DNA of 64,000 nucleotides. It comes from Gammaproteobacteria bacterium (GTDB lineage: Bacteria; Pseudomonadota; Gammaproteobacteria; Ga0077536). The translations under genes were made by a program, and so were the position numbers. Shown here piece by piece: positions 1-64,000 of this stretch. The notes beneath the pieces are model-generated. The model was given only the letters and a program-made list of their open reading frames with translations. It made no database searches and was not told where the DNA came from. The stretch spans positions 248,001-312,000 of the forward strand of contig JAJFJQ010000066.1 of the NCBI GenBank assembly GCA_021773835.1, read 5' to 3'. Position 1 is the first letter of the stretch. Each line of letters opens with the position of its first letter.

Positions 1-938
1 TTGCGTTCGGCTCTAGCGTCAGCCCCGATGATGCAGACTGTGCAGACGCGCTGCTACGCTGTGCAGACTTAGCGCTGCGCGACGCTGAAGTAGGCGACCT
101 TGAGTCGGTTCGTTACTGCGAGCGCGAGGCGTCTGAACCGGTCCAGGCACTCCAGCTTGAGACCCAGCTCGAAGCGGCAATCAACGCCGGCGGGTTACAG
201 GCATGTTATCAACCAATTGTCGATGTCGAGACCGGTGAGTTTGCCGGGGTGGAAATGCTGTCGCGCTGGCCGAACGGCCCCTTTGGGCCCGTTAACCCGT
301 CGACGTTCGTCAACACGGCCGAAAAGTCCGGCCTAATAATGCCGCTGACCCTATGGTGTCTAAATAATGGTCTGCGCGAGTGCGGTGACTGGCAGGCGAT
401 ATTGCCGAACGTACCGGTCTCGATAAATTTCTCTACCCTAGTATTGACCGATCCACATTTACCCGAGGTCGTGCTGCGTGCCCTAAACCTGTGGAATAGA
501 GACAGCGACACGTTAACGGTTGAAGTTACAGAAAGCGCCATCATGGCGAATCCAGAGACGTGTTTACAGATCCTTAATCAATTGCATGAGCATGGACTTA
601 AGATCGCAATCGATGACTTTGGAACGGGTCATTCATCACTCGCCTACTTGAAACAACTTCCAGTTGATATCCTGAAAATTGATCAATCGTTTGTGACAAA
701 TATGGTGGACAGTCTTGCCGATCGCCGCATCGTGCAGTCAGTCATTGACCTTGCGCACAATTTCGATCTAACGGTGGTCGCCGAGGGCGTCGAGGATGAA
801 GAGACGCTCGACACCTTAACTTTGATGGGTTGCCAGCGTGCCCAAGGGTATCACGTCGGTATGCCGATGCCGGCGAGCGAACTCAACGCATGGTTCAAGG
901 GGTCACCCTGGGAACTCTTTAACGCACCCGCGGCCTGA
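1..938 (+). CDS. GGDEF-EAL cyclic-di-GMP signalling protein, C-terminal part
   Basis: The reading frame is open from base 3, so the gene begins before the window; about 311 residues are visible. The first ~45 residues fit the end of a GGDEF domain (an ADxAL-like helix and a final strand ending in RYCERE). An EAL phosphodiesterase domain follows, which would hydrolyse cyclic di-GMP to pGpG. Visible EAL blocks are YQPIVD, the signature as EMLSR (Met for Ala, with the catalytic Glu and Arg kept), a VEVTES block, IDDFGTGHSSL, LKIDQSFV and VVAEGVED. The metal-binding acidic residues appear intact, so I expect an active phosphodiesterase. The GGDEF active site is outside the window. It converges with the kinase gene on the other strand, 14 bases away. 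Confidence 0.93.
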   Translation, partial: AFGSSVSPDDADCADALLRCADLALRDAEVGDLESVRYCEREASEPVQALQLETQLEAAINAGGLQACYQPIVDVETGEFAGVEMLSRWPNGPFGPVNPSTFVNTAEKSGLIMPLTLWCLNNGLRECGDWQAILPNVPVSINFSTLVLTDPHLPEVVLRALNLWNRDSDTLTVEVTESAIMANPETCLQILNQLHEHGLKIAIDDFGTGHSSLAYLKQLPVDILKIDQSFVTNMVDSLADRRIVQSVIDLAHNFDLTVVAEGVEDEETLDTLTLMGCQRAQGYHVGMPMPASELNAWFKGSPWELFNAPAA

Positions 939-952
939 AGGTAACAAAAGTA

Positions 953-2206
953 CTATTGCTTGTTTTTTGCCAACGCGTTTAAATCAGCCAGCACTTCGTC
1001 GGCGTCGCTGTAGCGCTCTTCACGATTCTTCATAATCAGTCGACGAAAAACCGGTTCGAATCGTCGCAGCTTATGCGGTAGCGGATCGGGTTCAGATTGC
1101 AAATGTTTCATTGCGATGCCGGGGAGCGAATCTGCTTCAAAAGCCTTCTTGCCAGTGAGCATCTCGTACAAGATCACGCCGGCACTATAGAGATCGGCTC
1201 GTTGGTCGAGGTGTTCAGCGCGGATCTGCTCAGGACTCATGTAATAAGGCGTACCCATCACAGAGCCTACTTGCGTCAACTGAGTGGTAGCGTCGGCGCG
1301 CTTCGAAATTCCAAAATCCGCAATTGCTAACTGATCATCCGAACGAAACATTATGTTCGCCGGTTTCAGATCTCGATGGATGATTCCAACTTTGTGGATT
1401 GCAGACAGTCCCATTACTATTTCACGCATGTACCTATAGGCGTGTTGCGGAGTGATACCGTTTTCGATCCGATGTTTCAGATCTCCACGGGAAAAGAATT
1501 CCATCGCCATAAAGCCATACTGGTCGGTGAAACCTTGCTCAAATACCTTTACCACGTGTGGACTGTCGATGGCTTGCGCCAGCGAGGCCTCGAGCACGAA
1601 CCGTTTCACGCTTTCGTCTTCACCAGACAAGGTGCCGTCCATAATTTTGACCACAACGGTCTGCTGATCAGCCAACCGTTCTCCCAGATAAACGCGTGAC
1701 ATCGCGCCCTGCCCAATAAGGCGCTTAAATTTGTAGCCTTGGTCGTCGGATCCCTCGTCGCGAGCGCGGGCTACAATCTGAGCGTCGCTCGCCCCATAGG
1801 TATCGTCTTTGCCACCCGAGGACTTGTCACGTACGCTCGCCGCCGCCGCGCGCACGGACTCACACAAGGCATCGGAGTTCAAGTCACGTTTCACGATGAC
1901 ATCATTGGCCCCGGCCTTTAGGGCCTTAGCGGTTAATTGTGGATCTGCTTTCGAAATGATTAGAATCGCGCCCGGAAAGTTCGCGCTAGTGCTTAAATCT
2001 TCGAGCCATTGCAGGCCGCTACCCGCGGCGCCGAAATCCTCCCCAAGGATCACTGCATCGTAGGAGCTCCAGTCGAATGCGTGGGGCACTTCACCCTGCT
2101 GCTCCGGATCGTATTCCGTAACCCCGACATCATCGATGCCTTTGGCCAGAAAACGGCGCATGATCTGCGCGCTTCTTTTTGAAGTGTCGATAATCAGGAT
2201 GTTCAT
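953..2206 (-). CDS. Pseudo-receiver / serine-threonine protein kinase
   Basis: This 417-residue cytoplasmic protein has an N-terminal response-regulator fold (about 1-125) joined through a charged linker to a Hanks-type protein kinase (about 158-415). Kinase motifs are complete: glycine loop GQGAMSRV (~166-172), Lys187 in VVKIM, HRDLKPAN (277-284), DFG (297-299) and the GTPYYMSPEQ activation segment. The receiver looks degenerate. Strand 1 has a single acidic residue (IIDTS), and where the phospho-accepting Asp should sit after DAVIL there is Gly55 followed by Glu-Asp; the strand-5 Lys is kept. It may therefore sense something other than phosphotransfer. There is no transmembrane segment. Its target is not evident; the neighbouring EAL protein hints at a signalling link. 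Confidence 0.9.
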   Translation of the reverse strand: MNILIIDTSKRSAQIMRRFLAKGIDDVGVTEYDPEQQGEVPHAFDWSSYDAVILGEDFGAAGSGLQWLEDLSTSANFPGAILIISKADPQLTAKALKAGANDVIVKRDLNSDALCESVRAAAASVRDKSSGGKDDTYGASDAQIVARARDEGSDDQGYKFKRLIGQGAMSRVYLGERLADQQTVVVKIMDGTLSGEDESVKRFVLEASLAQAIDSPHVVKVFEQGFTDQYGFMAMEFFSRGDLKHRIENGITPQHAYRYMREIVMGLSAIHKVGIIHRDLKPANIMFRSDDQLAIADFGISKRADATTQLTQVGSVMGTPYYMSPEQIRAEHLDQRADLYSAGVILYEMLTGKKAFEADSLPGIAMKHLQSEPDPLPHKLRRFEPVFRRLIMKNREERYSDADEVLADLNALAKNKQ

Positions 2207-2342
2207 GCTGGGGGAGTATACTTACACGACCAATTCATCGCGCGTATTGTACCCGCCAACGCGTCAGATCTGCAGCCTCATACAGAGAATGATCTATGCA
2301 AGGCGAAAATAACCCACTAACTCTCACTTTTGGAATCGACTT

Positions 2343-3251
2343 ATGGTTAATGACAAACCTGCGGTAAGCTTGGCCGCAGTACCGGGCAAACGTAGAGCCA
2401 TCTTGGAATTGGTGAAGGAACTAGAAACCCGGGGATATTCGGGGATCTACTGCCCAAGTATCGGCGATGGGCTCGCACTTTGCGAAGCGATTGCGCTGAC
2501 CACCACACGCGTCGAATTCGGCACGGCAATCACCCCAATTTATTTTCGTACAGTCGAAGAATACGCACCAATGGTGTCCTTCATCCATGAAATATCAGGT
2601 GGTAGATTTCGATTTGGGATCGGCGTATCCCATGCCCCAGCGTTAGCGCCGCGTGGACTCGACGGAGGCAAGCCACTAACTGATACGCGGCACTTTGTGG
2701 CGGAACTCAAAGCGGTGCCCCGTGCCGGTGAGCTACCGCCAATTATATTAGCTACCTTGCGAGACAAAATGGTGGGGCTAGCCGCTGAGATCGCCGATGG
2801 CATGATATTTGCGAATGGCGCGCGTTCGCATATGGCGAATTCTCTAGCGGCGCTACCGCAACGCGTAGCGAATGATCCAGCCTTTTTTGTCGCCAACATG
2901 ATACCAACTTGCATTGACGAGGATCTTGACGCCGCACGCGCCGTTAACCGAAAAACGCTTAGTCGTTACGCACTACTTCCGAACTATCGGAATTATTGGA
3001 AAGCCGCCGGCTATGGTGAAGAGATGGCGAGTGTTGAGGCCTGTATTCGAGACGATAATCTGGAGGGCGTTGCGGCATGCCTATCTGATCGTTGGCTGGA
3101 TGACACCACCATTGCGGGGCCGCCGGCTCGGGTACGCGAAGAACTCGCGAAATGGACTGCGGCAGGCATTAGAACGCCCATCCTCGTGCCCAGTTCGACG
3201 CGCGGGGGACAATTGCGGGCATTCGCGGAGTTGTTCGAAGTATTCGGATGA
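2343..3251 (+). CDS. Luciferase-like (LLM, F420/FMN-type) oxidoreductase, 5' end disturbed
   Basis: The 302-residue product matches bacterial luciferase-like flavin or F420-dependent oxidoreductases: a TIM barrel with EFGTAITPIYFRTVEEYA, SGGRFRFGIGVSH and a C-terminal GPPARVREEL block. The substrate is unknown. The protein from ATG 2343 lacks the usual first beta strand. Exactly such a strand (TLTFGIDL) is encoded just upstream in another frame from ATG 2296, and that frame ends at 2367. A one-base change around 2338-2346 would join the two. The gene may thus carry a recent frameshift or a sequence error, or use the short start. It stands alone on the plus strand. Confidence 0.82.
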   Translation: MVNDKPAVSLAAVPGKRRAILELVKELETRGYSGIYCPSIGDGLALCEAIALTTTRVEFGTAITPIYFRTVEEYAPMVSFIHEISGGRFRFGIGVSHAPALAPRGLDGGKPLTDTRHFVAELKAVPRAGELPPIILATLRDKMVGLAAEIADGMIFANGARSHMANSLAALPQRVANDPAFFVANMIPTCIDEDLDAARAVNRKTLSRYALLPNYRNYWKAAGYGEEMASVEACIRDDNLEGVAACLSDRWLDDTTIAGPPARVREELAKWTAAGIRTPILVPSSTRGGQLRAFAELFEVFG

Positions 3252-3346
3252 TTTGTGGAGACGCTCCGTATTACTTGGGCCGCGGTACGGGTTCAGCCTC
3301 AGCCTAAAGAAGCAAATAGCGACATCGCAATGCCGTTGTATTCGGT

Positions 3347-3934
3347 TTAAACCGCGACATCCACACGACCTGACCGATGGATGGAAGCGCTTTCCAACAT
3401 TTTTTCGACATGGGCGCCGTAGGCGTCGGCAAGCGTCCGGCGACCGTGACGGAGCGTGCGGCCCGGATCCTGGGCCAGCTCCAGGGCAGTGGTCTGAATT
3501 TCTCCAGTGGCGGCGCGATCTGGTATTCCATCGAATGCGGTCGCTGCAACTGTCGATCGTCTTGGTTTCGACACCATTGCTGCGGGTTTGACCGGTTGTT
3601 CGAATCGTTCTGCAGTTTGTGTCGCTCGTGGCGACGCCGGATCATGACGCACCGCGCCGACGGCTACCGCGACCGATGCGACCGCCGCACCAATCGGACC
3701 GCCGAATAGTGCGCCCCCAGCTATACGGATCGCCGGATCGATGACATCACCAGTAATCTTGCGGTAAAGCGCACCGATCACGGGGATGTGCTGCAGCGGG
3801 TTTATCAGGTCAAGAACGTCACCAAAGGTCAGACCATCTTCCCCGAACGGATGGAATCCGCGCGAGCGCTTGGTGGCATTGGCCGAATCGACAATGCTCT
3901 GAGACTCGTGGTGATGAAGTTGTATCTGGGCCAT
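3347..3934 (-). CDS. Conserved hypothetical protein with glycine-rich hydrophobic centre
   Basis: I do not recognise a function. The 195-residue protein starts with a His-rich segment, then a block FGEDGLTFGDVLDLINPL QHIPV-type sequence that resembles a family of uncharacterised proteobacterial proteins. A hydrophobic Gly/Ala-rich stretch follows (about 67-92, IAGGALFGGPIGAAVASVAVAVG), long enough for one membrane hairpin or helix. The C-terminal half is polar, rich in Ala, Arg and Thr and probably disordered, ending in a short helix. It is a single gene with no evident operon partners. The 200 bases between it and the HIT gene hold nothing I can identify. Confidence 0.7.
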   Translation of the reverse strand: MAQIQLHHHESQSIVDSANATKRSRGFHPFGEDGLTFGDVLDLINPLQHIPVIGALYRKITGDVIDPAIRIAGGALFGGPIGAAVASVAVAVGAVRHDPASPRATQTAERFEQPVKPAAMVSKPRRSTVAATAFDGIPDRAATGEIQTTALELAQDPGRTLRHGRRTLADAYGAHVEKMLESASIHRSGRVDVAV

Positions 3935-4134
3935 CGGCAGCCTTAACGGTTTGCGATCAGATGATCACTCGCAATTCGCGTGCCATTTTCGTGATTATGG
4001 GCCTTTCGCGCCCTCATTACCTCCGTGCGCTCGCGACCCGGCAAGAAGTTACCGCCAAGTTGCCGCGTATCGGCAAACTACATCACAATGCTGTTTGATT
4101 AGCCTGAGGCTGCGTCTGGCCAGCGACTATCAGC

Positions 4135-4557
4135 CTAGACCCTCCCCGCGTCCCTCTGTAGACCATAATCCGCCACCAGCGCAGCGCATATCGCCTCACA
4201 CTCACTTGCCGGATACTGCTTATCCTCGGTGAGATTCCCCCAAATCGGCGCCGGCCAACAATTGTCTCCCGGATCTCTCCCAACGACGTGTAGATGGAGT
4301 TGCGGGACAATATTTCCGATCGCGGCGAAATTGACTTTTGACGATCCGAAATACGATTGAACGAAAGTCGCGACCTGGGCGGACTCCTCCAGTACCGCTT
4401 CGCGCACCGGGCGAGGAAGATCGAGTAGTTCCGTTTCAACACTATCCGGCACAACAATAAACCACGGTACAACTGCGTTTCGATGCAGCAACAATAAGCT
4501 TGTTTCAAAGCGACCAAGAAAATGCGTGTCAGCGATTAGGCGAGCATGGATCAACAT
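4135..4557 (-). CDS. HIT-family nucleotide-binding protein
   Basis: About 140 residues from ATG 4557, the first Met before the conserved N-terminus (LIHARLIADTHFLGRF); a longer open frame exists but would overlap the upstream methyltransferase. The histidine-triad motif reads NIVPQLHLHVVGR, with Gln in place of the first His, as in many gammaproteobacterial HIT proteins. Family members bind nucleotides and hydrolyse or transfer nucleotidyl groups. Conserved features include FIVVPD in the first half and W-x-A-P-I-W after the triad. It lies 17 bases downstream of tpm and is the last gene of the long minus-strand run. Confidence 0.88.
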   Translation of the reverse strand: MLIHARLIADTHFLGRFETSLLLLHRNAVVPWFIVVPDSVETELLDLPRPVREAVLEESAQVATFVQSYFGSSKVNFAAIGNIVPQLHLHVVGRDPGDNCWPAPIWGNLTEDKQYPASECEAICAALVADYGLQRDAGRV

Positions 4558-4574
4558 GGTTATTCGATGACGAG

Positions 4575-5207
4575 CTAGTGAGCGATCAATCGATACGCAG
4601 ATTCGCGGCCTGCCGCACCTTTGACTGTCGTCTCTCCGGTGCCGAGTAACCCAACGTCGCACCATGGCTCGTATAGCGACCTGACTTCCTCTGGTGCAAC
4701 CAAAAACGGTGGCGGTGATACCTCATCTACTGCATAAGACACGGTGACCAATAATCCATGCGCGGCGGATGCACTTAGAGATTGAAGGTGTTGAACGTAT
4801 TTTCGCCGCATGTCCGGTGGCAGGGCTATGAGTGCTGCGCGATCGTAGACAGCCGAGATCGGATCGATAAGATCTAAAGTTAGGTCAAAAATATCGCCGC
4901 TAAGTAACGTGTACCCGGCACCTTGGTAGCGCCTAAAGGGACCGTATTGATCTTGCCCGGCACGAATGTCATTTTCATCGAAAAACGCCTGAACCGCGAT
5001 CTCGCTTAACTCAATCCCAATAACATCGTGGCCACGGTTTCGAAGCCAAACCAAATCTTTAGATTTCCCGCACAAAGGCACAAACACCGGCGTTGCCTGA
5101 TCAATGGCAAGCGTATCCCAATACCGCTGTAACATCGGATGGAAATTTTCTTCGTGGAAACCGATCTGGTTTGCTGCCCATCGCTCACGCCAAAATTGCG
5201 GTTCCAT
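4575..5207 (-). CDS. tpm: Thiopurine S-methyltransferase (bacterial TPMT)
   Basis: This 210-residue SAM-dependent methyltransferase has the usual bacterial TPMT length. Diagnostic blocks are EPQFWRERWAANQIGFHE at the N-terminus, VFVPLCGKSKDLVWL (SAM-binding loop), GHDVIGIELSEIAV, and VYDRAALIALPPDMRRKYV. Bacterial enzymes methylate thiopurines and have been linked to selenium and tellurium methylation. The likely selenoprotein at 37 kb makes a selenium connection conceivable but unproven. It sits 18 bases downstream of the DUF2058 gene and is probably cotranscribed with it. Confidence 0.95.
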   Translation of the reverse strand: MEPQFWRERWAANQIGFHEENFHPMLQRYWDTLAIDQATPVFVPLCGKSKDLVWLRNRGHDVIGIELSEIAVQAFFDENDIRAGQDQYGPFRRYQGAGYTLLSGDIFDLTLDLIDPISAVYDRAALIALPPDMRRKYVQHLQSLSASAAHGLLVTVSYAVDEVSPPPFLVAPEEVRSLYEPWCDVGLLGTGETTVKGAAGRESAYRLIAH

Positions 5208-5225
5208 GCATCCCTCCTTAGGTAT

Positions 5226-5765
5226 CTACCAGGTCAGATCATCGGGGATCTGATAATCCGCATACGGATCGTCGCTGTCCTCGGCGCTCTCCGTCGCTGT
5301 ATTCAATACCACAACAGAAACAGGATCGCGCTCAATAATCTTAGCGGCGACCGGATTGGCAATGAGTGCGTAAGCCCCGTCCAATCGGGCAATTGCCAGA
5401 CGACCTTGCGCCAATGCAGTGAGTTGCTGCTGCGTAACATGAATTTTCTTTACCACGCCTTGGTCGGGAAAATTATATGAGAGGTCTCCACCGTCACGCT
5501 CGACCGCGTTCTTTTCGATTAATTGGCGTACTTGAGCGGAAACCGCCTTGCGCTCCAGTTCCGCCTGACGTTGTTGGCTCAGCTCTCGATCGCGTGCAAT
5601 TTTCTTCTCATGTTCTCGCTGGGCCGAGACCTTCAATTCATCCGGCGGTGCAGATCCGCGGGCGCGTTGCTTCACCTGTTTATGCTTCGCCTTCTTGAGC
5701 TTCGTTGCCCGCTCTTTGTCCACGGCACCGGCCGCCAGCAACTGCTCCTGCAGAGATTTAGCCAT
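5226..5765 (-). CDS. DUF2058 (YaiL-like) protein
   Basis: The 179-residue protein starts MAKSLQEQLLAAGAVD and continues with a strongly basic region (KLKKAKHKQVKQRARG) and a Glu/Arg/Gln-rich helix, then a small globular end with LSYNFPDQGVVKKIHV and RDPVSVVVLN. This is the layout of the DUF2058/YaiL family of Gammaproteobacteria. The basic N-terminal half suggests RNA or ribosome binding, but the role is not established. It starts 5 bases after the end of the DUF2130 gene, so the two are likely translated from one message. Confidence 0.9.
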   Translation of the reverse strand: MAKSLQEQLLAAGAVDKERATKLKKAKHKQVKQRARGSAPPDELKVSAQREHEKKIARDRELSQQRQAELERKAVSAQVRQLIEKNAVERDGGDLSYNFPDQGVVKKIHVTQQQLTALAQGRLAIARLDGAYALIANPVAAKIIERDPVSVVVLNTATESAEDSDDPYADYQIPDDLTW

Positions 5766-5770
5766 TGCCT

Positions 5771-7048
5771 CTATTCCCTCGACGGATCCGCATCACCGCT
5801 CTCCTCATCGGCCATCTCAAGCAGCGGTACGCTCTGGATCGCACTGCCAGCAATCCCCTTCACCGATCCATACATGTGGGTTGTGTTTATCAAGACCTTT
5901 TGTAGCTGCTTTTCGCGCTTCTTCCACACCGCCGCCATCGAGCGCTTCTCGGATTCGAGGTCGCCTTGCATTTGAGTAAAGCCTTCGACGATCGCTTCAA
6001 CCTGCAGTCGGAACTCATTACCGGTTAGAAAATCGTATAGCATTCCCATCTTATCGCCCTTGTTGTCCTGCGTGGTGATCGCGTTACTTAATCGGATCAC
6101 CGACTCCCGCAATACCAAAGAAAGGCTTTTGAACTCATCAAAAGTACACACCCAGATGCCGTCTTTGAGTCCGAGGCGGGGCATATCACTCGGCATCGAC
6201 TCGGTCACGAGCACCCCGATATCCGCACCCTTTTCCCGGATATCATGCTTAAACTTTTCAATCCAGCCAGGCTGAAAGCCCTTGGTCCGTTTACTTTCAT
6301 AGTAGATGGTCCCGCAATTCTGCCGGGAGCGGGTATTCACAATCTGCAAGCAATCGGCGCCACGTGCGCCCTTTTTTATCTCTTCAATCGTATCCAGCAC
6401 AAAGGTACGTTCAAGAAATGTTTCGAGCGCTAGTTCCTGGACCTCTCCTTGCAGTTGCATGGAACCCTGCTCCGCTTTGCGTTGAGCATCTTTGAGCTGC
6501 TCATTGAGCTGTTCGATAACTTTCTCACGTTCGGCCAGATTGAGTCTCGAGCGATCCTCTACCGCCTTACGGATTTTTTCACGCTCCTCGACCAAGAGTT
6601 CATTGAGTTTCTTTTCTGCCTCGGCTTCCAAGCTCTCTTTTAGCGCGTCTTTTTCGCGTTTTAGTCGCTCGAACTCTGCCTTAGTTTTATTGAAATCCTT
6701 CAGCTGTGTTGTCTTCTCAGCCAGCTCTCGTTGGATCGACTTATCCTTTTCTGCTTGTTCGGTCTCCAGTTCTGTTTTGATCGAATCCCTCAGGTGTCGC
6801 TTCTCAGCTGCAAGGCCATCGGTAATTGCCGCGGTGATCTTTTTATCCAGCGCCGCTTTTTCTGCGTCTAATTGCGCTCGCTGTGCATCTAAGGCACCAA
6901 GTTGGTCTTGAAACTTGTTGCGCTCCTGGGCCAATTCATCGTTGTACTTTTTCTTTAACTGTTGGTCGACCTGATGGTATAGCAGCTCGCTAACATCGAT
7001 TGCATAGCCGCAATTCGGGCATTCAACTTTGTTTGCCGCCTGATTCAT
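5771..7048 (-). CDS. DUF2130 coiled-coil protein with N-terminal zinc ribbon
   Basis: The 425-residue protein begins with a half zinc-ribbon (VECPNCGYAIDVSELL), followed by about 190 residues of uninterrupted charged coiled coil (roughly 30-215), then a globular DUF2130 domain with EIKKGARGADCLQIV, CGTIYYESKRTKGFQPGWIEKFK and ADIGVLVTES. The last domain resembles restriction-endonuclease-like folds (an E-x-K near YYESKRTK), so a nuclease or DNA-binding role is possible; this is inference. It lies 12 bases downstream of the ABC exporter and 5 bases upstream of DUF2058. Confidence 0.88.
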   Translation of the reverse strand: MNQAANKVECPNCGYAIDVSELLYHQVDQQLKKKYNDELAQERNKFQDQLGALDAQRAQLDAEKAALDKKITAAITDGLAAEKRHLRDSIKTELETEQAEKDKSIQRELAEKTTQLKDFNKTKAEFERLKREKDALKESLEAEAEKKLNELLVEEREKIRKAVEDRSRLNLAEREKVIEQLNEQLKDAQRKAEQGSMQLQGEVQELALETFLERTFVLDTIEEIKKGARGADCLQIVNTRSRQNCGTIYYESKRTKGFQPGWIEKFKHDIREKGADIGVLVTESMPSDMPRLGLKDGIWVCTFDEFKSLSLVLRESVIRLSNAITTQDNKGDKMGMLYDFLTGNEFRLQVEAIVEGFTQMQGDLESEKRSMAAVWKKREKQLQKVLINTTHMYGSVKGIAGSAIQSVPLLEMADEESGDADPSRE

Positions 7049-7060
7049 GCGTTTGCTCCG

Positions 7061-8905
7061 TTAGCCATTTACTTCCTCTTCCGTTTCATCCACGCGCTCA
7101 AGCTCGGGTAGAAAGCCACCTGCTTGCATCGACCACAATTTCGCATAGTGTCCCTTGTTGGCAAGTAGCTCAGCATGGTTTGCGTCTTCCACAATTACCC
7201 CGTTATGGAATACCAAAATGCGATCGAGGTGCGATAGCGTGGACAATCGGTGCGCGATCACCATGACCGTCTTGTCCTGCATTAAATAAGACAAGCTCTC
7301 CTGGATGTGCCGCTCCGTCACGGAGTCCAATGAACTGGTTGCTTCATCCAGTACCAATATCTCGGCATCTTTGAGCACCGCTCTGGCCAACGCAATCCGT
7401 TGCCGCTGTCCACCCGAAAGTTTTACCCCGCGCTCGCCAACCAGTGACTCGTAACCGTCTTCTGTATCCATGATGAATTCGTGCGCATGTGCCTTTGTGG
7501 CTGCCTCAATCACCTCCTCATCAGAAGCATCGAGGCGGCCATAGCGAATATTCTCCATTAAGGTTCGATGAAATAACATGGGGTCTTGTGGAATCATGGC
7601 GATCGCGGCGCGTAGACTTTCTTGCGACACCGTCTGAATATCCTGCCCATCGAGCAAGATGCTGCCAGACTGCGGCTCAAACAATCGCAACAGTAGGTTA
7701 AGTATCGTGCTCTTACCGCTACCGGAGAACCCCACCAAACCGATTTTCTCTCCGGGTCGAATGGTAACGTTAAGATCCTGAAACACCGGTTTGTTCTCGG
7801 TATAGCTAAAATCGACGTGCTTAAACTCGATTGCACCAGCGCCTACGACCAGCGGTCTGGCATCAATATCGTCAATAACCTCGTGCGGTCGTACGATGAT
7901 ACTGACGCCGTCGTTGATATTGCCCACGTATTCAAAGAAGTCTAGAAACCGACGACTCAAACCACGCGCCTGTTCTATCAACAATAATGACAAACTCGCA
8001 GCCATCGCAAACTCGCCCACTGTCATTCCACCCGCGCTCCAGATCTTTAGCGCATAACCGATGATCCCGATCATCAAGGTCATTGCGGCCAGAAACTGAA
8101 ACCATCGGATCCGTTCCATATACCAGAAGGTTTCCCGCGCGCGCTTTACCTCTAGATTGAGATAACCCTCGAGATAGGAGCGCTCGAAATCGCGTCGCGC
8201 GAACAATTTCGCATTCATAATATTCGTCACCGAATCTACGATCTTGCCACTCACCAGCGAGCGAGCGGCCGCATAATCTCGAGCATAACGGCGACAGCGT
8301 TGCGCGAGGACATAGGAAATCGCCACATAGGCCGCTATCCAAGTCCCCAGCGCCAGCGCGAGTTTCACGTTCACCCCGATCAGCAATACCAACGAAACGC
8401 TAAACGCTATAACGAGCGGCCAAAAATCGAAGAGCACCGTCCACACTGTATGAGCGACACTCATCGACACCTCGGCGATCCGGTTGGCCAACGAGCCGGC
8501 GAAGTTACTCAGAAAATACCGCTGGGAGTGATGCTGTAAATAGGCAAATAGCTCTCGCCGCACGCGCCGCCGCAACGAAGGTCCAAGCACAACTAAGATA
8601 GCCCCACTAGCGCGTGAAAAGAGCACTACTCCAAGGTTTAGAAATCCGAATAACCATAATGGACCTTCAACCCCCGCCCACACGTCGCTTCCGATCTCAT
8701 TGGCAAATTCCACCGCATCCATGATTTGTTTGATCGCATACGGTAGCAACATCGAACAGGCAGACTGCCCGGCCTCCAAAAAGATCATCACGGCAACACT
8801 TAGGCGGTATATGCTCGCATAACGCAAACAAAAACCCGCCGCACTCGCGGGTAAGGGCGGCGCGTCCGCCGCCCGTTCATCGAAATTGCTTACGGCGTCA
8901 TCCAT
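7061..8905 (-). CDS. ABC exporter, fused membrane and ATPase domains
   Basis: A 614-residue half-transporter of the MsbA/multidrug exporter type: six transmembrane helices in the first ~335 residues and a nucleotide-binding domain after ~360. Motifs are complete: Walker A GFSGSGKST (392-400), LSGGQRQR signature, Walker B ILVLDEATSSLD and switch His in VIAHRLSTL. It would work as a homodimer in the inner membrane. Its substrate is not readable from sequence. Its position directly downstream of a lipid kinase and a sphingolipid-type desaturase makes a lipid flippase plausible (inference). The 57-base gap to the kinase gene shows no clear terminator. Confidence 0.92.
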   Translation of the reverse strand: MDDAVSNFDERAADAPPLPASAAGFCLRYASIYRLSVAVMIFLEAGQSACSMLLPYAIKQIMDAVEFANEIGSDVWAGVEGPLWLFGFLNLGVVLFSRASGAILVVLGPSLRRRVRRELFAYLQHHSQRYFLSNFAGSLANRIAEVSMSVAHTVWTVLFDFWPLVIAFSVSLVLLIGVNVKLALALGTWIAAYVAISYVLAQRCRRYARDYAAARSLVSGKIVDSVTNIMNAKLFARRDFERSYLEGYLNLEVKRARETFWYMERIRWFQFLAAMTLMIGIIGYALKIWSAGGMTVGEFAMAASLSLLLIEQARGLSRRFLDFFEYVGNINDGVSIIVRPHEVIDDIDARPLVVGAGAIEFKHVDFSYTENKPVFQDLNVTIRPGEKIGLVGFSGSGKSTILNLLLRLFEPQSGSILLDGQDIQTVSQESLRAAIAMIPQDPMLFHRTLMENIRYGRLDASDEEVIEAATKAHAHEFIMDTEDGYESLVGERGVKLSGGQRQRIALARAVLKDAEILVLDEATSSLDSVTERHIQESLSYLMQDKTVMVIAHRLSTLSHLDRILVFHNGVIVEDANHAELLANKGHYAKLWSMQAGGFLPELERVDETEEEVNG

Positions 8906-8962
8906 TGCGTCGACTTAATCGCTAATTGTAGAAATTCACATACCATTGTTTTATGTCGCGGC

Positions 8963-9913
8963 TTAACATTGCACAAACTGTGCGGTACTCGGACTAGTCA
9001 AGGTCACGGGTGTATCCGGCGCTGGTTGCAAAAACTCACCATCCAAATTGAATGGACCGGTCATCCGCAATTGAATTTGATCAACCGCAGCACTCCGATA
9101 GATGGCATTGGGTAAGCGTTCTTTATCCCTTCCGTATAAGATCCGGTAGGCGTGGCGCACCAAGCCATCAGCCGGGGATCGAATACTGGTGTATTTCAGC
9201 CGGCCCTCCCCATCACCCCAAAATGGCGAGCTGCCAAGAAAGATCTGGTGCAAGGTCGTCACCATAACGAGACTTAATCGTGTCTCCGGCTCCGATACCG
9301 CATCAAGATCGATGGCAATCGCATGACCACGAAGTAATTGGCTGCGAGAGAACAAAACCCCGCTTAAAACATACCCGAGAGTCAACGCGCCCGCCAAGGG
9401 ATCAGGGATCCATCTTTGCGGAAATAGCTGGCGGCGGAGCGTAATCGCGTCACAGATCGCTGCGGTACCGAAAAACATACCACATACGGCGCGACGCGCT
9501 GGATCGTACTCCACCCTAATGAGCGGCCGGGATACACAATGCTGTTCGACTTCGCCGCGCCCGACTACCGAGAAAAGCCGTCGCAGCGATGCGACCCGGT
9601 TGCCACGCAGTCCAACATCGGCGGCGATGGTATTCGACGTTCCACCCGGCAGGATTGCCAATTTGGGATGACTTGAATTCTCGCCGAGTTCGAAAATCTC
9701 GGTAAGTACCGCACTCACCGTGCCATCACCAGCATTGATCACGAGTAGCTCAATTCCCGCAGCCGCAAAATCGTTCAGCACGCTTTTTAATGCGCCGAAA
9801 TCGGTGAGTTCCCTATGTACGACATCGTCGTGTTGGTTAATAAATTCTCGAAACTTACCTAGTTTAGTGATGTTACGGCGGCTCACCGGGTTGCTGAGGA
9901 CTCCGATCTTCAT
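8963..9913 (-). CDS. Diacylglycerol-kinase-fold lipid kinase (candidate ceramide/sphingoid kinase)
   Basis: This 316-residue protein has the DAGK/sphingosine-kinase catalytic fold: an ATP-binding NAGDGTVSAVL block (60-70; first Gly of the usual GGDGT replaced by Ala), ILPGGTSNTIAADVG (87-101), and a C-terminal LDGEFLQP-like stretch near the end that matches the usual GE motif. Members phosphorylate lipid hydroxyls with ATP at the inner membrane. Its neighbours are a DEGS-type desaturase upstream and an ABC exporter downstream, so a ceramide or sphingoid base is a reasonable substrate. Diacylglycerol or undecaprenol cannot be excluded from sequence. Confidence 0.88.
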   Translation of the reverse strand: MKIGVLSNPVSRRNITKLGKFREFINQHDDVVHRELTDFGALKSVLNDFAAAGIELLVINAGDGTVSAVLTEIFELGENSSHPKLAILPGGTSNTIAADVGLRGNRVASLRRLFSVVGRGEVEQHCVSRPLIRVEYDPARRAVCGMFFGTAAICDAITLRRQLFPQRWIPDPLAGALTLGYVLSGVLFSRSQLLRGHAIAIDLDAVSEPETRLSLVMVTTLHQIFLGSSPFWGDGEGRLKYTSIRSPADGLVRHAYRILYGRDKERLPNAIYRSAAVDQIQLRMTGPFNLDGEFLQPAPDTPVTLTSPSTAQFVQC

Positions 9914-9985
9914 AGCACCGAATACAAGGTTAACATCATAGATACGCGTGCTTGGATGCCCGCGATATCTCGATGCTCGTCGCGA

Positions 9986-10936
9986 TCATTCGTCCGCGTT
10001 AACCGCAGGCCGAACGATACGGCTATAGGACGACATTGATGGGTCAAAAATATAGTTCAGCAGCACAGCAGTCCACGAATGGTACGACTTCAGGTGGTCG
10101 TAATATTCGGGTGCCAGCCGCTTAACTTTTGGTAGGTTGTTCCATGGCACCGTCGCGAAGTCATGGTGCTCGTTGTGATAACCCATATTAAAACAGGTTT
10201 TGTTTAACGGGCCATAATACGAATAGGTTTCTTGCCCGTCGGCGGTCAAGTAATGTTCCTGGATCCAACGACCACCAAGCGGGTGCAGCCCAAGCGCAAA
10301 CAATGTTGATAGCGCAAGGTAGGCGAGCGCTTGCGGTCCGATTATCACGAGAATCAAAATATCTACCAGGGCAACCGCTGCGAGATTGGTAACGATCCAC
10401 CGATCCCAGAATTGCACTTCTTTGATTTGCATCGGACGCAAGGCCTGCGATAGCGAGAACAGGAACAGCCAAAGCGCTTTGCGCACCGGCGAGTTTCCAA
10501 TAAGGCGGGCTTCCTCGTGGCGAACTATATCGGGGTCACGTAAATATTGTCCCAGGAACTTGTGGTGCATGAGATGGTATTTCCTAAATCCCATCGCGCT
10601 TGGGACGACCAATGCTAAGTCACAGAAGATGCCGAGCAGATTATTGGCAGCAGCACGTTGCAATACCAGGTTGTGAGTGCATTCGTGAATCACAACATAT
10701 AGGGCGTGGTTCAAAAACGCGCCAAACAAATAAGCCAAGGGGACAATCCAATACCAAGCCAACTCATTGGCGACAATTGCCGTACTCCATTGCACCGAGA
10801 CCAGCAACACTGTCCACAGCGCCGTCCACGGGTTCTTCTTCATTAAGTCCTTAATCTCAGGATGCGCTTTTAGAATCTCACGACCGCGTACAAAATGAAT
10901 CGGGCGCCCATCAAGGTGGGTGAAGTCGACGGTCAT
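9986..10936 (-). CDS. Sphingolipid delta-4 desaturase-like protein (DEGS family)
   Basis: The 316-residue product from ATG 10936 is close to eukaryotic dihydroceramide desaturase in length and layout; a longer frame to 11044 lacks similarity and is not preferred. Histidine boxes are HECTH (84-88), HLMHH (121-125) and HNEHH (254-258). Segments nearly identical to animal and fungal DEGS are HPEIKDLM near the N-terminus, ALGLHPLGGRWIQEHY, GQETYSYYGPLN, GYHNEHHDF, LAPEYYDHL and a final YSRIVRP. Such enzymes put the 4,5-trans double bond into dihydroceramide using O2 and electrons from cytochrome b5 or a ferredoxin. Four or more hydrophobic helices are visible. It belongs to the lptF-lptG-nucleotidyltransferase-kinase run. 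Confidence 0.92.
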   Translation of the reverse strand: MTVDFTHLDGRPIHFVRGREILKAHPEIKDLMKKNPWTALWTVLLVSVQWSTAIVANELAWYWIVPLAYLFGAFLNHALYVVIHECTHNLVLQRAAANNLLGIFCDLALVVPSAMGFRKYHLMHHKFLGQYLRDPDIVRHEEARLIGNSPVRKALWLFLFSLSQALRPMQIKEVQFWDRWIVTNLAAVALVDILILVIIGPQALAYLALSTLFALGLHPLGGRWIQEHYLTADGQETYSYYGPLNKTCFNMGYHNEHHDFATVPWNNLPKVKRLAPEYYDHLKSYHSWTAVLLNYIFDPSMSSYSRIVRPAVNADE

Positions 10937-11140
10937 CGAGGACCAGCTAGGTCGGCAGTGGGTTGTCTCATCGGTATTCCTGGACGTGCGCGGAAACTTA
11001 ACTTTGTCGTCGATAACGGATCTGGTCGCCGATGTAGACGGCAATGCGTCATCGGCTGGCGGTATTGTCGATTAATCACAAAGATCGGTCAAACCTCACG
11101 ACCGTCGACCAGACGACGCTCACTCGATGTTTAGTATGTA

Positions 11141-11986
11141 TTATTCGGTCTCATTGCCTTGCCCCCTCGCCCGGGCATTGAGAATCGACTCCACCAATAC
11201 TAGGTCTGCAGGCTTGTCGACGTCGATCGCTGCCTCCGCAAACGGCATTTCGATCGCGCGCGCCTCAAGTCCAAGCTTGTGTGAGAAAGTCGCCAAGGCA
11301 TCGGTCAGGGTAAGACGCCGACACACATAGCGCAGCAGGCTACGAACGCCAAGCGTGCGGATCAATCGCCATGGGCGCTTGCGATCGGCTTCCAGCCTGG
11401 TCCAATACCTCACAGCGATACGGGCATTAACCGTATTCAGCGAAAAGATATTACAACCACAATAAGCAGCGTCAGAGAATCTTAATAATGTCCGCGTCGA
11501 GCGCGGATAACGCCGAGATACTAAGTCTGCTCGTGCCACACCGACACAAACATCGCTATGGTCGCGCGCACTTTGGCAGAAATGATCAACCATATCGCGG
11601 TCGAGTAGCGGGTGATCTGCGGTCACGATCAACAACGGCAGCGCATCCTCGAATCGATCGCAGGCGCGCGATGCGCTCGCCGCCGGCGACATTGCCGCGG
11701 CTAAAAATTCCAAAGAGCCACGCTCGATTCGTTGCCTCACGGCTGGTGTGTCCTGCAATGAGGGTTCGCCGCATAACACGATCCGACCAACGTGCGCGCT
11801 GGATTCAATTGTCTGCAGAACACGGGTAAGCATCGGCGTTCCTGCGACGTCGACAAGACACTTATCGCTGATACCTGCTGCTCGGGCTACCGGATCGCAG
11901 TCACCGCGTCTTCCAGCCATAATTACGGCACAAAACTTTGTTGGCGTGGGTTTCACTTGGGCGGGCAAATCGATCGCTACCGTCAA
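11141..11986 (-). CDS. MobA-like nucleotidyltransferase
   Basis: A 281-residue protein with the NTP-transferase Rossmann-like fold: CAVIMAGRRGD (19-29; a modified nucleotide-binding loop), DKCLVDVAGTPMLTRVL with Lys42, and LIVTADHPLLD with the metal-binding Asp. The C-terminal part has a helical segment (SLLRYVCRRLTLTDALATF) and a conserved IDVDKPADL typical of the family. These enzymes transfer a nucleotidyl group to a phosphorylated sugar or alcohol. The exact substrate is not readable. Its start overlaps the end of lptG by four bases, so the two are translationally coupled, and it precedes the DEGS-like gene. A role in activating a lipid headgroup is my inference. Confidence 0.82.
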   Translation of the reverse strand: MTVAIDLPAQVKPTPTKFCAVIMAGRRGDCDPVARAAGISDKCLVDVAGTPMLTRVLQTIESSAHVGRIVLCGEPSLQDTPAVRQRIERGSLEFLAAAMSPAASASRACDRFEDALPLLIVTADHPLLDRDMVDHFCQSARDHSDVCVGVARADLVSRRYPRSTRTLLRFSDAAYCGCNIFSLNTVNARIAVRYWTRLEADRKRPWRLIRTLGVRSLLRYVCRRLTLTDALATFSHKLGLEARAIEMPFAEAAIDVDKPADLVLVESILNARARGQGNETE

Positions 11987-13056
11987 CCTAGGCGCCGCAT
12001 TAGGATCAGCGCAACTATAAACAAGAAGGCTGCTGGTGCAGTCGCCGTTACGGCCGGATTGATTTCCGCCAACAATCCGATTTGCGCAAGCATTTGGTCG
12101 ACCATGTAGAACACAATGCCGACGCCGGCACCAAACAACACTGGGCGACCAATCCCGCGACGATCGTGTGGTCCGAACACGAATGGGATCGCAAGCAAGA
12201 CCATCGCGAGTGTCGCAAACGGGACATTTAACTTACGCCACAATGCTAATTCGTAGCGGTCGGCCCGCTGACCACGGGCACGGAGATCACGCGCGTAATA
12301 ATACAGATCGCTAGGCGCTAGGCTCTCAGCATCGAGTTGAATAACCGCGCCTTGTGCCGGGCTCAAAAATGAATCCCATCTCAAGACGGGGAGGCGTTCA
12401 ACCGCAATCTTAAATCCGTTTATGCGTTTTCTAACGACATCTTTCAATAACCATGTGCCGTCGGTCTCGGGTTGCGCCTCGCGCGCTTCCGTAAACAGCG
12501 CCAATTCGCCGTCTTCATTAAACTCGTAGATCTCTATCTCAGTGGGAATGCGCCCATAGACCATGTCACGAATACTGATAAATCGCCGGCCGTCGCGAAA
12601 CCAAAAATTCGTACCGCTATCTTTGCGCACGACGATATCACCAGCGATAGCTAACGCTCGATCACGCCAGGCGCGCTCGCCTAAGTTCGGACTGATAAAC
12701 TGTGCAAAGATAACCACAATCAATATTAATTGACCGGTGGCCTTAAGAATGGACCAACCGATCTGACGGATCGGCACGCCCGCGGCACGCATTACCGACA
12801 GCTCGTTGCCGTGCTCAAGAATGCTCAATGCGATGAGACAACCCAATAGCGCGCTGACTGGCACCAGCCATAAGGCGCGTTCTGGGGTGGTCAAAATAAC
12901 GAATATGACCGCGTCGAACACATCGTAGTTACCCAAATTAATATCATCGAGCTCCTCGACAAAATCCAGGAAACTGAAAACCGACACCAAAACAAGCAGC
13001 ACGAGTACAAACCCTTGGCCCAGATGCATTCGAATATGGCGATCTAATATCTTCAT
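11983..13056 (-). CDS. lptG: LptG-type permease of the LPS/lipid export complex
   Basis: A 357-residue YjgP/YjgQ-family membrane protein with three N-terminal helices, a periplasmic beta-jellyroll (about 120-265) and three C-terminal helices. MKILDRHIRMHLGQGF at the start and GHGNELSVMRAAGVP-type sequence (here EHGNELSVMRAAG) in the cytoplasmic coupling loop identify LptG. With LptF and the LptB ATPase it extracts LPS from the inner membrane. It follows lptF by 19 bases and overlaps the nucleotidyltransferase downstream. The position inside a sphingolipid locus, rather than beside pepA, is unusual. Confidence 0.92.
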   Translation of the reverse strand: MKILDRHIRMHLGQGFVLVLLVLVSVFSFLDFVEELDDINLGNYDVFDAVIFVILTTPERALWLVPVSALLGCLIALSILEHGNELSVMRAAGVPIRQIGWSILKATGQLILIVVIFAQFISPNLGERAWRDRALAIAGDIVVRKDSGTNFWFRDGRRFISIRDMVYGRIPTEIEIYEFNEDGELALFTEAREAQPETDGTWLLKDVVRKRINGFKIAVERLPVLRWDSFLSPAQGAVIQLDAESLAPSDLYYYARDLRARGQRADRYELALWRKLNVPFATLAMVLLAIPFVFGPHDRRGIGRPVLFGAGVGIVFYMVDQMLAQIGLLAEINPAVTATAPAAFLFIVALILMRRLG

Positions 13057-13075
13057 CTGGTTCGAAGGCGCTTAA

Positions 13076-14197
13076 TCACTCGACCGGAACAGCCGTCTTG
13101 GCGGCTCCAAGCAGCTGTTGATCGGCAGCCCGTCGAAAGGCCCACCTCGGAACTAGGATCAAAGCCGCAATTAATAGGGCCAACGCGAATTGGACCCACC
13201 AGATCCCCGGAAACTCACCGACCACCCCTGTCTCGACCCAGGTTTTCGCCATTGCGGTTAGGTTGTAATAGATCACATAGACCAACACGGCCCCGATCGT
13301 CTTGGTATAGCGAGAGCTGCGTGGCGCAGTACGACTGACAACCACCGCAAGCATGCCGAGTAAAATCGTAGAGATGGGCGTCGATAGCCGCCATTGAAAC
13401 TCGGCTATATCCAATGCCTGATTCGAGCGTGCTAGAACTGCAGTCGGTGCCGCCTTACGTTTATAACCAACCGTTGCTGAGTCTGGGTTACTCAGCCGCA
13501 GTTTCATTTGTTTAAACTTCGCCAACCCTTTGTCCGCCGCACCTCGGGGACCAAGGAAGTAGACGTGGACGTCAGATAAAATCAATAGGCGTTTACCGCT
13601 GATCTCTTCGAAGATTTGCTGTCCAGATTTGGCGTAAATGATGTGAATAATGCCGTTGCGTTCCCCTCGGATAAATATGCGATTTAACAGACCCGCGTCT
13701 TTGTCGACATCCTCTACAAAGATCGTGCGTTCACGTTGCTCACTATCATAAAAATTTGAGCTTTCGAGCTTATCGAGTTCTATCTCTGACTCGGCCTTCG
13801 CCTTGATCCAATAGCTTTGTTCATACGCGAGTGGCCGCCCAAATATCGAGAAACACGCAACTACCAAAGCCAATAAACAGGAAATACCGAGCACCACGCG
13901 CATTACGCGGGCGTTTCCAATGCCACTCGCCCGTACAACAATAATCTCGGAGCGACTCTCGAGTCGCCCGAGTCCGAGAACAATAGATAAATACAGGGCA
14001 ATTGGTAGCAGTACCTCAAGCGCGATCACCATTTTGATTAAAATGAATGACGCGAGGGTATCGAGCTGGAGTAGGCCGTCAACGGCATACGACAGATAAC
14101 GGCCCGAACTGTACCCAACGAAAATTACGATCAGTACGGCGGAAATCGTCAGCAGCGGTTTGAGTACTTCTCTAGTAATGTATCGGTCTATAATCAA
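13076..14197 (-). CDS. lptF: LptF-type permease of the LPS/lipid export complex
   Basis: A 373-residue YjgP/YjgQ-family membrane protein that starts MIIDRYITREVLKP, the typical LptF beginning. It has the six-helix plan with a central periplasmic domain (about 125-270), and the coupling-loop motif RSEIIVVRASGIG near residue 85. It would form the transmembrane channel of the Lpt extractor with LptG. It is the first gene of the minus-strand run that continues through lptG, the nucleotidyltransferase, the DEGS-like gene, the lipid kinase and the ABC exporter. The 135-base gap before the divergent CDP-alcohol phosphotransferase should hold both promoters. Confidence 0.92.
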   Translation of the reverse strand: MIIDRYITREVLKPLLTISAVLIVIFVGYSSGRYLSYAVDGLLQLDTLASFILIKMVIALEVLLPIALYLSIVLGLGRLESRSEIIVVRASGIGNARVMRVVLGISCLLALVVACFSIFGRPLAYEQSYWIKAKAESEIELDKLESSNFYDSEQRERTIFVEDVDKDAGLLNRIFIRGERNGIIHIIYAKSGQQIFEEISGKRLLILSDVHVYFLGPRGAADKGLAKFKQMKLRLSNPDSATVGYKRKAAPTAVLARSNQALDIAEFQWRLSTPISTILLGMLAVVVSRTAPRSSRYTKTIGAVLVYVIYYNLTAMAKTWVETGVVGEFPGIWWVQFALALLIAALILVPRWAFRRAADQQLLGAAKTAVPVE

Positions 14198-14332
14198 CTT
14201 GATTGGTCCGCGCGACGCTCACCTGAGCGCTTTGGGTTAAGTATCGCATCAAATTTGCATCAACGCCGGTTCCTGTATTTGTCTAGCGCGCGATCCAAAC
14301 TCGGCGGTTTGCGGGCACATTGAGAAGTTTTC

Positions 14333-15526
14333 GTGAATAAAAATAGCAGATCCAGTTCCCCGGTTGATCCAATAAACGCACGACCACATTTAGTCATTGT
14401 TGGTGAGTGTGATATCAAGCTATGGAGTCTAGAGCCGGCTGAGCGTCATCGCCGATCATTCGCAAAGGCCGGTGTTAATGTTGACGAAAGTGAGTTCGAT
14501 GGCGAAAGTGCGACCGTAGTGGCGGTTCGGGCAGATTATTTGCTCGGACCGGATCTTATTGTCGCTATCGCAGCACGCTCTAATACTGTGTTGACAACTA
14601 CCGAGGGCGATATTGCGGTCGCCGCCAACGTCCCAGCTGCACAACTCAAAACCGTATTGGGGTCGCTGCAAGCAACCCGAAGCGATCCAACAATATTGAA
14701 CGAAACAGGCTTCGATGTAATGAGCCCAGCCGAGCTCGGATCAAGCTACGACAACGCGTTGCGTAAGCGTGCTGCCCCGTTTGTATTGTCATATTCGGAC
14801 ACGTCCATCGACGATCTCGAGACTAAAACATTTGGCGCTGCGTATAAGGGCGCGACGGACTTCGTTACAAAATGGTGTTGGCCGAAGCCCGCGCGTATCG
14901 TGACACGATGGGCCGCGGCACGGGGGATAAGTCCAAATAGCGTCACCACAATGAGCCTTGTCTTGACGCTAGTCGCGTTGTGGTTATTTACCAAGGGACA
15001 CTTTCTAAGTGCAATTCCCATTGCTTGGGCGATGACTTTTCTCGATACCGTCGACGGTAAACTCGCTCGAGTAACGGTAACGTCATCGGCTTGGGGCAAT
15101 ATCTACGACCATGGCATTGATCTCATCCACCCGCCATTTTGGTGGTATGGGTGGTATGTCGGCGTGCTACCAATCGCATCACCATCGGTAGCCTCGTCTT
15201 TAGAACCTGCCTTGTGGGTGATTCTTGCCGGCTATCTCATCGGACGTCTACTCGAAGGATTGTTCGTACTTGCTTTTAAGATTGAAACGCATATTTGGCA
15301 ACCCGTCGACTATTTTTTCCGCACAATAACCGCCCGGCGTAATCCCAATCTTGCGATCTTAACCGTCGCAAGCCTCGTCGGAAGGCCGGATTTGGGATTC
15401 CTGGGTGTTGCGGCCTGGACCATCATATCGTTAATCTTCCACGCTATTCGATTGCTTCAGGCGGCGCTCATTCATGTTCGAGGCGGCCGCATAGAGTCGT
15501 GGTTAAATCCACAGACACAGTCGTAG
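14333..15526 (+). CDS. CDP-alcohol phosphotransferase with an extra N-terminal domain
   Basis: A 397-residue protein starting at GTG 14333, preceded by a GAGAAG ribosome-binding site. Residues ~20-190 form a soluble domain of uncertain function, possibly a degenerate nucleotidyltransferase remnant. The membrane domain has the full signature: Asp238, Asp241-Gly, Ala-Arg at 245-246, Gly255, Asp259 and Asp263, with 5-6 helices. The segment RGISPNSVTTMSL precedes it as in phosphatidylglycerophosphate and inositol-phosphate synthases. It joins a CDP-activated alcohol to a second alcohol, releasing CMP. The acceptor is unknown; a ceramide or inositol-phosphate headgroup is possible given the locus. 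A cytidylyltransferase gene follows. Confidence 0.88.
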   Translation: MNKNSRSSSPVDPINARPHLVIVGECDIKLWSLEPAERHRRSFAKAGVNVDESEFDGESATVVAVRADYLLGPDLIVAIAARSNTVLTTTEGDIAVAANVPAAQLKTVLGSLQATRSDPTILNETGFDVMSPAELGSSYDNALRKRAAPFVLSYSDTSIDDLETKTFGAAYKGATDFVTKWCWPKPARIVTRWAAARGISPNSVTTMSLVLTLVALWLFTKGHFLSAIPIAWAMTFLDTVDGKLARVTVTSSAWGNIYDHGIDLIHPPFWWYGWYVGVLPIASPSVASSLEPALWVILAGYLIGRLLEGLFVLAFKIETHIWQPVDYFFRTITARRNPNLAILTVASLVGRPDLGFLGVAAWTIISLIFHAIRLLQAALIHVRGGRIESWLNPQTQS

Positions 15527-15664
15527 CACCGGCGCTTGCACGCAAGCCCAATTACCGACAGGATCGCGGTCGCAAAAATCCTCTTCCAACGCCACCGCCG
15601 CTATTCGCATGTTTCGATATTGACCGCGGCCATTGCGATAACCGTTATTACGACCGAGGGACTA

Positions 15665-16393
15665 ATGAAAGCGATAATTCTAAGCGCAGGCCAAGGCGGG
15701 CGCCTGCTGCCGTTGACCGAAACGCTACCTAAATGCCTCCTGTCGATCGGTAATAAGACAATACTTGCGCACCAGATAGAAAGTCTAAACCAGTGCGGGA
15801 TAAGCGAGATCACCGTAGTAACGGGTTTCGCCGCCGGGGCGGTAGAAACCGCATTGCGTGAACTTTCAGCGGCCACTCAGGCGCCAAATTGCGTATTTAA
15901 CCCATTTTTTAACGTCGCCGATAATCTCGCGAGTTGCTGGATGGCACGCCACGTAATGACCGGCGATTTCGTTCTGCTCAATGGCGACACGGTGTTCGAA
16001 CCCGCTGTTTGCGAAACCTTATTGCGCGCGCCCACGGCACCGGTATGCTTAGCAATAGATCATAAATCGGAATACGACTCGGACGACATGAAGGTCCGAC
16101 TTGCCGGAACCAAACTGCTCGAAGTTGGAAAATCTATCGAGCCTCAGAATATCGACGGTGAATCAATCGGTATGATGCGATTTATTGGCGACGGTCCAGC
16201 GCATTTTGTCCAGATCTTGGACCAGGTCATGCGCACACCGAATAGTTTAAATTGGTGGTACCTAAAGGCCATCGGCATCCTTGCTGAACGAGACTTGGTC
16301 CAAACACAATCGATTGAAGGTCAGCGCTGGGGGGAAGTTGACTTCCTGCAAGACCTCGAAAACGTTCGACAGCTATTTGTTGACGGTGGCTAA
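15665..16393 (+). CDS. LicC/GlmU-like cytidylyl- or sugar nucleotidyltransferase
   Basis: The 242-residue product from ATG 15665 starts directly with the nucleotide-binding signature MKAIILSAGQGGRLLPLTE, with Lys23 in LPKCLL; an in-frame extension upstream looks non-coding. LLNGDTVFE carries the metal-binding Asp and DDMKVRL the second conserved region. A WWYLKAIG-EVDFLQDLE end is common in phosphocholine and inositol-phosphate cytidylyltransferases. It would make a CDP- or other NDP-activated headgroup. Its position just after the CDP-alcohol phosphotransferase suggests it supplies that enzyme (inference). Confidence 0.85.
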   Translation: MKAIILSAGQGGRLLPLTETLPKCLLSIGNKTILAHQIESLNQCGISEITVVTGFAAGAVETALRELSAATQAPNCVFNPFFNVADNLASCWMARHVMTGDFVLLNGDTVFEPAVCETLLRAPTAPVCLAIDHKSEYDSDDMKVRLAGTKLLEVGKSIEPQNIDGESIGMMRFIGDGPAHFVQILDQVMRTPNSLNWWYLKAIGILAERDLVQTQSIEGQRWGEVDFLQDLENVRQLFVDGG

Positions 16394-16410
16394 GCGTCGG
16401 CGCTTGGGCG

Positions 16411-17124
16411 TCAGCTACGGCGGGTATCCTTAATAATGTAATCACGAACCGCTTGCAGCTTATCGTCCAGATCCAAAACCAACGGCTTACAATTACGAAC
16501 GGATAATATTTCCGCCGGCGACGCCGAGCTTCCGGTGATCTTTTTGAGTAACAGTCGCAGCGTATTTTTATGCGACACAATCAACAAGCGGCGTTCGGCT
16601 TTAAGTGCGGGCACGATCTCCTCCTCCCACAAGGGCCGCACGCGCCGCCACGTCTGCTCCATGCTTTCTGCACGCGGCCAATTGGCGGCGGCAATTCCGG
16701 CAAATCGTTCTTGATTTCCAGGAAAGCGTGGATCGTCGATTGCGAGCGATGGCGGCGCCACATCATCACGGAGTTGGCACTGAAGAAATCGCCATAATCC
16801 GAATTGAGATACCGCTTGGAGGGGTCCTAAACCTTCAAAGGCCCCGCTGTGACGTTCATTTAAGCGCCAGTGCTGCTGGATCGGAACATCAGCGCGGCGC
16901 ATTGCACGCAACACGATGTCTAGCGTCACCTGTGCCCGACGCAATTGTGATGTGTAGCATTGATCAAATTCAAATCCTGCCGCCGCGAGTAACTCTCCCG
17001 CCGCGTGAGCCTGCCGCTCGCCCTTTTCGGTCAGCCCAACATCCGCCCAACCGGTTGAGCGATGCTGCTTATTCCATAGGGTCTGGCCATGGCGGAGTAA
17101 GACTAGTTGCAGCGGTGGTTTCAT
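16411..17124 (-). CDS. Histidine phosphatase, 2,3-BPG-dependent phosphoglycerate mutase type
   Basis: About 237 residues from ATG 17124 (MKPPLQLVLLRHGQT); a longer frame to 17211 has no family similarity. Phosphoglycerate-mutase blocks are LRHGQTLWN with the catalytic His, GWADVGLTEKGERQA, RLNERHSGAFEGL with the acid/base Glu, and VSHKNTLRLLLKKI with the second His. The last block has Lys where GpmA usually has Gly. It may be a true glycolytic mutase or a phosphatase that acts on a small phospho-compound for the adjacent headgroup genes. It converges with the cytidylyltransferase gene. Confidence 0.85.
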   Translation of the reverse strand: MKPPLQLVLLRHGQTLWNKQHRSTGWADVGLTEKGERQAHAAGELLAAAGFEFDQCYTSQLRRAQVTLDIVLRAMRRADVPIQQHWRLNERHSGAFEGLGPLQAVSQFGLWRFLQCQLRDDVAPPSLAIDDPRFPGNQERFAGIAAANWPRAESMEQTWRRVRPLWEEEIVPALKAERRLLIVSHKNTLRLLLKKITGSSASPAEILSVRNCKPLVLDLDDKLQAVRDYIIKDTRRS

Positions 17125-17307
17125 TAGCGGGATCACACGCAATTGGGCGATCGAAAGTAGCTCTGACGGAACACGACAATATCCTGAACGTCGCCTATCA
17201 TAGCAGTACATTTAACGTAATCGATGACCGGATCCCGTAGTCCGAATAAACAGTTCGGCCAGCCGCAGACTTACGCATATTGCAACGCCCACACGCGAGT
17301 TTTCGTA

Positions 17308-18450
17308 ATGACCACAATTAAACCATTCCACATCGCTATACCTGAAGATGACCTTGACGATCTGCGTCGTAGGCTCGCGAGCGCGCGCTGGCCGGACCAC
17401 GAAACGCCAGCAGATTGGAGTCAGGGGATCCCTCTCGATTACGTTAGGGAGTTATGTGCATATTGGCGCGACGAGTACGATTGGCGACGCTGTGAATCGT
17501 GGTTGAACAAGCAGGCTCAGTTTACGACCGAAATCGATGGCCTCGATTTTCACTTTCAGCATATCCGTTCGCCCAATGAAAATGCGCTGCCGCTAGTCAT
17601 TACCCATGGTTGGCCTGGCTCGATCATCGAATTTACTAAAATAATCGGGCCGCTCACCGATCCCGCCGCCCACGGTGGGGATAATGCCGATGCCTTCCAC
17701 CTTGTGTGCCCAAGCCTCCCTGGCTTCGGATTTTCGGGGAAACCTACCAGTCCCGGATGGGGAGTCGATCGGATCGGACGCGCTTGGGGCCAACTGATGG
17801 CACGCTTAGGTTATGACCGCTATGTTGCACAAGGCGGAGATTGGGGTGCGGTCGTGACCGCATGCATGGGTATAACCGAATCTAATAATTGCGCTGGCAT
17901 TCACATGAACATGCCGGTCGTCAGCCCGAGTAAGACCGCACTACAAGATCTTACGGCGTTCGAAAAGGATGCGCTCGCCGACGCGAAGCACTACTGGGAC
18001 TGGGATTCGGGTTATTCCAAAGAGCAAAGTACCAGGCCGCAGACACTCGGTTATGGACTATCCGACTCGCCCATTGGCCAGGCCGCATGGATCATCGAAA
18101 AATTTTGGTCGTGGACCGACTGCGACGGCCATCCGGAAAACGTTCTCACCCGCGACGAACTGCTCGACAATGTCATGCTGTATTGGCTACCGCGCGCGAG
18201 CGCATCTTCGGCGCGCCTGTATTGGGAGAGTTTTGGCGTGATCACAGAACAACAACAAGACGTCCATGTGCCGACCGGGGTCAGTATCTTTCCCCGCGAA
18301 ATTTTTCGCGCCTCGAAGCGCTGGGTTGAAGAACGCTTCAAAACGCTGGTGCACTACAACGTGTTGGATAAAGGTGGCCACTTCGCCGCTTTCGAACAGC
18401 CTGATAGCTTCGTTAATGAACTTAGGGATTGCTTTCGACATATGCGTTGA
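17308..18450 (+). CDS. Microsomal-type epoxide hydrolase (alpha/beta hydrolase)
   Basis: The 380-residue product from ATG 17308 has the EHN N-terminal domain (MTTIKPFHIAIPEDDLDDL, RLASARWPD) and an alpha/beta-hydrolase core. Visible catalytic features are the oxyanion-hole HGWPGS (100-105), the nucleophile Asp178 in GGDWGA and the C-terminal His in GGHFAAFEQP. Such enzymes open epoxides with water and lack a signal peptide in bacteria. An upstream in-frame start at 17224 is unlikely. It is a single gene, inserted between the headgroup genes and the ceramide operon, without obvious link to either. Confidence 0.93.
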   Translation: MTTIKPFHIAIPEDDLDDLRRRLASARWPDHETPADWSQGIPLDYVRELCAYWRDEYDWRRCESWLNKQAQFTTEIDGLDFHFQHIRSPNENALPLVITHGWPGSIIEFTKIIGPLTDPAAHGGDNADAFHLVCPSLPGFGFSGKPTSPGWGVDRIGRAWGQLMARLGYDRYVAQGGDWGAVVTACMGITESNNCAGIHMNMPVVSPSKTALQDLTAFEKDALADAKHYWDWDSGYSKEQSTRPQTLGYGLSDSPIGQAAWIIEKFWSWTDCDGHPENVLTRDELLDNVMLYWLPRASASSARLYWESFGVITEQQQDVHVPTGVSIFPREIFRASKRWVEERFKTLVHYNVLDKGGHFAAFEQPDSFVNELRDCFRHMR

Positions 18451-18500
18451 TCCAACCCTCTAGCCTACGCGGCGTCGGTCAACTAAATGTTGCACAAGCT

Positions 18501-19094
18501 CTACACGGCTAATGTTCGTTGCATGATCTGTGCGAAGCTTTCAAGCACGCGCAAGGTCAATCCCCAAATAATGTGCTCACCGTACTGGATTCCAGGGAAA
18601 CTTGTCGCTGTCCCACCCATCGGATATTCCAATTCCGTCGCCGCCCGCCGATCGAAAAGGTAGTGTAACGGAACCCAAAAAACGCTGGCAACCTCGTGCT
18701 GCTCGCAGACCGTCGCAACGTCCTGGGCGCCTGCACCCACGTAGTAGACGAATGGCGACATAATTTTCAATTCTTGTCGCTGAATTGGTCGCACCGGCAA
18801 TGCACCAATGAGGTGATCAGAACCCAACGACAAGCCAATCTCTTCCATCGTCTCTCGCTCTGCAACCGCGTTTGCATTCAGATCGAAGGGACCTGCGCGA
18901 CCGCCTGGAAACGCCACTTGTCCCGACCAGGGATCACCATCGCGCTCGGTGCGGCGGATAAAGCACACCTCCAGGTCATCATGGCCATCGGCCAGTATCA
19001 TCGCCACGGCGGCCTGCACGGGATCCGGCTCGAATTCGGCTGGCTCATGTGGGTGACGGCGGAGGTTGGTACGAATTTCGTCGATCGTCAACAC
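18501..19094 (-). CDS. Nudix hydrolase, CoA-pyrophosphatase type
   Basis: A 197-residue Nudix protein of the YeaB/NudL group. The start has the RLxRHPHEPAEF-type region; WSGQVAFPGGRAGPFDLN leads into the Nudix box AVAERETMEEIGL, which keeps the metal-binding REx2EE core, while the earlier Glu is replaced. These enzymes split CoA and acyl-CoA into phosphopantetheine and 3',5'-ADP. It is the last gene of the ceramide operon, 75 bases after the serine palmitoyltransferase-like gene. It might clear CoA products of that enzyme, but this is only suggested by position. Confidence 0.88.
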   Translation of the reverse strand: MLTIDEIRTNLRRHPHEPAEFEPDPVQAAVAMILADGHDDLEVCFIRRTERDGDPWSGQVAFPGGRAGPFDLNANAVAERETMEEIGLSLGSDHLIGALPVRPIQRQELKIMSPFVYYVGAGAQDVATVCEQHEVASVFWVPLHYLFDRRAATELEYPMGGTATSFPGIQYGEHIIWGLTLRVLESFAQIMQRTLAV

Positions 19095-19169
19095 GTATTT
19101 ACTTTACCCAATCGTTGCCGCATCGACACCGTTCGGACGCTAGCGCTTGTCCACGTTTCGACCACAACA

Positions 19170-20363
19170 CTAGGCCGCCGATGATGTTGCGTAGTCCTTT
19201 TGCGCGTCGGCAAAGGCCGCGCCAATCTGATCGATTTGTTCGGTCGTATGAGCCGCACTGACGCTACAGCGAAGCAGGTAACTTCCATTTGGGGTCGCAG
19301 GCGGGAAAACGAGATTGACATAAACACCACGTGCTAGCAGACCACTCCATAAGGCCAACGCTTCGTCGACATCGCTCAGCATTGCGGCAATGACTGGGCT
19401 CGGCTCGGGGCCAAGACTCAAGCCAAGTTCAGACAAACTATCGTAGAGGCGGTTTGCGTTGTTCCACAATTGATCACGTAGCTCTGGGCTACGCTGCAAG
19501 ACAGCAAGCGCAACCCGGGTTGAGGCGATCACCGACGGGCACATCGAGGCGGTAAATACGTACGGTCGACTGGACACGCGAACCAATTCCAACTCTGGCA
19601 GATCGCTTACACAGAACCCACCCGTTGCGCCGAGGCTCTTGCTGAAGGTCCCCGTGATGAAGTCGACGCTATCATGCTCGTCGGTCACCTCGACCAAGCC
19701 GCGCTCGCCAAGGACGCCCAGCGAATGCGCCTCGTCCACTAACAAATAGCCACCATACTCACGTTTGGCGGCGGCAATTTCAGCCATTGGCGCGCGGTCA
19801 CCGAGCATGCTGTAGATACCTTCTGTAACAATCAACGCGTTTGCGGCACGTTCGCCAAGACGCCGTAGGCGCTTTGCCAAATCATCGGCATCGTTGTGCC
19901 GAAAGCGGATCACTTCGGCGCCACTCATCTGACACCCATCATAAATACTGGCGTGACAGTCGCCATCGATGACAATCACATCGTCTCGATCAGTTAACGC
20001 CGAGAGGATCCCAAGATTGGCTAAATAACCAGTAGAGAACACTATCGCACCACGGCGTCCGAAGAAATCCGCGATGTCCCGCTCCAAGGCGATATGGCTG
20101 GCAAACGTCCCATTGGCCATACGCGATCCGGTGGTACCAGTGCCTTCGGCCTTCACCGCGTCGCGGGCGGCCTCAACGCACTCTGGATGAAACGTTAAAC
20201 CAAGGTAGTTGTTAGTGCCGGCAAGGATCATTTGGCGACCGTCTACAATCGCTTCGGTAGCGGATATCATCCGCTCGACAACAACATTAAATGGTTGCGC
20301 ACCGGTTTCATCGAGCGCTTTGCGTCGGTTTGCTAGCATCTCGAACTTACTAAATAGACTCAT
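19170..20363 (-). CDS. spt: Serine palmitoyltransferase (alpha-oxoamine synthase family)
   Basis: A 397-residue PLP enzyme of the AONS family. Visible features: Asn-Asn-Tyr-Leu-Gly (51-55), GTGTTGSR (74-81), the PLP-stacking His137, Asp210-Glu-Ala-His213, and the Schiff-base Lys242 in TFSKSLGATGG. The family includes BioF, Kbl, HemA and Spt. The four-base overlap with a dedicated acyl carrier protein and the CerR-type, FAAL and N-acyltransferase neighbours favour Spt, which condenses serine with an acyl thioester to 3-ketosphinganine in the cytoplasm. It starts at ATG 20363, coupled to the ACP stop. Confidence 0.92.
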   Translation of the reverse strand: MSLFSKFEMLANRRKALDETGAQPFNVVVERMISATEAIVDGRQMILAGTNNYLGLTFHPECVEAARDAVKAEGTGTTGSRMANGTFASHIALERDIADFFGRRGAIVFSTGYLANLGILSALTDRDDVIVIDGDCHASIYDGCQMSGAEVIRFRHNDADDLAKRLRRLGERAANALIVTEGIYSMLGDRAPMAEIAAAKREYGGYLLVDEAHSLGVLGERGLVEVTDEHDSVDFITGTFSKSLGATGGFCVSDLPELELVRVSSRPYVFTASMCPSVIASTRVALAVLQRSPELRDQLWNNANRLYDSLSELGLSLGPEPSPVIAAMLSDVDEALALWSGLLARGVYVNLVFPPATPNGSYLLRCSVSAAHTTEQIDQIGAAFADAQKDYATSSAA

Positions 20364-20611
20364 TCGCGGGCACCGAGAAGCTTTTGCAATTCGCTACATA
20401 AATCGTTCACGGTATAAACGTTCGGCAACACGTTGAGTGGAATTGATATATCGAACGCATCCTCAACCTCGAGCAATACCTCCATTAGCTGCGCCGAGTC
20501 TATGCCTAGATCGCTAGCCAACAGCGTGTCTGAATGAACCACGACATCGCCCTTGGCGTGTTCTTGAAGCACGCTGCACAGCCGCTGCAGAATTTCGTCA
20601 AACGATTGCAT
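20360..20611 (-). CDS. acpR: Dedicated acyl carrier protein of sphingolipid synthesis
   Basis: An 83-residue acidic four-helix acyl carrier protein with the phosphopantetheine site at Ser39 in SDLGIDSAQLMEVL. It overlaps the spt start by four bases. In Caulobacter a comparable ACP (AcpR) carries the acyl chain to Spt after loading by an acyl-ACP synthetase; the FAAL two genes upstream would do that here. It is clearly not the housekeeping AcpP: no fab genes are nearby and the DSL core is changed to DSA. Confidence 0.93.
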   Translation of the reverse strand: MQSFDEILQRLCSVLQEHAKGDVVVHSDTLLASDLGIDSAQLMEVLLEVEDAFDISIPLNVLPNVYTVNDLCSELQKLLGARE

Positions 20612-20663
20612 TATTTACTTGCTCTAAGCACCACCCCGACTAATTCAGGATGGTCTACTGTAC

Positions 20664-21614
20664 CTATAGCCGGTCACGATCCTCCGCTAGGGCCAAGCGT
20701 AATCCCTCGGCCAATGAAATCCGCGGTTGCCACCCGGTGGCCGCAGTGAAGTCATTATTATCACATACCCAGCGAGGATGCCTGAGTTCGTTGAGTTTCC
20801 ATGGAGTAAGCATCGGCTCGTAACCAGCCATACGGGCCAATCGAAGGTTTGCCGCAGCGACGAGATCTAGCAGCAATGGAGGTACCGGTATGCGATAAAC
20901 ACGCCGTTGCAAGGTATGCGTTGCAATCTCTATAACATCGCCCATGGTGTACCCGTCGCTACGGTCGTCGTGTAGCTCATAGATACCTCGTACAGGGGTC
21001 GTACTACTTAGCCACTGTTCAACGGCGGCGACGAGATCGGTGACGAACAGCAGAGAAAAACGGGCGCCCCGACTACCCCAGACCGGCGCAACACCACGCG
21101 ACATCGCTTTAAACAAAGGCATCAACTCCCGGTCACCCGGTCCATATACCGCAGGGGCCCGAAGTGCCAACCAATTCATATCCCCTGCGCCCTCCTGCAA
21201 GGCTAGTTCGCCGGCTCGCTTACTTTGAGCGTAGGGGGAAACTTCTGGCTGGGTGGCAGCTAGCGAAGAGATCAGGAGAAACCGACCAATACCGTGGTCG
21301 CGCTGCGCTTTGCGAACCAGCAGCTCGACTGCGTCCGCATTATTCGCGAAGAATGTTGAACGCCGCGCGCCACGAACCGCCCCGGCGCAATGCACCAACG
21401 CATCCACCGATTGCAAAAGACGCTCGATACTCGGCTCATCTTGGAGACTGCCGACAACGCGCTCGACATTTTGCGGTAACGGCTTGTCGCTCGAAGTTGG
21501 GCGCACGAGTACCCGCACTTGATAGCCACCTTGCACCAAGGAACGCGTGATCGCACCACCGACGAAGCCGGTGGCGCCTGTAACGGCGATACTGCGGATC
21601 GGCGTGGCCGTCAA
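20664..21614 (-). CDS. cerR: NAD(P)-dependent reductase of the CerR (3-oxo-ceramide reductase) type
   Basis: A 316-residue extended short-chain dehydrogenase/NAD-dependent epimerase. The Rossmann motif is GATGFVG (13-19) and the catalytic pair is Tyr128-x3-Lys132 in PYAQSK, with LLISSLAA just before it. In bacterial ceramide synthesis a protein of this family (CerR) reduces the 3-keto group to the hydroxyl, taking the place of the eukaryotic ketosphinganine reductase. The assignment rests mainly on its position between FAAL and ACP-spt. Sequence alone would give only a general epimerase/dehydratase call. Confidence 0.87.
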   Translation of the reverse strand: MTATPIRSIAVTGATGFVGGAITRSLVQGGYQVRVLVRPTSSDKPLPQNVERVVGSLQDEPSIERLLQSVDALVHCAGAVRGARRSTFFANNADAVELLVRKAQRDHGIGRFLLISSLAATQPEVSPYAQSKRAGELALQEGAGDMNWLALRAPAVYGPGDRELMPLFKAMSRGVAPVWGSRGARFSLLFVTDLVAAVEQWLSSTTPVRGIYELHDDRSDGYTMGDVIEIATHTLQRRVYRIPVPPLLLDLVAAANLRLARMAGYEPMLTPWKLNELRHPRWVCDNNDFTAATGWQPRISLAEGLRLALAEDRDRL

Positions 21615-21679
21615 TTCAAGCTTCTATTTTTGTACGAACTGAAACGTTCGTAAGGTTCGTCCGATTGAATGTAGCAGCG

Positions 21680-23434
21680 CTAACCCGCTGCCAGCAGGTG
21701 CGAAGATTGGCCCCAGTTTGTCCGATCAATAAAATCCTCGCGTGTGCGAAAACGCGAGAGTTTTCCGGATGAGGTCCGGATGAGGGTGTGCAGCGGCACC
21801 AGGTCAATTATGCAATCAATACCTAAATCGGCGCGTATTGCCCGGTCCATGCGCTCAATCAAATTACGACGTTTCTCGACGTCTGCCTCGCGGCACTGGA
21901 TCACTATCACTGCCTGCTCGACGCCGTCCGCCCCCGGAACGGAAAACGCAGATGCATCTCCCGGGCGAACTTCCGGCTCTTGTTCCGCTAAATATTCCAG
22001 ATCTTGGGGCCAGATATTACGGCCGTTGATTATGATCAAGTCTTTCTTACGACCCGTGATCATGATGTCACCATTTGCGCGGTAGCCGATATCGCCTGTA
22101 TCGAGCCAACCGTCTTCGGACAACACATCGGGGTGGTTACCCCCGTCGCCGAAGTATCCCGACATGACACTCGGGCCGCGTACATACACACTACCGCAAT
22201 ATCGCTCCGCTAGCTCACGGCCGCTTTCGTCTCGGACTTCTACGTGGTGACCAGGAAGTGGTTTGCCACAATTTACGAATTGGTTACTGCGTGAGATTTG
22301 CGATCCGACATTGTTGTCGACCGGCACGGCGCGCTGAGATTCACTCAAATGCTTGCCGTCTACCCATTCCGAACAAAGGCCTTGGTTTAATGGCGCGAAA
22401 CTGACAGCCAAGGAAGATTCGGCAAGGCCATAACATGGTAGAAACGCGCGTTTATCGAACCCACTCGGGGCCAACTCTTCGGCAAATTTAAGGAGCGGCT
22501 CCGATCGGATCGTCTCGGCACCGACGCCGGCCACCCGCCACGCGCTCAGATCGAGCATTTCCGCGTCTTCCTTCCGCAATCTGCGCGCACATAACTCGTA
22601 ACCAAACGGGGGGCCAAACGAGATCGTCGCCTTGCTTTCGGACATTCGGACAAGCCACTGTCGTGGACGCATCGCAAACTCACGTGTGCCGAGATAGTCA
22701 ACGGACATTTGCGACACGATTGGCGCTAACACAAGACCGACGAGCCCCATGTCGTGATAGTACGGCAACCACGACACCGCGCGATCTTTTGGTGTCATTT
22801 GCAAATGATCAATCGTGCACGACAGATTACTCATTACCGCGCGCTGCGTAATCATTACCCCTCGCGGAAAACGGGTACTACCGGATGTGTACTGCAAGTG
22901 TGCTAATTCACCAGCCTCGAGCGGTTCGAGATTTACTGGCGTCGCCGTAAAATGTGAAAACGCTTCTGCCGATCCGATAAACCTAAGGTGCAGTCCTTCG
23001 GAAGCCTCGGCCAGAAATGCGCCGTACTCCGACGGCCCGATACAGACCCGAGCTTGCGAGTCGGTTAACAATCGGCGGAGATGTCCGATGTACTCGTTAC
23101 CACCACCGAGCTGTAGTGGCGGCGGGACCGGAACTGGAACGAGCCCGGCATACTGGCACGCGAAAAAGAATCGTTGGAAATTCGGATTTGTTTCTGCAAC
23201 AAGTGCGACTCGATCGCCGCGCTTTAATCCGAGAACATGCAAACGGTAGGCAATGGCGTGAGCATCGTCGCGCAGCTCCGAGTACGGTAATACTGCGAAT
23301 AGCTCGCCCGTGCCGGTGTAGAAATTACAACCGGTATCGCCCTGGGCCGCGTAATCCAAAGCCTCTGCAAGGGTAGCGAAATCCGCGTATCTTCGTACTA
23401 GGTGATGTTCAGTTGGCGTCGGTATTACGCTCAC
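21680..23434 (-). CDS. acsR: Fatty acyl-AMP ligase / acyl-ACP synthetase
   Basis: A 584-residue adenylate-forming enzyme of the FAAL group. It starts at GTG 23434 behind a strong GGGGGAG ribosome-binding site. The phosphate-binding A3 motif is QYTSGSTRFPRG (181-192); later blocks are LPYYHDMGLVG, CYGLAESS, LDTGDIGY and GRKKDLIIINGRNIWPQDLE. It activates a free fatty acid with ATP and would pass it to the operon's own ACP, as AcsR does in Caulobacter. It is the first gene of the minus-strand ceramide operon and faces the ceramide synthase gene across a 458-base gap. Confidence 0.92.
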   Translation of the reverse strand: MSVIPTPTEHHLVRRYADFATLAEALDYAAQGDTGCNFYTGTGELFAVLPYSELRDDAHAIAYRLHVLGLKRGDRVALVAETNPNFQRFFFACQYAGLVPVPVPPPLQLGGGNEYIGHLRRLLTDSQARVCIGPSEYGAFLAEASEGLHLRFIGSAEAFSHFTATPVNLEPLEAGELAHLQYTSGSTRFPRGVMITQRAVMSNLSCTIDHLQMTPKDRAVSWLPYYHDMGLVGLVLAPIVSQMSVDYLGTREFAMRPRQWLVRMSESKATISFGPPFGYELCARRLRKEDAEMLDLSAWRVAGVGAETIRSEPLLKFAEELAPSGFDKRAFLPCYGLAESSLAVSFAPLNQGLCSEWVDGKHLSESQRAVPVDNNVGSQISRSNQFVNCGKPLPGHHVEVRDESGRELAERYCGSVYVRGPSVMSGYFGDGGNHPDVLSEDGWLDTGDIGYRANGDIMITGRKKDLIIINGRNIWPQDLEYLAEQEPEVRPGDASAFSVPGADGVEQAVIVIQCREADVEKRRNLIERMDRAIRADLGIDCIIDLVPLHTLIRTSSGKLSRFRTREDFIDRTNWGQSSHLLAAG

Positions 23435-23892
23435 GAATTCAACTCCCCCGATTAAATAACGGCTACTTTGGAGTTTCCGTTGCTGTCGTGGCGGACCACC
23501 AGCGGTAACTGCAAACCATGCGCATTATTCACTTAAATACCTTAATGGGCCGCGCTTTATGCGACCCGCCCAATTTTTTTGTCAACATCCCAAAGCGCGT
23601 CGGTACGACTCCATGCATGCGGCCTCGGTCGAAGGGATAACCCTCCAACCCCTGGATTCAGTGGGCAGCAAGCCGTTTTTGGGCTCTTTATTAGTCCCGT
23701 CACAATACCCGGAGGAACTGTAACATTAGGTTAATATTACTTTAATTTTCGGTTGTTGTTGTAATTTAAGAGTTAACGAATCCTCTCAACCCCCGGATTT
23801 TAGGGGAGAAACTGGCACCATACAAGGTCTGGAAGGGTATTAGTTTAACCATAAACGGTTGGTGCAGCCCCATAATTTTGCAGGAGAACGAC
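23435..23892 (-). other. Divergent intergenic region between the two ceramide operons
   Basis: This 458-base gap separates the divergent acyl-AMP ligase and ceramide synthase genes and is the longest non-coding stretch in the window. It is AT-rich in the middle (around 23725-23775), where promoters for both directions may lie. Two similar segments of about 28-30 bases occur at 23638-23665 and 23777-23806. Both share CAACCCC-GGATT followed by a G-run and can each form a small hairpin (CCCC...GGGG in the second). CAGGAG at 23881-23886 is the ribosome-binding site of the TTG-started ceramide synthase. I see no small ORF or tRNA. Confidence 0.6.
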
Positions 23893-25041
23893 TTGCTAAA
23901 AATCATTCCGGTGGAAGGTTATCGCGCAATGGGACGCTTTATTGACGTACCGTGGCCAATATATGCGGCAGATCCCCACTGGGTCCCACCGCTAAAGCTC
24001 GAACGACGCGTCCATTTCAGTCGTCACAACCCCTATTTCGAACACGCCGAATGGCAAGCATGGGTGGCGTATCGGGGACAACGCGCGGTCGGTCGAATCA
24101 GCGCCCAAATTGACCAACTCCGTCTTGATCAAGGTAGCGACCGCATGGGCGCCTTTGGCATGCTTGAAGCAGAGGACAGTAGCGAGGTTTTTGCCGCATT
24201 GTTTGACACGGCTGAAGCGTGGCTGCGTTTGAAAGATATAGAAACCATCCAAGGGCCTTTCAATTTATCGATTAACGATGAATGCGGTTTGTTGGTTGAA
24301 GGATTCGATTCCCCGCCGTCGGTCATGATGGGGCATGCACGGCCCTATTACTCGACGCACGTAGAACGCAGCGGGTATGCAAAAGTGAAAGATGTCGTTG
24401 CGTACAGAATGCATCCAGACTTCCCGATGACGCCGACAATGGAAAAGATCGTTCGGCGCTCGACCCGTGTGCGCAAAGGACAGTTTAAATTGCGATTATT
24501 GCGGCGCGAACAAATCTTCGATGAATTCGAACTGCTGCGCGATATATTCAATGATGCGTGGCGAGACAACTGGGGCTTCGTACCGTTCACCGCGGCGGAG
24601 TTTAAAGACGTCGGAACCATGTTGAAATCACTAGTCGACAAGAACTTCATTCAGATCGGTGAAATCGACGGCGAACCCGTTTCGTTTATTGTATGTCTCC
24701 CCAACATCAATGAATCGATTGCCGATTTAAACGGACGACTTTTTCCGTTCGGCTGGATGAATTTACTATGGCGCTTAAAGGTTTCGCACCCCAAATCCGT
24801 AAGGGTCGCGCTAATGGGAATTCGCAAACCCTATCAGGGTGGGCTAACCGGAAGCGGTATTTCACTAGCGATGATTGAGAGCATAAGACAGCCTGTTCTT
24901 GGACACGGCGCGACAGAAGTAGAAATGGGATGGATACTCGAGGAAAACAAATCCATGCGAAACATAATCGAGGGAATCGGCGGGGTTGTGGCTAAACGTT
25001 ACCGAGTTTATGAAAAATCGCTAGCCACTAAGGCTGCTTAG
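23893..25041 (+). CDS. bcerS: Bacterial ceramide synthase-type N-acyltransferase (GNAT fold)
   Basis: About 382 residues from TTG 23893, chosen because CAGGAG lies 6 bases upstream and there is no suitable ATG; TTG 23878 is an alternative. The N-terminus (YRAMGRFIDVPWPIYAADPHWVPPL) and GRISAQIDQL, FDSPPSVMMGHARPYYSTHVERSGY and EFELLRDIFNDAWRDNWGFVPFT match a large family of GNAT-like proteins that includes the Caulobacter ceramide synthase. The reaction is N-acylation of the long-chain base using an acyl thioester; it is unrelated to the eukaryotic ceramide synthase. It has no signal peptide. A TAM41-like gene follows 17 bases later. Confidence 0.9.
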   Translation: MLKIIPVEGYRAMGRFIDVPWPIYAADPHWVPPLKLERRVHFSRHNPYFEHAEWQAWVAYRGQRAVGRISAQIDQLRLDQGSDRMGAFGMLEAEDSSEVFAALFDTAEAWLRLKDIETIQGPFNLSINDECGLLVEGFDSPPSVMMGHARPYYSTHVERSGYAKVKDVVAYRMHPDFPMTPTMEKIVRRSTRVRKGQFKLRLLRREQIFDEFELLRDIFNDAWRDNWGFVPFTAAEFKDVGTMLKSLVDKNFIQIGEIDGEPVSFIVCLPNINESIADLNGRLFPFGWMNLLWRLKVSHPKSVRVALMGIRKPYQGGLTGSGISLAMIESIRQPVLGHGATEVEMGWILEENKSMRNIIEGIGGVVAKRYRVYEKSLATKAA

Positions 25042-25058
25042 CTCCGTGTGATTTCGAT

Positions 25059-26027
25059 GTGACTATGGCATTTCCGAATCGTGCAGGTGGGTTGTCGGGA
25101 CTGCTCGACGCTGAAGTGCGCTACCCAGTGTCGCGGGCCTCGATGGCGATGACCAATGCGCTGAAGAACCGCTACGGCGATGCCGTACTCGGCATCGTCT
25201 ACTATGGCTCGTGCTTTCGTTCCGGCACTGAGAAGAATGGAATTTTAGACATCTTCGTGATTGTCGATGACTACCGAGAAGTCTATCTTAAAAATACGCT
25301 CGCGCTAGTAAACAAATTGTTGCCGCCGAATGTCTTTTATTACGAATTGGACTTCGAAGGTGAGACGCTACGGACAAAATACGCCATCATTTCGCTAGAC
25401 CAATTCGAGCAACGTTGTTCTTCCAAATGCTTCCATACGTTTTTTTGGGCACGGTTCGCGCAACCATGCGCGCTGACCTATGTGCGCGACGAAAACGTAC
25501 GCACAAGGTTGGTCGCTTCGCTCAGACGAGCGATCGAGACATTCGTTGCGCGCGTGTTGCCGCTGTTGCCTCCGCGTTTCGACGCCGAGACATTGTGGCA
25601 TGCAGGCTTGTCTGCGAGTTATCGAACAGAATTACGACCGGAGTCACCAGGCGCATCAGCGCGGTTTTTTGATAGTAGCGCAGACCGCTATGGTGATGTG
25701 ACGAAGATGGTACTCGCCGAACGCAGCGATATCGAATTGCGCGACGACGAGCCCTCAAAGACAGAATTTGTCGCCAATATTCCATCGACGCAGCGGTGGT
25801 TAGCGCGCCAAGCATGGCGGCTACGTCGTCCCCAGGGAAAGCTGATTAACCTACTTCGGATAATGAAGGCAGCGTTCACCTTTGATGGCGGCGTCGACTA
25901 CGTATTATGGAAAATCGAGCGTCACTCAGGAATAAAGGTCGAGGCAACGCCAATGCTACGCCGCCACCCCTTGCTGACGTGTTGGCCGACAGTGTGGCGC
26001 CTATATCGCGCCGGTGCATTCCGTTAA
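25059..26027 (+). CDS. TAM41/Mmp37-like nucleotidyltransferase (candidate lipid-phosphate cytidylyltransferase)
   Basis: A 322-residue protein (GTG 25059; ATG 25065 is an alternative). I recognise the pattern of mitochondrial phosphatidate cytidylyltransferase TAM41: a nucleotidyltransferase Gly50-Ser51 after IVYYG, then Asp64 in ILDIFVIVDD, with the Asp-Asp pair at 70-71, followed by NVFYYELDFEG and KYAIISLDQFE, then a long helical C-terminal part with LLPPRF. TAM41 makes CDP-diacylglycerol from phosphatidic acid and CTP and is unrelated to bacterial CdsA. In this position, between ceramide synthase and a desaturase, ceramide phosphate is a candidate substrate. No transmembrane helix is evident. 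The similarity is by eye and should be treated as probable. Confidence 0.72.
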   Translation: MTMAFPNRAGGLSGLLDAEVRYPVSRASMAMTNALKNRYGDAVLGIVYYGSCFRSGTEKNGILDIFVIVDDYREVYLKNTLALVNKLLPPNVFYYELDFEGETLRTKYAIISLDQFEQRCSSKCFHTFFWARFAQPCALTYVRDENVRTRLVASLRRAIETFVARVLPLLPPRFDAETLWHAGLSASYRTELRPESPGASARFFDSSADRYGDVTKMVLAERSDIELRDDEPSKTEFVANIPSTQRWLARQAWRLRRPQGKLINLLRIMKAAFTFDGGVDYVLWKIERHSGIKVEATPMLRRHPLLTCWPTVWRLYRAGAFR

Positions 26028-26044
26028 GCCCGCGGTAGGTTCTC

Positions 26045-27133
26045 ATGGCCGATGAGCAACAGGGTTTCAGGCAGGCATCGCCGCGACCGATATCCGCCCG
26101 CGAGGCGAAGGCACTAGTCGAAGATCTGTTTATCCTACGACCCGCAATCTATTGGATCGATTTTCTTTTAAGCGCAACCGTCGCGTATGCCGGAACTGCA
26201 ATCTACCTAAAAGCGCCGACCTACTCGGCATCGCAAATTACAGCATTTATTGTTGCCGGCATCGCGCTATTTCGCATCGCAACGTTTATGCACGAAATCG
26301 TCCACATGCGCAAAGGCCACATGCGCCTATTTAAACTCGTCTGGAACTGCATTGCCGGGATCCCGTTGTTGACGCCGTCGCTCTTCTATACAACCCACGC
26401 GGATCACCACAGCAATCGCTACTATGGGACGCCAGCGGACGGTGAGTATCTACCTTTTGGTGCGACCCGCCCGAGCGAGATCGTTCGATTTATCGCGATG
26501 ATCCCGCTGATCCCAATGTTGGCGGTTGCGCGCGCCGGGGTATTGGTGCCGCTATCGTTGGTGCTGCCGAAACTGCGCCGATGGTTACTTGCCAGAGCGT
26601 CCGCAGCGGTGATTAGCCCGACTTATCAGCGCCGCAATGTGCCGCAGATCTGGGACCCATTGTGGCTAGCAACAGATCTCGCGTGTTTTGTCTGGGTCGG
26701 ATCGATAGCGCTGTTGACTATCCGTGGCGTGATTGCGCCCGGTACATTTGCAATGTTGTATCTGTTGATCGTCTACGCCATCGGTCTGAATTGGTTACGG
26801 ACCCTCGCGGCCCACCGCTATCGTAACGCTGGCGGAGAAGTTAGCCACTCCGATCAGGTACTCGATTCGATCAATATCACCGGACATCCGCTACTCACGG
26901 AATTGATATTCCCGGTTGGGTTGCGTTACCACGCGTTGCACCACTTACTACCGTCGCTGCCGTACCATGCGCTAGGGAAAGCGCACACGCGACTCATGGC
27001 GGAGCTGCCTAAAGAATCATCCTACCGCCTGACTAATTGCCCGAATACATTCGCGGCAATTCGACAACTTTGGCGGGACGCAAAGGCATCGGACGACGGG
27101 GCCGCCGTGATCCGATTGTGGCGTCAAGCGTGA
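26045..27133 (+). CDS. Membrane fatty-acid/sphingolipid desaturase or hydroxylase
   Basis: A 362-residue integral membrane di-iron protein with three histidine boxes: HEIVH (83-87), HADHH (118-122) and HALHH (296-300), plus an extra HRYRN at ~257-261. About four to six hydrophobic helices are present. It belongs to the fatty acid desaturase superfamily but not to the DEGS group found at 10 kb. It could desaturate or hydroxylate the acyl chain or long-chain base. It follows the TAM41-like gene by 17 bases and is the last gene of the plus-strand ceramide operon; it converges with the cupin gene. Confidence 0.87.
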   Translation: MADEQQGFRQASPRPISAREAKALVEDLFILRPAIYWIDFLLSATVAYAGTAIYLKAPTYSASQITAFIVAGIALFRIATFMHEIVHMRKGHMRLFKLVWNCIAGIPLLTPSLFYTTHADHHSNRYYGTPADGEYLPFGATRPSEIVRFIAMIPLIPMLAVARAGVLVPLSLVLPKLRRWLLARASAAVISPTYQRRNVPQIWDPLWLATDLACFVWVGSIALLTIRGVIAPGTFAMLYLLIVYAIGLNWLRTLAAHRYRNAGGEVSHSDQVLDSINITGHPLLTELIFPVGLRYHALHHLLPSLPYHALGKAHTRLMAELPKESSYRLTNCPNTFAAIRQLWRDAKASDDGAAVIRLWRQA

Positions 27134-27149
27134 CGAAATATAGACGCTG

Positions 27150-27827
27150 TTAATTCGCCTTCTTAGCGGCCTTCTTTTGGACCTTACCGCGAGCACTCGC
27201 ACGCCGCTTCGGCGCCGCGGTGATCTTGCCCCTTGTGGATTTCACGGACGCTTTGGGTAAATCGTCGCCAAGCAGACCCGCGGCGTCGAGTTGCTCCATT
27301 GCCTCGGCCGTAAACTCTGCCCCGGGGGCATCGCCGGCTATGACAAACATTAGGATCGAGTATTCGTCCGCTGGGCCTTTCGTGACATTCTCGAAGCGCC
27401 GGATCGCGCCGGGTGGAAACGAAATCACATCCAAGGGTTTGAGATCGACGTGTTCAACTTTGCCTTGCTCATTTTCCCAACTCGCACGCCATAGTCCAGT
27501 TATCCCAATGAAGGTTTCGTTTGTGTCGTGGTTATGCATCATCGGCCCCTTACCAGGGAGCGCACGACAATAGCCCAGGTTAAATCCTTCCGAGATTTTA
27601 ACCGCCGCCATACGCGCGGCTGCTTCGCCGACCGGAGACACGACACCCTCGTCCTCGGTCTCCGGTGGTTGAAAACCAATCACGTTGTAGAGGATCCGCT
27701 CTGCGCCCGGCATATAGCTATCCGGTAGACCGCCGTCGGATCCTTTTATTTGAGAAAAGCGCGCAACGCGTTTCATCATTTCTTTTTTTGACACTGGTTT
27801 ACGCGGGATCTGTTCGGTGAATTTCAT
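27150..27827 (-). CDS. Cupin-domain protein with a lysine-rich tail
   Basis: A 225-residue protein. Residues ~85-165 form a cupin barrel: the first motif has GKGPMMHNHDTNETFIG with metal-binding His and Glu, and the second reads LDVISFPPGAIRRFEN. The last ~35 residues are a Lys/Ala/Arg-rich, histone-H1-like tail (KRRASARGKVQKKAAKKAN) that might bind nucleic acid or membrane. No substrate can be assigned. It is a single gene converging with the desaturase; the HAD gene upstream is 76 bases away. Confidence 0.8.
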   Translation of the reverse strand: MKFTEQIPRKPVSKKEMMKRVARFSQIKGSDGGLPDSYMPGAERILYNVIGFQPPETEDEGVVSPVGEAAARMAAVKISEGFNLGYCRALPGKGPMMHNHDTNETFIGITGLWRASWENEQGKVEHVDLKPLDVISFPPGAIRRFENVTKGPADEYSILMFVIAGDAPGAEFTAEAMEQLDAAGLLGDDLPKASVKSTRGKITAAPKRRASARGKVQKKAAKKAN

Positions 27828-27903
27828 AATGCTCTCCTAATGTCGGTGGGCCGGAGTATCTGATCCAATAATAACCACCGGCGGTGCCTTTTGATATCCC
27901 CGA

Positions 27904-28554
27904 TCAGGGTAAGTCGATCCCCAACGAGCGTGACAAATCAGCAATCGCCTGCTCTTCAGATACCACCTTGATAGTATGCATACCGAGTGCTCGTGCCGGT
28001 TTTAGATTGATCCCAAGATCGTCGAGATAGACCGTCTGGTCCGGCTGCACACCTAGGCGATCGCAAGCCAAGGTATAGATCCGCGGATCCGGCTTGCGGA
28101 TCCCCTCCTTGCTCGACTCAATGACGCATTCGAACAATCCCATCACCTCGCTGACCGCCGAAGCGAGCTCGGCAGATTTAACCATCGACGCACCTTTCCC
28201 AGCTTTCACATTGTTGGTGATGCACGCGACCTTGTAATCCGCCCGGCAACGCTTTAGCACCTTGACCATACGAGGTCTTAACTCACCGCTTAGCAGGGCA
28301 GTTATCTCACGACCCTGTATCCGATGTCCGGCGGCATGGGTTTCATCTGCAAATGCGCGATCAAATTCTTCCAAACTGATCTGGTCCGATTCGAACCGTG
28401 CCCACGCGTTAGTTGTCGGGTTGACCGAATTTACTCCCCGAATGAAGTCTCGTGGGATCCCGCGTTCAAGCTCGAATCGATTAAACGCTTCGAACGGTGA
28501 ACTGGTTAACACGCCGCCAAAATCCCACAGCACTGCCGTGATTGTCATTCGCAC
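27904..28554 (-). CDS. HAD-superfamily hydrolase
   Basis: A 216-residue HAD-IA protein. Motif I is LWDFGGVL with the nucleophile Asp at ~11 (second Asp replaced by Gly, as in epoxide-hydrolase N-terminal-like and dehalogenase-like members), motif II ACITNN, motif III Lys in KEGIRKPDPRIY and motif IV VYLDDLGINLKPA. It is similar to the phosphatase-like domain of soluble epoxide hydrolase. The substrate is unknown. The start could be Met1 or Met3. It lies downstream of the MetE-like gene (86-base gap) on the same strand. Confidence 0.88.
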   Translation of the reverse strand: MRMTITAVLWDFGGVLTSSPFEAFNRFELERGIPRDFIRGVNSVNPTTNAWARFESDQISLEEFDRAFADETHAAGHRIQGREITALLSGELRPRMVKVLKRCRADYKVACITNNVKAGKGASMVKSAELASAVSEVMGLFECVIESSKEGIRKPDPRIYTLACDRLGVQPDQTVYLDDLGINLKPARALGMHTIKVVSEEQAIADLSRSLGIDLP

Positions 28555-28639
28555 TATCTCCTAAGCGAATGACGGATCATATCGCTGAACCTTCACCAGC
28601 TAAGCATGCCTTAAAACCACACGCCAGCATCCAATAAAC

Positions 28640-29740
28640 TTACAATGCATCGGCGACTGTTCGGTGAATGTGCAAAAGTTCCGGCATGCCTTCCCGTGGC
28701 CTGCGGCCGAACCCACATTCCGTCGCAACGCCAAAGTCACGTGCATGCCGCTTCGCCGTTCCGAGCAGACCCAATGATGTATCAACGCCGCCGGTGACGT
28801 GCACAAGGCCTAGATAAAGTTTGCCTACACCGCGATCAAAATCTTTCAACGGTTCAAAGTACCGATCGTCATTACGGTCTCGCGGTACCGGCATGTGATA
28901 GTAGTCAATCTCGCGATCCACTGCGGCCGTTGCCGCATTGGCCATCTTGACCACGACACTAAGGTCTGGTGGTTCGATCAAATGGCGGTGTCCAAGATCG
29001 CCGTAGCAAAGGTGTAAACCCATCAAGGCTCGATCCGGAACGGCACCTGCGGCGACCGTGATCGCATTTAAATAGCGCTCCAAAGGATCGTCTTGCGGCT
29101 GCCAGGGGAAGATCTGTGGGTGCTGATCGCCGGCCTCTACGGCCAGCACTTCCATGCAGATGTCCCATTGCACAACGACATCGTCCACAGGAATCGAATC
29201 CGTGATCAGCGCTACTTCACGGCACAACGCGTCTTCGTACGCCGCCCACATCGGAGCGAAGTCTTCCGGGTTCGTCAAAAATGGTCGAATGCCGCTTTCG
29301 ATCAATGGGATCGCGACCATGAATCGGGCATCGCTCGACACGAGCTCAGCGTCGCGCAACGCGCAAAACTCCGTATAAGATTGAATTGCCGCCCGAGCGT
29401 AGCCAAGGTCTTCGAAGTGGACCGATTCAGCGCCGGGTCGCAAGCGGAACTGCCAATGGTCTGAATATCCACGGGGTGCCCAATCCTCCCCGACACTTCG
29501 CCATTCATCCGGGTGTTCAGGCTCGACGGGTATAGGCCGGTTGATTGTTTCTAAACTGGGATTACCGTCATAGGTTGTCGCTGCCAGGTAATTGATCCAA
29601 ATCCGCCGAGTGCCGGTTTCTCCATCCGGTATGCAATCAAGATAACGACCGATTCCCTCACCGCAGGTGCGCATCGCCTCGGCCGCGTCAACACCTGGGA
29701 TGCTACCGACCAACAAAATTTTGTTTTTCATCCTGGACAT
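28640..29740 (-). CDS. Cobalamin-independent methionine synthase-like (MetE C-terminal fold) protein
   Basis: A 366-residue protein of the UROD/MetE-like TIM-barrel superfamily. It starts with ILLVGSIPG near residue 10, has IPDGETGTRRIWINYL, DDVVVQWDICMEVLA, and LGLVHVTGGVD, and ends with ATECGFGRRP, which keeps the Cys position of the MetE zinc site. It lacks the N-terminal half of true MetE, so it is probably not a methionine synthase; small relatives act in thiol methyl transfer or are uncharacterised. It is divergent from the dipeptidase gene; the 178-base gap between them should carry both promoters. Confidence 0.75.
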   Translation of the reverse strand: MSRMKNKILLVGSIPGVDAAEAMRTCGEGIGRYLDCIPDGETGTRRIWINYLAATTYDGNPSLETINRPIPVEPEHPDEWRSVGEDWAPRGYSDHWQFRLRPGAESVHFEDLGYARAAIQSYTEFCALRDAELVSSDARFMVAIPLIESGIRPFLTNPEDFAPMWAAYEDALCREVALITDSIPVDDVVVQWDICMEVLAVEAGDQHPQIFPWQPQDDPLERYLNAITVAAGAVPDRALMGLHLCYGDLGHRHLIEPPDLSVVVKMANAATAAVDREIDYYHMPVPRDRNDDRYFEPLKDFDRGVGKLYLGLVHVTGGVDTSLGLLGTAKRHARDFGVATECGFGRRPREGMPELLHIHRTVADAL

Positions 29741-29918
29741 CGCTGGCTATCTCCTTCCTATGCTCGGGCACAATGTATTAATACAACGCAGTCCCTATTG
29801 ATCATCGCGTGTTCATCAACCCCGGCGATCGATTGTCGATTCATTAGCACGATAGCGCCGTTACACCGTCAAGGACAAGCACGTTGCATACGATATTTAC
29901 TGCGTTTATTTTTCAACG

Positions 29919-31130
29919 ATGCTCAATCCCAACAATATCGCACCAGCCCACAGCGAAGGGTGTCCGGCATGGGTTAAGCGTTGGCTGATTTTACTCACCC
30001 TTGCCGTCCTGGCTTTTTTCTTCCTACTGCCGGATCTCATCGGTCGGTTTATGAATCAAGTGCATGGGGCACCAACGCGGCACCTGGATCAAGCGGCACA
30101 CTCGCTCCATCAGCGCTTGCTGGTTGCCGATTTGCACGCCGACACACTGCTATGGAACCGGGATCCCGCACGTCGCGGTACTTACGGTCACATTGATCTG
30201 CCACGACTGCTTGATGCAAGCATGGGACTACAGGTCTTTAGCGCGGTGACAAAGACGCCACGTGGATTGAATTTCGAACATAATGCGGGAACCACCGATA
30301 ACATCACGCCTCTTGTCATTGCACAGCGCTGGCCGCTACGAACGTGGACCAGCCTCACGGAACGCGCACGTTACCAGGCGCAACGCCTGCACCGGCTAGC
30401 CGATAATTCGGACGGACATTTCGTTGTACTGCGTAGCCGATCTGATCTTGCGCGATTATTAGCGCAACGGAATAACGGCAATGCGATAACCGCAGGCCTG
30501 CTGGCGATTGAAGGGATGCATGCGCTTGAAGGGAAGCCTGAAAACCTCGGTCGACTGCACGAGGCCGGATTTCGCATGATGGGCCTAACTCACTTTTTCG
30601 ATAACGCGCTGGGTGGATCAGCGCATGGGATAGCCAAAGGGGGCTTAACGGAATTTGGCTTAGGCATGGTCAAGCAGATGGAGCGGCTTGGGATAGTAGT
30701 CGACCTTGCGCATGCGTCGCCGCAATTGATTGCCGATGTGCTGGAAGTCGCAAGACAGCCTGTGGTTGTCTCACACACCGGGGTTAAAGGAACCTGCCCG
30801 CGAACGCGCAATCTTAGCGACGACCAGTTGCATTCAATCGCGGGCAATGGCGGCCTGATAGGAATCGCATTTTTCGCCGAAGCAACCTGTGGCACGGACG
30901 TGGCGTCGATCACGCGCGCGATCGACTACACCGTACGCCTTATCGGTATCAGACACGTCGCCTTGGGCAGTGATTTCGACGGCGCAGTGACAACGCCGTT
31001 CGACGTTACCGGGCTTCCGGCGCTTACCGAAGCGCTGATTGATACGGGGTTTTCTGATGCCGACATCGAGGCAATTATGGGCGGTAACATTATTAATCTG
31101 CTTAGCCGCACCTTACCTAATGAGCCCTAG
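29919..31130 (+). CDS. Membrane dipeptidase (peptidase M19)
   Basis: A 403-residue zinc dipeptidase with one N-terminal membrane anchor (about 21-44, WLILLTLAVLAFFFLLPDLI). The metal site begins with ADLHADTLLWNRD (His-x-Asp), followed by IEGMHALEG (Glu), GLTHFFDNALGGSAHG, VDLAHASP with the bridging His, VVSHTG, and ALGSDFDGAV. Renal-dipeptidase-like enzymes cleave dipeptides with a D- or dehydro-residue at the C-terminus, outside the inner membrane. The stretch between its end and trpB2 (31131-31270) is non-coding, with only a short open frame lacking a start. Confidence 0.92.
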   Translation: MLNPNNIAPAHSEGCPAWVKRWLILLTLAVLAFFFLLPDLIGRFMNQVHGAPTRHLDQAAHSLHQRLLVADLHADTLLWNRDPARRGTYGHIDLPRLLDASMGLQVFSAVTKTPRGLNFEHNAGTTDNITPLVIAQRWPLRTWTSLTERARYQAQRLHRLADNSDGHFVVLRSRSDLARLLAQRNNGNAITAGLLAIEGMHALEGKPENLGRLHEAGFRMMGLTHFFDNALGGSAHGIAKGGLTEFGLGMVKQMERLGIVVDLAHASPQLIADVLEVARQPVVVSHTGVKGTCPRTRNLSDDQLHSIAGNGGLIGIAFFAEATCGTDVASITRAIDYTVRLIGIRHVALGSDFDGAVTTPFDVTGLPALTEALIDTGFSDADIEAIMGGNIINLLSRTLPNEP

Positions 31131-31270
31131 TTCTGCTGGATGGAACCCTCGCAGCGGATCCCGCAACTGGAGCGGACGTGGCGCAACTGATCCGGTCCGC
31201 GCGCGCCGATAAACTCATCGTCGAACTTGATCCATAATGGCACAAGCAAATCCACAGAGAATCTAACGCC

Positions 31271-32635
31271 GTGACCGATACCGTAAAATATCTGCTCGAT
31301 GAAGCGGACATTCCGAAGCAGTGGTACAACATCGCCGCCGATTTACCCGAACCACCCACCCCGCCGCTGCACCCGGGTACTGGCCAAGCACTTAGTCCGA
31401 GTGAATTGGAGCCGCTCTTTTCGCGAGGGGTGATCGAGCAAGAAATCAGCACCGAGCGCTATATCGACATCCCCGAACCCGTGCGCGACATCTATCGCCA
31501 GTGGCGGCCCAGCCCCTTATTTCGCGCGCGACGCCTTGAGCAGGCACTCGATACACCTGCACGTATTTACTACAAATATGAAGGCGGCAGTCCTGCCGGC
31601 AGCCACAAACCAAATACGGCCATTGCGCAAGCCTTCTACGCCCGCGAGGACGGCGTAAAACGCCTAGCCACTGAAACCGGCGCCGGGCAATGGGGATCTT
31701 CGCTGGCCTTGGCTGGTTCGATGTTTGGGCTTGAGATAGATGTCTATATGGTGCGGGTGAGTTTTGATCAAAAACCCTATCGCCGCGCGTTCATGGAAAG
31801 TTTCGGGGCAAACTGTTTCCCAAGCCCGAGCGACCGCACTAACGCAGGCCGCACGGTTCTCGCCGAAACACCCGACAGTCGTGGCAGCCTCGGTATCGCT
31901 ATCAGTGAAGCGGTCGAATGCGCAATGGAACGCGACGACACAAAGTATGCGCTTGGTAGCGTATTGAACCATGTCTTGTTGCACCAAACCGTCGTCGGTC
32001 TCGAAGCCCTACGCCAATTCGAATTGGCCGACGACTATCCGGATACAATCATTGCCTGCACCGGCGGCGGCAGTAACTTTGGCGGCATTGTGTTTCCGTT
32101 TCTAGGTCACCAACTGCGCGGCGGCGAAGCGGTCGACATCGTAGCGGTTGAACCGGCGAACTGCCCGACATTGACCCGCGGAAAATATGCCTATGATTTT
32201 GGTGATACCGCACACCTCACGCCGCTGGTGAAGATGCATACGCTAGGTTCGAATTTCGTCCCGCCGGGATTTCATGCCGGTGGCTTGCGCTATCACGGCA
32301 TGGCGCCACTGGTGAGTCAATGCACGGATCTTGGCTACGTCACAGCTTCCGCCTACGACCAGAAAGCCTGTTTTGAGGCTGGTCTCGAATTCGCGCGCGC
32401 CGAAGGGATCCTACCGGCACCTGAAGCGAATCATGCGGTGGTTGCCGCGATGGAGGCGGCACGCGCGTGCAAGGTGTCCGGTGAAAGTCGTGCGATATTA
32501 TTTAACCTCTGCGGCCATGGGCATTTCGATATGCCCGCCTACATGGATTATTCCGCAGGGAGATTACATGACCAACAATACAACGAAGAAGATATGGCGA
32601 TGGCGCTCGCCGGTCTACCCAGCGTCGCCGGGTAA
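31271..32635 (+). CDS. TrpB-like PLP-dependent enzyme (TrpB2)
   Basis: A 454-residue tryptophan-synthase-beta-like protein of the TrpB2 group, longer than the usual 400-residue TrpB1. The PLP Lys113 lies in [16 protein letters not shown] follows and [10 protein letters not shown] binds the PLP phosphate. The family makes tryptophan from indole and serine and often stands alone without TrpA. No other trp gene is nearby, as expected for TrpB2. The gluconate-dehydrogenase-like pair follows 23 bases later; no functional link is apparent. Confidence 0.92.
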
Positions 32636-32658
32636 GCGCGATTACAGGGAGCATAGCG

Positions 32659-33195
32659 ATGACCACACGTAGAGCATTCATCCGCACTAGCGGCACCATC
32701 GCCGGTGTACTGTCCCTAAGTTCGACATCGATCATCGCACTCGCACCAGCGCGCGCTTGGGCGCTCGAGCTAGACGCACTCACTACCGTGCAGGGTCAAA
32801 CGCTGTTGCTGCTAACCCGGCATATCTTTCCGCACGACACGCTCGATGATGCGGTCTATGCACTTGTAGTCAAAGACCTTGATACTGCGGCTGCCGATCC
32901 GCATGTTGCAAAACTTTTAGTTGATGGCATCAATAGCCTCGATGCCACTACGGACGGCAAATGGCTCGACCTAAGTTCCGAGCGCCAACTCCAAATTGTC
33001 GAGTCGATTGCAAGTGATCCATTCTTCGAAAAAGTTCGCAGCACCGCCGTGGTATCTCTGTATAACAATGAACTCGCCTTCGCCCATTTTGGCTACGAAG
33101 GAAGCTCATTTGAAAAAGGTGGTTATTTGAATCGCGGCTTCGATGATTTGGATTGGCTGCCCCCACCGCCCGTAGAAGCAAGCCCGCAACCGTAA
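32659..33195 (+). CDS. Gluconate 2-dehydrogenase subunit 3-like protein, Tat-exported
   Basis: A 178-residue protein with a twin-arginine signal (TTRRAFIRTSGT) followed by a hydrophobic stretch and ARAWA, so export folded to the periplasm is likely. The mature part has LLLLTRHIFPHDTLDD and ends FDDLDWLPPPPVE, like the small subunit (subunit 3) of membrane gluconate-type dehydrogenases. This subunit escorts and stabilises the flavin GMC subunit, which is encoded next and overlaps it. No cytochrome c subunit gene follows. Confidence 0.85.
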   Translation: MTTRRAFIRTSGTIAGVLSLSSTSIIALAPARAWALELDALTTVQGQTLLLLTRHIFPHDTLDDAVYALVVKDLDTAAADPHVAKLLVDGINSLDATTDGKWLDLSSERQLQIVESIASDPFFEKVRSTAVVSLYNNELAFAHFGYEGSSFEKGGYLNRGFDDLDWLPPPPVEASPQP

Positions 33196-34772
33196 CAACG
33201 CAGGTGGCTACACACGGCAATACCGATACCTCAGTCGTCGTAATTGTCGGATCCGGCGCGGGCGGCGGCACCCTGGCGAATGAACTCTGCCAAAAGGGAG
33301 TCAACGTCGTCGTACTCGAAGCCGGCGCTCGTGAATCAACCGGCACCTTCATCAATGACGAATGGGCCTCATTCGAACAACTCGCTTGGCGCGATCGGCG
33401 CACGAGTTCCGGCTCATGGCGCCTCGCGACCGACTTTCCTAATCTCCCTGTGTGGGTATGCAAAACCGTAGGCGGCTCAACCACCCATTGGTCGGGATGC
33501 TCGTTACGTATGCGCGAACACGAATTTAACGCGCGTCGCGTTTATGGTGATATCGATGGGGCGAACCTCTTAGATTGGCCGCTCAGTTTGGGTGAGTTAG
33601 AAGCCTTCTACGAGAGTGCCGAAGCAAAGATGGGCGTAACCCGCACCAATGGTATTCCGGGGCTCCCTGGAAATAACAATTTTAAGGTTTTCTACAACGG
33701 CGCGAAGCGGGTCGGTTATGACGATTGTCACACCGGTCGCCTGGCAATTAACAGCCGTCCCCGCGACGGACGACCGGCGTGTCAGCAACTTGGATTTTGC
33801 TCTCAGGGCTGCAAGACAGGTGCGAAATGGTCAACCCTATACACCGAGATCCCCGCTGCCCAGGCCACCGGTCGGCTCGACCTGCGACCCGGATGCCATG
33901 CATCGCGGATCGAACACGACAAAACGGGCAAGGTCACTGGGGTGATTTATTTCGACCCAAACGGGAACGAGCAGCGGCAACTTGCGCGCGTCGTTTGCGT
34001 CGCGGGTAACGCGATCGAGACGCCGCGATTACTGCTGATGTCCGAATCGAGTCAGTTTCCGGATGGATTGGCAAACGGCTCCGGTGAGGTCGGACGAAAC
34101 TACCAAAGGCATACGACCGGTACCGTGTACGCAACTTTCAACGAGCCCGTTCACATGTATCGCGGGGCGACTGTGGCAGGCATCATCAGTGCCGAGTCTG
34201 ACCATCGACCCGAACGCGGGTTCGCCGCCGGTTATCAACTAGAAACCGTCTCTGTTGGTCTGCCTTCGATCGCCTCGTTTCTAGATCCCGGTGGATGGGG
34301 TCGCAAGGTAACCGAAGCTATCGACGATTACGCCAACATGGCTGCATTGTGGATCATCGGCGAGGATCTGCCACAGTCCGACAATCGAATTACGCTTAAC
34401 GACAATGAAAAAGACCAGTGGGGTTTACCGGTACCGAACATACATTACGATGATCACGCGAACGACATCGCGATGCGCAATCACGGCTTCCGCCAGGGCA
34501 GCGCCATTTATGACGCGATCGGCGCGCGACGTATTATTCAAAGCCCGCCTTTCCCGTCTACACACAATATGGGTACCTGTCGTATGAGCGAGGACCCATT
34601 ATTTGGGGTGGTCAACAAATGGGGACAAGCCCACGAGGTACCGAATCTATTCATATCCGACGGCTCTCAGTTCACCACCAGCGCGGCGGTTAATCCCACC
34701 CTGACAATCGTCGCTTTGGCGATCCGCCAAGCCGACTGGATCGCCTTAGAGATGGGACGACGAACTATTTAG
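33153..34772 (+). CDS. GMC-family oxidoreductase (gluconate/sugar dehydrogenase-type large subunit)
   Basis: A 539-residue FAD enzyme. VVIVGSGAGGGTLANEL (29-45) is the FAD-binding loop, VGGSTTHWSGCSLRM the second FAD-contact region, and HNMGTCRM near residue 474 the catalytic-site region with His, followed by ISDGSQFTTSAAVNPTLT. The given start ATG 33153 overlaps the small-subunit gene by 43 bases; GTG 33204 gives a shorter start just after it and may be right. With no signal of its own it would travel with the Tat-signalled small subunit. The donor substrate is unknown: alcohol, sugar acid or other. Confidence 0.88.
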   Translation: MAAPTARRSKPATVTTQVATHGNTDTSVVVIVGSGAGGGTLANELCQKGVNVVVLEAGARESTGTFINDEWASFEQLAWRDRRTSSGSWRLATDFPNLPVWVCKTVGGSTTHWSGCSLRMREHEFNARRVYGDIDGANLLDWPLSLGELEAFYESAEAKMGVTRTNGIPGLPGNNNFKVFYNGAKRVGYDDCHTGRLAINSRPRDGRPACQQLGFCSQGCKTGAKWSTLYTEIPAAQATGRLDLRPGCHASRIEHDKTGKVTGVIYFDPNGNEQRQLARVVCVAGNAIETPRLLLMSESSQFPDGLANGSGEVGRNYQRHTTGTVYATFNEPVHMYRGATVAGIISAESDHRPERGFAAGYQLETVSVGLPSIASFLDPGGWGRKVTEAIDDYANMAALWIIGEDLPQSDNRITLNDNEKDQWGLPVPNIHYDDHANDIAMRNHGFRQGSAIYDAIGARRIIQSPPFPSTHNMGTCRMSEDPLFGVVNKWGQAHEVPNLFISDGSQFTTSAAVNPTLTIVALAIRQADWIALEMGRRTI

Positions 34773-34835
34773 CGACTATCTAGAATCGATCAGCCGCCAT
34801 CATCCCGGCGCGCGCTGGACTCCAAACTAGCAGCG

Positions 34836-35993
34836 CTAAATAACATTCTCGTCGAACAAGGTTTGGATCTCTGTATCGCTATACCCAAGTTTTACCGCGA
34901 TGTCGCGCGAATGCTCGCCGAGTTCTGGAACCTTGAAGTCGACCTTGCCTGGCTCATTTGTGTACTTGATTGGGATCCCTAAATGTTCGATCTCGCCATC
35001 TTCCAACAACAGCATGCCGCGCTCGCGCGTATTCTCATCGAAAGTCCCATCGAGCAGCGTACGCAAGGATGAATAGCAAACGTTGATGTCTGATAACCAC
35101 TCAAGCCATTCGGCCAAAGGTCGCTCGGCGATAAATTCTGTCAGAAATTCTTTTACCGGTAATTGCGCTGGTCCGGGCGGTTGCAGGCACAATTCATAGA
35201 GATCAAGCCGATCTGCCTTTTGCAGAAACGCGTGGCAAAAATTGTGCTCGACCCCACCGAGCACCAACCAATCGTCATCTGCCGTCGCATAAATATTATA
35301 AAACGCCGCACCACCCCAATTGCGCTCTTGTTTTACGTCGTGGGCCCGATGTTCGGCAAAAGTGGGACCGGTTGAATTGGCAGTCCATGCTTGCAGGCAA
35401 TCGTGCATGGCGATGTCGATGAAATCACCCTCACCGGTCTCGCGCTGACGTAACAAGGCCATCAGCACTCCCGAAAAGGCCATCATCGACCCCGTCATGT
35501 CAGCAACCGGCATCGACGGATTCGCCGGCAGACCATCGCGTCCTCGATTAAAATCCAAGGTACCCGCCATAGCCTGCATCACCATGTCGTGGGCGGCCTT
35601 TAGCCGGTAGCGCCCCGTCTGGCCGAACGACGATAGTGAGCAATACACGATCTGCGGGGCACGCTCCCTCACGGCCGCATAATCGAGGCCGAGTCGCTCC
35701 ATCACGCCAGGCCGAAAGCCTTCAACCATGACGTCGGCGTCCTCCAATAACTTAAACAACAGTTCTTTGCCTCGCGGATCCTTAAGATTCAGACGCAGAC
35801 TTTGCTTGCCACGATGGGTGTTGCGAAACCACACGGAATGCCCAGCTTTGCGCAAACCGACCTCGCGCACGGGCTCACCGCTGAACGGCTCGACTCGGAT
35901 AACCTCCGCGCCATGGTCCGCCATCATCATGGTGAAATGCGGTCCTGGCAGAAACATCGACAGATCGACGACCTTTATTCCAGCAAGTTTCAT
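34836..35993 (-). CDS. CaiB/BaiF family CoA-transferase
   Basis: A 385-residue family III CoA-transferase: LAGIKVVDLSMFLPGPHFTMMMADHGAEVIRVE at the N-terminus is the family hallmark (first strand/helix), with RGKQSLRLNLKDPRGKELL and VEGFRPGVMERLGL. The catalytic Asp is in KAAHDMVMQAMAG. Such enzymes move CoA between carboxylic acids through an aspartyl-CoA thioester. The acid is unknown. The divergent 2-hydroxychromene-2-carboxylate-isomerase-like gene suggests an aromatic or steroid breakdown pathway. Confidence 0.93.
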   Translation of the reverse strand: MKLAGIKVVDLSMFLPGPHFTMMMADHGAEVIRVEPFSGEPVREVGLRKAGHSVWFRNTHRGKQSLRLNLKDPRGKELLFKLLEDADVMVEGFRPGVMERLGLDYAAVRERAPQIVYCSLSSFGQTGRYRLKAAHDMVMQAMAGTLDFNRGRDGLPANPSMPVADMTGSMMAFSGVLMALLRQRETGEGDFIDIAMHDCLQAWTANSTGPTFAEHRAHDVKQERNWGGAAFYNIYATADDDWLVLGGVEHNFCHAFLQKADRLDLYELCLQPPGPAQLPVKEFLTEFIAERPLAEWLEWLSDINVCYSSLRTLLDGTFDENTRERGMLLLEDGEIEHLGIPIKYTNEPGKVDFKVPELGEHSRDIAVKLGYSDTEIQTLFDENVI

Positions 35994-36060
35994 GTTTCAT
36001 CCTCTTCTTTTCTGCAACTTCACGGTTCGCCAAAGCATCAGATCTTGATAGGCTGGCGCG

Positions 36061-36663
36061 ATGCACAGACTTGAATTCTACTTTGACTGTTCCAGCCCGT
36101 GGACCTATCTCGCCTTTGAGCGCGCTTTAACCCTCTTCGATCCCAAATCCGTTGAGCTTGTGTGGAAGCCAATCCTTGTCGGCGGCGTTTTTAACGCGGT
36201 CAATCCGGCAGTCTACGATACTCGCGCCAACCCGGTGCCGGCGAAGCTCCGCTACTCGCGCAAAGACCTACAAGACTGGGCTCGAATCTCGGGATTAATT
36301 ATCGGCCAGCCGCCGGTATTTCCAGTCAACAGCGTCAAGGCCATGCGCGGCGCATTCTATGCCTTGGAGCACGGCGTGCTCGTCGAATATGCGCGGGCGG
36401 TGTTCAAGCGTTACTGGACCGACCTTGCGGATATATCCCAAGACGAGGAATTGCGTACCATCGTCACAGCGCTCGAACTCAACGTCGACGATTTTTTCAC
36501 TGCAATTAAAACGCAGGCATATAAAGACCGCCTGCGCGAAACAACGGACGAACTCATGCGGCGTGGCGGTTTCGGCTCACCGACGATATATCTCGATGGT
36601 GATGATATGTATTTTGGTAACGACCGTCTCGAACTGATCAAGGCTCGAGTAGGTCAGCGGTAG
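36061..36663 (+). CDS. 2-hydroxychromene-2-carboxylate isomerase-like (DsbA-fold) protein
   Basis: A 200-residue thioredoxin-fold protein of the DsbA/kappa-GST group. The active-site Ser lies in YFDCSSPWTYLAFERA (Ser11 or Ser12), and PVFPVNSVKAMRGAFYALEHG and RGGFGSPTIYLDGDDMYFGNDRLELI follow the family plan. The best known relative, NahD, isomerises the chromene carboxylate in naphthalene degradation using glutathione; the actual substrate here is unknown. Its end overlaps that of greB by 26 bases on the opposite strand. Confidence 0.92.
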   Translation: MHRLEFYFDCSSPWTYLAFERALTLFDPKSVELVWKPILVGGVFNAVNPAVYDTRANPVPAKLRYSRKDLQDWARISGLIIGQPPVFPVNSVKAMRGAFYALEHGVLVEYARAVFKRYWTDLADISQDEELRTIVTALELNVDDFFTAIKTQAYKDRLRETTDELMRRGGFGSPTIYLDGDDMYFGNDRLELIKARVGQR

Positions 36664-37159
36664 GATCGAGGTAGTGGATCCCGATGATGACGTAAGTATG
36701 GGCACCTGTTTTAGTCGTCACCGTTACTTCATCGTCCACGCTGCGCTTCAGTAACGCCTTGGCAACGGGGGAATCGACGCTGATCCAACCCCTAGCACCA
36801 TCGGTCTCATCACTACCAACGATGCGGTAGGTAGACCGATCCCCATCGCCGTCTTCGACTTCGACACTCGCGCCGAAAAATACGCGATCGTGGCCGTCTG
36901 CCACCTCGCAGATGACATTGAGTTCAGGCATGCGCCGTTGCAGATATCGGATCCGCCGATCGATCTCGGCAAGTTCCTTTTTTCGATAAATGTACTCGGC
37001 GTTTTCTGACCGGTCACCCTCTGCGGCCGCCGCGGCAAGGTGTTTGACGACCTCGCGACGACGTTTCCAGATCGCATCAAGCTCCTCTTCAAGTCGTCGA
37101 TAACCCGCGGCAGTGATGTAAGGCGAGCTACGCTTCGCGGGCGCGCGCCAACGCGTCAC
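36638..37159 (-). CDS. greB: Transcript cleavage factor GreB
   Basis: A 173-residue Gre factor. The N-terminal coiled coil has ITAAGYRRLEEELDAIWKRRREV, its acidic tip GDRSENAEYIYRKKELAEIDRRIRYL is the GreB form (GreA has GDLxENAEYxAA), and the C-terminal FKBP-like domain has ISVDSPVAKALLKRSVDDEV. It enters the secondary channel of RNA polymerase and stimulates cleavage of backtracked RNA. The TGA-containing AhpD-like gene lies 28 bases upstream on the same strand. Confidence 0.95.
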   Translation of the reverse strand: MTRWRAPAKRSSPYITAAGYRRLEEELDAIWKRRREVVKHLAAAAAEGDRSENAEYIYRKKELAEIDRRIRYLQRRMPELNVICEVADGHDRVFFGASVEVEDGDGDRSTYRIVGSDETDGARGWISVDSPVAKALLKRSVDDEVTVTTKTGAHTYVIIGIHYLDPTADLLEP

Positions 37160-37187
37160 GTCAACACTTCAACGAAGCTGTACAACG

Positions 37188-37730
37188 CTACGGTAACAAG
37201 CAAAAACCTTGCGAAGCGACTTTCAGTGGCGCATTAAATTTGCTGCGGAAGTTTTCCATGGCGATACCCGCCGTGATTTCAACCACTTCCGATTCGCTAA
37301 AGTGCTCTCGCATTTTTGCAAAAAACTCATCATCAACGGACTGACCCGTGATCGTCATGCGTTCGCCGTATTCGATGACCAACCGTTCACCCTCGGTATA
37401 GACATCGCTTGAACGCCAGTCTGAAAGCTGCGCGACTTTTTCTTCGCCATTTTCAAGTTCGTTCGCACGGAACGCATTGATGTCGACTCAGAAAGGGCAA
37501 CCATTCAGTGCCGCAACTCGCACATAGGCCAGCGCGAGCAAGGGCGGAGGTACTTGTCCCGATTCGTCGACCGCAGCGTAGAGCTTCTTTGCCGCCTGTA
37601 AAATCGGTGGGCAATGTGACAATACGCGGCTGGGATTCAAGACATCGCCAAATATCTCCCGCTCCGATGCAAACTCTGCGTCCAGGATCGGATCGCCGCC
37701 GCCGTCGGTTATCTCAGTAACTCTTGGCAC
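37188..37730 (-). CDS. AhpD/CMD-like redox protein, probable selenoprotein with in-frame UGA
   Basis: The frame from ATG 37730 to TAG at 37188-37190 is open for 181 codons except for one TGA at 37488-37490 (codon 81). Read as Sec it gives NGC78-P-F-U81-VDIN, where AhpD/carboxymuconolactone-decarboxylase-like proteins carry CxxC. Both sides match the family: VTEITDGGGDPILDAEF and VLSHCPPILQAAKKLY before it, and REHFSESEVVEI and MENFRSKFN after it. The frame is the same on both sides with no indel, and a SECIS-like hairpin follows the TGA. Standard annotation would call two short genes or a pseudogene. A Cys-to-stop mutation is the alternative. The role would be thiol/peroxide redox chemistry. 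Confidence 0.8.
37453..37480 (-). promoter_or_regulatory. SECIS-like stem-loop after the in-frame UGA
   Basis: On the minus-strand message, a five-base-pair stem CGUUC/GAACG (37470-37474 with 37460-37464) closes a five-base loop CGUGC (37465-37469). The loop begins 18 bases after the UGA and has G at its second position. A lower stem UCAA/UUGA (37477-37480 with 37453-37456) extends it across a small internal loop. This matches the known layout of bacterial SECIS elements, which SelB binds: short distance, small loop and a G among the first two loop bases. Found by eye; no folding energy was computed. Confidence 0.6.
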
Positions 37731-37944
37731 GGTGTTACTCCTTCGTTAAGGTTCAACCAGTAGGTACAGCTTAGCGCTGTCCGAGGCCGCGCGCGACCCT
37801 CGATTCGCGCTCATTTCTGTATCGAATATATCTTGCCGGATCGGATCCCCGCGGCCGCCAATACGTTTGTGGCAAGTTGGGCGTGTTTTGTAACCCGCCC
37901 AAATCACCGGTAGTCTGACCGCAAAATCGCAAAGGTCTCTATTT

Positions 37945-38955
37945 ATGTCAGAGCAATCCTATAAAGTCGCCGCCGTTCAAGCCGCACCGGTGTTCATGGA
38001 CCTCGCCGCTACGGTTGACAAAGGCATCGGCTTGATCGAACAAGCGGCTCAGGCCGGCGCTCGCTTGGTCGCCTTCCCGGAATGCTGGGTGCCGGGATAT
38101 CCATGGTGGGTGTGGCTGTCCGCTGCGGCACACAATGTGAAGTACTTCGGTCGCTACCATGAGAATTCGCTCGTAGTTAATAGCCCACACTTTGAGCGGC
38201 TATGTCAGGCCGCCAAAACCAACAACATCTTTGTGTCCATGGGTGCGAGCGAACGTGACCACGGTAGCCTGTATATGGCTCAGTTCCTGATAGATGATCA
38301 TGGGGAGCTGCTGAAAGCCCGTCGAAAACTTAAACCCACCTTCGTCGAGCGCACGGTATTCGGGGAAGGTGATGGCAGCGACCTCGATGTATCGAGCACT
38401 AGCATCGGGCGCATTGGCCAGCTCAATTGTTGGGAACACCTACAGCCGCTAACCAAGTATGCGATGTTCAGCCTACACGAACAGGTCCACATCGGTGCAT
38501 GGCCGTCGTTTAGCTGCTATCCGCAGGCATATAGCCTGGGCTCGGAATTAAATACGTCGGTCTCGCGCGTCTACGCTGCTGAAGGCCAGTGTTTTGTCAT
38601 TGCACCGTGCGCGGTCATCTCCAAAGACATGGTCGACATGCTGGCGGAAACTCCGGCCCACGATGAACTCATCGTCGCCGGCGGCGGCTACTCGTGCATC
38701 TTTGGACCCGACGGCAGCTCGCTCGGTGAGACGCTAGCACCGGACCAAGAGGGATTGATAATCGCAGATATCGATCTCGGCGCAATTGCGATCGCAAAAT
38801 GCTTCGCCGATCCAGTCGGTCATTACGCCCGTCCGGATGTCACCCAATTATTATTCAACCGGACCGCGACGCCGCCAGTACAGCTCAGCGATGCAGAGCA
38901 CACACTTGTCCCTGTTATCGCCGAAAATGAGCCGTCCGACCCAGCTAAGGAATAA
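37945..38955 (+). CDS. Nitrilase (carbon-nitrogen hydrolase)
   Basis: A 336-residue aliphatic/aryl nitrilase-type enzyme. The Glu-Lys-Cys triad is visible: Glu46 in AFPECWVPGYPWW, Lys130 in RRKLKPTFVER and Cys162 in QLNCWEHLQPL; the adjacent second Glu136 in VERTVFG is present too. CWEHLQPL is characteristic of true nitrilases, which turn nitriles into acids and ammonia, rather than of amidases. The C-terminal tail is typical in length. A GST gene starts 5 bases after its stop, so the two form an operon. Confidence 0.93.
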   Translation: MSEQSYKVAAVQAAPVFMDLAATVDKGIGLIEQAAQAGARLVAFPECWVPGYPWWVWLSAAAHNVKYFGRYHENSLVVNSPHFERLCQAAKTNNIFVSMGASERDHGSLYMAQFLIDDHGELLKARRKLKPTFVERTVFGEGDGSDLDVSSTSIGRIGQLNCWEHLQPLTKYAMFSLHEQVHIGAWPSFSCYPQAYSLGSELNTSVSRVYAAEGQCFVIAPCAVISKDMVDMLAETPAHDELIVAGGGYSCIFGPDGSSLGETLAPDQEGLIIADIDLGAIAIAKCFADPVGHYARPDVTQLLFNRTATPPVQLSDAEHTLVPVIAENEPSDPAKE

Positions 38956-38960
38956 ACGAA

Positions 38961-39590
38961 ATGATCGACCTCTACTCCTGGCAAACCTCAAACGGACGCA
39001 AGGTTTCCATCGCACTCGAAGAGATGGCCCTGGATTATACGGCCCACCCAATCAACATTGGCGCAGACGAACAATTCTCGCCGGCGTTCACAGCGCTCAA
39101 CCCGAACCAAAAGATTCCGGCTATCGTCGATCTCGATGGCCCTGACGGAAAGCCAATTACAGTATTCGAATCCGGCGCTATCTTAATTTACCTTGCGCGC
39201 AAGAGTGGCCAATTCTTGCCGAGTGAGCCACGCGCCGAACTCGAGACACTCCAATGGCTAATGTTTCAAATGGGTGGTATTGGACCGATTTTTGGCCAAG
39301 TCCATCATTTCAATCGCGCGGCAAAGGAACGCGTACCCTATGCGCTTGAGCGCTACGGTAAAGAATGTCTACGACTATATGGCGTATTGGAAAATCACCT
39401 CGCCCAACGCGTATGGGTTGCGGCCGGGGAATACACCATCGCCGACATTGCCATCTTTCCGTGGGTCGCACGGTTTGAATGGCAGGAAGTTGACCTTGCT
39501 GAATTTCCAAACGTTAAGCGTTGGTTTGACACGATTGACCAACGTCCCGCCGTGCAGCGCGGCCTGTTCGTACCGCCCCGCCCTGACTAA
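38961..39590 (+). CDS. Glutathione S-transferase (YfcG/YghU-like)
   Basis: A 209-residue GST of the Nu/YfcG type: IDLYSWQTSNGRKVSIALEEM at the thioredoxin-fold N-terminus (Thr-Ser-Asn near the active site, no catalytic Tyr), NPNQKIPAIVD (cis-Pro), FESGAILIYLA (glutathione-binding ESGA), and QMGGIGPIFGQVHHFNRAA, typical of YfcG/YghU, which act as disulfide reductases. The C-terminal domain has YTIADIAIFPW. It is encoded right after the nitrilase and may take part in the same catabolic or detoxifying route. Confidence 0.93.
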   Translation: MIDLYSWQTSNGRKVSIALEEMALDYTAHPINIGADEQFSPAFTALNPNQKIPAIVDLDGPDGKPITVFESGAILIYLARKSGQFLPSEPRAELETLQWLMFQMGGIGPIFGQVHHFNRAAKERVPYALERYGKECLRLYGVLENHLAQRVWVAAGEYTIADIAIFPWVARFEWQEVDLAEFPNVKRWFDTIDQRPAVQRGLFVPPRPD

Positions 39591-39712
39591 TAGCCGACGG
39601 CGAAACACAAAACTCAACGCTGATCGCCATTAGCTTCGAACTACCGGGGCACTCACGTCACCGAAGTGCGTATAATGCGAACGGCATTTCGACCCCCTTG
39701 GAACTTGCAATA

Positions 39713-39784
39713 ATGGATCAACAGTCGCGCTCAAGCGGCATTCCCGAGATCGCGCTGGCGGCTCAATTACGTGACGCTCGATGA
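39713..39784 (+). CDS. Possible 23-codon leader ORF coupled to hisC
   Basis: ATG 39713 opens 23 codons ending in TGA that overlaps the hisC ATG as ATGA. The peptide ([20 protein letters not shown] plus DAR) has no run of histidines, so it is not a classical his attenuator. A TATAAT hexamer at 39671-39676 lies 42 bases before it, with no good -35. Coupling could help hisC translation. It may equally be chance; there is no homology evidence. Confidence 0.3.
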
Positions 39785-40839
39785 GTAATCTATGGAGCGC
39801 CGTCGTGCGCACGCTCACCCCATATGTGCCGGGCGAACAGCCGACCAATCGTGATGTCATTAAACTCAATACAAACGAAAATCCCTACGGTCCGTCACCC
39901 AGCGCACTCGAGGCGATTCGAGCCGAAGCAACCGATAGTCTACGACTCTATCCGGATCCTAACGCGACCACACTAAAGTCGGCGCTGGCGGAACGCCACG
40001 CCATCACGCCGGACCAAGTGTTCGTTGGCAATGGCTCAGATGAAGTGCTTGCACACATATTCCAAGCGCTGTTGAAGCACGACGATCCGGTTTTATTTCC
40101 GGATATAGCCTACAGTTTCTACCCTGTTTACTGCGGCTTATATGACATCCGCTATGCAACGGTGCCGCTTGATGGAGCGTTTGGGATCCACCTTGATGAC
40201 TACAATCGCCCAAACGGCGGGATCATCTTTTCCAATCCAAACGCGCCAACTGGGTGCGGACTTAAGCTCGAGGCAATTGAAACCTTGCTTGAGCGGAATG
40301 CGAATTCAGTTGTTGTTATCGATGAAGCCTATGTCGCATTCGGCGGGGAGACCGCCGTCGCGCTGATCGAGCGATTTGCCAATCTGCTGATCGTGCAGAC
40401 CTTGTCAAAATCGCACGGCCTGGCCGGTCTGCGCGTCGGCTTCGCGTTTGGCCACCCGACATTGATCGAAGCGCTCGAGCGCGTCAAAAACAGCTTTAAT
40501 TCATACCCGCTCGATCGGCTTGCCATCGCCGGTGCGGTAGCGGCCTTACAAGACTCAGATCACTTCGACGAAACCCGTCAGCGGATCATCGCCACTCGCG
40601 ATCGCCTGATTGGAGAACTTGAACGCCTAGATTTCGAGGTCCTGCCATCACAAGCGAATTTTCTATTTGTCACGCATCCGCGCTGCGACGCGGCAACCAT
40701 CGCACAGGCGCTGCGAGATCGGTCGATCTTCGTGCGTCACTTTGATCAGGCGAGGATTTCGGACTACCTTCGCATTACCGTCGGAACAGACGATGAGATC
40801 GATGCGTTGCTGGATGCGCTTAGGGCGATCCTGGTCTAA
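39781..40839 (+). CDS. hisC: Histidinol-phosphate aminotransferase
   Basis: A 352-residue fold-type I PLP aminotransferase: [29 protein letters not shown] at the N-terminus is diagnostic for HisC, with [31 protein letters not shown] and Schiff-base Lys210 in [15 protein letters not shown]. It transaminates imidazole-acetol phosphate to histidinol phosphate with glutamate; some HisC also act on aromatic amino acids. No other his gene is near. It may be a second HisC. A hairpin at 40879-40909 follows its stop. Confidence 0.92.
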
Positions 40840-40878
40840 GACGGGCTTTAGAATACTAAGAAATATTGTGTCGAAGAT

Positions 40879-40909
40879 GCGGCAGGCAAGCCAAAAACTT
40901 GCCCGCCGC
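40879..40909. terminator. Hairpin between convergent hisC and LLM genes
   Basis: GCGGC-A-GGCAAG pairs with CTTGCC-C-GCCGC around the loop CCAAAAA, giving eleven base pairs with one mismatch. It sits between the stop of hisC (plus) and the stop of the luciferase-like gene (minus), where a bidirectional terminator is expected. There is no strong U-run on either side, so intrinsic termination may be weak. Confidence 0.5.
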
Positions 40910-40925
40910 TTATCACTACTGTCGC

Positions 40926-42011
40926 TTAGGCCGCGGCGGCCTTTTCCCAACTCCTCAGCTCAGGGATCACCTGCTCGGCGATCAGCCGTTGCGAATTTTC
41001 GGCGTCCGCGAAGTCCATACCCGCCGCACGTAGCCCAAAGAGGATATCGAAATCGCCGATTACGCTGCGCCATCCGGCCAGCTTCTCTACGATTTGCTCT
41101 GGCGTACCCCATGCTTGCGCATCGACGTAGGCATTCGCCATACCTTCGAGTCCCATGTCACGCAGCATGTCCACCGCTTCACCGTAGGCTTCGTAGCCTT
41201 TAGCTTTCTTGAAGTGGTCGCCCATCAACTCGTAGTGATGCATCACCGTTAATAGATAACCAGCAACGTGCTTGCGCGCAAGTTCCTCGGCGCGGTCGGC
41301 ATCCTGGTGACACACGGTAATCCCGGCCATCAACGGCGGCGGTGGTGGTGCGTTGTGTAATTTCCGGTACAGCTCCCGGTACGGTTCAAATTCCGCATTG
41401 TGCTCTTGCATCGATTTTTGCGTGAACACCATCATCTGCGCACCATGTACTGCGGCCTCCAAGGCCGAGTCTGGTGACATCGCGACCGAGGTTATACGAC
41501 CCTTAAAGCTGCGTACCGGCGCCGGCCGGATCTTGGCCAAAGGCTGTTTATAGTATTTGCCATCGCCCTCAATGAAGCCGGTTTCCAGGGCCTTGATGAT
41601 CATCGGCACCGCTTCGTCGAAGCGATCACGTGAGGTATCCATGTCGATACCGAATTGCTCGTATTCGCGCCGTGATAGTCCCCGGCCCATGCCGAAGATC
41701 ACACGGCCGTCGGACAATTCGTCGAGTAACGCGATTTTCTCGGCCACACGCAACGGCGTGTTCCACGGTACGATCACCGCGCCCGTCGCTAATTTCAAAG
41801 TCTTGGTCATCGCGGCGAGATGCGATAGATAGACGACGTTGTCAGGGCAAAAAGAGTAGTCTTCAAAATGATGCTCGACACACCAATGGGAATCGTAGCC
41901 TTGCGCCTCGATCTGCGATGCTAGTTTTAATTCTTCGCGATAGACCTGACTGTCGGTCACACTGTCGTCATAGCTTGCGCGCTGGAAGAGCGCGAGGGTT
42001 CCGATCTGCAT
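40926..42011 (-). CDS. LLM-class flavin-dependent oxidoreductase
   Basis: A 361-residue bacterial-luciferase-like monooxygenase. MQIGTLALFQRASYDD, DSHWCVEHHFEDYSFCPDNVVYL, TGAVIVPWNTPLRVAEKIALLDELSDGRVIFGMGRGLSRREYEQFGI are the FMN-barrel hallmarks; the variable insertion loop follows. It oxidises an unknown substrate with FMNH2 and O2, as in group A luciferase-like proteins. It is a single gene; the 261 bases upstream to 42272 contain no ORF or RNA that I can recognise. Confidence 0.9.
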   Translation of the reverse strand: MQIGTLALFQRASYDDSVTDSQVYREELKLASQIEAQGYDSHWCVEHHFEDYSFCPDNVVYLSHLAAMTKTLKLATGAVIVPWNTPLRVAEKIALLDELSDGRVIFGMGRGLSRREYEQFGIDMDTSRDRFDEAVPMIIKALETGFIEGDGKYYKQPLAKIRPAPVRSFKGRITSVAMSPDSALEAAVHGAQMMVFTQKSMQEHNAEFEPYRELYRKLHNAPPPPPLMAGITVCHQDADRAEELARKHVAGYLLTVMHHYELMGDHFKKAKGYEAYGEAVDMLRDMGLEGMANAYVDAQAWGTPEQIVEKLAGWRSVIGDFDILFGLRAAGMDFADAENSQRLIAEQVIPELRSWEKAAAA

Positions 42012-42272
42012 ATGGTTTTCTCCGGTTGATTTTCGCGGCGGCGGGCTTGGCCGTACACTTTAACTGTCCGCAGTCTACCGGTTAGGCAACGAGCTACCAA
42101 CTGCCTGGGCGCTGGCAAACCGGGATAAATACCGCATTTAGGCGTAGCCTGGCCGCAACATGCGATGGCTCGGCGATCGACAAGGCCAGCCCTAGATGAT
42201 TATTCAACTATTTGATTTTGTGGCGATAAAATCCACGAACTGTACTAACAGACGACAGCCCGCCGGCAACGC

Positions 42273-42674
42273 TTAGCGCCAGATCCGCTGCTCCACCTGT
42301 TTCACCGCGGCGTCCCACTGTTCGCGCTCAAGCTTGAGTACGTCGTCATGCAGCTTACGGATCTCCGTGCAATCGACATTGCCGCTTTGTGCCATTCCGA
42401 ATATCCGCGCGAGGATATCGGTACGTTCGGATTCAACGGCATCGACCTCAGGATTATCTGCAATTGCAAGTGTGAAATCGCTCCGTTCACGTTCCGTCCA
42501 CCCTTCCTGCTTGGACAGTGCTTCTAGCGACTGCCCCAAGCGTTCTTCGCCCGCGTTGTCAATCGTTTCAAGCTCTTCATACAAGACTTTCAGGACGTCT
42601 TCCGCGCATTGCTGGGCAACCGCAATAGTCGACCACGATATGAGCATCGCGACGATGACGATCACCTGCTTCAT
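42273..42674 (-). CDS. Small exported hypothetical protein
   Basis: A 133-residue protein with a clear Sec signal peptide (MKQVIVIVAMLISWSTIAVAQ, cleavage after AVA). The mature chain is acidic and helical, with two Cys (in QQCAEDVL and VDCTEIR) that could form a disulfide, and ends EQWDAAVKQVEQRIWR. I do not recognise a family. It stands alone. The 224 bases before the next gene (42675-42898) hold nothing I can identify apart from a ribosome-binding site at the end. Confidence 0.65.
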   Translation of the reverse strand: MKQVIVIVAMLISWSTIAVAQQCAEDVLKVLYEELETIDNAGEERLGQSLEALSKQEGWTERERSDFTLAIADNPEVDAVESERTDILARIFGMAQSGNVDCTEIRKLHDDVLKLEREQWDAAVKQVEQRIWR

Positions 42675-42898
42675 TGCTTATTCTCCTGATTGAAATGATT
42701 ACTGCGGCGTCGCATGACAAGCGACCAACGATGATGATGCGTCATCGTCGGCGGTTGACTCAATCTAGCCTAGCTCCCGTGGTTCGTGCAATTCGAGCCG
42801 CGGTACAGCTATCCTAACGACCATCGCTCGCGCGTAAGATTCAACTTAACATTTACGACTCGAAGCTTAACCACCGTATTTTATCCCGGAGGAACGCT

Positions 42899-43777
42899 AT
42901 GCGTATTGGGATCTTTACCCTTCAAGCCGATGCGACGGCCGACCCGGCGATCGTTGCAAAACACGCCGAAGATTTAGGATTCTCCTCGTACTGGGTACCG
43001 GATCACATCATCTTGCCGGTCAATTACAAAGCCGACTACCCTGGTAAAGTCGAGGGTGCCGAAGCGCCTGAAGCCCTGTGGCGAATGCCCGATCCAATGA
43101 TCGCCTTGATGCGCGCTGCCACCGCGACCACCCGAATGGAGGTTGGCACCGGCGTGCTACTGGTGCCGGAGCGTCACCCACTACACCTAGCGAAAGAGAT
43201 CGCATCACTCGATCACTACAGCGGCGGCCGCTTTCATTTCGGCATCGGCGCCGGGTGGTGCGAAGAGGAGACCGAGATTTTTGGCGGGGACTTTGAACAT
43301 CGCTGGACCCAAGTGGCCGAGTCGATCGAGGTCATGAAGCGCTGCTGGATCGATCACGACTCGGAACACCACGGTCACTACTACGATTACCCGCCAGTGC
43401 GCTGCTACCCGAAGCCGGTACAACGACCGCACCCGCCGATCTATCTCGGCGGCCTTATGTTTGACGGCAAATGGGCGAAGCGCGTATTCCACCGCATTGT
43501 GAAATGGGGTGATGGTTGGATCCCAGGTGTCGCAAGCGTAGAACAGGTCGTCGACGGCCGGCGGCAACTGACGGCACTGGCCGAAGAAGCCGGGCGCGAC
43601 CCAAAATCAATCCGCATTCGGGTATTCGGCGCTACCGGGCAATGGCGGACGCGCAAGGAGCAGGTGGGCTTCGACGAGGCAGGAGTCGAAGAGATCATCA
43701 TCTGGCTTAGGCAACCCGATTGCGATGGGATCCGTCGGGAACTCGATGGGCTGGCCGCGGAGTTGATCCGGCAATGA
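42899..43777 (+). CDS. F420-dependent-type LLM oxidoreductase
   Basis: A 292-residue protein of the TIGR03619-like luciferase family often annotated as F420-dependent. MRIGIFTLQADATADP gives the first barrel strand, then SSYWVPDHIILP, TTRMEVGTGVLLVPERHPLHLAKEIASLDHYSGGRFHFGIGAGWCEEETEIFGG-type sequence. The ribosome-binding site CCGGAGGAAC lies just upstream. Whether this organism makes F420 cannot be seen here; FMN is the alternative cofactor. It is a single gene, converging with a GST. Confidence 0.9.
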   Translation: MRIGIFTLQADATADPAIVAKHAEDLGFSSYWVPDHIILPVNYKADYPGKVEGAEAPEALWRMPDPMIALMRAATATTRMEVGTGVLLVPERHPLHLAKEIASLDHYSGGRFHFGIGAGWCEEETEIFGGDFEHRWTQVAESIEVMKRCWIDHDSEHHGHYYDYPPVRCYPKPVQRPHPPIYLGGLMFDGKWAKRVFHRIVKWGDGWIPGVASVEQVVDGRRQLTALAEEAGRDPKSIRIRVFGATGQWRTRKEQVGFDEAGVEEIIIWLRQPDCDGIRRELDGLAAELIRQ

Positions 43778-43861
43778 TCGATAAGAGCCCCAAAATTCGC
43801 GCCCAGCGCCGCCAAAGATGTATTTGACACCGATTTAGCGACGCCGAGGCCTAGCGTTTAA

Positions 43862-44506
43862 TTACATCCCAAAGGTCTGTTTTATAGCCTCTCGGTGTTC
43901 CGTAAGCGCTTTATTCACGGACGGTCGTGACTGCACCTGTGCCCACCATGCCTTCAATTTCGGTCGCGAGTCAGGGAACGCATCACCACCAAGCACAGGG
44001 ATAAACTTCTCCAAAAAACTGCCTGTCGACGCAAGCGCACAGTCGGCTAAGCTGAAATCAGCGCCGGCCAAAAACGGATCGCCGGACATCGCGGCTTCGA
44101 TCGCGTCCAATTTCGCGTTAACGACAGCGAGTTTTTCATCGACGAGATCGGGATCGCGTTTGTCAGGATTGATGTGGCCAAACATCGCGCGTAACGGCGG
44201 TTCTAGGTGCGTATCGTGCAAGCCACATAAAAATCTAACCTTCGCTTTATCGACTGGATCTGCAGGCAGTAAAGACGGCCCGTCGAAGTTGTCATTGACC
44301 AGTTCGACAATGGCCTGAGACTCACCAATCACGCCGTGGCCGGTATCGAGCGAAGGCACCATACCGAGCGGGTATACAGCTAAATATTCCGGCGATTTTA
44401 ACGATCCGCCGGGTACTGGCACGATCTCGATCGCAGCATTTTTCTCGTAGATCGCAATGCGACACTTCGTCGCGAAGTTACTCAGGTCCATGTTATATAG
44501 TTTCAT
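43862..44506 (-). CDS. Glutathione S-transferase
   Basis: A 214-residue GST. The N-terminal domain has MKLYNMDLSNFATKCRIAIYEKN with the Ser/Cys region typical of beta/theta-like classes, NVPSL-type GMVPSLD (cis-Pro) and GESQAIVELV (glutathione-binding ESQA). The C-terminal helical domain has DPFLAGADFSLADCALAS. Eighty-eight bases upstream lies a 22-bp palindrome whose core also occurs between the next gst and tetR, so it is probably under the control of that TetR protein. Confidence 0.92.
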   Translation of the reverse strand: MKLYNMDLSNFATKCRIAIYEKNAAIEIVPVPGGSLKSPEYLAVYPLGMVPSLDTGHGVIGESQAIVELVNDNFDGPSLLPADPVDKAKVRFLCGLHDTHLEPPLRAMFGHINPDKRDPDLVDEKLAVVNAKLDAIEAAMSGDPFLAGADFSLADCALASTGSFLEKFIPVLGGDAFPDSRPKLKAWWAQVQSRPSVNKALTEHREAIKQTFGM

Positions 44507-44593
44507 CGTTAGTCCTCAGGGTGTTGTTACTGATCTCGAAATGGACACGTTGCAGGTGTCCGAAGATACCGTTGGGCAATCCAGTCATTTCTA

Positions 44594-44615
44594 ATTTGGA
44601 CCTTTTGGTCCAAAT
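44594..44615. promoter_or_regulatory. 22-bp palindromic operator upstream of gst
   Basis: ATTTGGACC-TTTT-GGTCCAAAT is a perfect inverted repeat with a four-base centre. On the minus strand a TTGACT -35-like hexamer (44616-44621) abuts it, so the site would lie between -35 and -10 of the gst promoter; the -10 is weak. The TTGGACC-N4-GGTCCAA core is shared with the 40-bp palindrome at 45365-45404 beside tetR. It fits a TetR-family operator. Confidence 0.7.
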
Positions 44616-44655
44616 AGTCAACTACAATCCTCATGGCGCCAACCTTGCGCCGTTT

Positions 44656-45333
44656 TCAAATATTTGAATGTAACCCGAAGGTCGGGTCACCTTCGCTTTC
44701 GAGCCAATGCGGTGGCCAGGTTTGCTGTACCGAATCCAAGGACAAGGCGCGCTCGCAATACGCCGCGAGATTGCTCAGTCCTCGCTCAACATAGTTGAAA
44801 CCAAATCGGCGCATGTACAACAGCATCGGTATCAGGAATAGATCTGATTGTGTCGGCTGGGTATCACTCACTAACCACCGCCGGCCAGTCAAGTAGGTTT
44901 CCCAGCGCGAGAATTCATCAACCAAGGGTTGCGCAAGTTCCGCAAGGTAGCGTAGGTCCCATTGGTCGCGACGTAACGCGCTAGAATAAGAGGTGTAGGA
45001 AATCGCAGGATCGGCGGCGGGATAGATATAGCCAGTTTCGAATCTTCGCGTTAAGTCCAGTGCTTGGTCTTCGCACCCGCTAGGTAGCAACGGTACGTCA
45101 CAGTAATTGCGTTCAAGATAGTCCACGATTGCGTGTGCCTCATAGATCACGAGGCCGCCATCGCGTAGCAGCGGAACTTTTCCGCGCGGATTCATCGCTA
45201 GATACTCTGGCGTTTTGTTATCACCAGACGAAAACGACAGCTGGGTCGACTGGTGTTCCAGCTTTTTCTCTTTCAAGGCAAGTTGAACCGGCCACGCCAT
45301 CGGGCTGCCGGACGCCCAGAAAATTTCGCGCAT
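44656..45333 (-). CDS. Glutathione S-transferase
   Basis: A 225-residue GST-like protein. MREIFWASGSPMAWPVQLALKEKKL places Ser-Pro at the active site, TPEYLAMNPRGKVPLLRDGGLVIYEAHAIVDYLE carries the cis-Pro and the glutathione-binding Glu-Ala-His-Ala variant of the ESxA motif. The C-terminal domain has QPTQSDLFLIPMLLYM. It is divergent from tetR, and the 40-bp palindrome lies 32 bases before its start. It may modify the compound that the regulator senses. Confidence 0.9.
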   Translation of the reverse strand: MREIFWASGSPMAWPVQLALKEKKLEHQSTQLSFSSGDNKTPEYLAMNPRGKVPLLRDGGLVIYEAHAIVDYLERNYCDVPLLPSGCEDQALDLTRRFETGYIYPAADPAISYTSYSSALRRDQWDLRYLAELAQPLVDEFSRWETYLTGRRWLVSDTQPTQSDLFLIPMLLYMRRFGFNYVERGLSNLAAYCERALSLDSVQQTWPPHWLESEGDPTFGLHSNI

Positions 45334-45364
45334 TCTACTATCTCGCTAATGGAGCGTGATCGAT

Positions 45365-45404
45365 GTTACCGTATATTGGACCTATAGGTCCAATATACGG
45401 TAAC
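45365..45404. promoter_or_regulatory. Perfect 40-bp palindrome between gst and tetR
   Basis: The half-site GTTACCGTATATTGGACCTA is followed by its exact reverse complement, with no mismatch and no spacer. The centre contains TTGGACC-TATA-GGTCCAA, the same core as the site at 44594-44615. It lies between the divergent gst (start 45333) and tetR. A TATAAT at 45436-45441 may be the tetR -10. A TetR-family operator controlling both directions is the simple reading. Its outer arms could bind a second dimer. Confidence 0.8.
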
Positions 45405-45470
45405 GAAAACGATATTTTGCGTCGTGAACTGCGACTATAATTCCCGGATACATTCGCGGTGATCGTGATT

Positions 45471-46064
45471 ATGGTCGGAAGAACAAGGGCATTCGATATA
45501 GACCTCGCAACTAAGGTTGCGATGGATCTATTTTGGGGCCAGGGATATGAAGCGACATCGCTACACGATCTGATCACGGCAACAGGTCTATCTAAAAGTA
45601 GCTTCTACCAAGCTTTCGGTAGCAAACACGCACTGTTCATCCGGTGTTTGAGCCATTACGAACAGGGCCTAGTTTCAGCCATGAAACGGATGCTAGACGA
45701 AGCATCGACTGGGTTCGGGTTTATCGAAGCGGTCCTTAGCTCAATTGCCGATGAAACTCGGGGGCCCTTGTCACGACGCGGTTGCTTGATTATGAACACC
45801 GCTAGCGAGTTTGCCCAAAGCGATCCGGCTATCGCTAAATGTATTAGTGGCGGGAATAAACGCTTGCGCTCGATTTTTAAGGCCGCGGTCGAGCGCGCTC
45901 AACGCGAGCACGATATACCTAAAAAATCGAACCCTGATAGCCTCGCGGAATACTTACTCACCTGTACTAGCGGACTCAAATCCATGATCAAAGCTGGAAG
46001 CTCCAAACGCTCGATACAAGACGTCAATACCGTGATCCTTGAGTCCCTTAAGAGTCGGATATAG
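45471..46064 (+). CDS. TetR/AcrR-family regulator
   Basis: About 197 residues from ATG 45471, 8 bases after a GGTGA ribosome-binding site; GTG 45459 is an in-frame alternative. Residues ~8-55 form the TetR helix-turn-helix: FDIDLATKVAMDLFWGQGYEATSLHDLITATGLSKSSFYQAFGSKHALF-type sequence. The rest is an all-helical ligand domain with GCLIMNTASEFA, common in repressors of reactive-electrophile and GST genes (AcuR/NemR-like). It likely represses itself and the two GSTs through the palindromes nearby and is released by an unknown small molecule. Confidence 0.92.
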   Translation: MVGRTRAFDIDLATKVAMDLFWGQGYEATSLHDLITATGLSKSSFYQAFGSKHALFIRCLSHYEQGLVSAMKRMLDEASTGFGFIEAVLSSIADETRGPLSRRGCLIMNTASEFAQSDPAIAKCISGGNKRLRSIFKAAVERAQREHDIPKKSNPDSLAEYLLTCTSGLKSMIKAGSSKRSIQDVNTVILESLKSRI

Positions 46065-46147
46065 GTGTCACGGCCTTCAACGCCATGATGGCGTAACGAA
46101 AAGCTTTTGCAGTTTTTCGGTAATACGACACGTATGGATCACCGCAT

Positions 46148-46534
46148 ATGACTATCCGCATTAAACGCCTCGGCAGCGACCGAGATACGAACGAAGGCAT
46201 CCGCATTGGAACCGTCAGACGTCCGCCGCGAGGATTACGAAAAGAGGAGTTCGCAGCTAAGAATATATACGACGTTTGGTTTCCAAACCTGTCACCAAGC
46301 CAAGACCTATTAAAGCAATTCTTCCCGCTGGAGACCGACAAAGACTGGAAAGTGTTCAAACGACGCTTTTTAGCGGAAATGAAACAACCCGGGCCATCCC
46401 GTGACCTTGACCTACTGGCGGCGCTCTCGCATCAAACAAACTTCTCGGTCGGATGTTACTGCGAGGATGAATCTCGCTGCCATCGATCGATCCTGCGAGA
46501 ACTTCTCGAACTTAGGGGCGCCGAGGTCAAATAG
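46148..46534 (+). CDS. DUF488 family protein
   Basis: A 128-residue protein of the DUF488 family: RIKRLGSDRDTNEGIRIGTVRRPPRGL at the start, IYDVWFPNLSPSQ in the middle and the diagnostic SVGCYCEDESRCHRSILRELL near the end, with conserved Cys and His. The biochemical role is not known. It starts 83 bases after tetR and precedes the membrane carrier gene by 17 bases, so it may form an operon with it. Confidence 0.88.
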   Translation: MTIRIKRLGSDRDTNEGIRIGTVRRPPRGLRKEEFAAKNIYDVWFPNLSPSQDLLKQFFPLETDKDWKVFKRRFLAEMKQPGPSRDLDLLAALSHQTNFSVGCYCEDESRCHRSILRELLELRGAEVK

Positions 46535-46551
46535 GGACCGCCTGCTTCATT

Positions 46552-47655
46552 ATGATGAAGTCCGTTGGAAAGTGCGTTCGGATCTACCTGGTCCCAGGCG
46601 CTGTATTTCAGTCGATTGTCGTCGGCGGCGGCTATGGCACGGGCCGCGAGATCGTCGAGTATTTCACCCGGCTCGGCCCGCATGGCGGTCTGCTTGCCCT
46701 ACTTGTTGCATTAACTGTATTCGCGCTGGTGCTGTCGTTGACCTTCGAGATCGGCCGTCGTTTCAATGCCTATGACCACCGTGCGTTGTTCCAGATCCTG
46801 CTCGGAAAAGCGTGGTTTGTATACGAAGTCATTGGTTTTTTTATGTTGATGCTGGTCTTCGCAGTTGTGATCGCTGCGGCCACCGGCGTGTTGAAAGACA
46901 GCTTCGACCTACCCCCTTGGGTTGGCATGGTGTTGGTATTTGGGTTAGTCGGCGTGCTGGAGTTTTTCGGGCGCGAGACGGTAATGCGAGTCCTGGCATT
47001 TTGGTCGCTACTGCTTTACGCCGTGTTCGTCACCTTCCTCGTTAAAGTCTTTGATGCAATCCCGGAAGCAATAGCATCGGCTTTCGCAGCCGGTGGGATC
47101 GAAAATGGCTGGGCGATTTCAGGCTTCCTGTACGCGATGTATAACTTAATGGCGGCGCCGATGATCCTATACGTAGCGCGTGACTTTGAGACCCGCCGAC
47201 AAGCGGTCGGTGCGGGAATGATCGCCGCTGTCATCGTAATCGTGCCGGCAGTCATCTTCCACGTGGCCTTCAGTGGCGCTGAAGATAACGCCATCACCGC
47301 AGAGATCCCGGTTTACGTGATGATGAGCACCTATTCGATGGGGCTTCTTACTATCGCGTTTACGGTCATGCTCTTCGGTACGCTGATAGAAACAGGTGCT
47401 GGGATCCTCCAAGGCGTCAACGAGCGTATTGACAGTCAACGCAAAGACAAAGGCCGGCAACCACTAGGCCGTTGGGGCCATACCAGTGTCGCCATGGGCT
47501 TTATGGGACTCGCACTCGCGATTGCCTCCGTCGGTATTATCGATCTAATAGCAAAGGGTTACGGCACCATGGCTTGGGGCTTCTTTGCGGTTTATTTCAT
47601 TCCTTTGGTGACAATCGGCGTGTGGAAGCTCGTGCGCTCCGACCCTGACCCCTAG
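46552..47655 (+). CDS. YkvI-like multi-pass membrane carrier
   Basis: A 367-residue protein with about ten transmembrane helices and little else. The beginning VPGAVFQSIVVGGGYGTGREIVEYFTRLGPHGG is the hallmark of the YkvI family of putative sodium-coupled (LeuT-like) carriers. Later segments include PAVIFHVAFSGAEDN. The substrate is unknown. Its stop codon shares the four bases CTAG with the stop of the convergent aldo/keto reductase gene. Confidence 0.85.
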   Translation: MMKSVGKCVRIYLVPGAVFQSIVVGGGYGTGREIVEYFTRLGPHGGLLALLVALTVFALVLSLTFEIGRRFNAYDHRALFQILLGKAWFVYEVIGFFMLMLVFAVVIAAATGVLKDSFDLPPWVGMVLVFGLVGVLEFFGRETVMRVLAFWSLLLYAVFVTFLVKVFDAIPEAIASAFAAGGIENGWAISGFLYAMYNLMAAPMILYVARDFETRRQAVGAGMIAAVIVIVPAVIFHVAFSGAEDNAITAEIPVYVMMSTYSMGLLTIAFTVMLFGTLIETGAGILQGVNERIDSQRKDKGRQPLGRWGHTSVAMGFMGLALAIASVGIIDLIAKGYGTMAWGFFAVYFIPLVTIGVWKLVRSDPDP

Positions 47656-48572
47656 CCCGGCAAGCCATCGTAGTACTTGGCCATCCGCAGGCGCATCGCC
47701 GGATCCGGTAGTCGGCCTGATTGTGCGCCCATGTTTTCAATCATGTGATCGACCCTAGACGTCGCCGGTATGGCGCAGGTGACAGCGCGATGCGAGACAA
47801 CAAACTTCAGTAAAAACTGCGCCCAATTATTGCAATCGAATTCCACCGCCCATGCCGGCAAAGGCTGTCCGCGCACCCGATCGAACACCCGCGAGCGCTT
47901 AAACGGGCGATTGATGATCACGCCAATGCGTCGCTCTAGTGCAAGTGGTAGTAGGCGTTGCGAGGCCTCACGGTCAGCAATGTTGTAGGTGAACTGAACG
48001 AAATCGATCACGCCGGTTTCCATCATTTGTTCGAGTTCTGCATGACGCCGTCCGTGGGACGTTGTGACACCGATATACTTCACCCGTCCTTCAGCCTTCC
48101 ACTGTTTCAACGTCTCAAGATGCGTAGTGACATCGACCAGGTTGTGTACCTGCATCAGATCAAAGCCGTCCAGCCCCCATAAATCCGCCGAGTTTTTCAT
48201 CTGCCGCTCACCCAGCCAACGACCACGGGTCCACACTTTGGTCGCCGCGAATAATGACGATGGATACCCCAGTTCCGCCAGACAGTGGCCGATAGACTGC
48301 TGCGAGGTACCGTACATCGGGGATGAGTCGATCATCGCTCCGCCGCGGGCAAAAAATTCTGCTAACACCTTGACCCGGATCGCCAGCGCGTGGGGGTCGC
48401 CGGCCGTATCGAAGGTCAACCACGAGCCCATGCCGATCACCGGTATACGCTCCTGGGTACCGGGAAGTTGGCGCGAAACCAAGGTCTTAGAGGACTTCGC
48501 ATGCGCCGCGCGTACGCTCAATGGGATAGAGAGGGCAGCCGCCGAGATCAGGAATTTACGTCGTTGCCACAT
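47652..48572 (-). CDS. Aldo/keto reductase with twin-arginine signal
   Basis: A 306-residue protein. The N-terminus MWQRRKFLISAAALSIPLS...AHA looks like a Tat signal, so the folded enzyme may be exported. The AKR core keeps the tetrad: Asp and Tyr in AMIDSSPMYG, Lys in ATKVWTR and His in MQVHN. NAD(P)H supply in the periplasm would be a problem; similar Tat-signalled AKR proteins are common, and their function is unclear. It converges with the YkvI-like gene with a 4-base overlap. Confidence 0.88.
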   Translation of the reverse strand: MWQRRKFLISAAALSIPLSVRAAHAKSSKTLVSRQLPGTQERIPVIGMGSWLTFDTAGDPHALAIRVKVLAEFFARGGAMIDSSPMYGTSQQSIGHCLAELGYPSSLFAATKVWTRGRWLGERQMKNSADLWGLDGFDLMQVHNLVDVTTHLETLKQWKAEGRVKYIGVTTSHGRRHAELEQMMETGVIDFVQFTYNIADREASQRLLPLALERRIGVIINRPFKRSRVFDRVRGQPLPAWAVEFDCNNWAQFLLKFVVSHRAVTCAIPATSRVDHMIENMGAQSGRLPDPAMRLRMAKYYDGLPG

Positions 48573-48710
48573 ACCTTTAGTTTAGCTAGAAGCGGTCTAA
48601 TAACCACCGATCGCGACGACACAACAGTTTCGCGCATAATAGACATTGTCGTTGCCACGGACCGGCCGCGATATTGGACTAAAACTAAAAATATCTAGCG
48701 AGAGAACGAT

Positions 48711-50735
48711 ATGCCCAACCTCCGCGTCGCCGTCGATATCGGCGGTACCTTTACAGATATCTGCGTGCTCGATGAGACCTCTGGCGCGTTAAAGATTGCC
48801 AAAGTCCCGTCGACCGAAGATCCGATTGACGCCGCGCTGAGTGGCGTTGGAAAACTCGGGGTGGACTTAAGCGACGTTAGCCTGTTTGCGCATGGCACGA
48901 CCGTGGCCACCAATGCACTCATTACGCGACGCTTGCCACCGACTGCAATGGTCACCACGGAAGGTTTTCGTGACGTTATAGAGATCGGAAACTCGACCAA
49001 GGAAGACTTGTGGGACGCCTACGACGATAACCCCCCACCGTATATTCGACGACGCGATCGGTTGACTTTCGTAGAGAGGACAAGCTCATACGGTGAGGTC
49101 GAGGTTGGTATCGACAAGGAAGCGGCGGTTCAACTCGCCATGAAGATTAAACGACGCGGCTACAAGTCGGTGGCCGTGTGCTTTATGAATTCGTTTGCAA
49201 ATCCGGCGAACGAGCGCGAAATGAAGCGCATACTGGAAGAAGCATTACCCGAAGTCGCGGTGTCGAATTCGGCCGACGTTCTGTGCGAGATGTTCGAACA
49301 CGACCGCTTCTCAACCGCTGTTGTAAATGCCGTACTGCAACCCGTCGTCGGCGAATACGCTGTACGGATGCAAGACCGGCTAAGCAACGGCGGCTATTCC
49401 AGCGACTTATTACTGTTGCATTCCGGCGGCGGCGTCATGACCCCCAAAACCATTGATCGTCATGGTGCGCGTTTGGCCGGCTCAGGCATCGCTGCCGGCG
49501 CCGTTGCCTCAAAATACATCGCCAACCTGTGTGGCTTTGAAAATTCGATTGGATTCGACATGGGTGGCACCAGCACTGACGTTTCCCTAGTCTTCGAAGG
49601 AAGGCCTAGCTTGACGCGCGAATGGGTAATCGAATATGGGCACCCGATCTGCTTTCCAAGTATCGACGTTAAGACGATCGGGGCTGGCGGTGGCTCGATC
49701 GCCTGGATCGATGAGGCCGGCTCGCTGCGTAATGGTCCTCAGTCCGCTGGCGCCCGACCCGGGCCCGCGTGTTACGGACAAGGCGGGGAACATCCGACTA
49801 ATACAGACGCCAATATCGTCCTGGGTCGACTTGGCGCCGGACTCGCCGGCGGTGATCTTGGGCTCGACGTTACACTCGCCGAAGGCGCTATCGCAACGCA
49901 CATTACCGCGTCGCTTGGACTCGACACTGTCGCCGCCGCGAAGGCCATCATCGACGTCGCCAACGCCAATATGGCCGATGCGATCCGACTCGTGTCGATT
50001 ATGCGTGGCTACGATCCGCGTGACTTTGCGCTGGTAGCGTTTGGCGGGGCCGGCTCCTTACATGGGGTTGCGCTTGCGCGTGACCTGTCGATTCCGACCG
50101 TGATAGTGCCGCCGAACCCCGGCGTCACCTCGGCACTGGGTTGCCTATTGGTCGACATCCAGCACGACCTCACGGCGGTGCATATTGTTGATACGACCGA
50201 GGCCGAACCAGCAACCATCGAGGCCGCGTTTAGCGAACTTGAAACCGAAGCACACCAACGACTCGAGCACGAAGGCGTGGCCCCGTCAGATCGCATCATG
50301 CAACGCACCATCGATATGCGCTATGGCGGACAATGGCGCGCGCTGTCGATTCCTGTACCGGCACCCTTCACGTCGGTTGCAACAGCCATTGATGATTTCG
50401 AGCAGGCGCATCTGCGTGAGTACAACTACAAACGTGATGGTGCGCCACTCGAGATCTTTCGCCTAAACGTCACCGCAATCGGAGTCTCACCAAAGGCAGA
50501 GCTGCAACACTTCGAGCCAATGACAGCCGAGGTCGCCCCAGTAACAAGCCGACAAGTCGTGTTTGATGACGTCGAGCAAGCGTTAACAACACCAATCTAT
50601 AACCGTGAAAGCCTGCATTCAGGATTCTCGATCGAAGGTCCGTGCATCATCGAGCAACTTGACGCCACGACAGTCGTTCCTCCGCAGGCGACGGTAACGG
50701 TTGACCCGTGGCTCAATCTCATTATCAGCGTGTAG
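48711..50735 (+). CDS. hyuA: Hydantoinase A / N-methylhydantoinase A-type ATPase subunit
   Basis: A 674-residue protein of the HyuA/oxoprolinase N-terminal family. The actin-like ATP fold shows RVAVDIGGTFTDICVLDE at the start, HGTTVATNALITRR, FMNSFANPANERE, GFDMGGTSTDVSLV and VAFGGAGSLHGVALA. With HyuB it opens hydantoins, 5-oxoproline or related cyclic amides at the cost of ATP (or carboxylates, as in acetone carboxylase relatives). HyuB follows after 9 bases. Confidence 0.93.
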   Translation: MPNLRVAVDIGGTFTDICVLDETSGALKIAKVPSTEDPIDAALSGVGKLGVDLSDVSLFAHGTTVATNALITRRLPPTAMVTTEGFRDVIEIGNSTKEDLWDAYDDNPPPYIRRRDRLTFVERTSSYGEVEVGIDKEAAVQLAMKIKRRGYKSVAVCFMNSFANPANEREMKRILEEALPEVAVSNSADVLCEMFEHDRFSTAVVNAVLQPVVGEYAVRMQDRLSNGGYSSDLLLLHSGGGVMTPKTIDRHGARLAGSGIAAGAVASKYIANLCGFENSIGFDMGGTSTDVSLVFEGRPSLTREWVIEYGHPICFPSIDVKTIGAGGGSIAWIDEAGSLRNGPQSAGARPGPACYGQGGEHPTNTDANIVLGRLGAGLAGGDLGLDVTLAEGAIATHITASLGLDTVAAAKAIIDVANANMADAIRLVSIMRGYDPRDFALVAFGGAGSLHGVALARDLSIPTVIVPPNPGVTSALGCLLVDIQHDLTAVHIVDTTEAEPATIEAAFSELETEAHQRLEHEGVAPSDRIMQRTIDMRYGGQWRALSIPVPAPFTSVATAIDDFEQAHLREYNYKRDGAPLEIFRLNVTAIGVSPKAELQHFEPMTAEVAPVTSRQVVFDDVEQALTTPIYNRESLHSGFSIEGPCIIEQLDATTVVPPQATVTVDPWLNLIISV

Positions 50736-50744
50736 GAAAAGACT

Positions 50745-52706
50745 ATGGACGATAAAGTCAATCTCACTTCCAGTCTCGATCCAGTCACTTTCGAGGTTCT
50801 GCGCAACGCCTTCGTTACCGTTGTCGATCAAATGGCCGAGCAGGTGCGTCGTACCTGCTACTCCTTCGTTGTCTACAACCGGGATTTTTCTAATGCCTTA
50901 TGCGACGCCAACGGCAACACCGTGGCGCAAGGTAACCAAGACCTCGCGGCCCATGTCGGCACCCTGCATTACACCTGTAAGGCGGTGATCGCTGAATTCG
51001 GGGACGACGTCCATGATGGTGACGTCTTTCTCGTCAACGATCCCTATGTTGGCGGCACCCATTTCAGCGACACGCGCGTATTGGTGCCTATCTTCGTCGG
51101 CGGTGAACTCATCGCGTGGAGCCAAGCGAACGGTCACTGGGCCGACATGGGCGGCAGCGTACCGGGGTCCTTCGATGTGTCCGCCCGCGACATGTTCAAG
51201 GAAGGGATCCGAGTACCCCCGGTCAAGATCTGGCGCCGCGGTGAATACTGTGGGGATGTCGCAAAATTGATCGCCAAAAACACCCGTGATCCAGACGCCA
51301 TCATTGGTGACATGGATGCGCAAACCCAAGCATGCAAGATCGCCGAGCGTGAGATCCAACGGCTGGCGGAAAAGTACGGCTTGGAGACCATCAAAACCGC
51401 CTTCGCCGACGTGCAAGATTATGTTGAACGTGCGGTGCGTCGACGCCTCTCGGAATTGCCGGACGGTTCATGGGAGACGGTCGATTATGTCGACCAGGAT
51501 CCGACGGCTACCGAAGGCATGATCCCGATCCGAGTCAAGATGACCATCACCGATGACGCAGTGGAATTCGACCTCGCGGGATCGCACCCGACCATCGGTT
51601 CGATGTACAACTGCGCCTACGGCGGCACGTTTGCGGCGATCGTCGCGGGTATGAAAACCTTCTTTCCCGAGATCCCGCTAAATTCCGGCCTGTATCGTAC
51701 GGTGACCGTTTCCGCACCGCAGAACAGCATCATCAGTGCCGAGTGGCCGGTCGCAGTATCCGGTTTTGTGATGCCATTCGAGAAGATCATGAATTCAATC
51801 TTCGAGCTCTTCTCGATCATCATGCCAGAGCGTGCAATGGCCTGCGCATTCAACATCGAATACCTGCAAACCGGCGGCCTTGATGCGCGCACCGACCAAC
51901 GTCCTTATTTCATGCTCTACGACTGGCTCGCCGGCGGTTGGGGTGGACGTAATGGGAAGGACGGCTTGAGTGCGACCGCGGCATGCTTTGGTGTCGGACT
52001 CATGATTCAACCGGTCGAAGGCCAGGAGCGTATGAGCCCGGTGCGCACCGATCGCTTTGAGATGGTCACCGACAGTGGCGGCCCTGGCGAATTCCGTGGT
52101 GGCGTTGGCCTCGATAAGGCCGGCACCTTGCTGGAAGTGGAGAATTGCGTCTTTTCATATTTTTGCGATCGCGAACGCTCCGTTGTGTGGGGCATTGAAG
52201 GCGGCCTACCTTCGCGACCGCACGGACTGTGGTTGGAACAGGACGGCAAAGCTGAGTTTCTTGGCGCAGTGTTTTCGGATGTTCCGGTGCGCAATGGCGC
52301 AAAGTTCTGGCGCGGCACTGCTGGGGGCGGCGGTTACGGCGATCCCCTGAAGCGGGATCCGAACAAGGTGTTGCTCGATGTGGAAGACGATTACGTTTCC
52401 GTAGAACGAGCTGAGCGGGATTATGGCGTGGTTATCCAGATAATCGATGAAGAACTTGGCGAGTATGCGGTGGATGAAGCGGCGACTACCGATGCGCGCC
52501 AGGAGATTGCCGCCCAGCGCAAAGGATGGCTCGAAGAAGATCCCGAAACAGTCGCCGCGCGCTTTAGAGACGGTGACATCGACATGTACGATGTTATTCG
52601 GCGCTACGGTGTGATCTGCGATTGGGGAACCGGGGAACTACTCCCCAACTCAACGCGAGACTATCGCGCGTCGATGCAGCGGCGCAGCGTCCCGAATTGG
52701 GCTTGA
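50745..52706 (+). CDS. hyuB: Hydantoinase B / N-methylhydantoinase B subunit
   Basis: A 653-residue HyuB protein: DPVTFEVLRNAFVTVVDQMAEQVRRTCYS at the start, DVFLVNDPYVGGTHFSDTRVL (conserved Asn-Asp-Pro-Tyr and His metal-site region), WADMGGSVPGSFD, SDSGGPGEFRGGVG-type TDSGGPGEFRGGVG, and a glycine-rich AGGGGYGDPLKRD near the C-terminus. It carries the catalytic metal site of the HyuAB complex. The C-terminal 100 residues are an extension with several acidic stretches. It is probably cotranscribed with hyuA, and a TRAP transporter follows. Confidence 0.93.
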   Translation: MDDKVNLTSSLDPVTFEVLRNAFVTVVDQMAEQVRRTCYSFVVYNRDFSNALCDANGNTVAQGNQDLAAHVGTLHYTCKAVIAEFGDDVHDGDVFLVNDPYVGGTHFSDTRVLVPIFVGGELIAWSQANGHWADMGGSVPGSFDVSARDMFKEGIRVPPVKIWRRGEYCGDVAKLIAKNTRDPDAIIGDMDAQTQACKIAEREIQRLAEKYGLETIKTAFADVQDYVERAVRRRLSELPDGSWETVDYVDQDPTATEGMIPIRVKMTITDDAVEFDLAGSHPTIGSMYNCAYGGTFAAIVAGMKTFFPEIPLNSGLYRTVTVSAPQNSIISAEWPVAVSGFVMPFEKIMNSIFELFSIIMPERAMACAFNIEYLQTGGLDARTDQRPYFMLYDWLAGGWGGRNGKDGLSATAACFGVGLMIQPVEGQERMSPVRTDRFEMVTDSGGPGEFRGGVGLDKAGTLLEVENCVFSYFCDRERSVVWGIEGGLPSRPHGLWLEQDGKAEFLGAVFSDVPVRNGAKFWRGTAGGGGYGDPLKRDPNKVLLDVEDDYVSVERAERDYGVVIQIIDEELGEYAVDEAATTDARQEIAAQRKGWLEEDPETVAARFRDGDIDMYDVIRRYGVICDWGTGELLPNSTRDYRASMQRRSVPNWA

Positions 52707-52838
52707 TCGGTTTCGGCGTAAACTGAGAATCGTCACCCGCCGGTTTGGCAACCGCTGCACTACGGGGTCACTACAGGTCACCTCCGGCAAATAACGATTT
52801 GTCACCTAGTAGGAGCCAAGATCCGCTCGAGGGTTGCT

Positions 52839-53918
52839 ATGTCTGTCACTAAGTGGGGCGTGATCGCGATCGCTATATTGCAATGCCATGCGACCGTAGC
52901 GCTTGGTAACAGTCTTATTGCTCGCAACGAGTTAACCATCGCTACCGTACACACGGTAAATATCCCATTTGTCAAAGAACTTAGAGATTTTTTCGCGCCC
53001 GAATTCAACCGCCGAATGCAAGCGCAAACGGGCGGCGCTGGCTATGAATGGATTGAGGCGTATGGGAGCGCACTGTTGAAGTGGCATAACGGCCTTGAGA
53101 CCGTTTCTATCGGCCTCACCGATTTTGGTTGGGTTGGTACGCTATGGGAACCAGCGAAAATGCCGCTGCAGAACATCACCTACTATCTACCCTTCATCAC
53201 CGACGACCTTGGGGTGCTGATGCGAACCTTAAACCAAATCCATCGGGACTTACCCGCTGCCCGACAAGCATGGACAAAGCATAACCAAGAGTTTCTGGCG
53301 GCGACGGGGATCGAGACCTACCATCTACTGACAAATTTCCCAGTCCATTCGCTCGACGATTTAAACGGCCGCAAAATTCTAGCACCCGGCTCATCAGCAG
53401 TCTGGTTAAAAGGCACCGGTGCGGTACCGGTGGACGGTGCCCTTACGACTTATTACACGCAACTCAAAACCGGCGTTGCAGACGGTGTTGTATCGATGGT
53501 GACCGGCGCCTACCCATACCGGATCCACGAAGTCGCACCATATCTCACCTTGGTTGGCATCGGTGCGCAGTTCGCCGGCGCGCTCAGCGTTAACCTTGAC
53601 CGCTGGAACCATTTCTCCGATGCGGAACGGTCGATTTTGCGTGAACTCGCCGATGAATACACCGATAGGAGCGCGGTCGCGGTCGAGGCACGCTATGCCA
53701 GCGCACTCGCGGCGATGGTCAAGGAGGGTGCGATTGTCGCCACCCTACCGCCGAGCGAAAAGCAAAGATGGATAGATGGCCTACCGGAGTACGGTAAGCA
53801 GTGGGTAGAACGTAACCAGGCGAAGGGCCTACCGGCCGACGAGATGCTACGGCTATTGATGGACGGGGTGCGCCGCGCCGGATTGCAACCACAACGCGAT
53901 TGGGACCATTACGAATGA
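52839..53918 (+). CDS. dctP: TRAP-type substrate-binding protein (DctP family)
   Basis: A 359-residue periplasmic binding protein with an N-terminal signal (SVTKWGVIAIAILQCHATVALG). DctP-family features are SLDDLNGRKILAPGSSAVWLKGTGAVPV with the conserved substrate-anchoring Arg region, and LKTGVADGVVSMVTGAYPYRIHEVAPYLTL. It would deliver an organic acid or amide to the permease encoded next. Being 132 bases after hyuB, it may bring the ring substrate to HyuAB. Confidence 0.9.
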   Translation: MSVTKWGVIAIAILQCHATVALGNSLIARNELTIATVHTVNIPFVKELRDFFAPEFNRRMQAQTGGAGYEWIEAYGSALLKWHNGLETVSIGLTDFGWVGTLWEPAKMPLQNITYYLPFITDDLGVLMRTLNQIHRDLPAARQAWTKHNQEFLAATGIETYHLLTNFPVHSLDDLNGRKILAPGSSAVWLKGTGAVPVDGALTTYYTQLKTGVADGVVSMVTGAYPYRIHEVAPYLTLVGIGAQFAGALSVNLDRWNHFSDAERSILRELADEYTDRSAVAVEARYASALAAMVKEGAIVATLPPSEKQRWIDGLPEYGKQWVERNQAKGLPADEMLRLLMDGVRRAGLQPQRDWDHYE

Positions 53919-53934
53919 ACCCTCGCAAGCGCTA

Positions 53935-55872
53935 GTGGAGACCTCGGACCCACATCACAATGTGCTGGCGAGTACTGGAGTTGGCCGCGTCCTAGCCCGC
54001 GTAAGCCGTCCGCTGGTACAAGCCTCCGCGTTGTTGGTCATATCGCTAGTGCTCTTGATAGCACTCGATGTATTCAGCCGTGCCGTACTCAGCGAACCGC
54101 TTCGGGGCGTACCGGAACTCGTCTCCTTAAGTATCCCAGCGATTGTATTTCTAGCACTCGGCCACCTCTTCGTTGAGCACAAACTGATCCGCGCGGACAT
54201 GCTGCTACGGCTACTCGCAGAGCGCTCAGTAGCAAGTGCAGACCTGCTGCAAAGTATTTTTTATAGTGTTGGTGCTGCGGTCATGCTGAGTATCGTGGTA
54301 CCTGCGACTCGAGCATTTAACTACGCCATCACGACCGATGAATTCCTTGGGGTCGAAGGCGAATTCACGGTCCCCTTGTGGCCGTCTAAATTCGTCGTTC
54401 TGGTCGGGTCGATCCTGCTTGCAGCATTATGTCTAAATGCCGCATGGATACATGGCAGATCTTACTTTTTTTCAAGCAACGCAAAATCGCACCGCCATCG
54501 ATTGATCGTTTCGATATTGACCGTTGGTGGCGTGATCTTGGCAGTTAGCTTGGCGCTCGCTGTTGAGAGCCGCGCCGCAATTGGGCTGAGCTCAATTGTT
54601 TTGTTGTTCGTATTTATCTACGCCGGCATGCCCGTAGCCTTCGCGCTGGCGAGTTCAGCAGGCGTCGGAATTGCCTTGATCAAAGGAAAACTCTGGGTTG
54701 CCGTTGAGACAATCGCCTTGGTCGCCGACGGCTCGGTATCCGAATATGTATTCGCCGCCGTGCCCTTGTTCGTGCTCATGGGTCTCGTTGTTGGGGTCGC
54801 CGACATTGGTCGCGATTCGTTGCAGGCGACACACTGGTTGTTGCGACGAGTCAAAGGCGGAATTGGGGTTGCTACCGTTGCGGCTAACGCGGTGTTCGCT
54901 GCAATCACCGGGATCTCAATTGCATCGGCGGCCATATTTAGTCGCATTGCAGTGCCCCCTTTAATCGAACATGGCTTCACGCCTCGATTCGCCGTCGGAC
55001 TCGTCGCCGGCACATCGGTTCTCGGCATGCTGATCCCGCCAAGCCTATTACTGATCGTCTACGGCCTCGTCGCCGAGGTGTCGATAAGTCAATTGTTTCT
55101 CGCCGCGATAATTCCGGGTTTGATTCTCGCGAGCGCTTTCGCCGCTGGCGTAATGGTGGCCGTAGGATTTCGAATGCGCTTCGCTGTTACAGATAAGGCA
55201 CTGCCGAATATCGAAGACACCATCGACGCGCGGTCAGCGCTGTTGAAGATCGTTCCTGTTGCGACACTGATCGCCATCGTTCTTGGTGGCATATACGGCG
55301 GTATCTTCACTCCAACAGAAGCCGGCGCGATCGGCACCCTCTCGGCGACGGTGATAGCACTGGCGATGCGCCGTACCACCATGAGAGAACTTGCATCGCT
55401 CTCGGTAGATGCCGCCGCCGGTTCGGCATCGATACTGTTTCTCATTATCGCCGCCAGCGCGTTTGCGATAATGCTGACTTTGTCGGGGATCCCGGCCTAT
55501 TTAAGCGCACAAATCGGCGCCGCCGACCTCGGCCTCGTGAGCTACGCCATCGGTTATCTGCTAGTCCTGATCCTCCTCGGCATGGTCTTGGATTCGACAT
55601 CGATTTTGTTGATCATGGTGCCGCTCGCGATGCCGACAGTCCAAGCACTCGGCGGCGATCTCATTTGGTTTGGTATTGTGAGCGTTATCGGTGTAGAAAT
55701 AGGCTTGCTAACACCACCGCTTGGTCTCAGCGTCTACGCGATCAAAGCGTCTCTTGAGGACACAACGATCTCACTCAATGATATTTTCATTGGTGCGTTG
55801 CCATTTATCTTTATCATGCTAGTGGTCACCTGCGCCTTGATTTTTTATCCACAAATGACATTGCAACTGTAA
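53935..55872 (+). CDS. dctM: TRAP transporter fused DctQM permease
   Basis: A 645-residue protein starting at GTG 53935. Residues ~1-180 have four helices and the DctQ plan (LDVFSRAVLSEPLRGVPELV). The rest is the 11-12-helix DctM domain with AGMPVAFALASSAGVG, GVATVAANAVFAAITGISIASAA, LIPPSLLLIVYGLVAEVSI and GLLTPPLGLSVYAIK. Fusion of the small and large membrane subunits occurs in a minority of TRAP systems. It uses a sodium gradient. It is 16 bases from dctP. Confidence 0.93.
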   Translation: METSDPHHNVLASTGVGRVLARVSRPLVQASALLVISLVLLIALDVFSRAVLSEPLRGVPELVSLSIPAIVFLALGHLFVEHKLIRADMLLRLLAERSVASADLLQSIFYSVGAAVMLSIVVPATRAFNYAITTDEFLGVEGEFTVPLWPSKFVVLVGSILLAALCLNAAWIHGRSYFFSSNAKSHRHRLIVSILTVGGVILAVSLALAVESRAAIGLSSIVLLFVFIYAGMPVAFALASSAGVGIALIKGKLWVAVETIALVADGSVSEYVFAAVPLFVLMGLVVGVADIGRDSLQATHWLLRRVKGGIGVATVAANAVFAAITGISIASAAIFSRIAVPPLIEHGFTPRFAVGLVAGTSVLGMLIPPSLLLIVYGLVAEVSISQLFLAAIIPGLILASAFAAGVMVAVGFRMRFAVTDKALPNIEDTIDARSALLKIVPVATLIAIVLGGIYGGIFTPTEAGAIGTLSATVIALAMRRTTMRELASLSVDAAAGSASILFLIIAASAFAIMLTLSGIPAYLSAQIGAADLGLVSYAIGYLLVLILLGMVLDSTSILLIMVPLAMPTVQALGGDLIWFGIVSVIGVEIGLLTPPLGLSVYAIKASLEDTTISLNDIFIGALPFIFIMLVVTCALIFYPQMTLQL

Positions 55873-55909
55873 ACGTTTATCAAAAAGACATGGACAATAG
55901 GAACACTCA

Positions 55910-56716
55910 ATGAGTTGGTGGGGCAAGATCATTGGCGGGACCTTCGGCTTTATGCTCGGTGGACCTCTCGGCGCCATGCTCGGCGCAGCGGTAGGACATA
56001 ATTTTGACCAAGGGCTAAAAACCCGCCCCGCGGGTTCTCCATACGGGCACGGACCCGATCAAGAGCGCATCCAAAGCGCGTTTTTCACTACCGTCTTTTC
56101 CGTCATGGGCCACGTCGCGAAGGCCGACGGCAGGGTCAGCGAAGACGAGATAGCCATGGCCCGATCGGTGATGCAACAGATGTCGCTGGATCAAAACCAA
56201 ACTCGGGTCGCGATGGACTTATTCAATCAAGGAAAACATCCGGATTTTGCATTGGATGCCGTCATCGCTCAGTTTAAGACGGAATGTCATCGGCGTCGCA
56301 CCCTGATGCAGATGTTCATAGAGATCTTACTGCACGCCGCCTATGCCGATGGTGTGCTGCATCCCCACGAAGAGGCGCTACTAAAAGATATTTGTGCCAA
56401 GCTCGGTTTCTCGAGCGCACATTTCCAACAACTCGAAGCGATGGTACGCGCGCAACGCTTCTTTACCGGCGACAGCCGCCAGTCTGGCCGCCCACCGACT
56501 GCTGAGTTACTAGCGGATGCCTACACACTACTCGGCGTTCAACCCACCGATAGCGATGCAGAAATAAAAAAGGCCTATCGACGCATGATGAGTCAACACC
56601 ACCCGGACAAACTCATGGCCAAAGGCCTACCGGAAGAAATGGTCAAGCTCGCAACGCAGAAAACTCAAGAGATAAAAGCCGCCTTCGATTTAATCAAAGA
56701 AAACCGCCCCGATTGA
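55910..56716 (+). CDS. djlA: Membrane-anchored DnaJ-like co-chaperone DjlA
   Basis: A 268-residue protein: an N-terminal Gly-rich membrane helix (IIGGTFGFMLGGPLGAMLGAAVGH), a TerB-like middle domain (FSVMGHVAKADGRVSEDE) and a C-terminal J domain (AYTLLGVQPTDSDAEIKKAYRRM) with the HPD tripeptide in HHPDKL. The J domain stimulates DnaK; DjlA of E. coli affects capsule and stress regulation. Its order and length match DjlA closely. It is a single gene, 46 bases before the MATE gene. Confidence 0.95.
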   Translation: MSWWGKIIGGTFGFMLGGPLGAMLGAAVGHNFDQGLKTRPAGSPYGHGPDQERIQSAFFTTVFSVMGHVAKADGRVSEDEIAMARSVMQQMSLDQNQTRVAMDLFNQGKHPDFALDAVIAQFKTECHRRRTLMQMFIEILLHAAYADGVLHPHEEALLKDICAKLGFSSAHFQQLEAMVRAQRFFTGDSRQSGRPPTAELLADAYTLLGVQPTDSDAEIKKAYRRMMSQHHPDKLMAKGLPEEMVKLATQKTQEIKAAFDLIKENRPD

Positions 56717-56761
56717 GGCATTTGGTCAATTCCTTTTTAAGCCTGCCGTCGTAGTTGATCC

Positions 56762-58192
56762 ATGTTGCAAGCGCTAAAGCAGCGGGCCCAAGGTTTCCGA
56801 TCGAGTGTCATCGAAACCGTTGCGTTAATCCGTGAGTCGCTGAATGGTAGCGACCAAGACTTTACCGAAGGCCCAATGAATCGGGCGATCATCCTGCTCG
56901 CGATTCCGATGATGCTTGAGATGACGATGGAATCTATCTTTGCCATTGTCGACATCTATTTCGTCTCAAAGCTCGGTGCAGACGCGATCGCAACGCTCGG
57001 CATTACCGAAGCGGTTATCACCCTCCTTTACGCCGTGGCAATCGGGTTGAGCATGGCGGTGACGGCGCTAGTCGCACGCCGGATCGGCGAACACAATCCG
57101 GAGGGCGCAGCAATCGTCGCCGGTCAATCGTTGTGGGTTGGCGTGCTCCTGTCGCTGATGATTGGTGTTAGCGGTGCCGTTTACGCTGAAGATCTGCTGC
57201 GCCTGATGGGCGCGAGTCAAGGTGCGATTGCCGAACATGCGGGCTACACGGCCATCATGTTCGGCGGCTGCGGTAGCATCTTGTTGCTGTTCCTCATCAA
57301 TGGCGTATTTCGTGGCGCCGGTGATGCCAGCATTGCAATGCGCGTCCTGTGGTTCGCAAACGGCGTTAATTTCGTCCTCGATCCGTGTCTCATCTTTGGC
57401 CTCGGCCCGTTTCCAGAACTCGGGTTGGCCGGGGCCGCCGTCGCGACCACTATCGGGCGCAGCTGCGGCGTCGCCTTACAGCTTTACTATCTGTTTTTCG
57501 GCAAAACGCGCGTCGTTTTGTCGCGCTGCCATCTACGACCGAGGTTCGACGAAATGCTACATCTCGTCCAGGTCTCGATCGGTGGCATTGCACAGTTCTT
57601 TATCGCGACCTCGAGCTGGGTTTTGCTCATGAAAATCGTTGCCGGTTATGGAAGTGTTGCGATTGCCGGCTACACGATCGCGATACGCATTCTCGATTTC
57701 ATCATTCTGCCGGCGTGGGGACTCAGCAACGCGGCGGCAACCTTGGTTGGCCAAAACCTCGGAGCCCAACAACCCGAGCGCGCCGAACAATTCGTGTGGC
57801 GTGTCGCCACCTATAACTTTGTGTTCCTCATGGGCATTGGTATTGTATTGATCGCGACCCCAAACCCGATCATCATGATTTTCACCGATGAACCGGCGAT
57901 CTTTGCACACGCGGTAAGTTGCTTACGCTGGTTAAGCTACGGGCTTGGATTATTCGCAATCGGGCTTGTGCTCACTCAGGCATTCAACGGTGCCGGCGAT
58001 ACAATGACCCCGACAAAGATCAACTTTCTTGCATTCTGGATCATCCAGCTCCCGCTTGCCTATTGGTTGGCGGAGCACATTGTTCAAGGTCCGGATGGCG
58101 TATTTATTGCCATTTTTTTGGGAGAATCTTTAATGACACTCATCGCATACGCCATCTTTCGACGCGGTCATTGGAAATTAATACAAATTTAG
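56762..58192 (+). CDS. MATE-family efflux transporter
   Basis: A 476-residue protein with 12 transmembrane helices in two six-helix MATE repeats. The first repeat has LAIPMMLEMTMESIFAIVDIYFVSKLGADAIATLG, the second has FIATSSWVLLMKIVAGYGSVAIAGYTIAIR and AAATLVGQNLGAQQPERAE. It exports cationic drugs or metabolites in exchange for Na+ or H+. The NorM/DinF subgroup is not resolved. The SDR gene follows after 12 bases. Confidence 0.93.
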   Translation: MLQALKQRAQGFRSSVIETVALIRESLNGSDQDFTEGPMNRAIILLAIPMMLEMTMESIFAIVDIYFVSKLGADAIATLGITEAVITLLYAVAIGLSMAVTALVARRIGEHNPEGAAIVAGQSLWVGVLLSLMIGVSGAVYAEDLLRLMGASQGAIAEHAGYTAIMFGGCGSILLLFLINGVFRGAGDASIAMRVLWFANGVNFVLDPCLIFGLGPFPELGLAGAAVATTIGRSCGVALQLYYLFFGKTRVVLSRCHLRPRFDEMLHLVQVSIGGIAQFFIATSSWVLLMKIVAGYGSVAIAGYTIAIRILDFIILPAWGLSNAAATLVGQNLGAQQPERAEQFVWRVATYNFVFLMGIGIVLIATPNPIIMIFTDEPAIFAHAVSCLRWLSYGLGLFAIGLVLTQAFNGAGDTMTPTKINFLAFWIIQLPLAYWLAEHIVQGPDGVFIAIFLGESLMTLIAYAIFRRGHWKLIQI

Positions 58193-58204
58193 GGAGCAGC
58201 TGCT

Positions 58205-58975
58205 ATGCAAGACCTCTTTTCAATCGAGGGTAAAACCGCATTGATAACCGGCGGGTCTCGCGGTATCGGTTTAATGATGGCGCGCGCCTATGTCGAACAC
58301 GGCGCCAAAGTCTACATCTCTTCACGTAAGGCCGAAGCGTGCGATGCGGTGGCCAGCGAACTATCGGCGATCGGCGAGTGCATCGCGCTTCCTGCAGATC
58401 TCTCGCAGATGGACGAGGTAGAACGGCTCGCGCATGAGCTAAGCGAGCGTGAACCCCAACTTCACGTGCTGATCAACAATGCCGGCGCGACCTGGGGCGG
58501 CACAATCGATGAGTTCCCCGAAAAAGGCTGGGACAAAGTCATGGATCTGAACGTCAAATCGGTGTTCTTTCTCACCCAAAAACTTCTGCCCTTACTGGAT
58601 GCGGCTGCGAGCGCGGCGGATCCGGCGCGCGTGATCAATATCGGCTCGGTCGATGGATTACACCTATCGAAATTTGAAAATTTCTCCTACAGTCCATCAA
58701 AAGCCGCGGTCCATCACCTAACGCGGATGACGGCAACCCATCTGGCCTCACGCAATATCACGGTCAATGCGATAGCACCCGGCCCGTTTGAAACGACGAT
58801 GATGGCACCGATGATCGAACAGATGGGCGACAGTATCCGTGCGGCGGTACCGTTACAACGATTCGGCCAGCCGGCGGATGCTGCAGGGCTTGCAATTTTT
58901 CTAGGCGCGCGCGCTTCCGCGTTTATTACAGGCACCGTGATCCCCCTCGACGGTGGAATCATCGGCGCCAGCTAG
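58205..58975 (+). CDS. SDR-family oxidoreductase (FabG/RhlG-like)
   Basis: A 256-residue classical short-chain dehydrogenase: TGGSRGIG (15-22), NNAGATWGG, Ser148, Tyr162 and Lys166 in YSPSKAAVHHLTRMTATHLA, and PLDGGIIGAS at the end. NADP is likely because of SRK after strand 2. It resembles RhlG-type ketoacyl reductases. The substrate is unknown. It is followed closely by a FrnE-like gene and a MEKHLA gene, forming a probable three-gene unit. Confidence 0.93.
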   Translation: MQDLFSIEGKTALITGGSRGIGLMMARAYVEHGAKVYISSRKAEACDAVASELSAIGECIALPADLSQMDEVERLAHELSEREPQLHVLINNAGATWGGTIDEFPEKGWDKVMDLNVKSVFFLTQKLLPLLDAAASAADPARVINIGSVDGLHLSKFENFSYSPSKAAVHHLTRMTATHLASRNITVNAIAPGPFETTMMAPMIEQMGDSIRAAVPLQRFGQPADAAGLAIFLGARASAFITGTVIPLDGGIIGAS

Positions 58976-58997
58976 TAACGACGTAATGGTGAGTGAC

Positions 58998-59654
58998 ATG
59001 AATTCAGATGAACCTACTACGACACTTGAGATTATTTCCGACGTCGTTTGTCCGTGGTGCTATATCGGAAAACGGCGTCTCAGCCAAGCGCTTGAAATAT
59101 TAGGATCCGATATTCCGATCACGGTGCGCTGGAAGCCCTATGAGCTAAACCCGACCATGCCCGCCGGAGGCATGGACAGGCAAAATTATTACGCTAGCAA
59201 GTTTGGCTCCGCCGCGTACGCAGAAAACCTCATCGCCAACGTTACCGCCAACGCTCACAACGATGGCCTGGCAATGGATTACGACAACATCAAGCGCGTA
59301 CCGAATACACGTATCGCACACCGCCTGATCTGGCTGGCTGAACAATTCGACTGCCAGGACGCAATCGTCGACGCGCTGTTCCAAGCCTATTTTGTCGACG
59401 GTCGCAACATCGAAGACCGCGAGGTCTTGCTCGACATTGCGGTTGAAGCGGGGATCGCAGACGACGTTGCTAGTGAGTTTCTAGACAGCGACGAGGCGCT
59501 TGATCTCGTCGCAACCGAAGCGAAAGCGGCGCACAACGCCGGTATTCAAGGGGTCCCAGCGTTTGTATTAAACGGACGCTTCTTATTTTCCGGGGCGCAA
59601 TCACCCGAGACGATTTCGCTGACGATTAAGCGCGCAATTGCCAAAGGACTGTGA
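58998..59654 (+). CDS. FrnE-like DsbA-family oxidoreductase
   Basis: About 218 residues from ATG 58998, preceded by GGTGAGTG; starts at 58953 and 58986 are in frame but less likely. The thioredoxin-fold site is VVCPWCYIGKRRL (Cys18, Cys21). ELNPTMPAGGMDRQNYYASKFG and GVPAFVLNGRFLFSGAQSPE are typical of FrnE, a cytoplasmic disulfide isomerase linked to oxidative stress. It lacks a signal peptide. Its stop overlaps the start of the next gene by four bases (GTGA). Confidence 0.93.
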   Translation: MNSDEPTTTLEIISDVVCPWCYIGKRRLSQALEILGSDIPITVRWKPYELNPTMPAGGMDRQNYYASKFGSAAYAENLIANVTANAHNDGLAMDYDNIKRVPNTRIAHRLIWLAEQFDCQDAIVDALFQAYFVDGRNIEDREVLLDIAVEAGIADDVASEFLDSDEALDLVATEAKAAHNAGIQGVPAFVLNGRFLFSGAQSPETISLTIKRAIAKGL

Positions 59655-60124
59655 GCGGCCCGCCATCATCAGACAATGGATATCTCGCCGATCACGTCGA
59701 GATATTGCTCGATAGCTACCGGCGTGCGCTCGGTCGGCCGCTGTTCGCGGACCTCGACTCGTCAACCGCGACCGCGCGCGCACTCTTCTTTGCCGATTTC
59801 GCGATCCTATCGTCTGGGACAGAATCGGACCCCCTCTTCAGCTACGCCAACCAAACAGCGCTCGCGCTATTTGAACTCGATTGGGCGACACTGATCGCGC
59901 TCCCAGCGCGCGAATCTGCCGAACCCGCGCACCAATCAGCTCGCGCTAAACTCATGGCCGAGGTAGAAAGCGCTGGTTTTACCGAAGGATATTCCGGCGT
60001 TCGAATTTCTGCTAGCGGCCAACGGTTCATGATCGAGGATGCGACTATTTGGAATCTGGTCGCAGCTGACGGCACGGCGTACGGACAAGCCGCCACGTTC
60101 AAGAAATGGCGACATGATTTCTAA
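59651..60124 (+). CDS. MEKHLA-domain protein (PAS-like)
   Basis: A 157-residue protein starting at GTG 59651, coupled to the frnE-like stop. LDSYRRALGRPLF, LFSYANQTALALFELDWATLIALPARESAEP and YSGVRISASGQRFMIEDATIWNLVAADG follow the MEKHLA domain, a PAS-related module first seen in plant transcription factors and in bacterial single-domain proteins. It may bind a small ligand. Function is not known. Confidence 0.87.
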   Translation: MSGPPSSDNGYLADHVEILLDSYRRALGRPLFADLDSSTATARALFFADFAILSSGTESDPLFSYANQTALALFELDWATLIALPARESAEPAHQSARAKLMAEVESAGFTEGYSGVRISASGQRFMIEDATIWNLVAADGTAYGQAATFKKWRHDF

Positions 60125-60165
60125 GTTAAACCGCGCTAAACCCGCGGGGACCCACTAGCGCGCGA

Positions 60166-60576
60166 TCACGCGCCGCCGGCTGCGATATAGAAGGCGTAAC
60201 TCCAGATAAGCCAAATCACGACCTGCACGGTGAACAAGGTCGCTCGAATGAGGATCGCCGGCAATGATACGGATAGCATATGGACAACGGATTGCAGGAT
60301 CCTAGAACCAAGGGCCACCATCGCAAGACCATCCGTGATTTCACTTTGACCGGTCGCAATGCCATAGATCAGTAGCGCGCTAGGTATCACTAACCATTCA
60401 AGACTATTGGCTTGTGCTCGGGTAATACGCTGCGGTGTTCCGCCCAGATCAATGCCTTGTTGATCGAATACTAGTTGACCGCTCAAGGCGTATTTAGTGC
60501 GCGCACCCAGTAATACGAACATTAGTACAATGGACCAAATGATCAGACCGAATAAACAGATGATACTTGCACTCAT
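60166..60576 (-). CDS. MAPEG-family membrane protein
   Basis: About 136 residues from ATG 60576 (MSASIICLFGLIIWSIVLMFVLLGARTKY); ATG 60612 is 12 codons upstream. It has four transmembrane helices and the MAPEG pattern: RAQANSLEWLVIPSALLIYGI near the second helix and ALGSRILQSVVHML after it. MAPEG members include glutathione-dependent transferases and peroxidases; bacterial ones are mostly uncharacterised. It is a single gene. Confidence 0.87.
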   Translation of the reverse strand: MSASIICLFGLIIWSIVLMFVLLGARTKYALSGQLVFDQQGIDLGGTPQRITRAQANSLEWLVIPSALLIYGIATGQSEITDGLAMVALGSRILQSVVHMLSVSLPAILIRATLFTVQVVIWLIWSYAFYIAAGGA

Positions 60577-60716
60577 ACCGGATACCTCCCGCAACACCCG
60601 CGTTGTAGACACCGCTTTCGACCTGGTATGGGCCGAAAATCAACGACCAGAGTAGGCGAAACTGTATAGATTGCAATGGGCCACCCGAAACCGGACATTC
60701 AATTAGCAGCCGTGCG

Positions 60717-61535
60717 TCAATCGAAGCGGAATGCGGACACGGTGCTCCCCATCACACGGTCGTTGAAAATACGTTCGCCGTTACCGTCACCACCTGCGCC
60801 AGCGGCAACCATAAGCGGCAGTAGATGCTCTTCGCGCGGATGCGCGCTGCGTGCGGCAGGTGCAGCCTCCCAGTTTATCAATCGTTGGTTACGGGTCGCA
60901 CCGTCGCTTACGCAGGTCTCACTCAACCAGGCATCAAAAAGATCCGAGTCTGAGATAGTAGCAGCGCCACTCATTAACACCGGTAGATTGTGGTAACTCA
61001 TACCGCTTCCGACAATCAACACCCCGCGGTTGCGCAACGGACTCAAAGCCTGGCCAATTTTAAGATGCAGTGCTGGACCCAGATCCTGTTGGAGCGATAT
61101 CTGTACCACTGGAATCGTGGCGTTGGGGAAAATAAGCTTCAGCGGAATGAATACGCCATGATCGAAGCCACGTGCGTCGTTCAAACGTGAGGCAATATCA
61201 CCGGCCGTGAGCAAGTTGCATATCTCTTGAGCCAACTCTGGCTCACCTGGCGCGTCGTATCGGATCTCGTAAGTGTGTTGTGGAAACCCATAGTAATCGT
61301 AGATCAAAGATGGTTGGGAGGCGTTGCCAACCGTTACAACTGGTTCTTCCCAGTGTGCTGACACGACCACCACCGCCTTCGGTACATCGCCGAGCGTCCC
61401 GCCTACTCGGCGTAGCCAATCCCCCATGCTGTCCCAGGTGTCGGCCGGACCCATCGTCCAATCCATGAAAAAGCACGGACCACCGCCGTGCGCGATGTAC
61501 AGTGTCGGCATCTGGTCGGATCTCGGGACGCCCAC
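60717..61535 (-). CDS. ygiD: DODA-type (class III extradiol) dioxygenase
   Basis: A 272-residue protein of the LigB/DODA superfamily. Metal-site His are visible in LYIAHGGGPCFF, VVSAHWEEP and GFDHGVFIPLKLIFP; a final HPREEHLLPLMVAAGAG carries the catalytic His. YgiD of E. coli and plant DODA open the ring of DOPA with Fe(II). Substrate here is unknown. Start at 61535; the Met at residue 9 (MPTLYIAHGG) is equally possible. It is a single gene between MAPEG and the CDGSH gene. Confidence 0.9.
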   Translation of the reverse strand: MGVPRSDQMPTLYIAHGGGPCFFMDWTMGPADTWDSMGDWLRRVGGTLGDVPKAVVVVSAHWEEPVVTVGNASQPSLIYDYYGFPQHTYEIRYDAPGEPELAQEICNLLTAGDIASRLNDARGFDHGVFIPLKLIFPNATIPVVQISLQQDLGPALHLKIGQALSPLRNRGVLIVGSGMSYHNLPVLMSGAATISDSDLFDAWLSETCVSDGATRNQRLINWEAAPAARSAHPREEHLLPLMVAAGAGGDGNGERIFNDRVMGSTVSAFRFD

Positions 61536-61581
61536 TTACTCTAACTCATCACGCTGAATAAAACGGTGGGTAGTCCCCAAG

Positions 61582-61818
61582 CTAAGCTTTATGACTACCA
61601 TCACAAGTGGGAGAGTTTTTCGTCGCCTTACAGCCGCAAAAAAATACCTTTGTCGATTCCGCGGCGTCGAACTTCACCGGTGTAAAGTCGGTTCCTGCGT
61701 GCGAACCGTCGCAAAACGGTTGCTTCGCACTTTTACCGCAAGCACACCAAAAATAAGACTTGCCGCCTTCAACATCGATCCCATATGGCACATCCGCTGC
61801 TCTTACTGCTTCGCTCAT
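61582..61818 (-). CDS. Double CDGSH iron-sulfur protein
   Basis: A 78-residue protein from ATG 61818; a start at 61893 adds 25 non-conserved residues. It has two CDGSH motifs: Cys25-x-Cys27-x8-Cys36-Asp-Gly-Ser-His40 and Cys61-x-Cys63-x8-Cys72-Asp-Gly-Ser-His76. Each would bind a 2Fe-2S cluster by three Cys and one His, as in MitoNEET-type proteins; the tandem form resembles MiNT/CISD3. A role in iron-sulfur or redox transfer is likely. Confidence 0.94.
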   Translation of the reverse strand: MSEAVRAADVPYGIDVEGGKSYFWCACGKSAKQPFCDGSHAGTDFTPVKFDAAESTKVFFCGCKATKNSPTCDGSHKA

Positions 61819-62008
61819 TTTGTTTGCTCCCGTTTGGATAGTTTGTTGAATTTCCGTACGTCCTCGTCCGAGGGCGAGTACAACTCTAGCCACAATCAGG
61901 ACAGAAAGCCAACCGCGATCTACCGCTCCGGCCGCGACACGGAGTCACGTTCAAATGAGTATCGACTCCGTGGTTTAGCGAACTTTGCGAACTGTCATAG
62001 TCTAATGC

Positions 62009-62356
62009 GTGATGGCTATGCGCTCTAAACAAGGATCAACGGCTACTCAATACTTTTGGGGCATCGCGGACATATTTCTCGAACGTGAAGACGTAACCGA
62101 AGGCAAACTCATGGACTTCCCGTGTTTGCACGTCAACGGCAACTTTTTCAGTACCTGCGACCATCGTAGCGGCGATCTCATTGTGAAGCTGCCACAGGCC
62201 CGTGTCACTGAATTGATCGATAGCGGAGCCGGCGAAGCGTTTACACCGGCCGGCCGCACGTTTAAAGAATGGGTATTGATCAAACGACGGAGCAAAAACG
62301 CATGGGTCGAATTGATGAATGAATCGTTGGCGTTTGTCGCACGGAAAACTGGATGA
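62009..62356 (+). CDS. TfoX/YjbR-like small protein
   Basis: A 115-residue protein. GKLMDFPCLHVNGNFFSTCD, DLIVKLPQARVTELIDSGAGEAFTPAGR and KEWVLIKRRSKNAWVELMNESLAFVA fit the TfoX N-terminal/MmcQ-YjbR superfamily. Members are of unknown or regulatory function. The start could be Met1, Met2 or Met4. It is a single gene facing TauE on the opposite strand. Confidence 0.75.
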   Translation: MMAMRSKQGSTATQYFWGIADIFLEREDVTEGKLMDFPCLHVNGNFFSTCDHRSGDLIVKLPQARVTELIDSGAGEAFTPAGRTFKEWVLIKRRSKNAWVELMNESLAFVARKTG

Positions 62357-62417
62357 GTACTTCGATAGATCCGCAAATCATTAAGGGTCTTTATATAGTC
62401 GTGAGACAGCCCATCGA

Positions 62418-63221
62418 CTAAAACGCCAGCATACGCACCGCATTAACGCCGAGGAAGGTCGCGAACACCCGCTTAACCGTCACCGGGCTATAACGATGCG
62501 CGAGCGCAACGCCAAGCGGCGCAGTCATCATCGTCATCGATACAATTAGTGCAAAGCCCAGCACATTCACATAGCCAACCGACCACGGCGCGAGATCAGG
62601 TAGTCCCCAACCTCCAACGACAAAGCGCAGGGCCGCCGGCACGGCAGCCATCGCACCCATCAGTGCGGCGGCGGCAACTGCCTGGCGTACCGGCACGCTG
62701 AATAGCGTCATTAACGGCACCCCGAGACCGGCTACGCCAACGCCTAACATGGCGGAGACCATACCAACCGATCCGCCGCCCAGCGCTCGTGCCGCAATGC
62801 CGGCAGACCGTGTACTTTCCCACTCGCTACGACCAAACGCCATGTGTGCGGCGAGCAACACGGTCAAAACAGCGAACGCCGTGATCAATATCGATGTATC
62901 AATCCGATTGGCAAGTTCAGCACCGAGCAGGGCACCGCAGATAATTCCGGGTGCCCATGCAAGGACATGTTTCAGATCAAGGGAACCGTGTCGATAATGA
63001 CTCAGACTTGAACGCGTTCCGGTGACCACGACCGTCGCAAGAGAGGTCGCGATGGCGCTGCGCACGGCAGTGGCCTCGTCCGCGCCAAGGTGTTGAATCA
63101 GTTCGAACAGTACCGGCACTAGCACCAAGCCACCGCCGATCCCGAGCAAACCACCAAGCACGCCGACAGCCGCGCCGGTGACCAGCACCAGCGCGCAGAA
63201 CATCAATAGCTCTGGTATCAA
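62418..63221 (-). CDS. TauE/SafE-type anion permease
   Basis: A 267-residue membrane protein with eight helices in two TauE/SafE halves. GLLGIGGGLVLVPVLFELI in the first half and VGMVSAMLGVGVAGLGVPLMTLF in the second are the repeated Gly-rich family blocks. Members export sulfite or sulfonates or import related anions. Its first codon overlaps the end of the VOC gene by four bases. Confidence 0.92.
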   Translation of the reverse strand: MIPELLMFCALVLVTGAAVGVLGGLLGIGGGLVLVPVLFELIQHLGADEATAVRSAIATSLATVVVTGTRSSLSHYRHGSLDLKHVLAWAPGIICGALLGAELANRIDTSILITAFAVLTVLLAAHMAFGRSEWESTRSAGIAARALGGGSVGMVSAMLGVGVAGLGVPLMTLFSVPVRQAVAAAALMGAMAAVPAALRFVVGGWGLPDLAPWSVGYVNVLGFALIVSMTMMTAPLGVALAHRYSPVTVKRVFATFLGVNAVRMLAF

Positions 63222-63586
63222 CTGGGATCCTGCAGCGGCGTTGCGAAACTCAGTTCATGCCCATCGGGATCGGTAATGTGAAAATACCGTTCACCCCATT
63301 GCGCATCGCGTGGCGTTGCTTGTGGCTGCATTCCGGCATCGACGGAGCGCGCGTAGATCCGATCCACGTCGTCGACATAGAATATGGCACGCCCCCACCA
63401 AGCCCACTGCCGGTCATGCGGTTGGGCGGTAACGTTCAAAAACTGATCACCAACATAAAATGACGTAAATTCCGCGTCCCGCCCCCCGTATTTGATCCCA
63501 AACCCGAGTGCCTCATAGAAATCCACGGCCCGGCGCATATCATGGGTTGCGAGCGTTAGGGCGCTGATACTCAAAATATTCGACAT
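63218..63586 (-). CDS. VOC-family (glyoxalase/bleomycin resistance-like) protein
   Basis: A 122-residue vicinal-oxygen-chelate protein. It has two beta-alpha-beta-beta-beta halves: ALTLATHDMRRAVDFYEALGFGIKYGG and GRAIFYVDDVDRIYARSVDAGM, then GERYFHITDPDGHELSFATPL with the metal-site Glu in HELS. Such proteins may be lyases, dioxygenases or binding proteins. It is coupled to the TauE gene. Confidence 0.92.
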   Translation of the reverse strand: MSNILSISALTLATHDMRRAVDFYEALGFGIKYGGRDAEFTSFYVGDQFLNVTAQPHDRQWAWWGRAIFYVDDVDRIYARSVDAGMQPQATPRDAQWGERYFHITDPDGHELSFATPLQDPS

Positions 63587-63734
63587 CGGCTCTAGGCCTC
63601 TTCGGCAATTTGCAGACTATAATGCGCCCTCGAGAATAGCGTATTTCCGTGATTCAGGTTCAGCGCCACGCGACCGGTGTCAAACCCACCCGGATCCTAA
63701 TCAACCACATTATTACTAATTTATTGGACGAACT

Positions 63735-64000
63735 ATGCCAGATTCGAAAGCGCCACTAGCGGGCATCAAGGTCATCGATTGCTCACGTGTGTTGGCCGGC
63801 CCTTACTGTTGCGAACTGCTCTCCTTGCTCGGTGCAGAAGTTATCAAAGTCGAGAATCATGTTGGCGATGAAGGCCGCATGTGGCCACCCCATAAAGGTG
63901 ATATGGGCAGCTCCTTTCTCGGTCTCAATGCGAACAAACGAAGTATTGCGGTCGACCTGAAAACGCCCGAGGGGGTCGAAATCGTAAAAGGCCTCGCGGC
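63735..64000 (+). CDS. CaiB/BaiF family CoA-transferase, N-terminal part
   Basis: From ATG 63735 the frame is open to the end of the window (88 codons). LAGIKVIDCSRVLAGPYCCELLSLLGAEVIKVE is the N-terminal hallmark of family III CoA-transferases, and NANKRSIAVDLKTPEGVEIV follows as usual. The catalytic Asp is beyond the window. It is the second CaiB/BaiF gene here; the acid substrate is unknown. Confidence 0.95.
   Translation, partial: MPDSKAPLAGIKVIDCSRVLAGPYCCELLSLLGAEVIKVENHVGDEGRMWPPHKGDMGSSFLGLNANKRSIAVDLKTPEGVEIVKGLA

Follow-up and report, generated by a model that had tools for sequence, protein, structure and literature searches.

How ceramide-1-phosphate (C1P) is converted into ceramide phosphoglycerate (CPG) is an open step in print (PMC12275187, PMC13228409), and the locus described here raises the question of whether a nucleotidyltransferase of the Tam41 type takes part in it. 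The window, that is the whole stretch of 64,000 nucleotides analysed, comes from a gammaproteobacterial contig and contains, at 25059-26027 on the forward strand, a frame of 322 amino acids. A preliminary description of this DNA had called the product a TAM41-like cytidylyltransferase, had noted its position beside a ceramide synthase, and had drawn a route leading from ceramide through C1P and CDP-ceramide to a phosphoceramide headgroup. The Tam41 resemblance is borne out by family profiles and by the predicted fold, and the best reading is that the protein is the CpgC of its organism.

A ceramide-lipid island

The genes of the island are listed by position, with the evidence for each label. 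L130 designates a locus from a genome of the same phylum as the window.

7061..8905, reverse: MsbA-like ABC transporter (PF00664 and PF00005; MsbA-type models under their cut-offs)
8963..9913, reverse: lipid kinase, CpgB (ceramide kinase)-like (PF00781, 49.9 bits; homologs adjoin the Tam41-like gene elsewhere)
11141..11986, reverse: CofC/MobA-like nucleotidyltransferase, CC_1153-like (PF12804, 47 bits; co-occurrence)
11983..13056, reverse: LptG-type permease, LptG2-like (TIGR04408, 313 bits, over the cut-off of 240)
13076..14197, reverse: LptF-type permease, LptF2-like (TIGR04407, 291.5 bits, over the cut-off of 230)
14333..15526, forward: CDP-alcohol phosphotransferase with an N-terminal extension, CpgA (CC_1159)-like (PF01066, 40 bits; motif DTVDGKLAR; L130 homolog in the CC_1159 slot)
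15536..16393, forward: nucleotidyltransferase, CpgD (CC_1152)-like (PF00483, 48.9 bits, match from residue 45)
17224-18450, 18501-19094 and 16411-17211: three further genes, labelled epoxide hydrolase and NUDIX (by reading) and histidine phosphatase (Pfam)
19170..20363, reverse: serine palmitoyltransferase, SPT (NF047599, 607.6 bits, over the cut-off of 500; SPT in the PDB at E 7.3e-122)
20664..21614, reverse: NAD-dependent epimerase/reductase, CerR-like (PF01370, 83 bits; order as in L130)
21680..23434, reverse: fatty acyl-AMP ligase, AasR-like (NF006624, 773 bits, over the cut-off of 600)
23878..25041, forward: presumed bacterial ceramide synthase, bCerS/cerS-like (preliminary description and gene order)
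25059..26027, forward: Tam41-like nucleotidyltransferase, probable CpgC (CC_1161) ortholog and proposed CTP:ceramide-1-phosphate cytidylyltransferase (family profile, predicted fold, gene context)
26045..27133, forward: fatty acid desaturase/hydroxylase-type membrane enzyme (PF00487, 87.3 bits; next gene downstream of the Tam41-like gene)

The Tam41-like frame is flanked at 17 nt on either side, by the ceramide-synthase frame upstream and by the desaturase frame downstream. The name bCerS is one that we take over as an assumption, from the label in the preliminary description and from gene position; the protein is without any Pfam or NCBIfam match, and its L130 homolog occupies the slot inferred for CC_1154 (cerS). 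A second ceramide-synthase homolog, 52% identical to the island copy, is encoded on another contig of the window's genome (G000:C21:64639-65778). The lipid kinase and the CDP-alcohol phosphotransferase that had been placed in the island are both present at the positions listed. The CofC-like protein scores 21.4 bits against the CofC model TIGR03552, under its cut-off of 105. The CpgD-like frame may have its true start near 15665, and its NCBIfam matches include IPCT/DIPPS at 61.5 bits, far under the cut-off of 580. The MsbA-like transporter is a possible ceramide-lipid flippase.

Two more genes of the window deserve mention. A desaturase at 9986-11044 (reverse) gives a match to the N-terminal family of sphingolipid delta-4 desaturases (PF08557, 28.3 bits, cut-off 23) and may modify the ceramide backbone; no relative of known structure was found for it at E<=0.01, and none of the frames in the 80 contig loci considered below had it as best match. 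At 953-2206 (reverse), a receiver-like domain is fused to a serine/threonine kinase, with PF00072 just under its cut-off and PF00069 over it.

Relationship to Tam41

Searched alone against Pfam, the window protein retrieves a single family, PF09139 (Tam41_Mmp37), with a score of 12 bits and an E-value of 0.13, short of the family cut-off of 24 bits. Scans with PF09139 at E<=1e-3 returned no match in the window's own genome or in 14 control genomes, Caulobacter among them. Across 398 genomes one match was obtained at this threshold and none over the cut-off, so the PF09139 model alone misses the Tam41-like group. A search of the PDB with the single sequence likewise gave no match at E<=10.

Two alignments of relatives were more informative. 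A1 holds 14 sequences, the window protein and 13 of the 14 other matches from a class sample (one was excluded for masked letters), in which the gene occurs in 15 of 274 genomes; A2 holds 66 wider relatives. PF09139 is matched by 7 of the 14 members of A1 at E<=1 (best 4.9e-11) and by 46 of the 66 members of A2 at E<=0.01 (best 8.1e-10), and no other Pfam family is matched by A2 members at E<=0.01. The profile search that had been suggested as a check thus supports the family assignment through the relatives, although the single protein stays below the cut-off; we therefore call it Tam41-like, of the same fold and probably of similar action, and not a PF09139 member. The A1 profile retrieves the Schizosaccharomyces pombe Tam41 structures 6ig2 and 6ig4 at E 1.8e-8 and 1.9e-8, the first other entry following at 0.025, and the A2 profile retrieves 6ig2 at E 5.9e-6. 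The Tam41 of a Firmicutes bacterium (7ecd) is absent from the A1 profile matches at E<=10 and from the A2 profile matches at E<=1.

The fold points the same way. An AlphaFold2 model of the window protein (pLDDT 84.6, pTM 0.83) contains a nucleotidyltransferase (NTase) core and presents the NTase plus winged-helix architecture of Tam41 structures, with 224-227 residues aligned to three Tam41 entries. These rank at the top in VIA-align: 7ecd with CTP-Mg (Z 19.1, rmsd 2.9, 227 aligned), then S. pombe 6ig4_B (Z 17.5) and 6ig2_A (Z 17.1), against Z 7.2 and 115 aligned residues for the first non-Tam41 structure, the aminoglycoside nucleotidyltransferase 6un8_A. In Foldseek, the first four matches are 6ig2/6ig4 chains, with E-values from 7.2e-11 to 1.0e-9, TM-scores of 0.50-0.53 relative to the query and rmsd values of 6.1-6.8, and 6un8_A comes next at E 1.9e-5; 7ecd is missing among the first 50 Foldseek matches and was found by VIA-align only. 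The resemblance of the window protein to Tam41 is therefore real, both at the level of the fold and as a remote relationship in sequence.

The motif pattern noticed in the preliminary description, YYGS...LDIFVIVDD, belongs to conserved blocks. In A2, G50, D64, K107, R132, Y188, R193 and E195 are invariant (66/66), S51 is found in 65 and D70 in 59 of the 66 sequences. When the A1 profile is read by eye against the printed SpTam41 alignment, Y-G-S, D, K-Y, G-R-F, S-Y, R and E match. Two positions of the three-acid NTase site were mapped: the first acid is D64, and position 66, where the second acid of the usual pair would stand, is Y or F in 65 of 66 sequences, the acid being absent. Tam41 reportedly retains a single one of the three NTase acids, and a bacterial Tam41 is reported to make CDP-diacylglycerol (CDP-DAG) (PMC11646218). 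Tam41 is described as having an NTase domain and a winged-helix domain, with CTP lying between the two, and a basic membrane helix at the C-terminus (PMC7018664). Residues 243-322 of the window protein hold 16 K/R and 4 D/E, with helices predicted, which is in keeping with such a basic helix. The protein is probably peripheral to the membrane.

Correspondence with the Caulobacter CPG pathway

In Caulobacter, the published gene order (PMC11324152) runs from the ceramide genes CC_1165-1162 (spt being 1162) through CC_1161, the kinase 1160, the CDP-alcohol domain protein 1159 and the phosphoesterase 1158 to LptF2/LptG2 (1156-1155), the remaining ceramide gene 1154 and the CofC-like 1153. The L130 order is AasR, CerR, SPT, then Tam41-like gene, kinase and CDP-alcohol phosphotransferase, then phosphoesterase, LptF, LptG, a second phosphotransferase, ceramide synthase and CofC-like gene. 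It follows the published numbering except for the second phosphotransferase, the comparison covering all these genes but CC_1163 (ACP), CC_1157 and CC_1152. The window and L130 copies of the Tam41-like protein share 40% identity. By position, through the L130 order, and by its single copy per genome, the Tam41-like gene appears to be the ortholog of CC_1161 (CpgC), an assignment made from gene order; the window's own arrangement differs.

This correspondence brings in a body of published genetics. CC_1161 is needed for the conversion of C1P to CPG, and its mutants are without CPG and CPG2, with moderately raised ceramide (PMC11324152). CpgB is the ceramide kinase (PMC10331486, PMC12275187), CpgD activates phosphoglycerate (PMC12275187), and CpgA is placed at the step from CPG to CPG2, its proposed substrate being CDP-glycerate from CpgD (PMC11324152, PMC12275187). 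CC_1159 (CpgA) is dispensable for CPG, and the mutant of the CofC-like CC_1153 still makes CPG and is devoid of CPG2 (PMC11324152). CpgC itself is put at C1P to CPG by a mechanism called unidentified in a 2025 paper (PMC12275187) and in a 2026 preprint (PMC13228409).

The preliminary description knew of no described CDP-ceramide pathway. This has to be qualified, since nucleotide-activated ceramide was already proposed in 2024, in the form of an NDP-activated ceramide that CC_1161 might make (Olea-Ozuna et al. 2024, PMC11324152). In the open-licence literature, no paper was found on CDP-ceramide, on TAM41 with bacterial ceramide or on Tam41 in proteobacterial sphingolipids, nor any assay of the CpgC step forming nucleotide-activated ceramide.

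Co-occurrence across genomes

A phylum sample of 398 genomes, the window's own included, was searched with E cut-offs of 1e-6 for the Tam41-like protein, 1e-10 for the ceramide synthase, 1e-5 for the kinase and the CDP-alcohol phosphotransferases (the island gene and L005, another one of the window's genome), 1e-8 for the CofC-like protein and 1e-15 for the phosphoesterase. The Tam41-like gene was found in 27 genomes, with one match each; at most 5 candidates were scored per genome in this search, so some gene-negative genomes may be misses. All 27 have a ceramide synthase, against 43 of the 398 genomes overall (hypergeometric 4.5e-31, a value that ignores shared descent). The ceramide context first described for the gene holds and is not due to chance. 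Among viral contigs there was one pattern match and no relative.

The 16 ceramide-synthase genomes without the Tam41-like gene served as a control group. The lipid kinase is present in 27/27 genomes with the gene against 1/16 without it, and lies within 471 bp of it in 25 of the 27; in the window's genome the two genes are separated by about 15 kb, and in G013 they stand on different contigs. Homologs of the CofC-like nucleotidyltransferase occur in 27/27 against 0/16 genomes at E<=1e-8. In 12 of the 27 the best-matching CofC-like gene is more than 300 kb away from the Tam41-like gene or on a separate contig, so that linkage alone cannot explain this co-occurrence. The CpgA-like CDP-alcohol phosphotransferase was found in 10/27 against 0/16 genomes, and thus was not found at E<=1e-5 in 17 of the 27. 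The statistics ignore descent except within one family (f204), where a hand count of 10 gene-positive and 8 gene-negative genomes gave 10/10 against 1/8 for the kinase (Fisher p 2.5e-4) and 10/10 against 0/8 for the CofC-like gene (2.3e-5). The CofC-like gene therefore looks core by co-occurrence, and the CDP-alcohol phosphotransferase does not.

Two other candidates were set aside. The CC_1158-like metallophosphoesterase, considered as a core partner, occurs in 12/27 against 3/16 genomes (Fisher p 0.11) and was not found in the window's own genome at E<=1e-15. L005, considered as a missing transferase, has matches in 33 of the 43 ceramide-synthase genomes, gene-positive and gene-negative alike; these are mostly weak (26-38 bits), with two better ones in G604 (84.9 and 69.3 bits).

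Gene neighbourhoods

Neighbourhoods were compared in 80 contig loci. These are the best-scoring 80 of at least 582 relatives, and the gene-order counts consequently lean to nearer relatives. A kinase frame directly precedes the gene (end within 600 nt, same strand) in 61 of the 74 loci whose upstream stretch reaches 700 nt or more. The 13 others are L023, L039, L059 and L070, which share the window's own arrangement, L080 and L081, where the open frame of the kinase overlaps, L101, where a desaturase intervenes, and L040, L042, L049, L060, L062 and L063, without a kinase match at E<=1e-5. Linkage to the kinase is also seen in contigs titled Desulfobacterota and Nitrospirota groups.

In the 41 of these best 80 loci that have at least 9.3 kb upstream, the kinase was found in 36, LptF in 33, LptG in 33, the CDP-alcohol phosphotransferase in 31, the ceramide synthase in 28, the CofC-like gene in 27, the phosphoesterase in 25, CpgD in 24 and a TagD-type protein in 4. 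Homologs of the three further window genes (epoxide hydrolase, NUDIX and histidine phosphatase labels), found in 2 of 41 loci each, provide an internal negative. A ceramide-backbone gene is absent from the contig stretch in 9 of the 41 and present in 43 of all 80 loci, many contigs being short. Within the 41, the presence of the CDP-alcohol phosphotransferase is coupled to that of a cytidylyltransferase for the head group (CpgD or TagD-type): 27 loci have both, 9 neither, and 4+1 are discordant (Fisher 1.8e-5). The TagD-type protein is a CTP_transf_like protein (PF01467, from a Pfam run on L072) of L068, L072, L089 and L096, where CpgD is missing; its presence in place of CpgD hints at another CDP head group.

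Some loci show peculiarities. In L055, L082, L086, L087, L090 and L095, a Mito_fiss_Elm1 gene (PF06258, identified by Pfam in L090) follows downstream of the Tam41-like gene at a median distance of about 1.1 kb between midpoints, on the same strand in 6/6. In L039 (3380-4685) the Tam41-like gene is broken into two reading frames, so that it is a pseudogene or else wrongly assembled. L130 carries a second CpgA-resembling phosphotransferase (16124-17335) inside one cluster. Such second copies were considered as a special CPG enzyme; the extra copies in L031, L032, L041 and L130 give no separate candidate, because they share the same motif type, DTVDGKLAR, which takes the form DSVDGKLAR in the second copy of L130.

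Proposed role and alternatives

The best reading, which we consider rather probable, is that the window protein is the CpgC of its organism and a Tam41-fold CTP:C1P cytidylyltransferase making CDP-ceramide. Ceramide would be made by SPT, CerR, AasR and bCerS and phosphorylated to C1P by the lipid kinase. With CTP-Mg bound between the NTase and the winged-helix domain, the Tam41-like enzyme would move CMP from CTP to C1P, yielding CDP-ceramide and pyrophosphate. A further putative transferase would make CPG by handing the ceramide phosphate of CDP-ceramide on to glycerate or phosphoglycerate, CpgD and CpgA would add a second phosphoglycerate, and the LptF/G-type permeases would export the lipid. 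The conserved site and the coupling to ceramide synthase and kinase are observed here and the Tam41 fold is predicted; the kinase activity, the CpgD activity and the requirement of CC_1161 for CPG have been published for Caulobacter; the substrates CTP and C1P, the CDP-ceramide product, the steps thence to CPG and the export are what we infer. A CDP-ceramide product would agree with the fold, with the kinase as partner and with the phenotype of the published mutant. Moreover, adding glycerate straight onto C1P is described as energetically not very favourable (PMC11324152), which argues for activation first. Points that weigh against this reading are the PF09139 score of the single protein below the cut-off, the missing PF09139 match in Caulobacter, the Foldseek TM-scores of no more than 0.50-0.53 to SpTam41, and the 9 of 41 loci whose contig stretch shows no ceramide-backbone gene.

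The route as originally drawn, said to be complete on paper, does not survive in that form. It ended on the island phosphotransferase, which corresponds to CpgA and hence to the step from CPG to CPG2, and which the majority of gene-positive genomes (17/27) appear to do without. CpgA as the last step falls because CC_1159 is dispensable for CPG and because CpgA tracks the head-group cytidylyltransferase and not the Tam41-like gene. No transferase co-occurring with the Tam41-like gene was seen in its place among the candidates, the CpgA-like gene being in 10/27 genomes and L005 showing no link. This leaves room for a different chemistry, in which CpgC would make CPG by using CTP or another NTP on another pathway acceptor, e.g. 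glycerate or phosphoglycerate, or by joining glycerate to C1P directly without free CDP-ceramide. The published models, with their unspecified mechanism for CpgC (PMC12275187, PMC13228409), and an earlier proposal that CC_1161 itself attaches glycerate (reported in PMC11324152) are compatible with it, as is the lack of a co-occurring transferase. We nevertheless judge it unlikely: the described Tam41 enzymes are CTP:lipid-phosphate cytidylyltransferases (PMC11646218, PMC7018664), the basic C-terminus is kept, and phosphoglycerate is already activated by CpgD (PMC12275187).

The nearest solved structures are CDP-DAG synthases, and a bacterial Tam41 does make CDP-DAG (PMC11646218), which would suit a second CDP-DAG synthase with true Tam41 activity on phosphatidic acid (PA), feeding anionic phospholipids in ceramide producers. 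A separate CdsA is however encoded in the window's own genome, so ordinary CDP-DAG does not need the Tam41-like gene; the gene is moreover confined to bCerS genomes (27/27 in the phylum sample) and paired with the kinase, and the Caulobacter mutant loses CPG and CPG2 (PMC11324152). This makes such an activity improbable. Less credible still, and in our view very improbable, is an NTase-fold protein that is inactive or regulatory and is required by a complex of CPG enzymes, not for catalysis. The loss of the second usual NTase acid would agree with it, but active Tam41 is also reported with only one acid (PMC11646218), and seven residues are invariant across the 66 relatives.

The CofC-like gene is a puzzle. 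Co-occurrence marks it as core, yet the Caulobacter mutant still makes CPG, which does not agree with a simple three-gene CPG route. A broader proposal, which we put forward tentatively and hold somewhat less probable than its opposite, is that a Tam41-fold branch dedicated to sphingolipids makes CDP-ceramide, a liponucleotide with its own enzyme, and forms an obligate module of three genes together with those of the ceramide kinase and the CofC-like protein, which co-occur with it in genomes of Pseudomonadota, CpgA and CpgD being optional, and that the CofC-like protein acts in the core head-group step and not only from CPG to CPG2. Within the open-licence literature, so far as the sources consulted go, no statement was found of the co-occurrence of these three genes or of the uncoupling of CpgA, and both are apparently new. 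Under the Tam41-type reading, a single protein together with CTP and C1P suffices for a direct test of the step from C1P to CPG.

Comparison with known systems

The closest functional counterpart is Caulobacter crescentus CpgC (CC_1161/CCNA_01219). The L130 homolog lies between spt and the kinase in the same ceramide context, and the published InterPro domain of CC_1161 hints at a CDP-DAG synthase (PMC11324152). The window gene differs in adjoining bCerS, with the kinase some 15 kb away. Mitochondrial Tam41/TAMM41, represented by the S. pombe structures 6ig2 and 6ig4 (Z 17.1-17.5), shares the NTase plus winged-helix fold, the site residues and the basic C-terminus, whereas identity is about 14% and the window-type gene is tied to ceramide genes and not to cardiolipin synthesis. 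The Firmicutes bacterium Tam41 (7ecd) is the best VIA-align match over 227 residues, but at 16% identity, and the acceptor of the published enzyme is PA. Finally, CdsA (PF01148) is alike in the proposed type of reaction, CTP with a lipid phosphate, whereas it is an unrelated multi-helix membrane protein (PMC7018664). If the proposed activity is correct, CMP transfer of the Tam41 type would provide bacterial sphingolipids with a counterpart to the CDP-DAG route of phospholipids.
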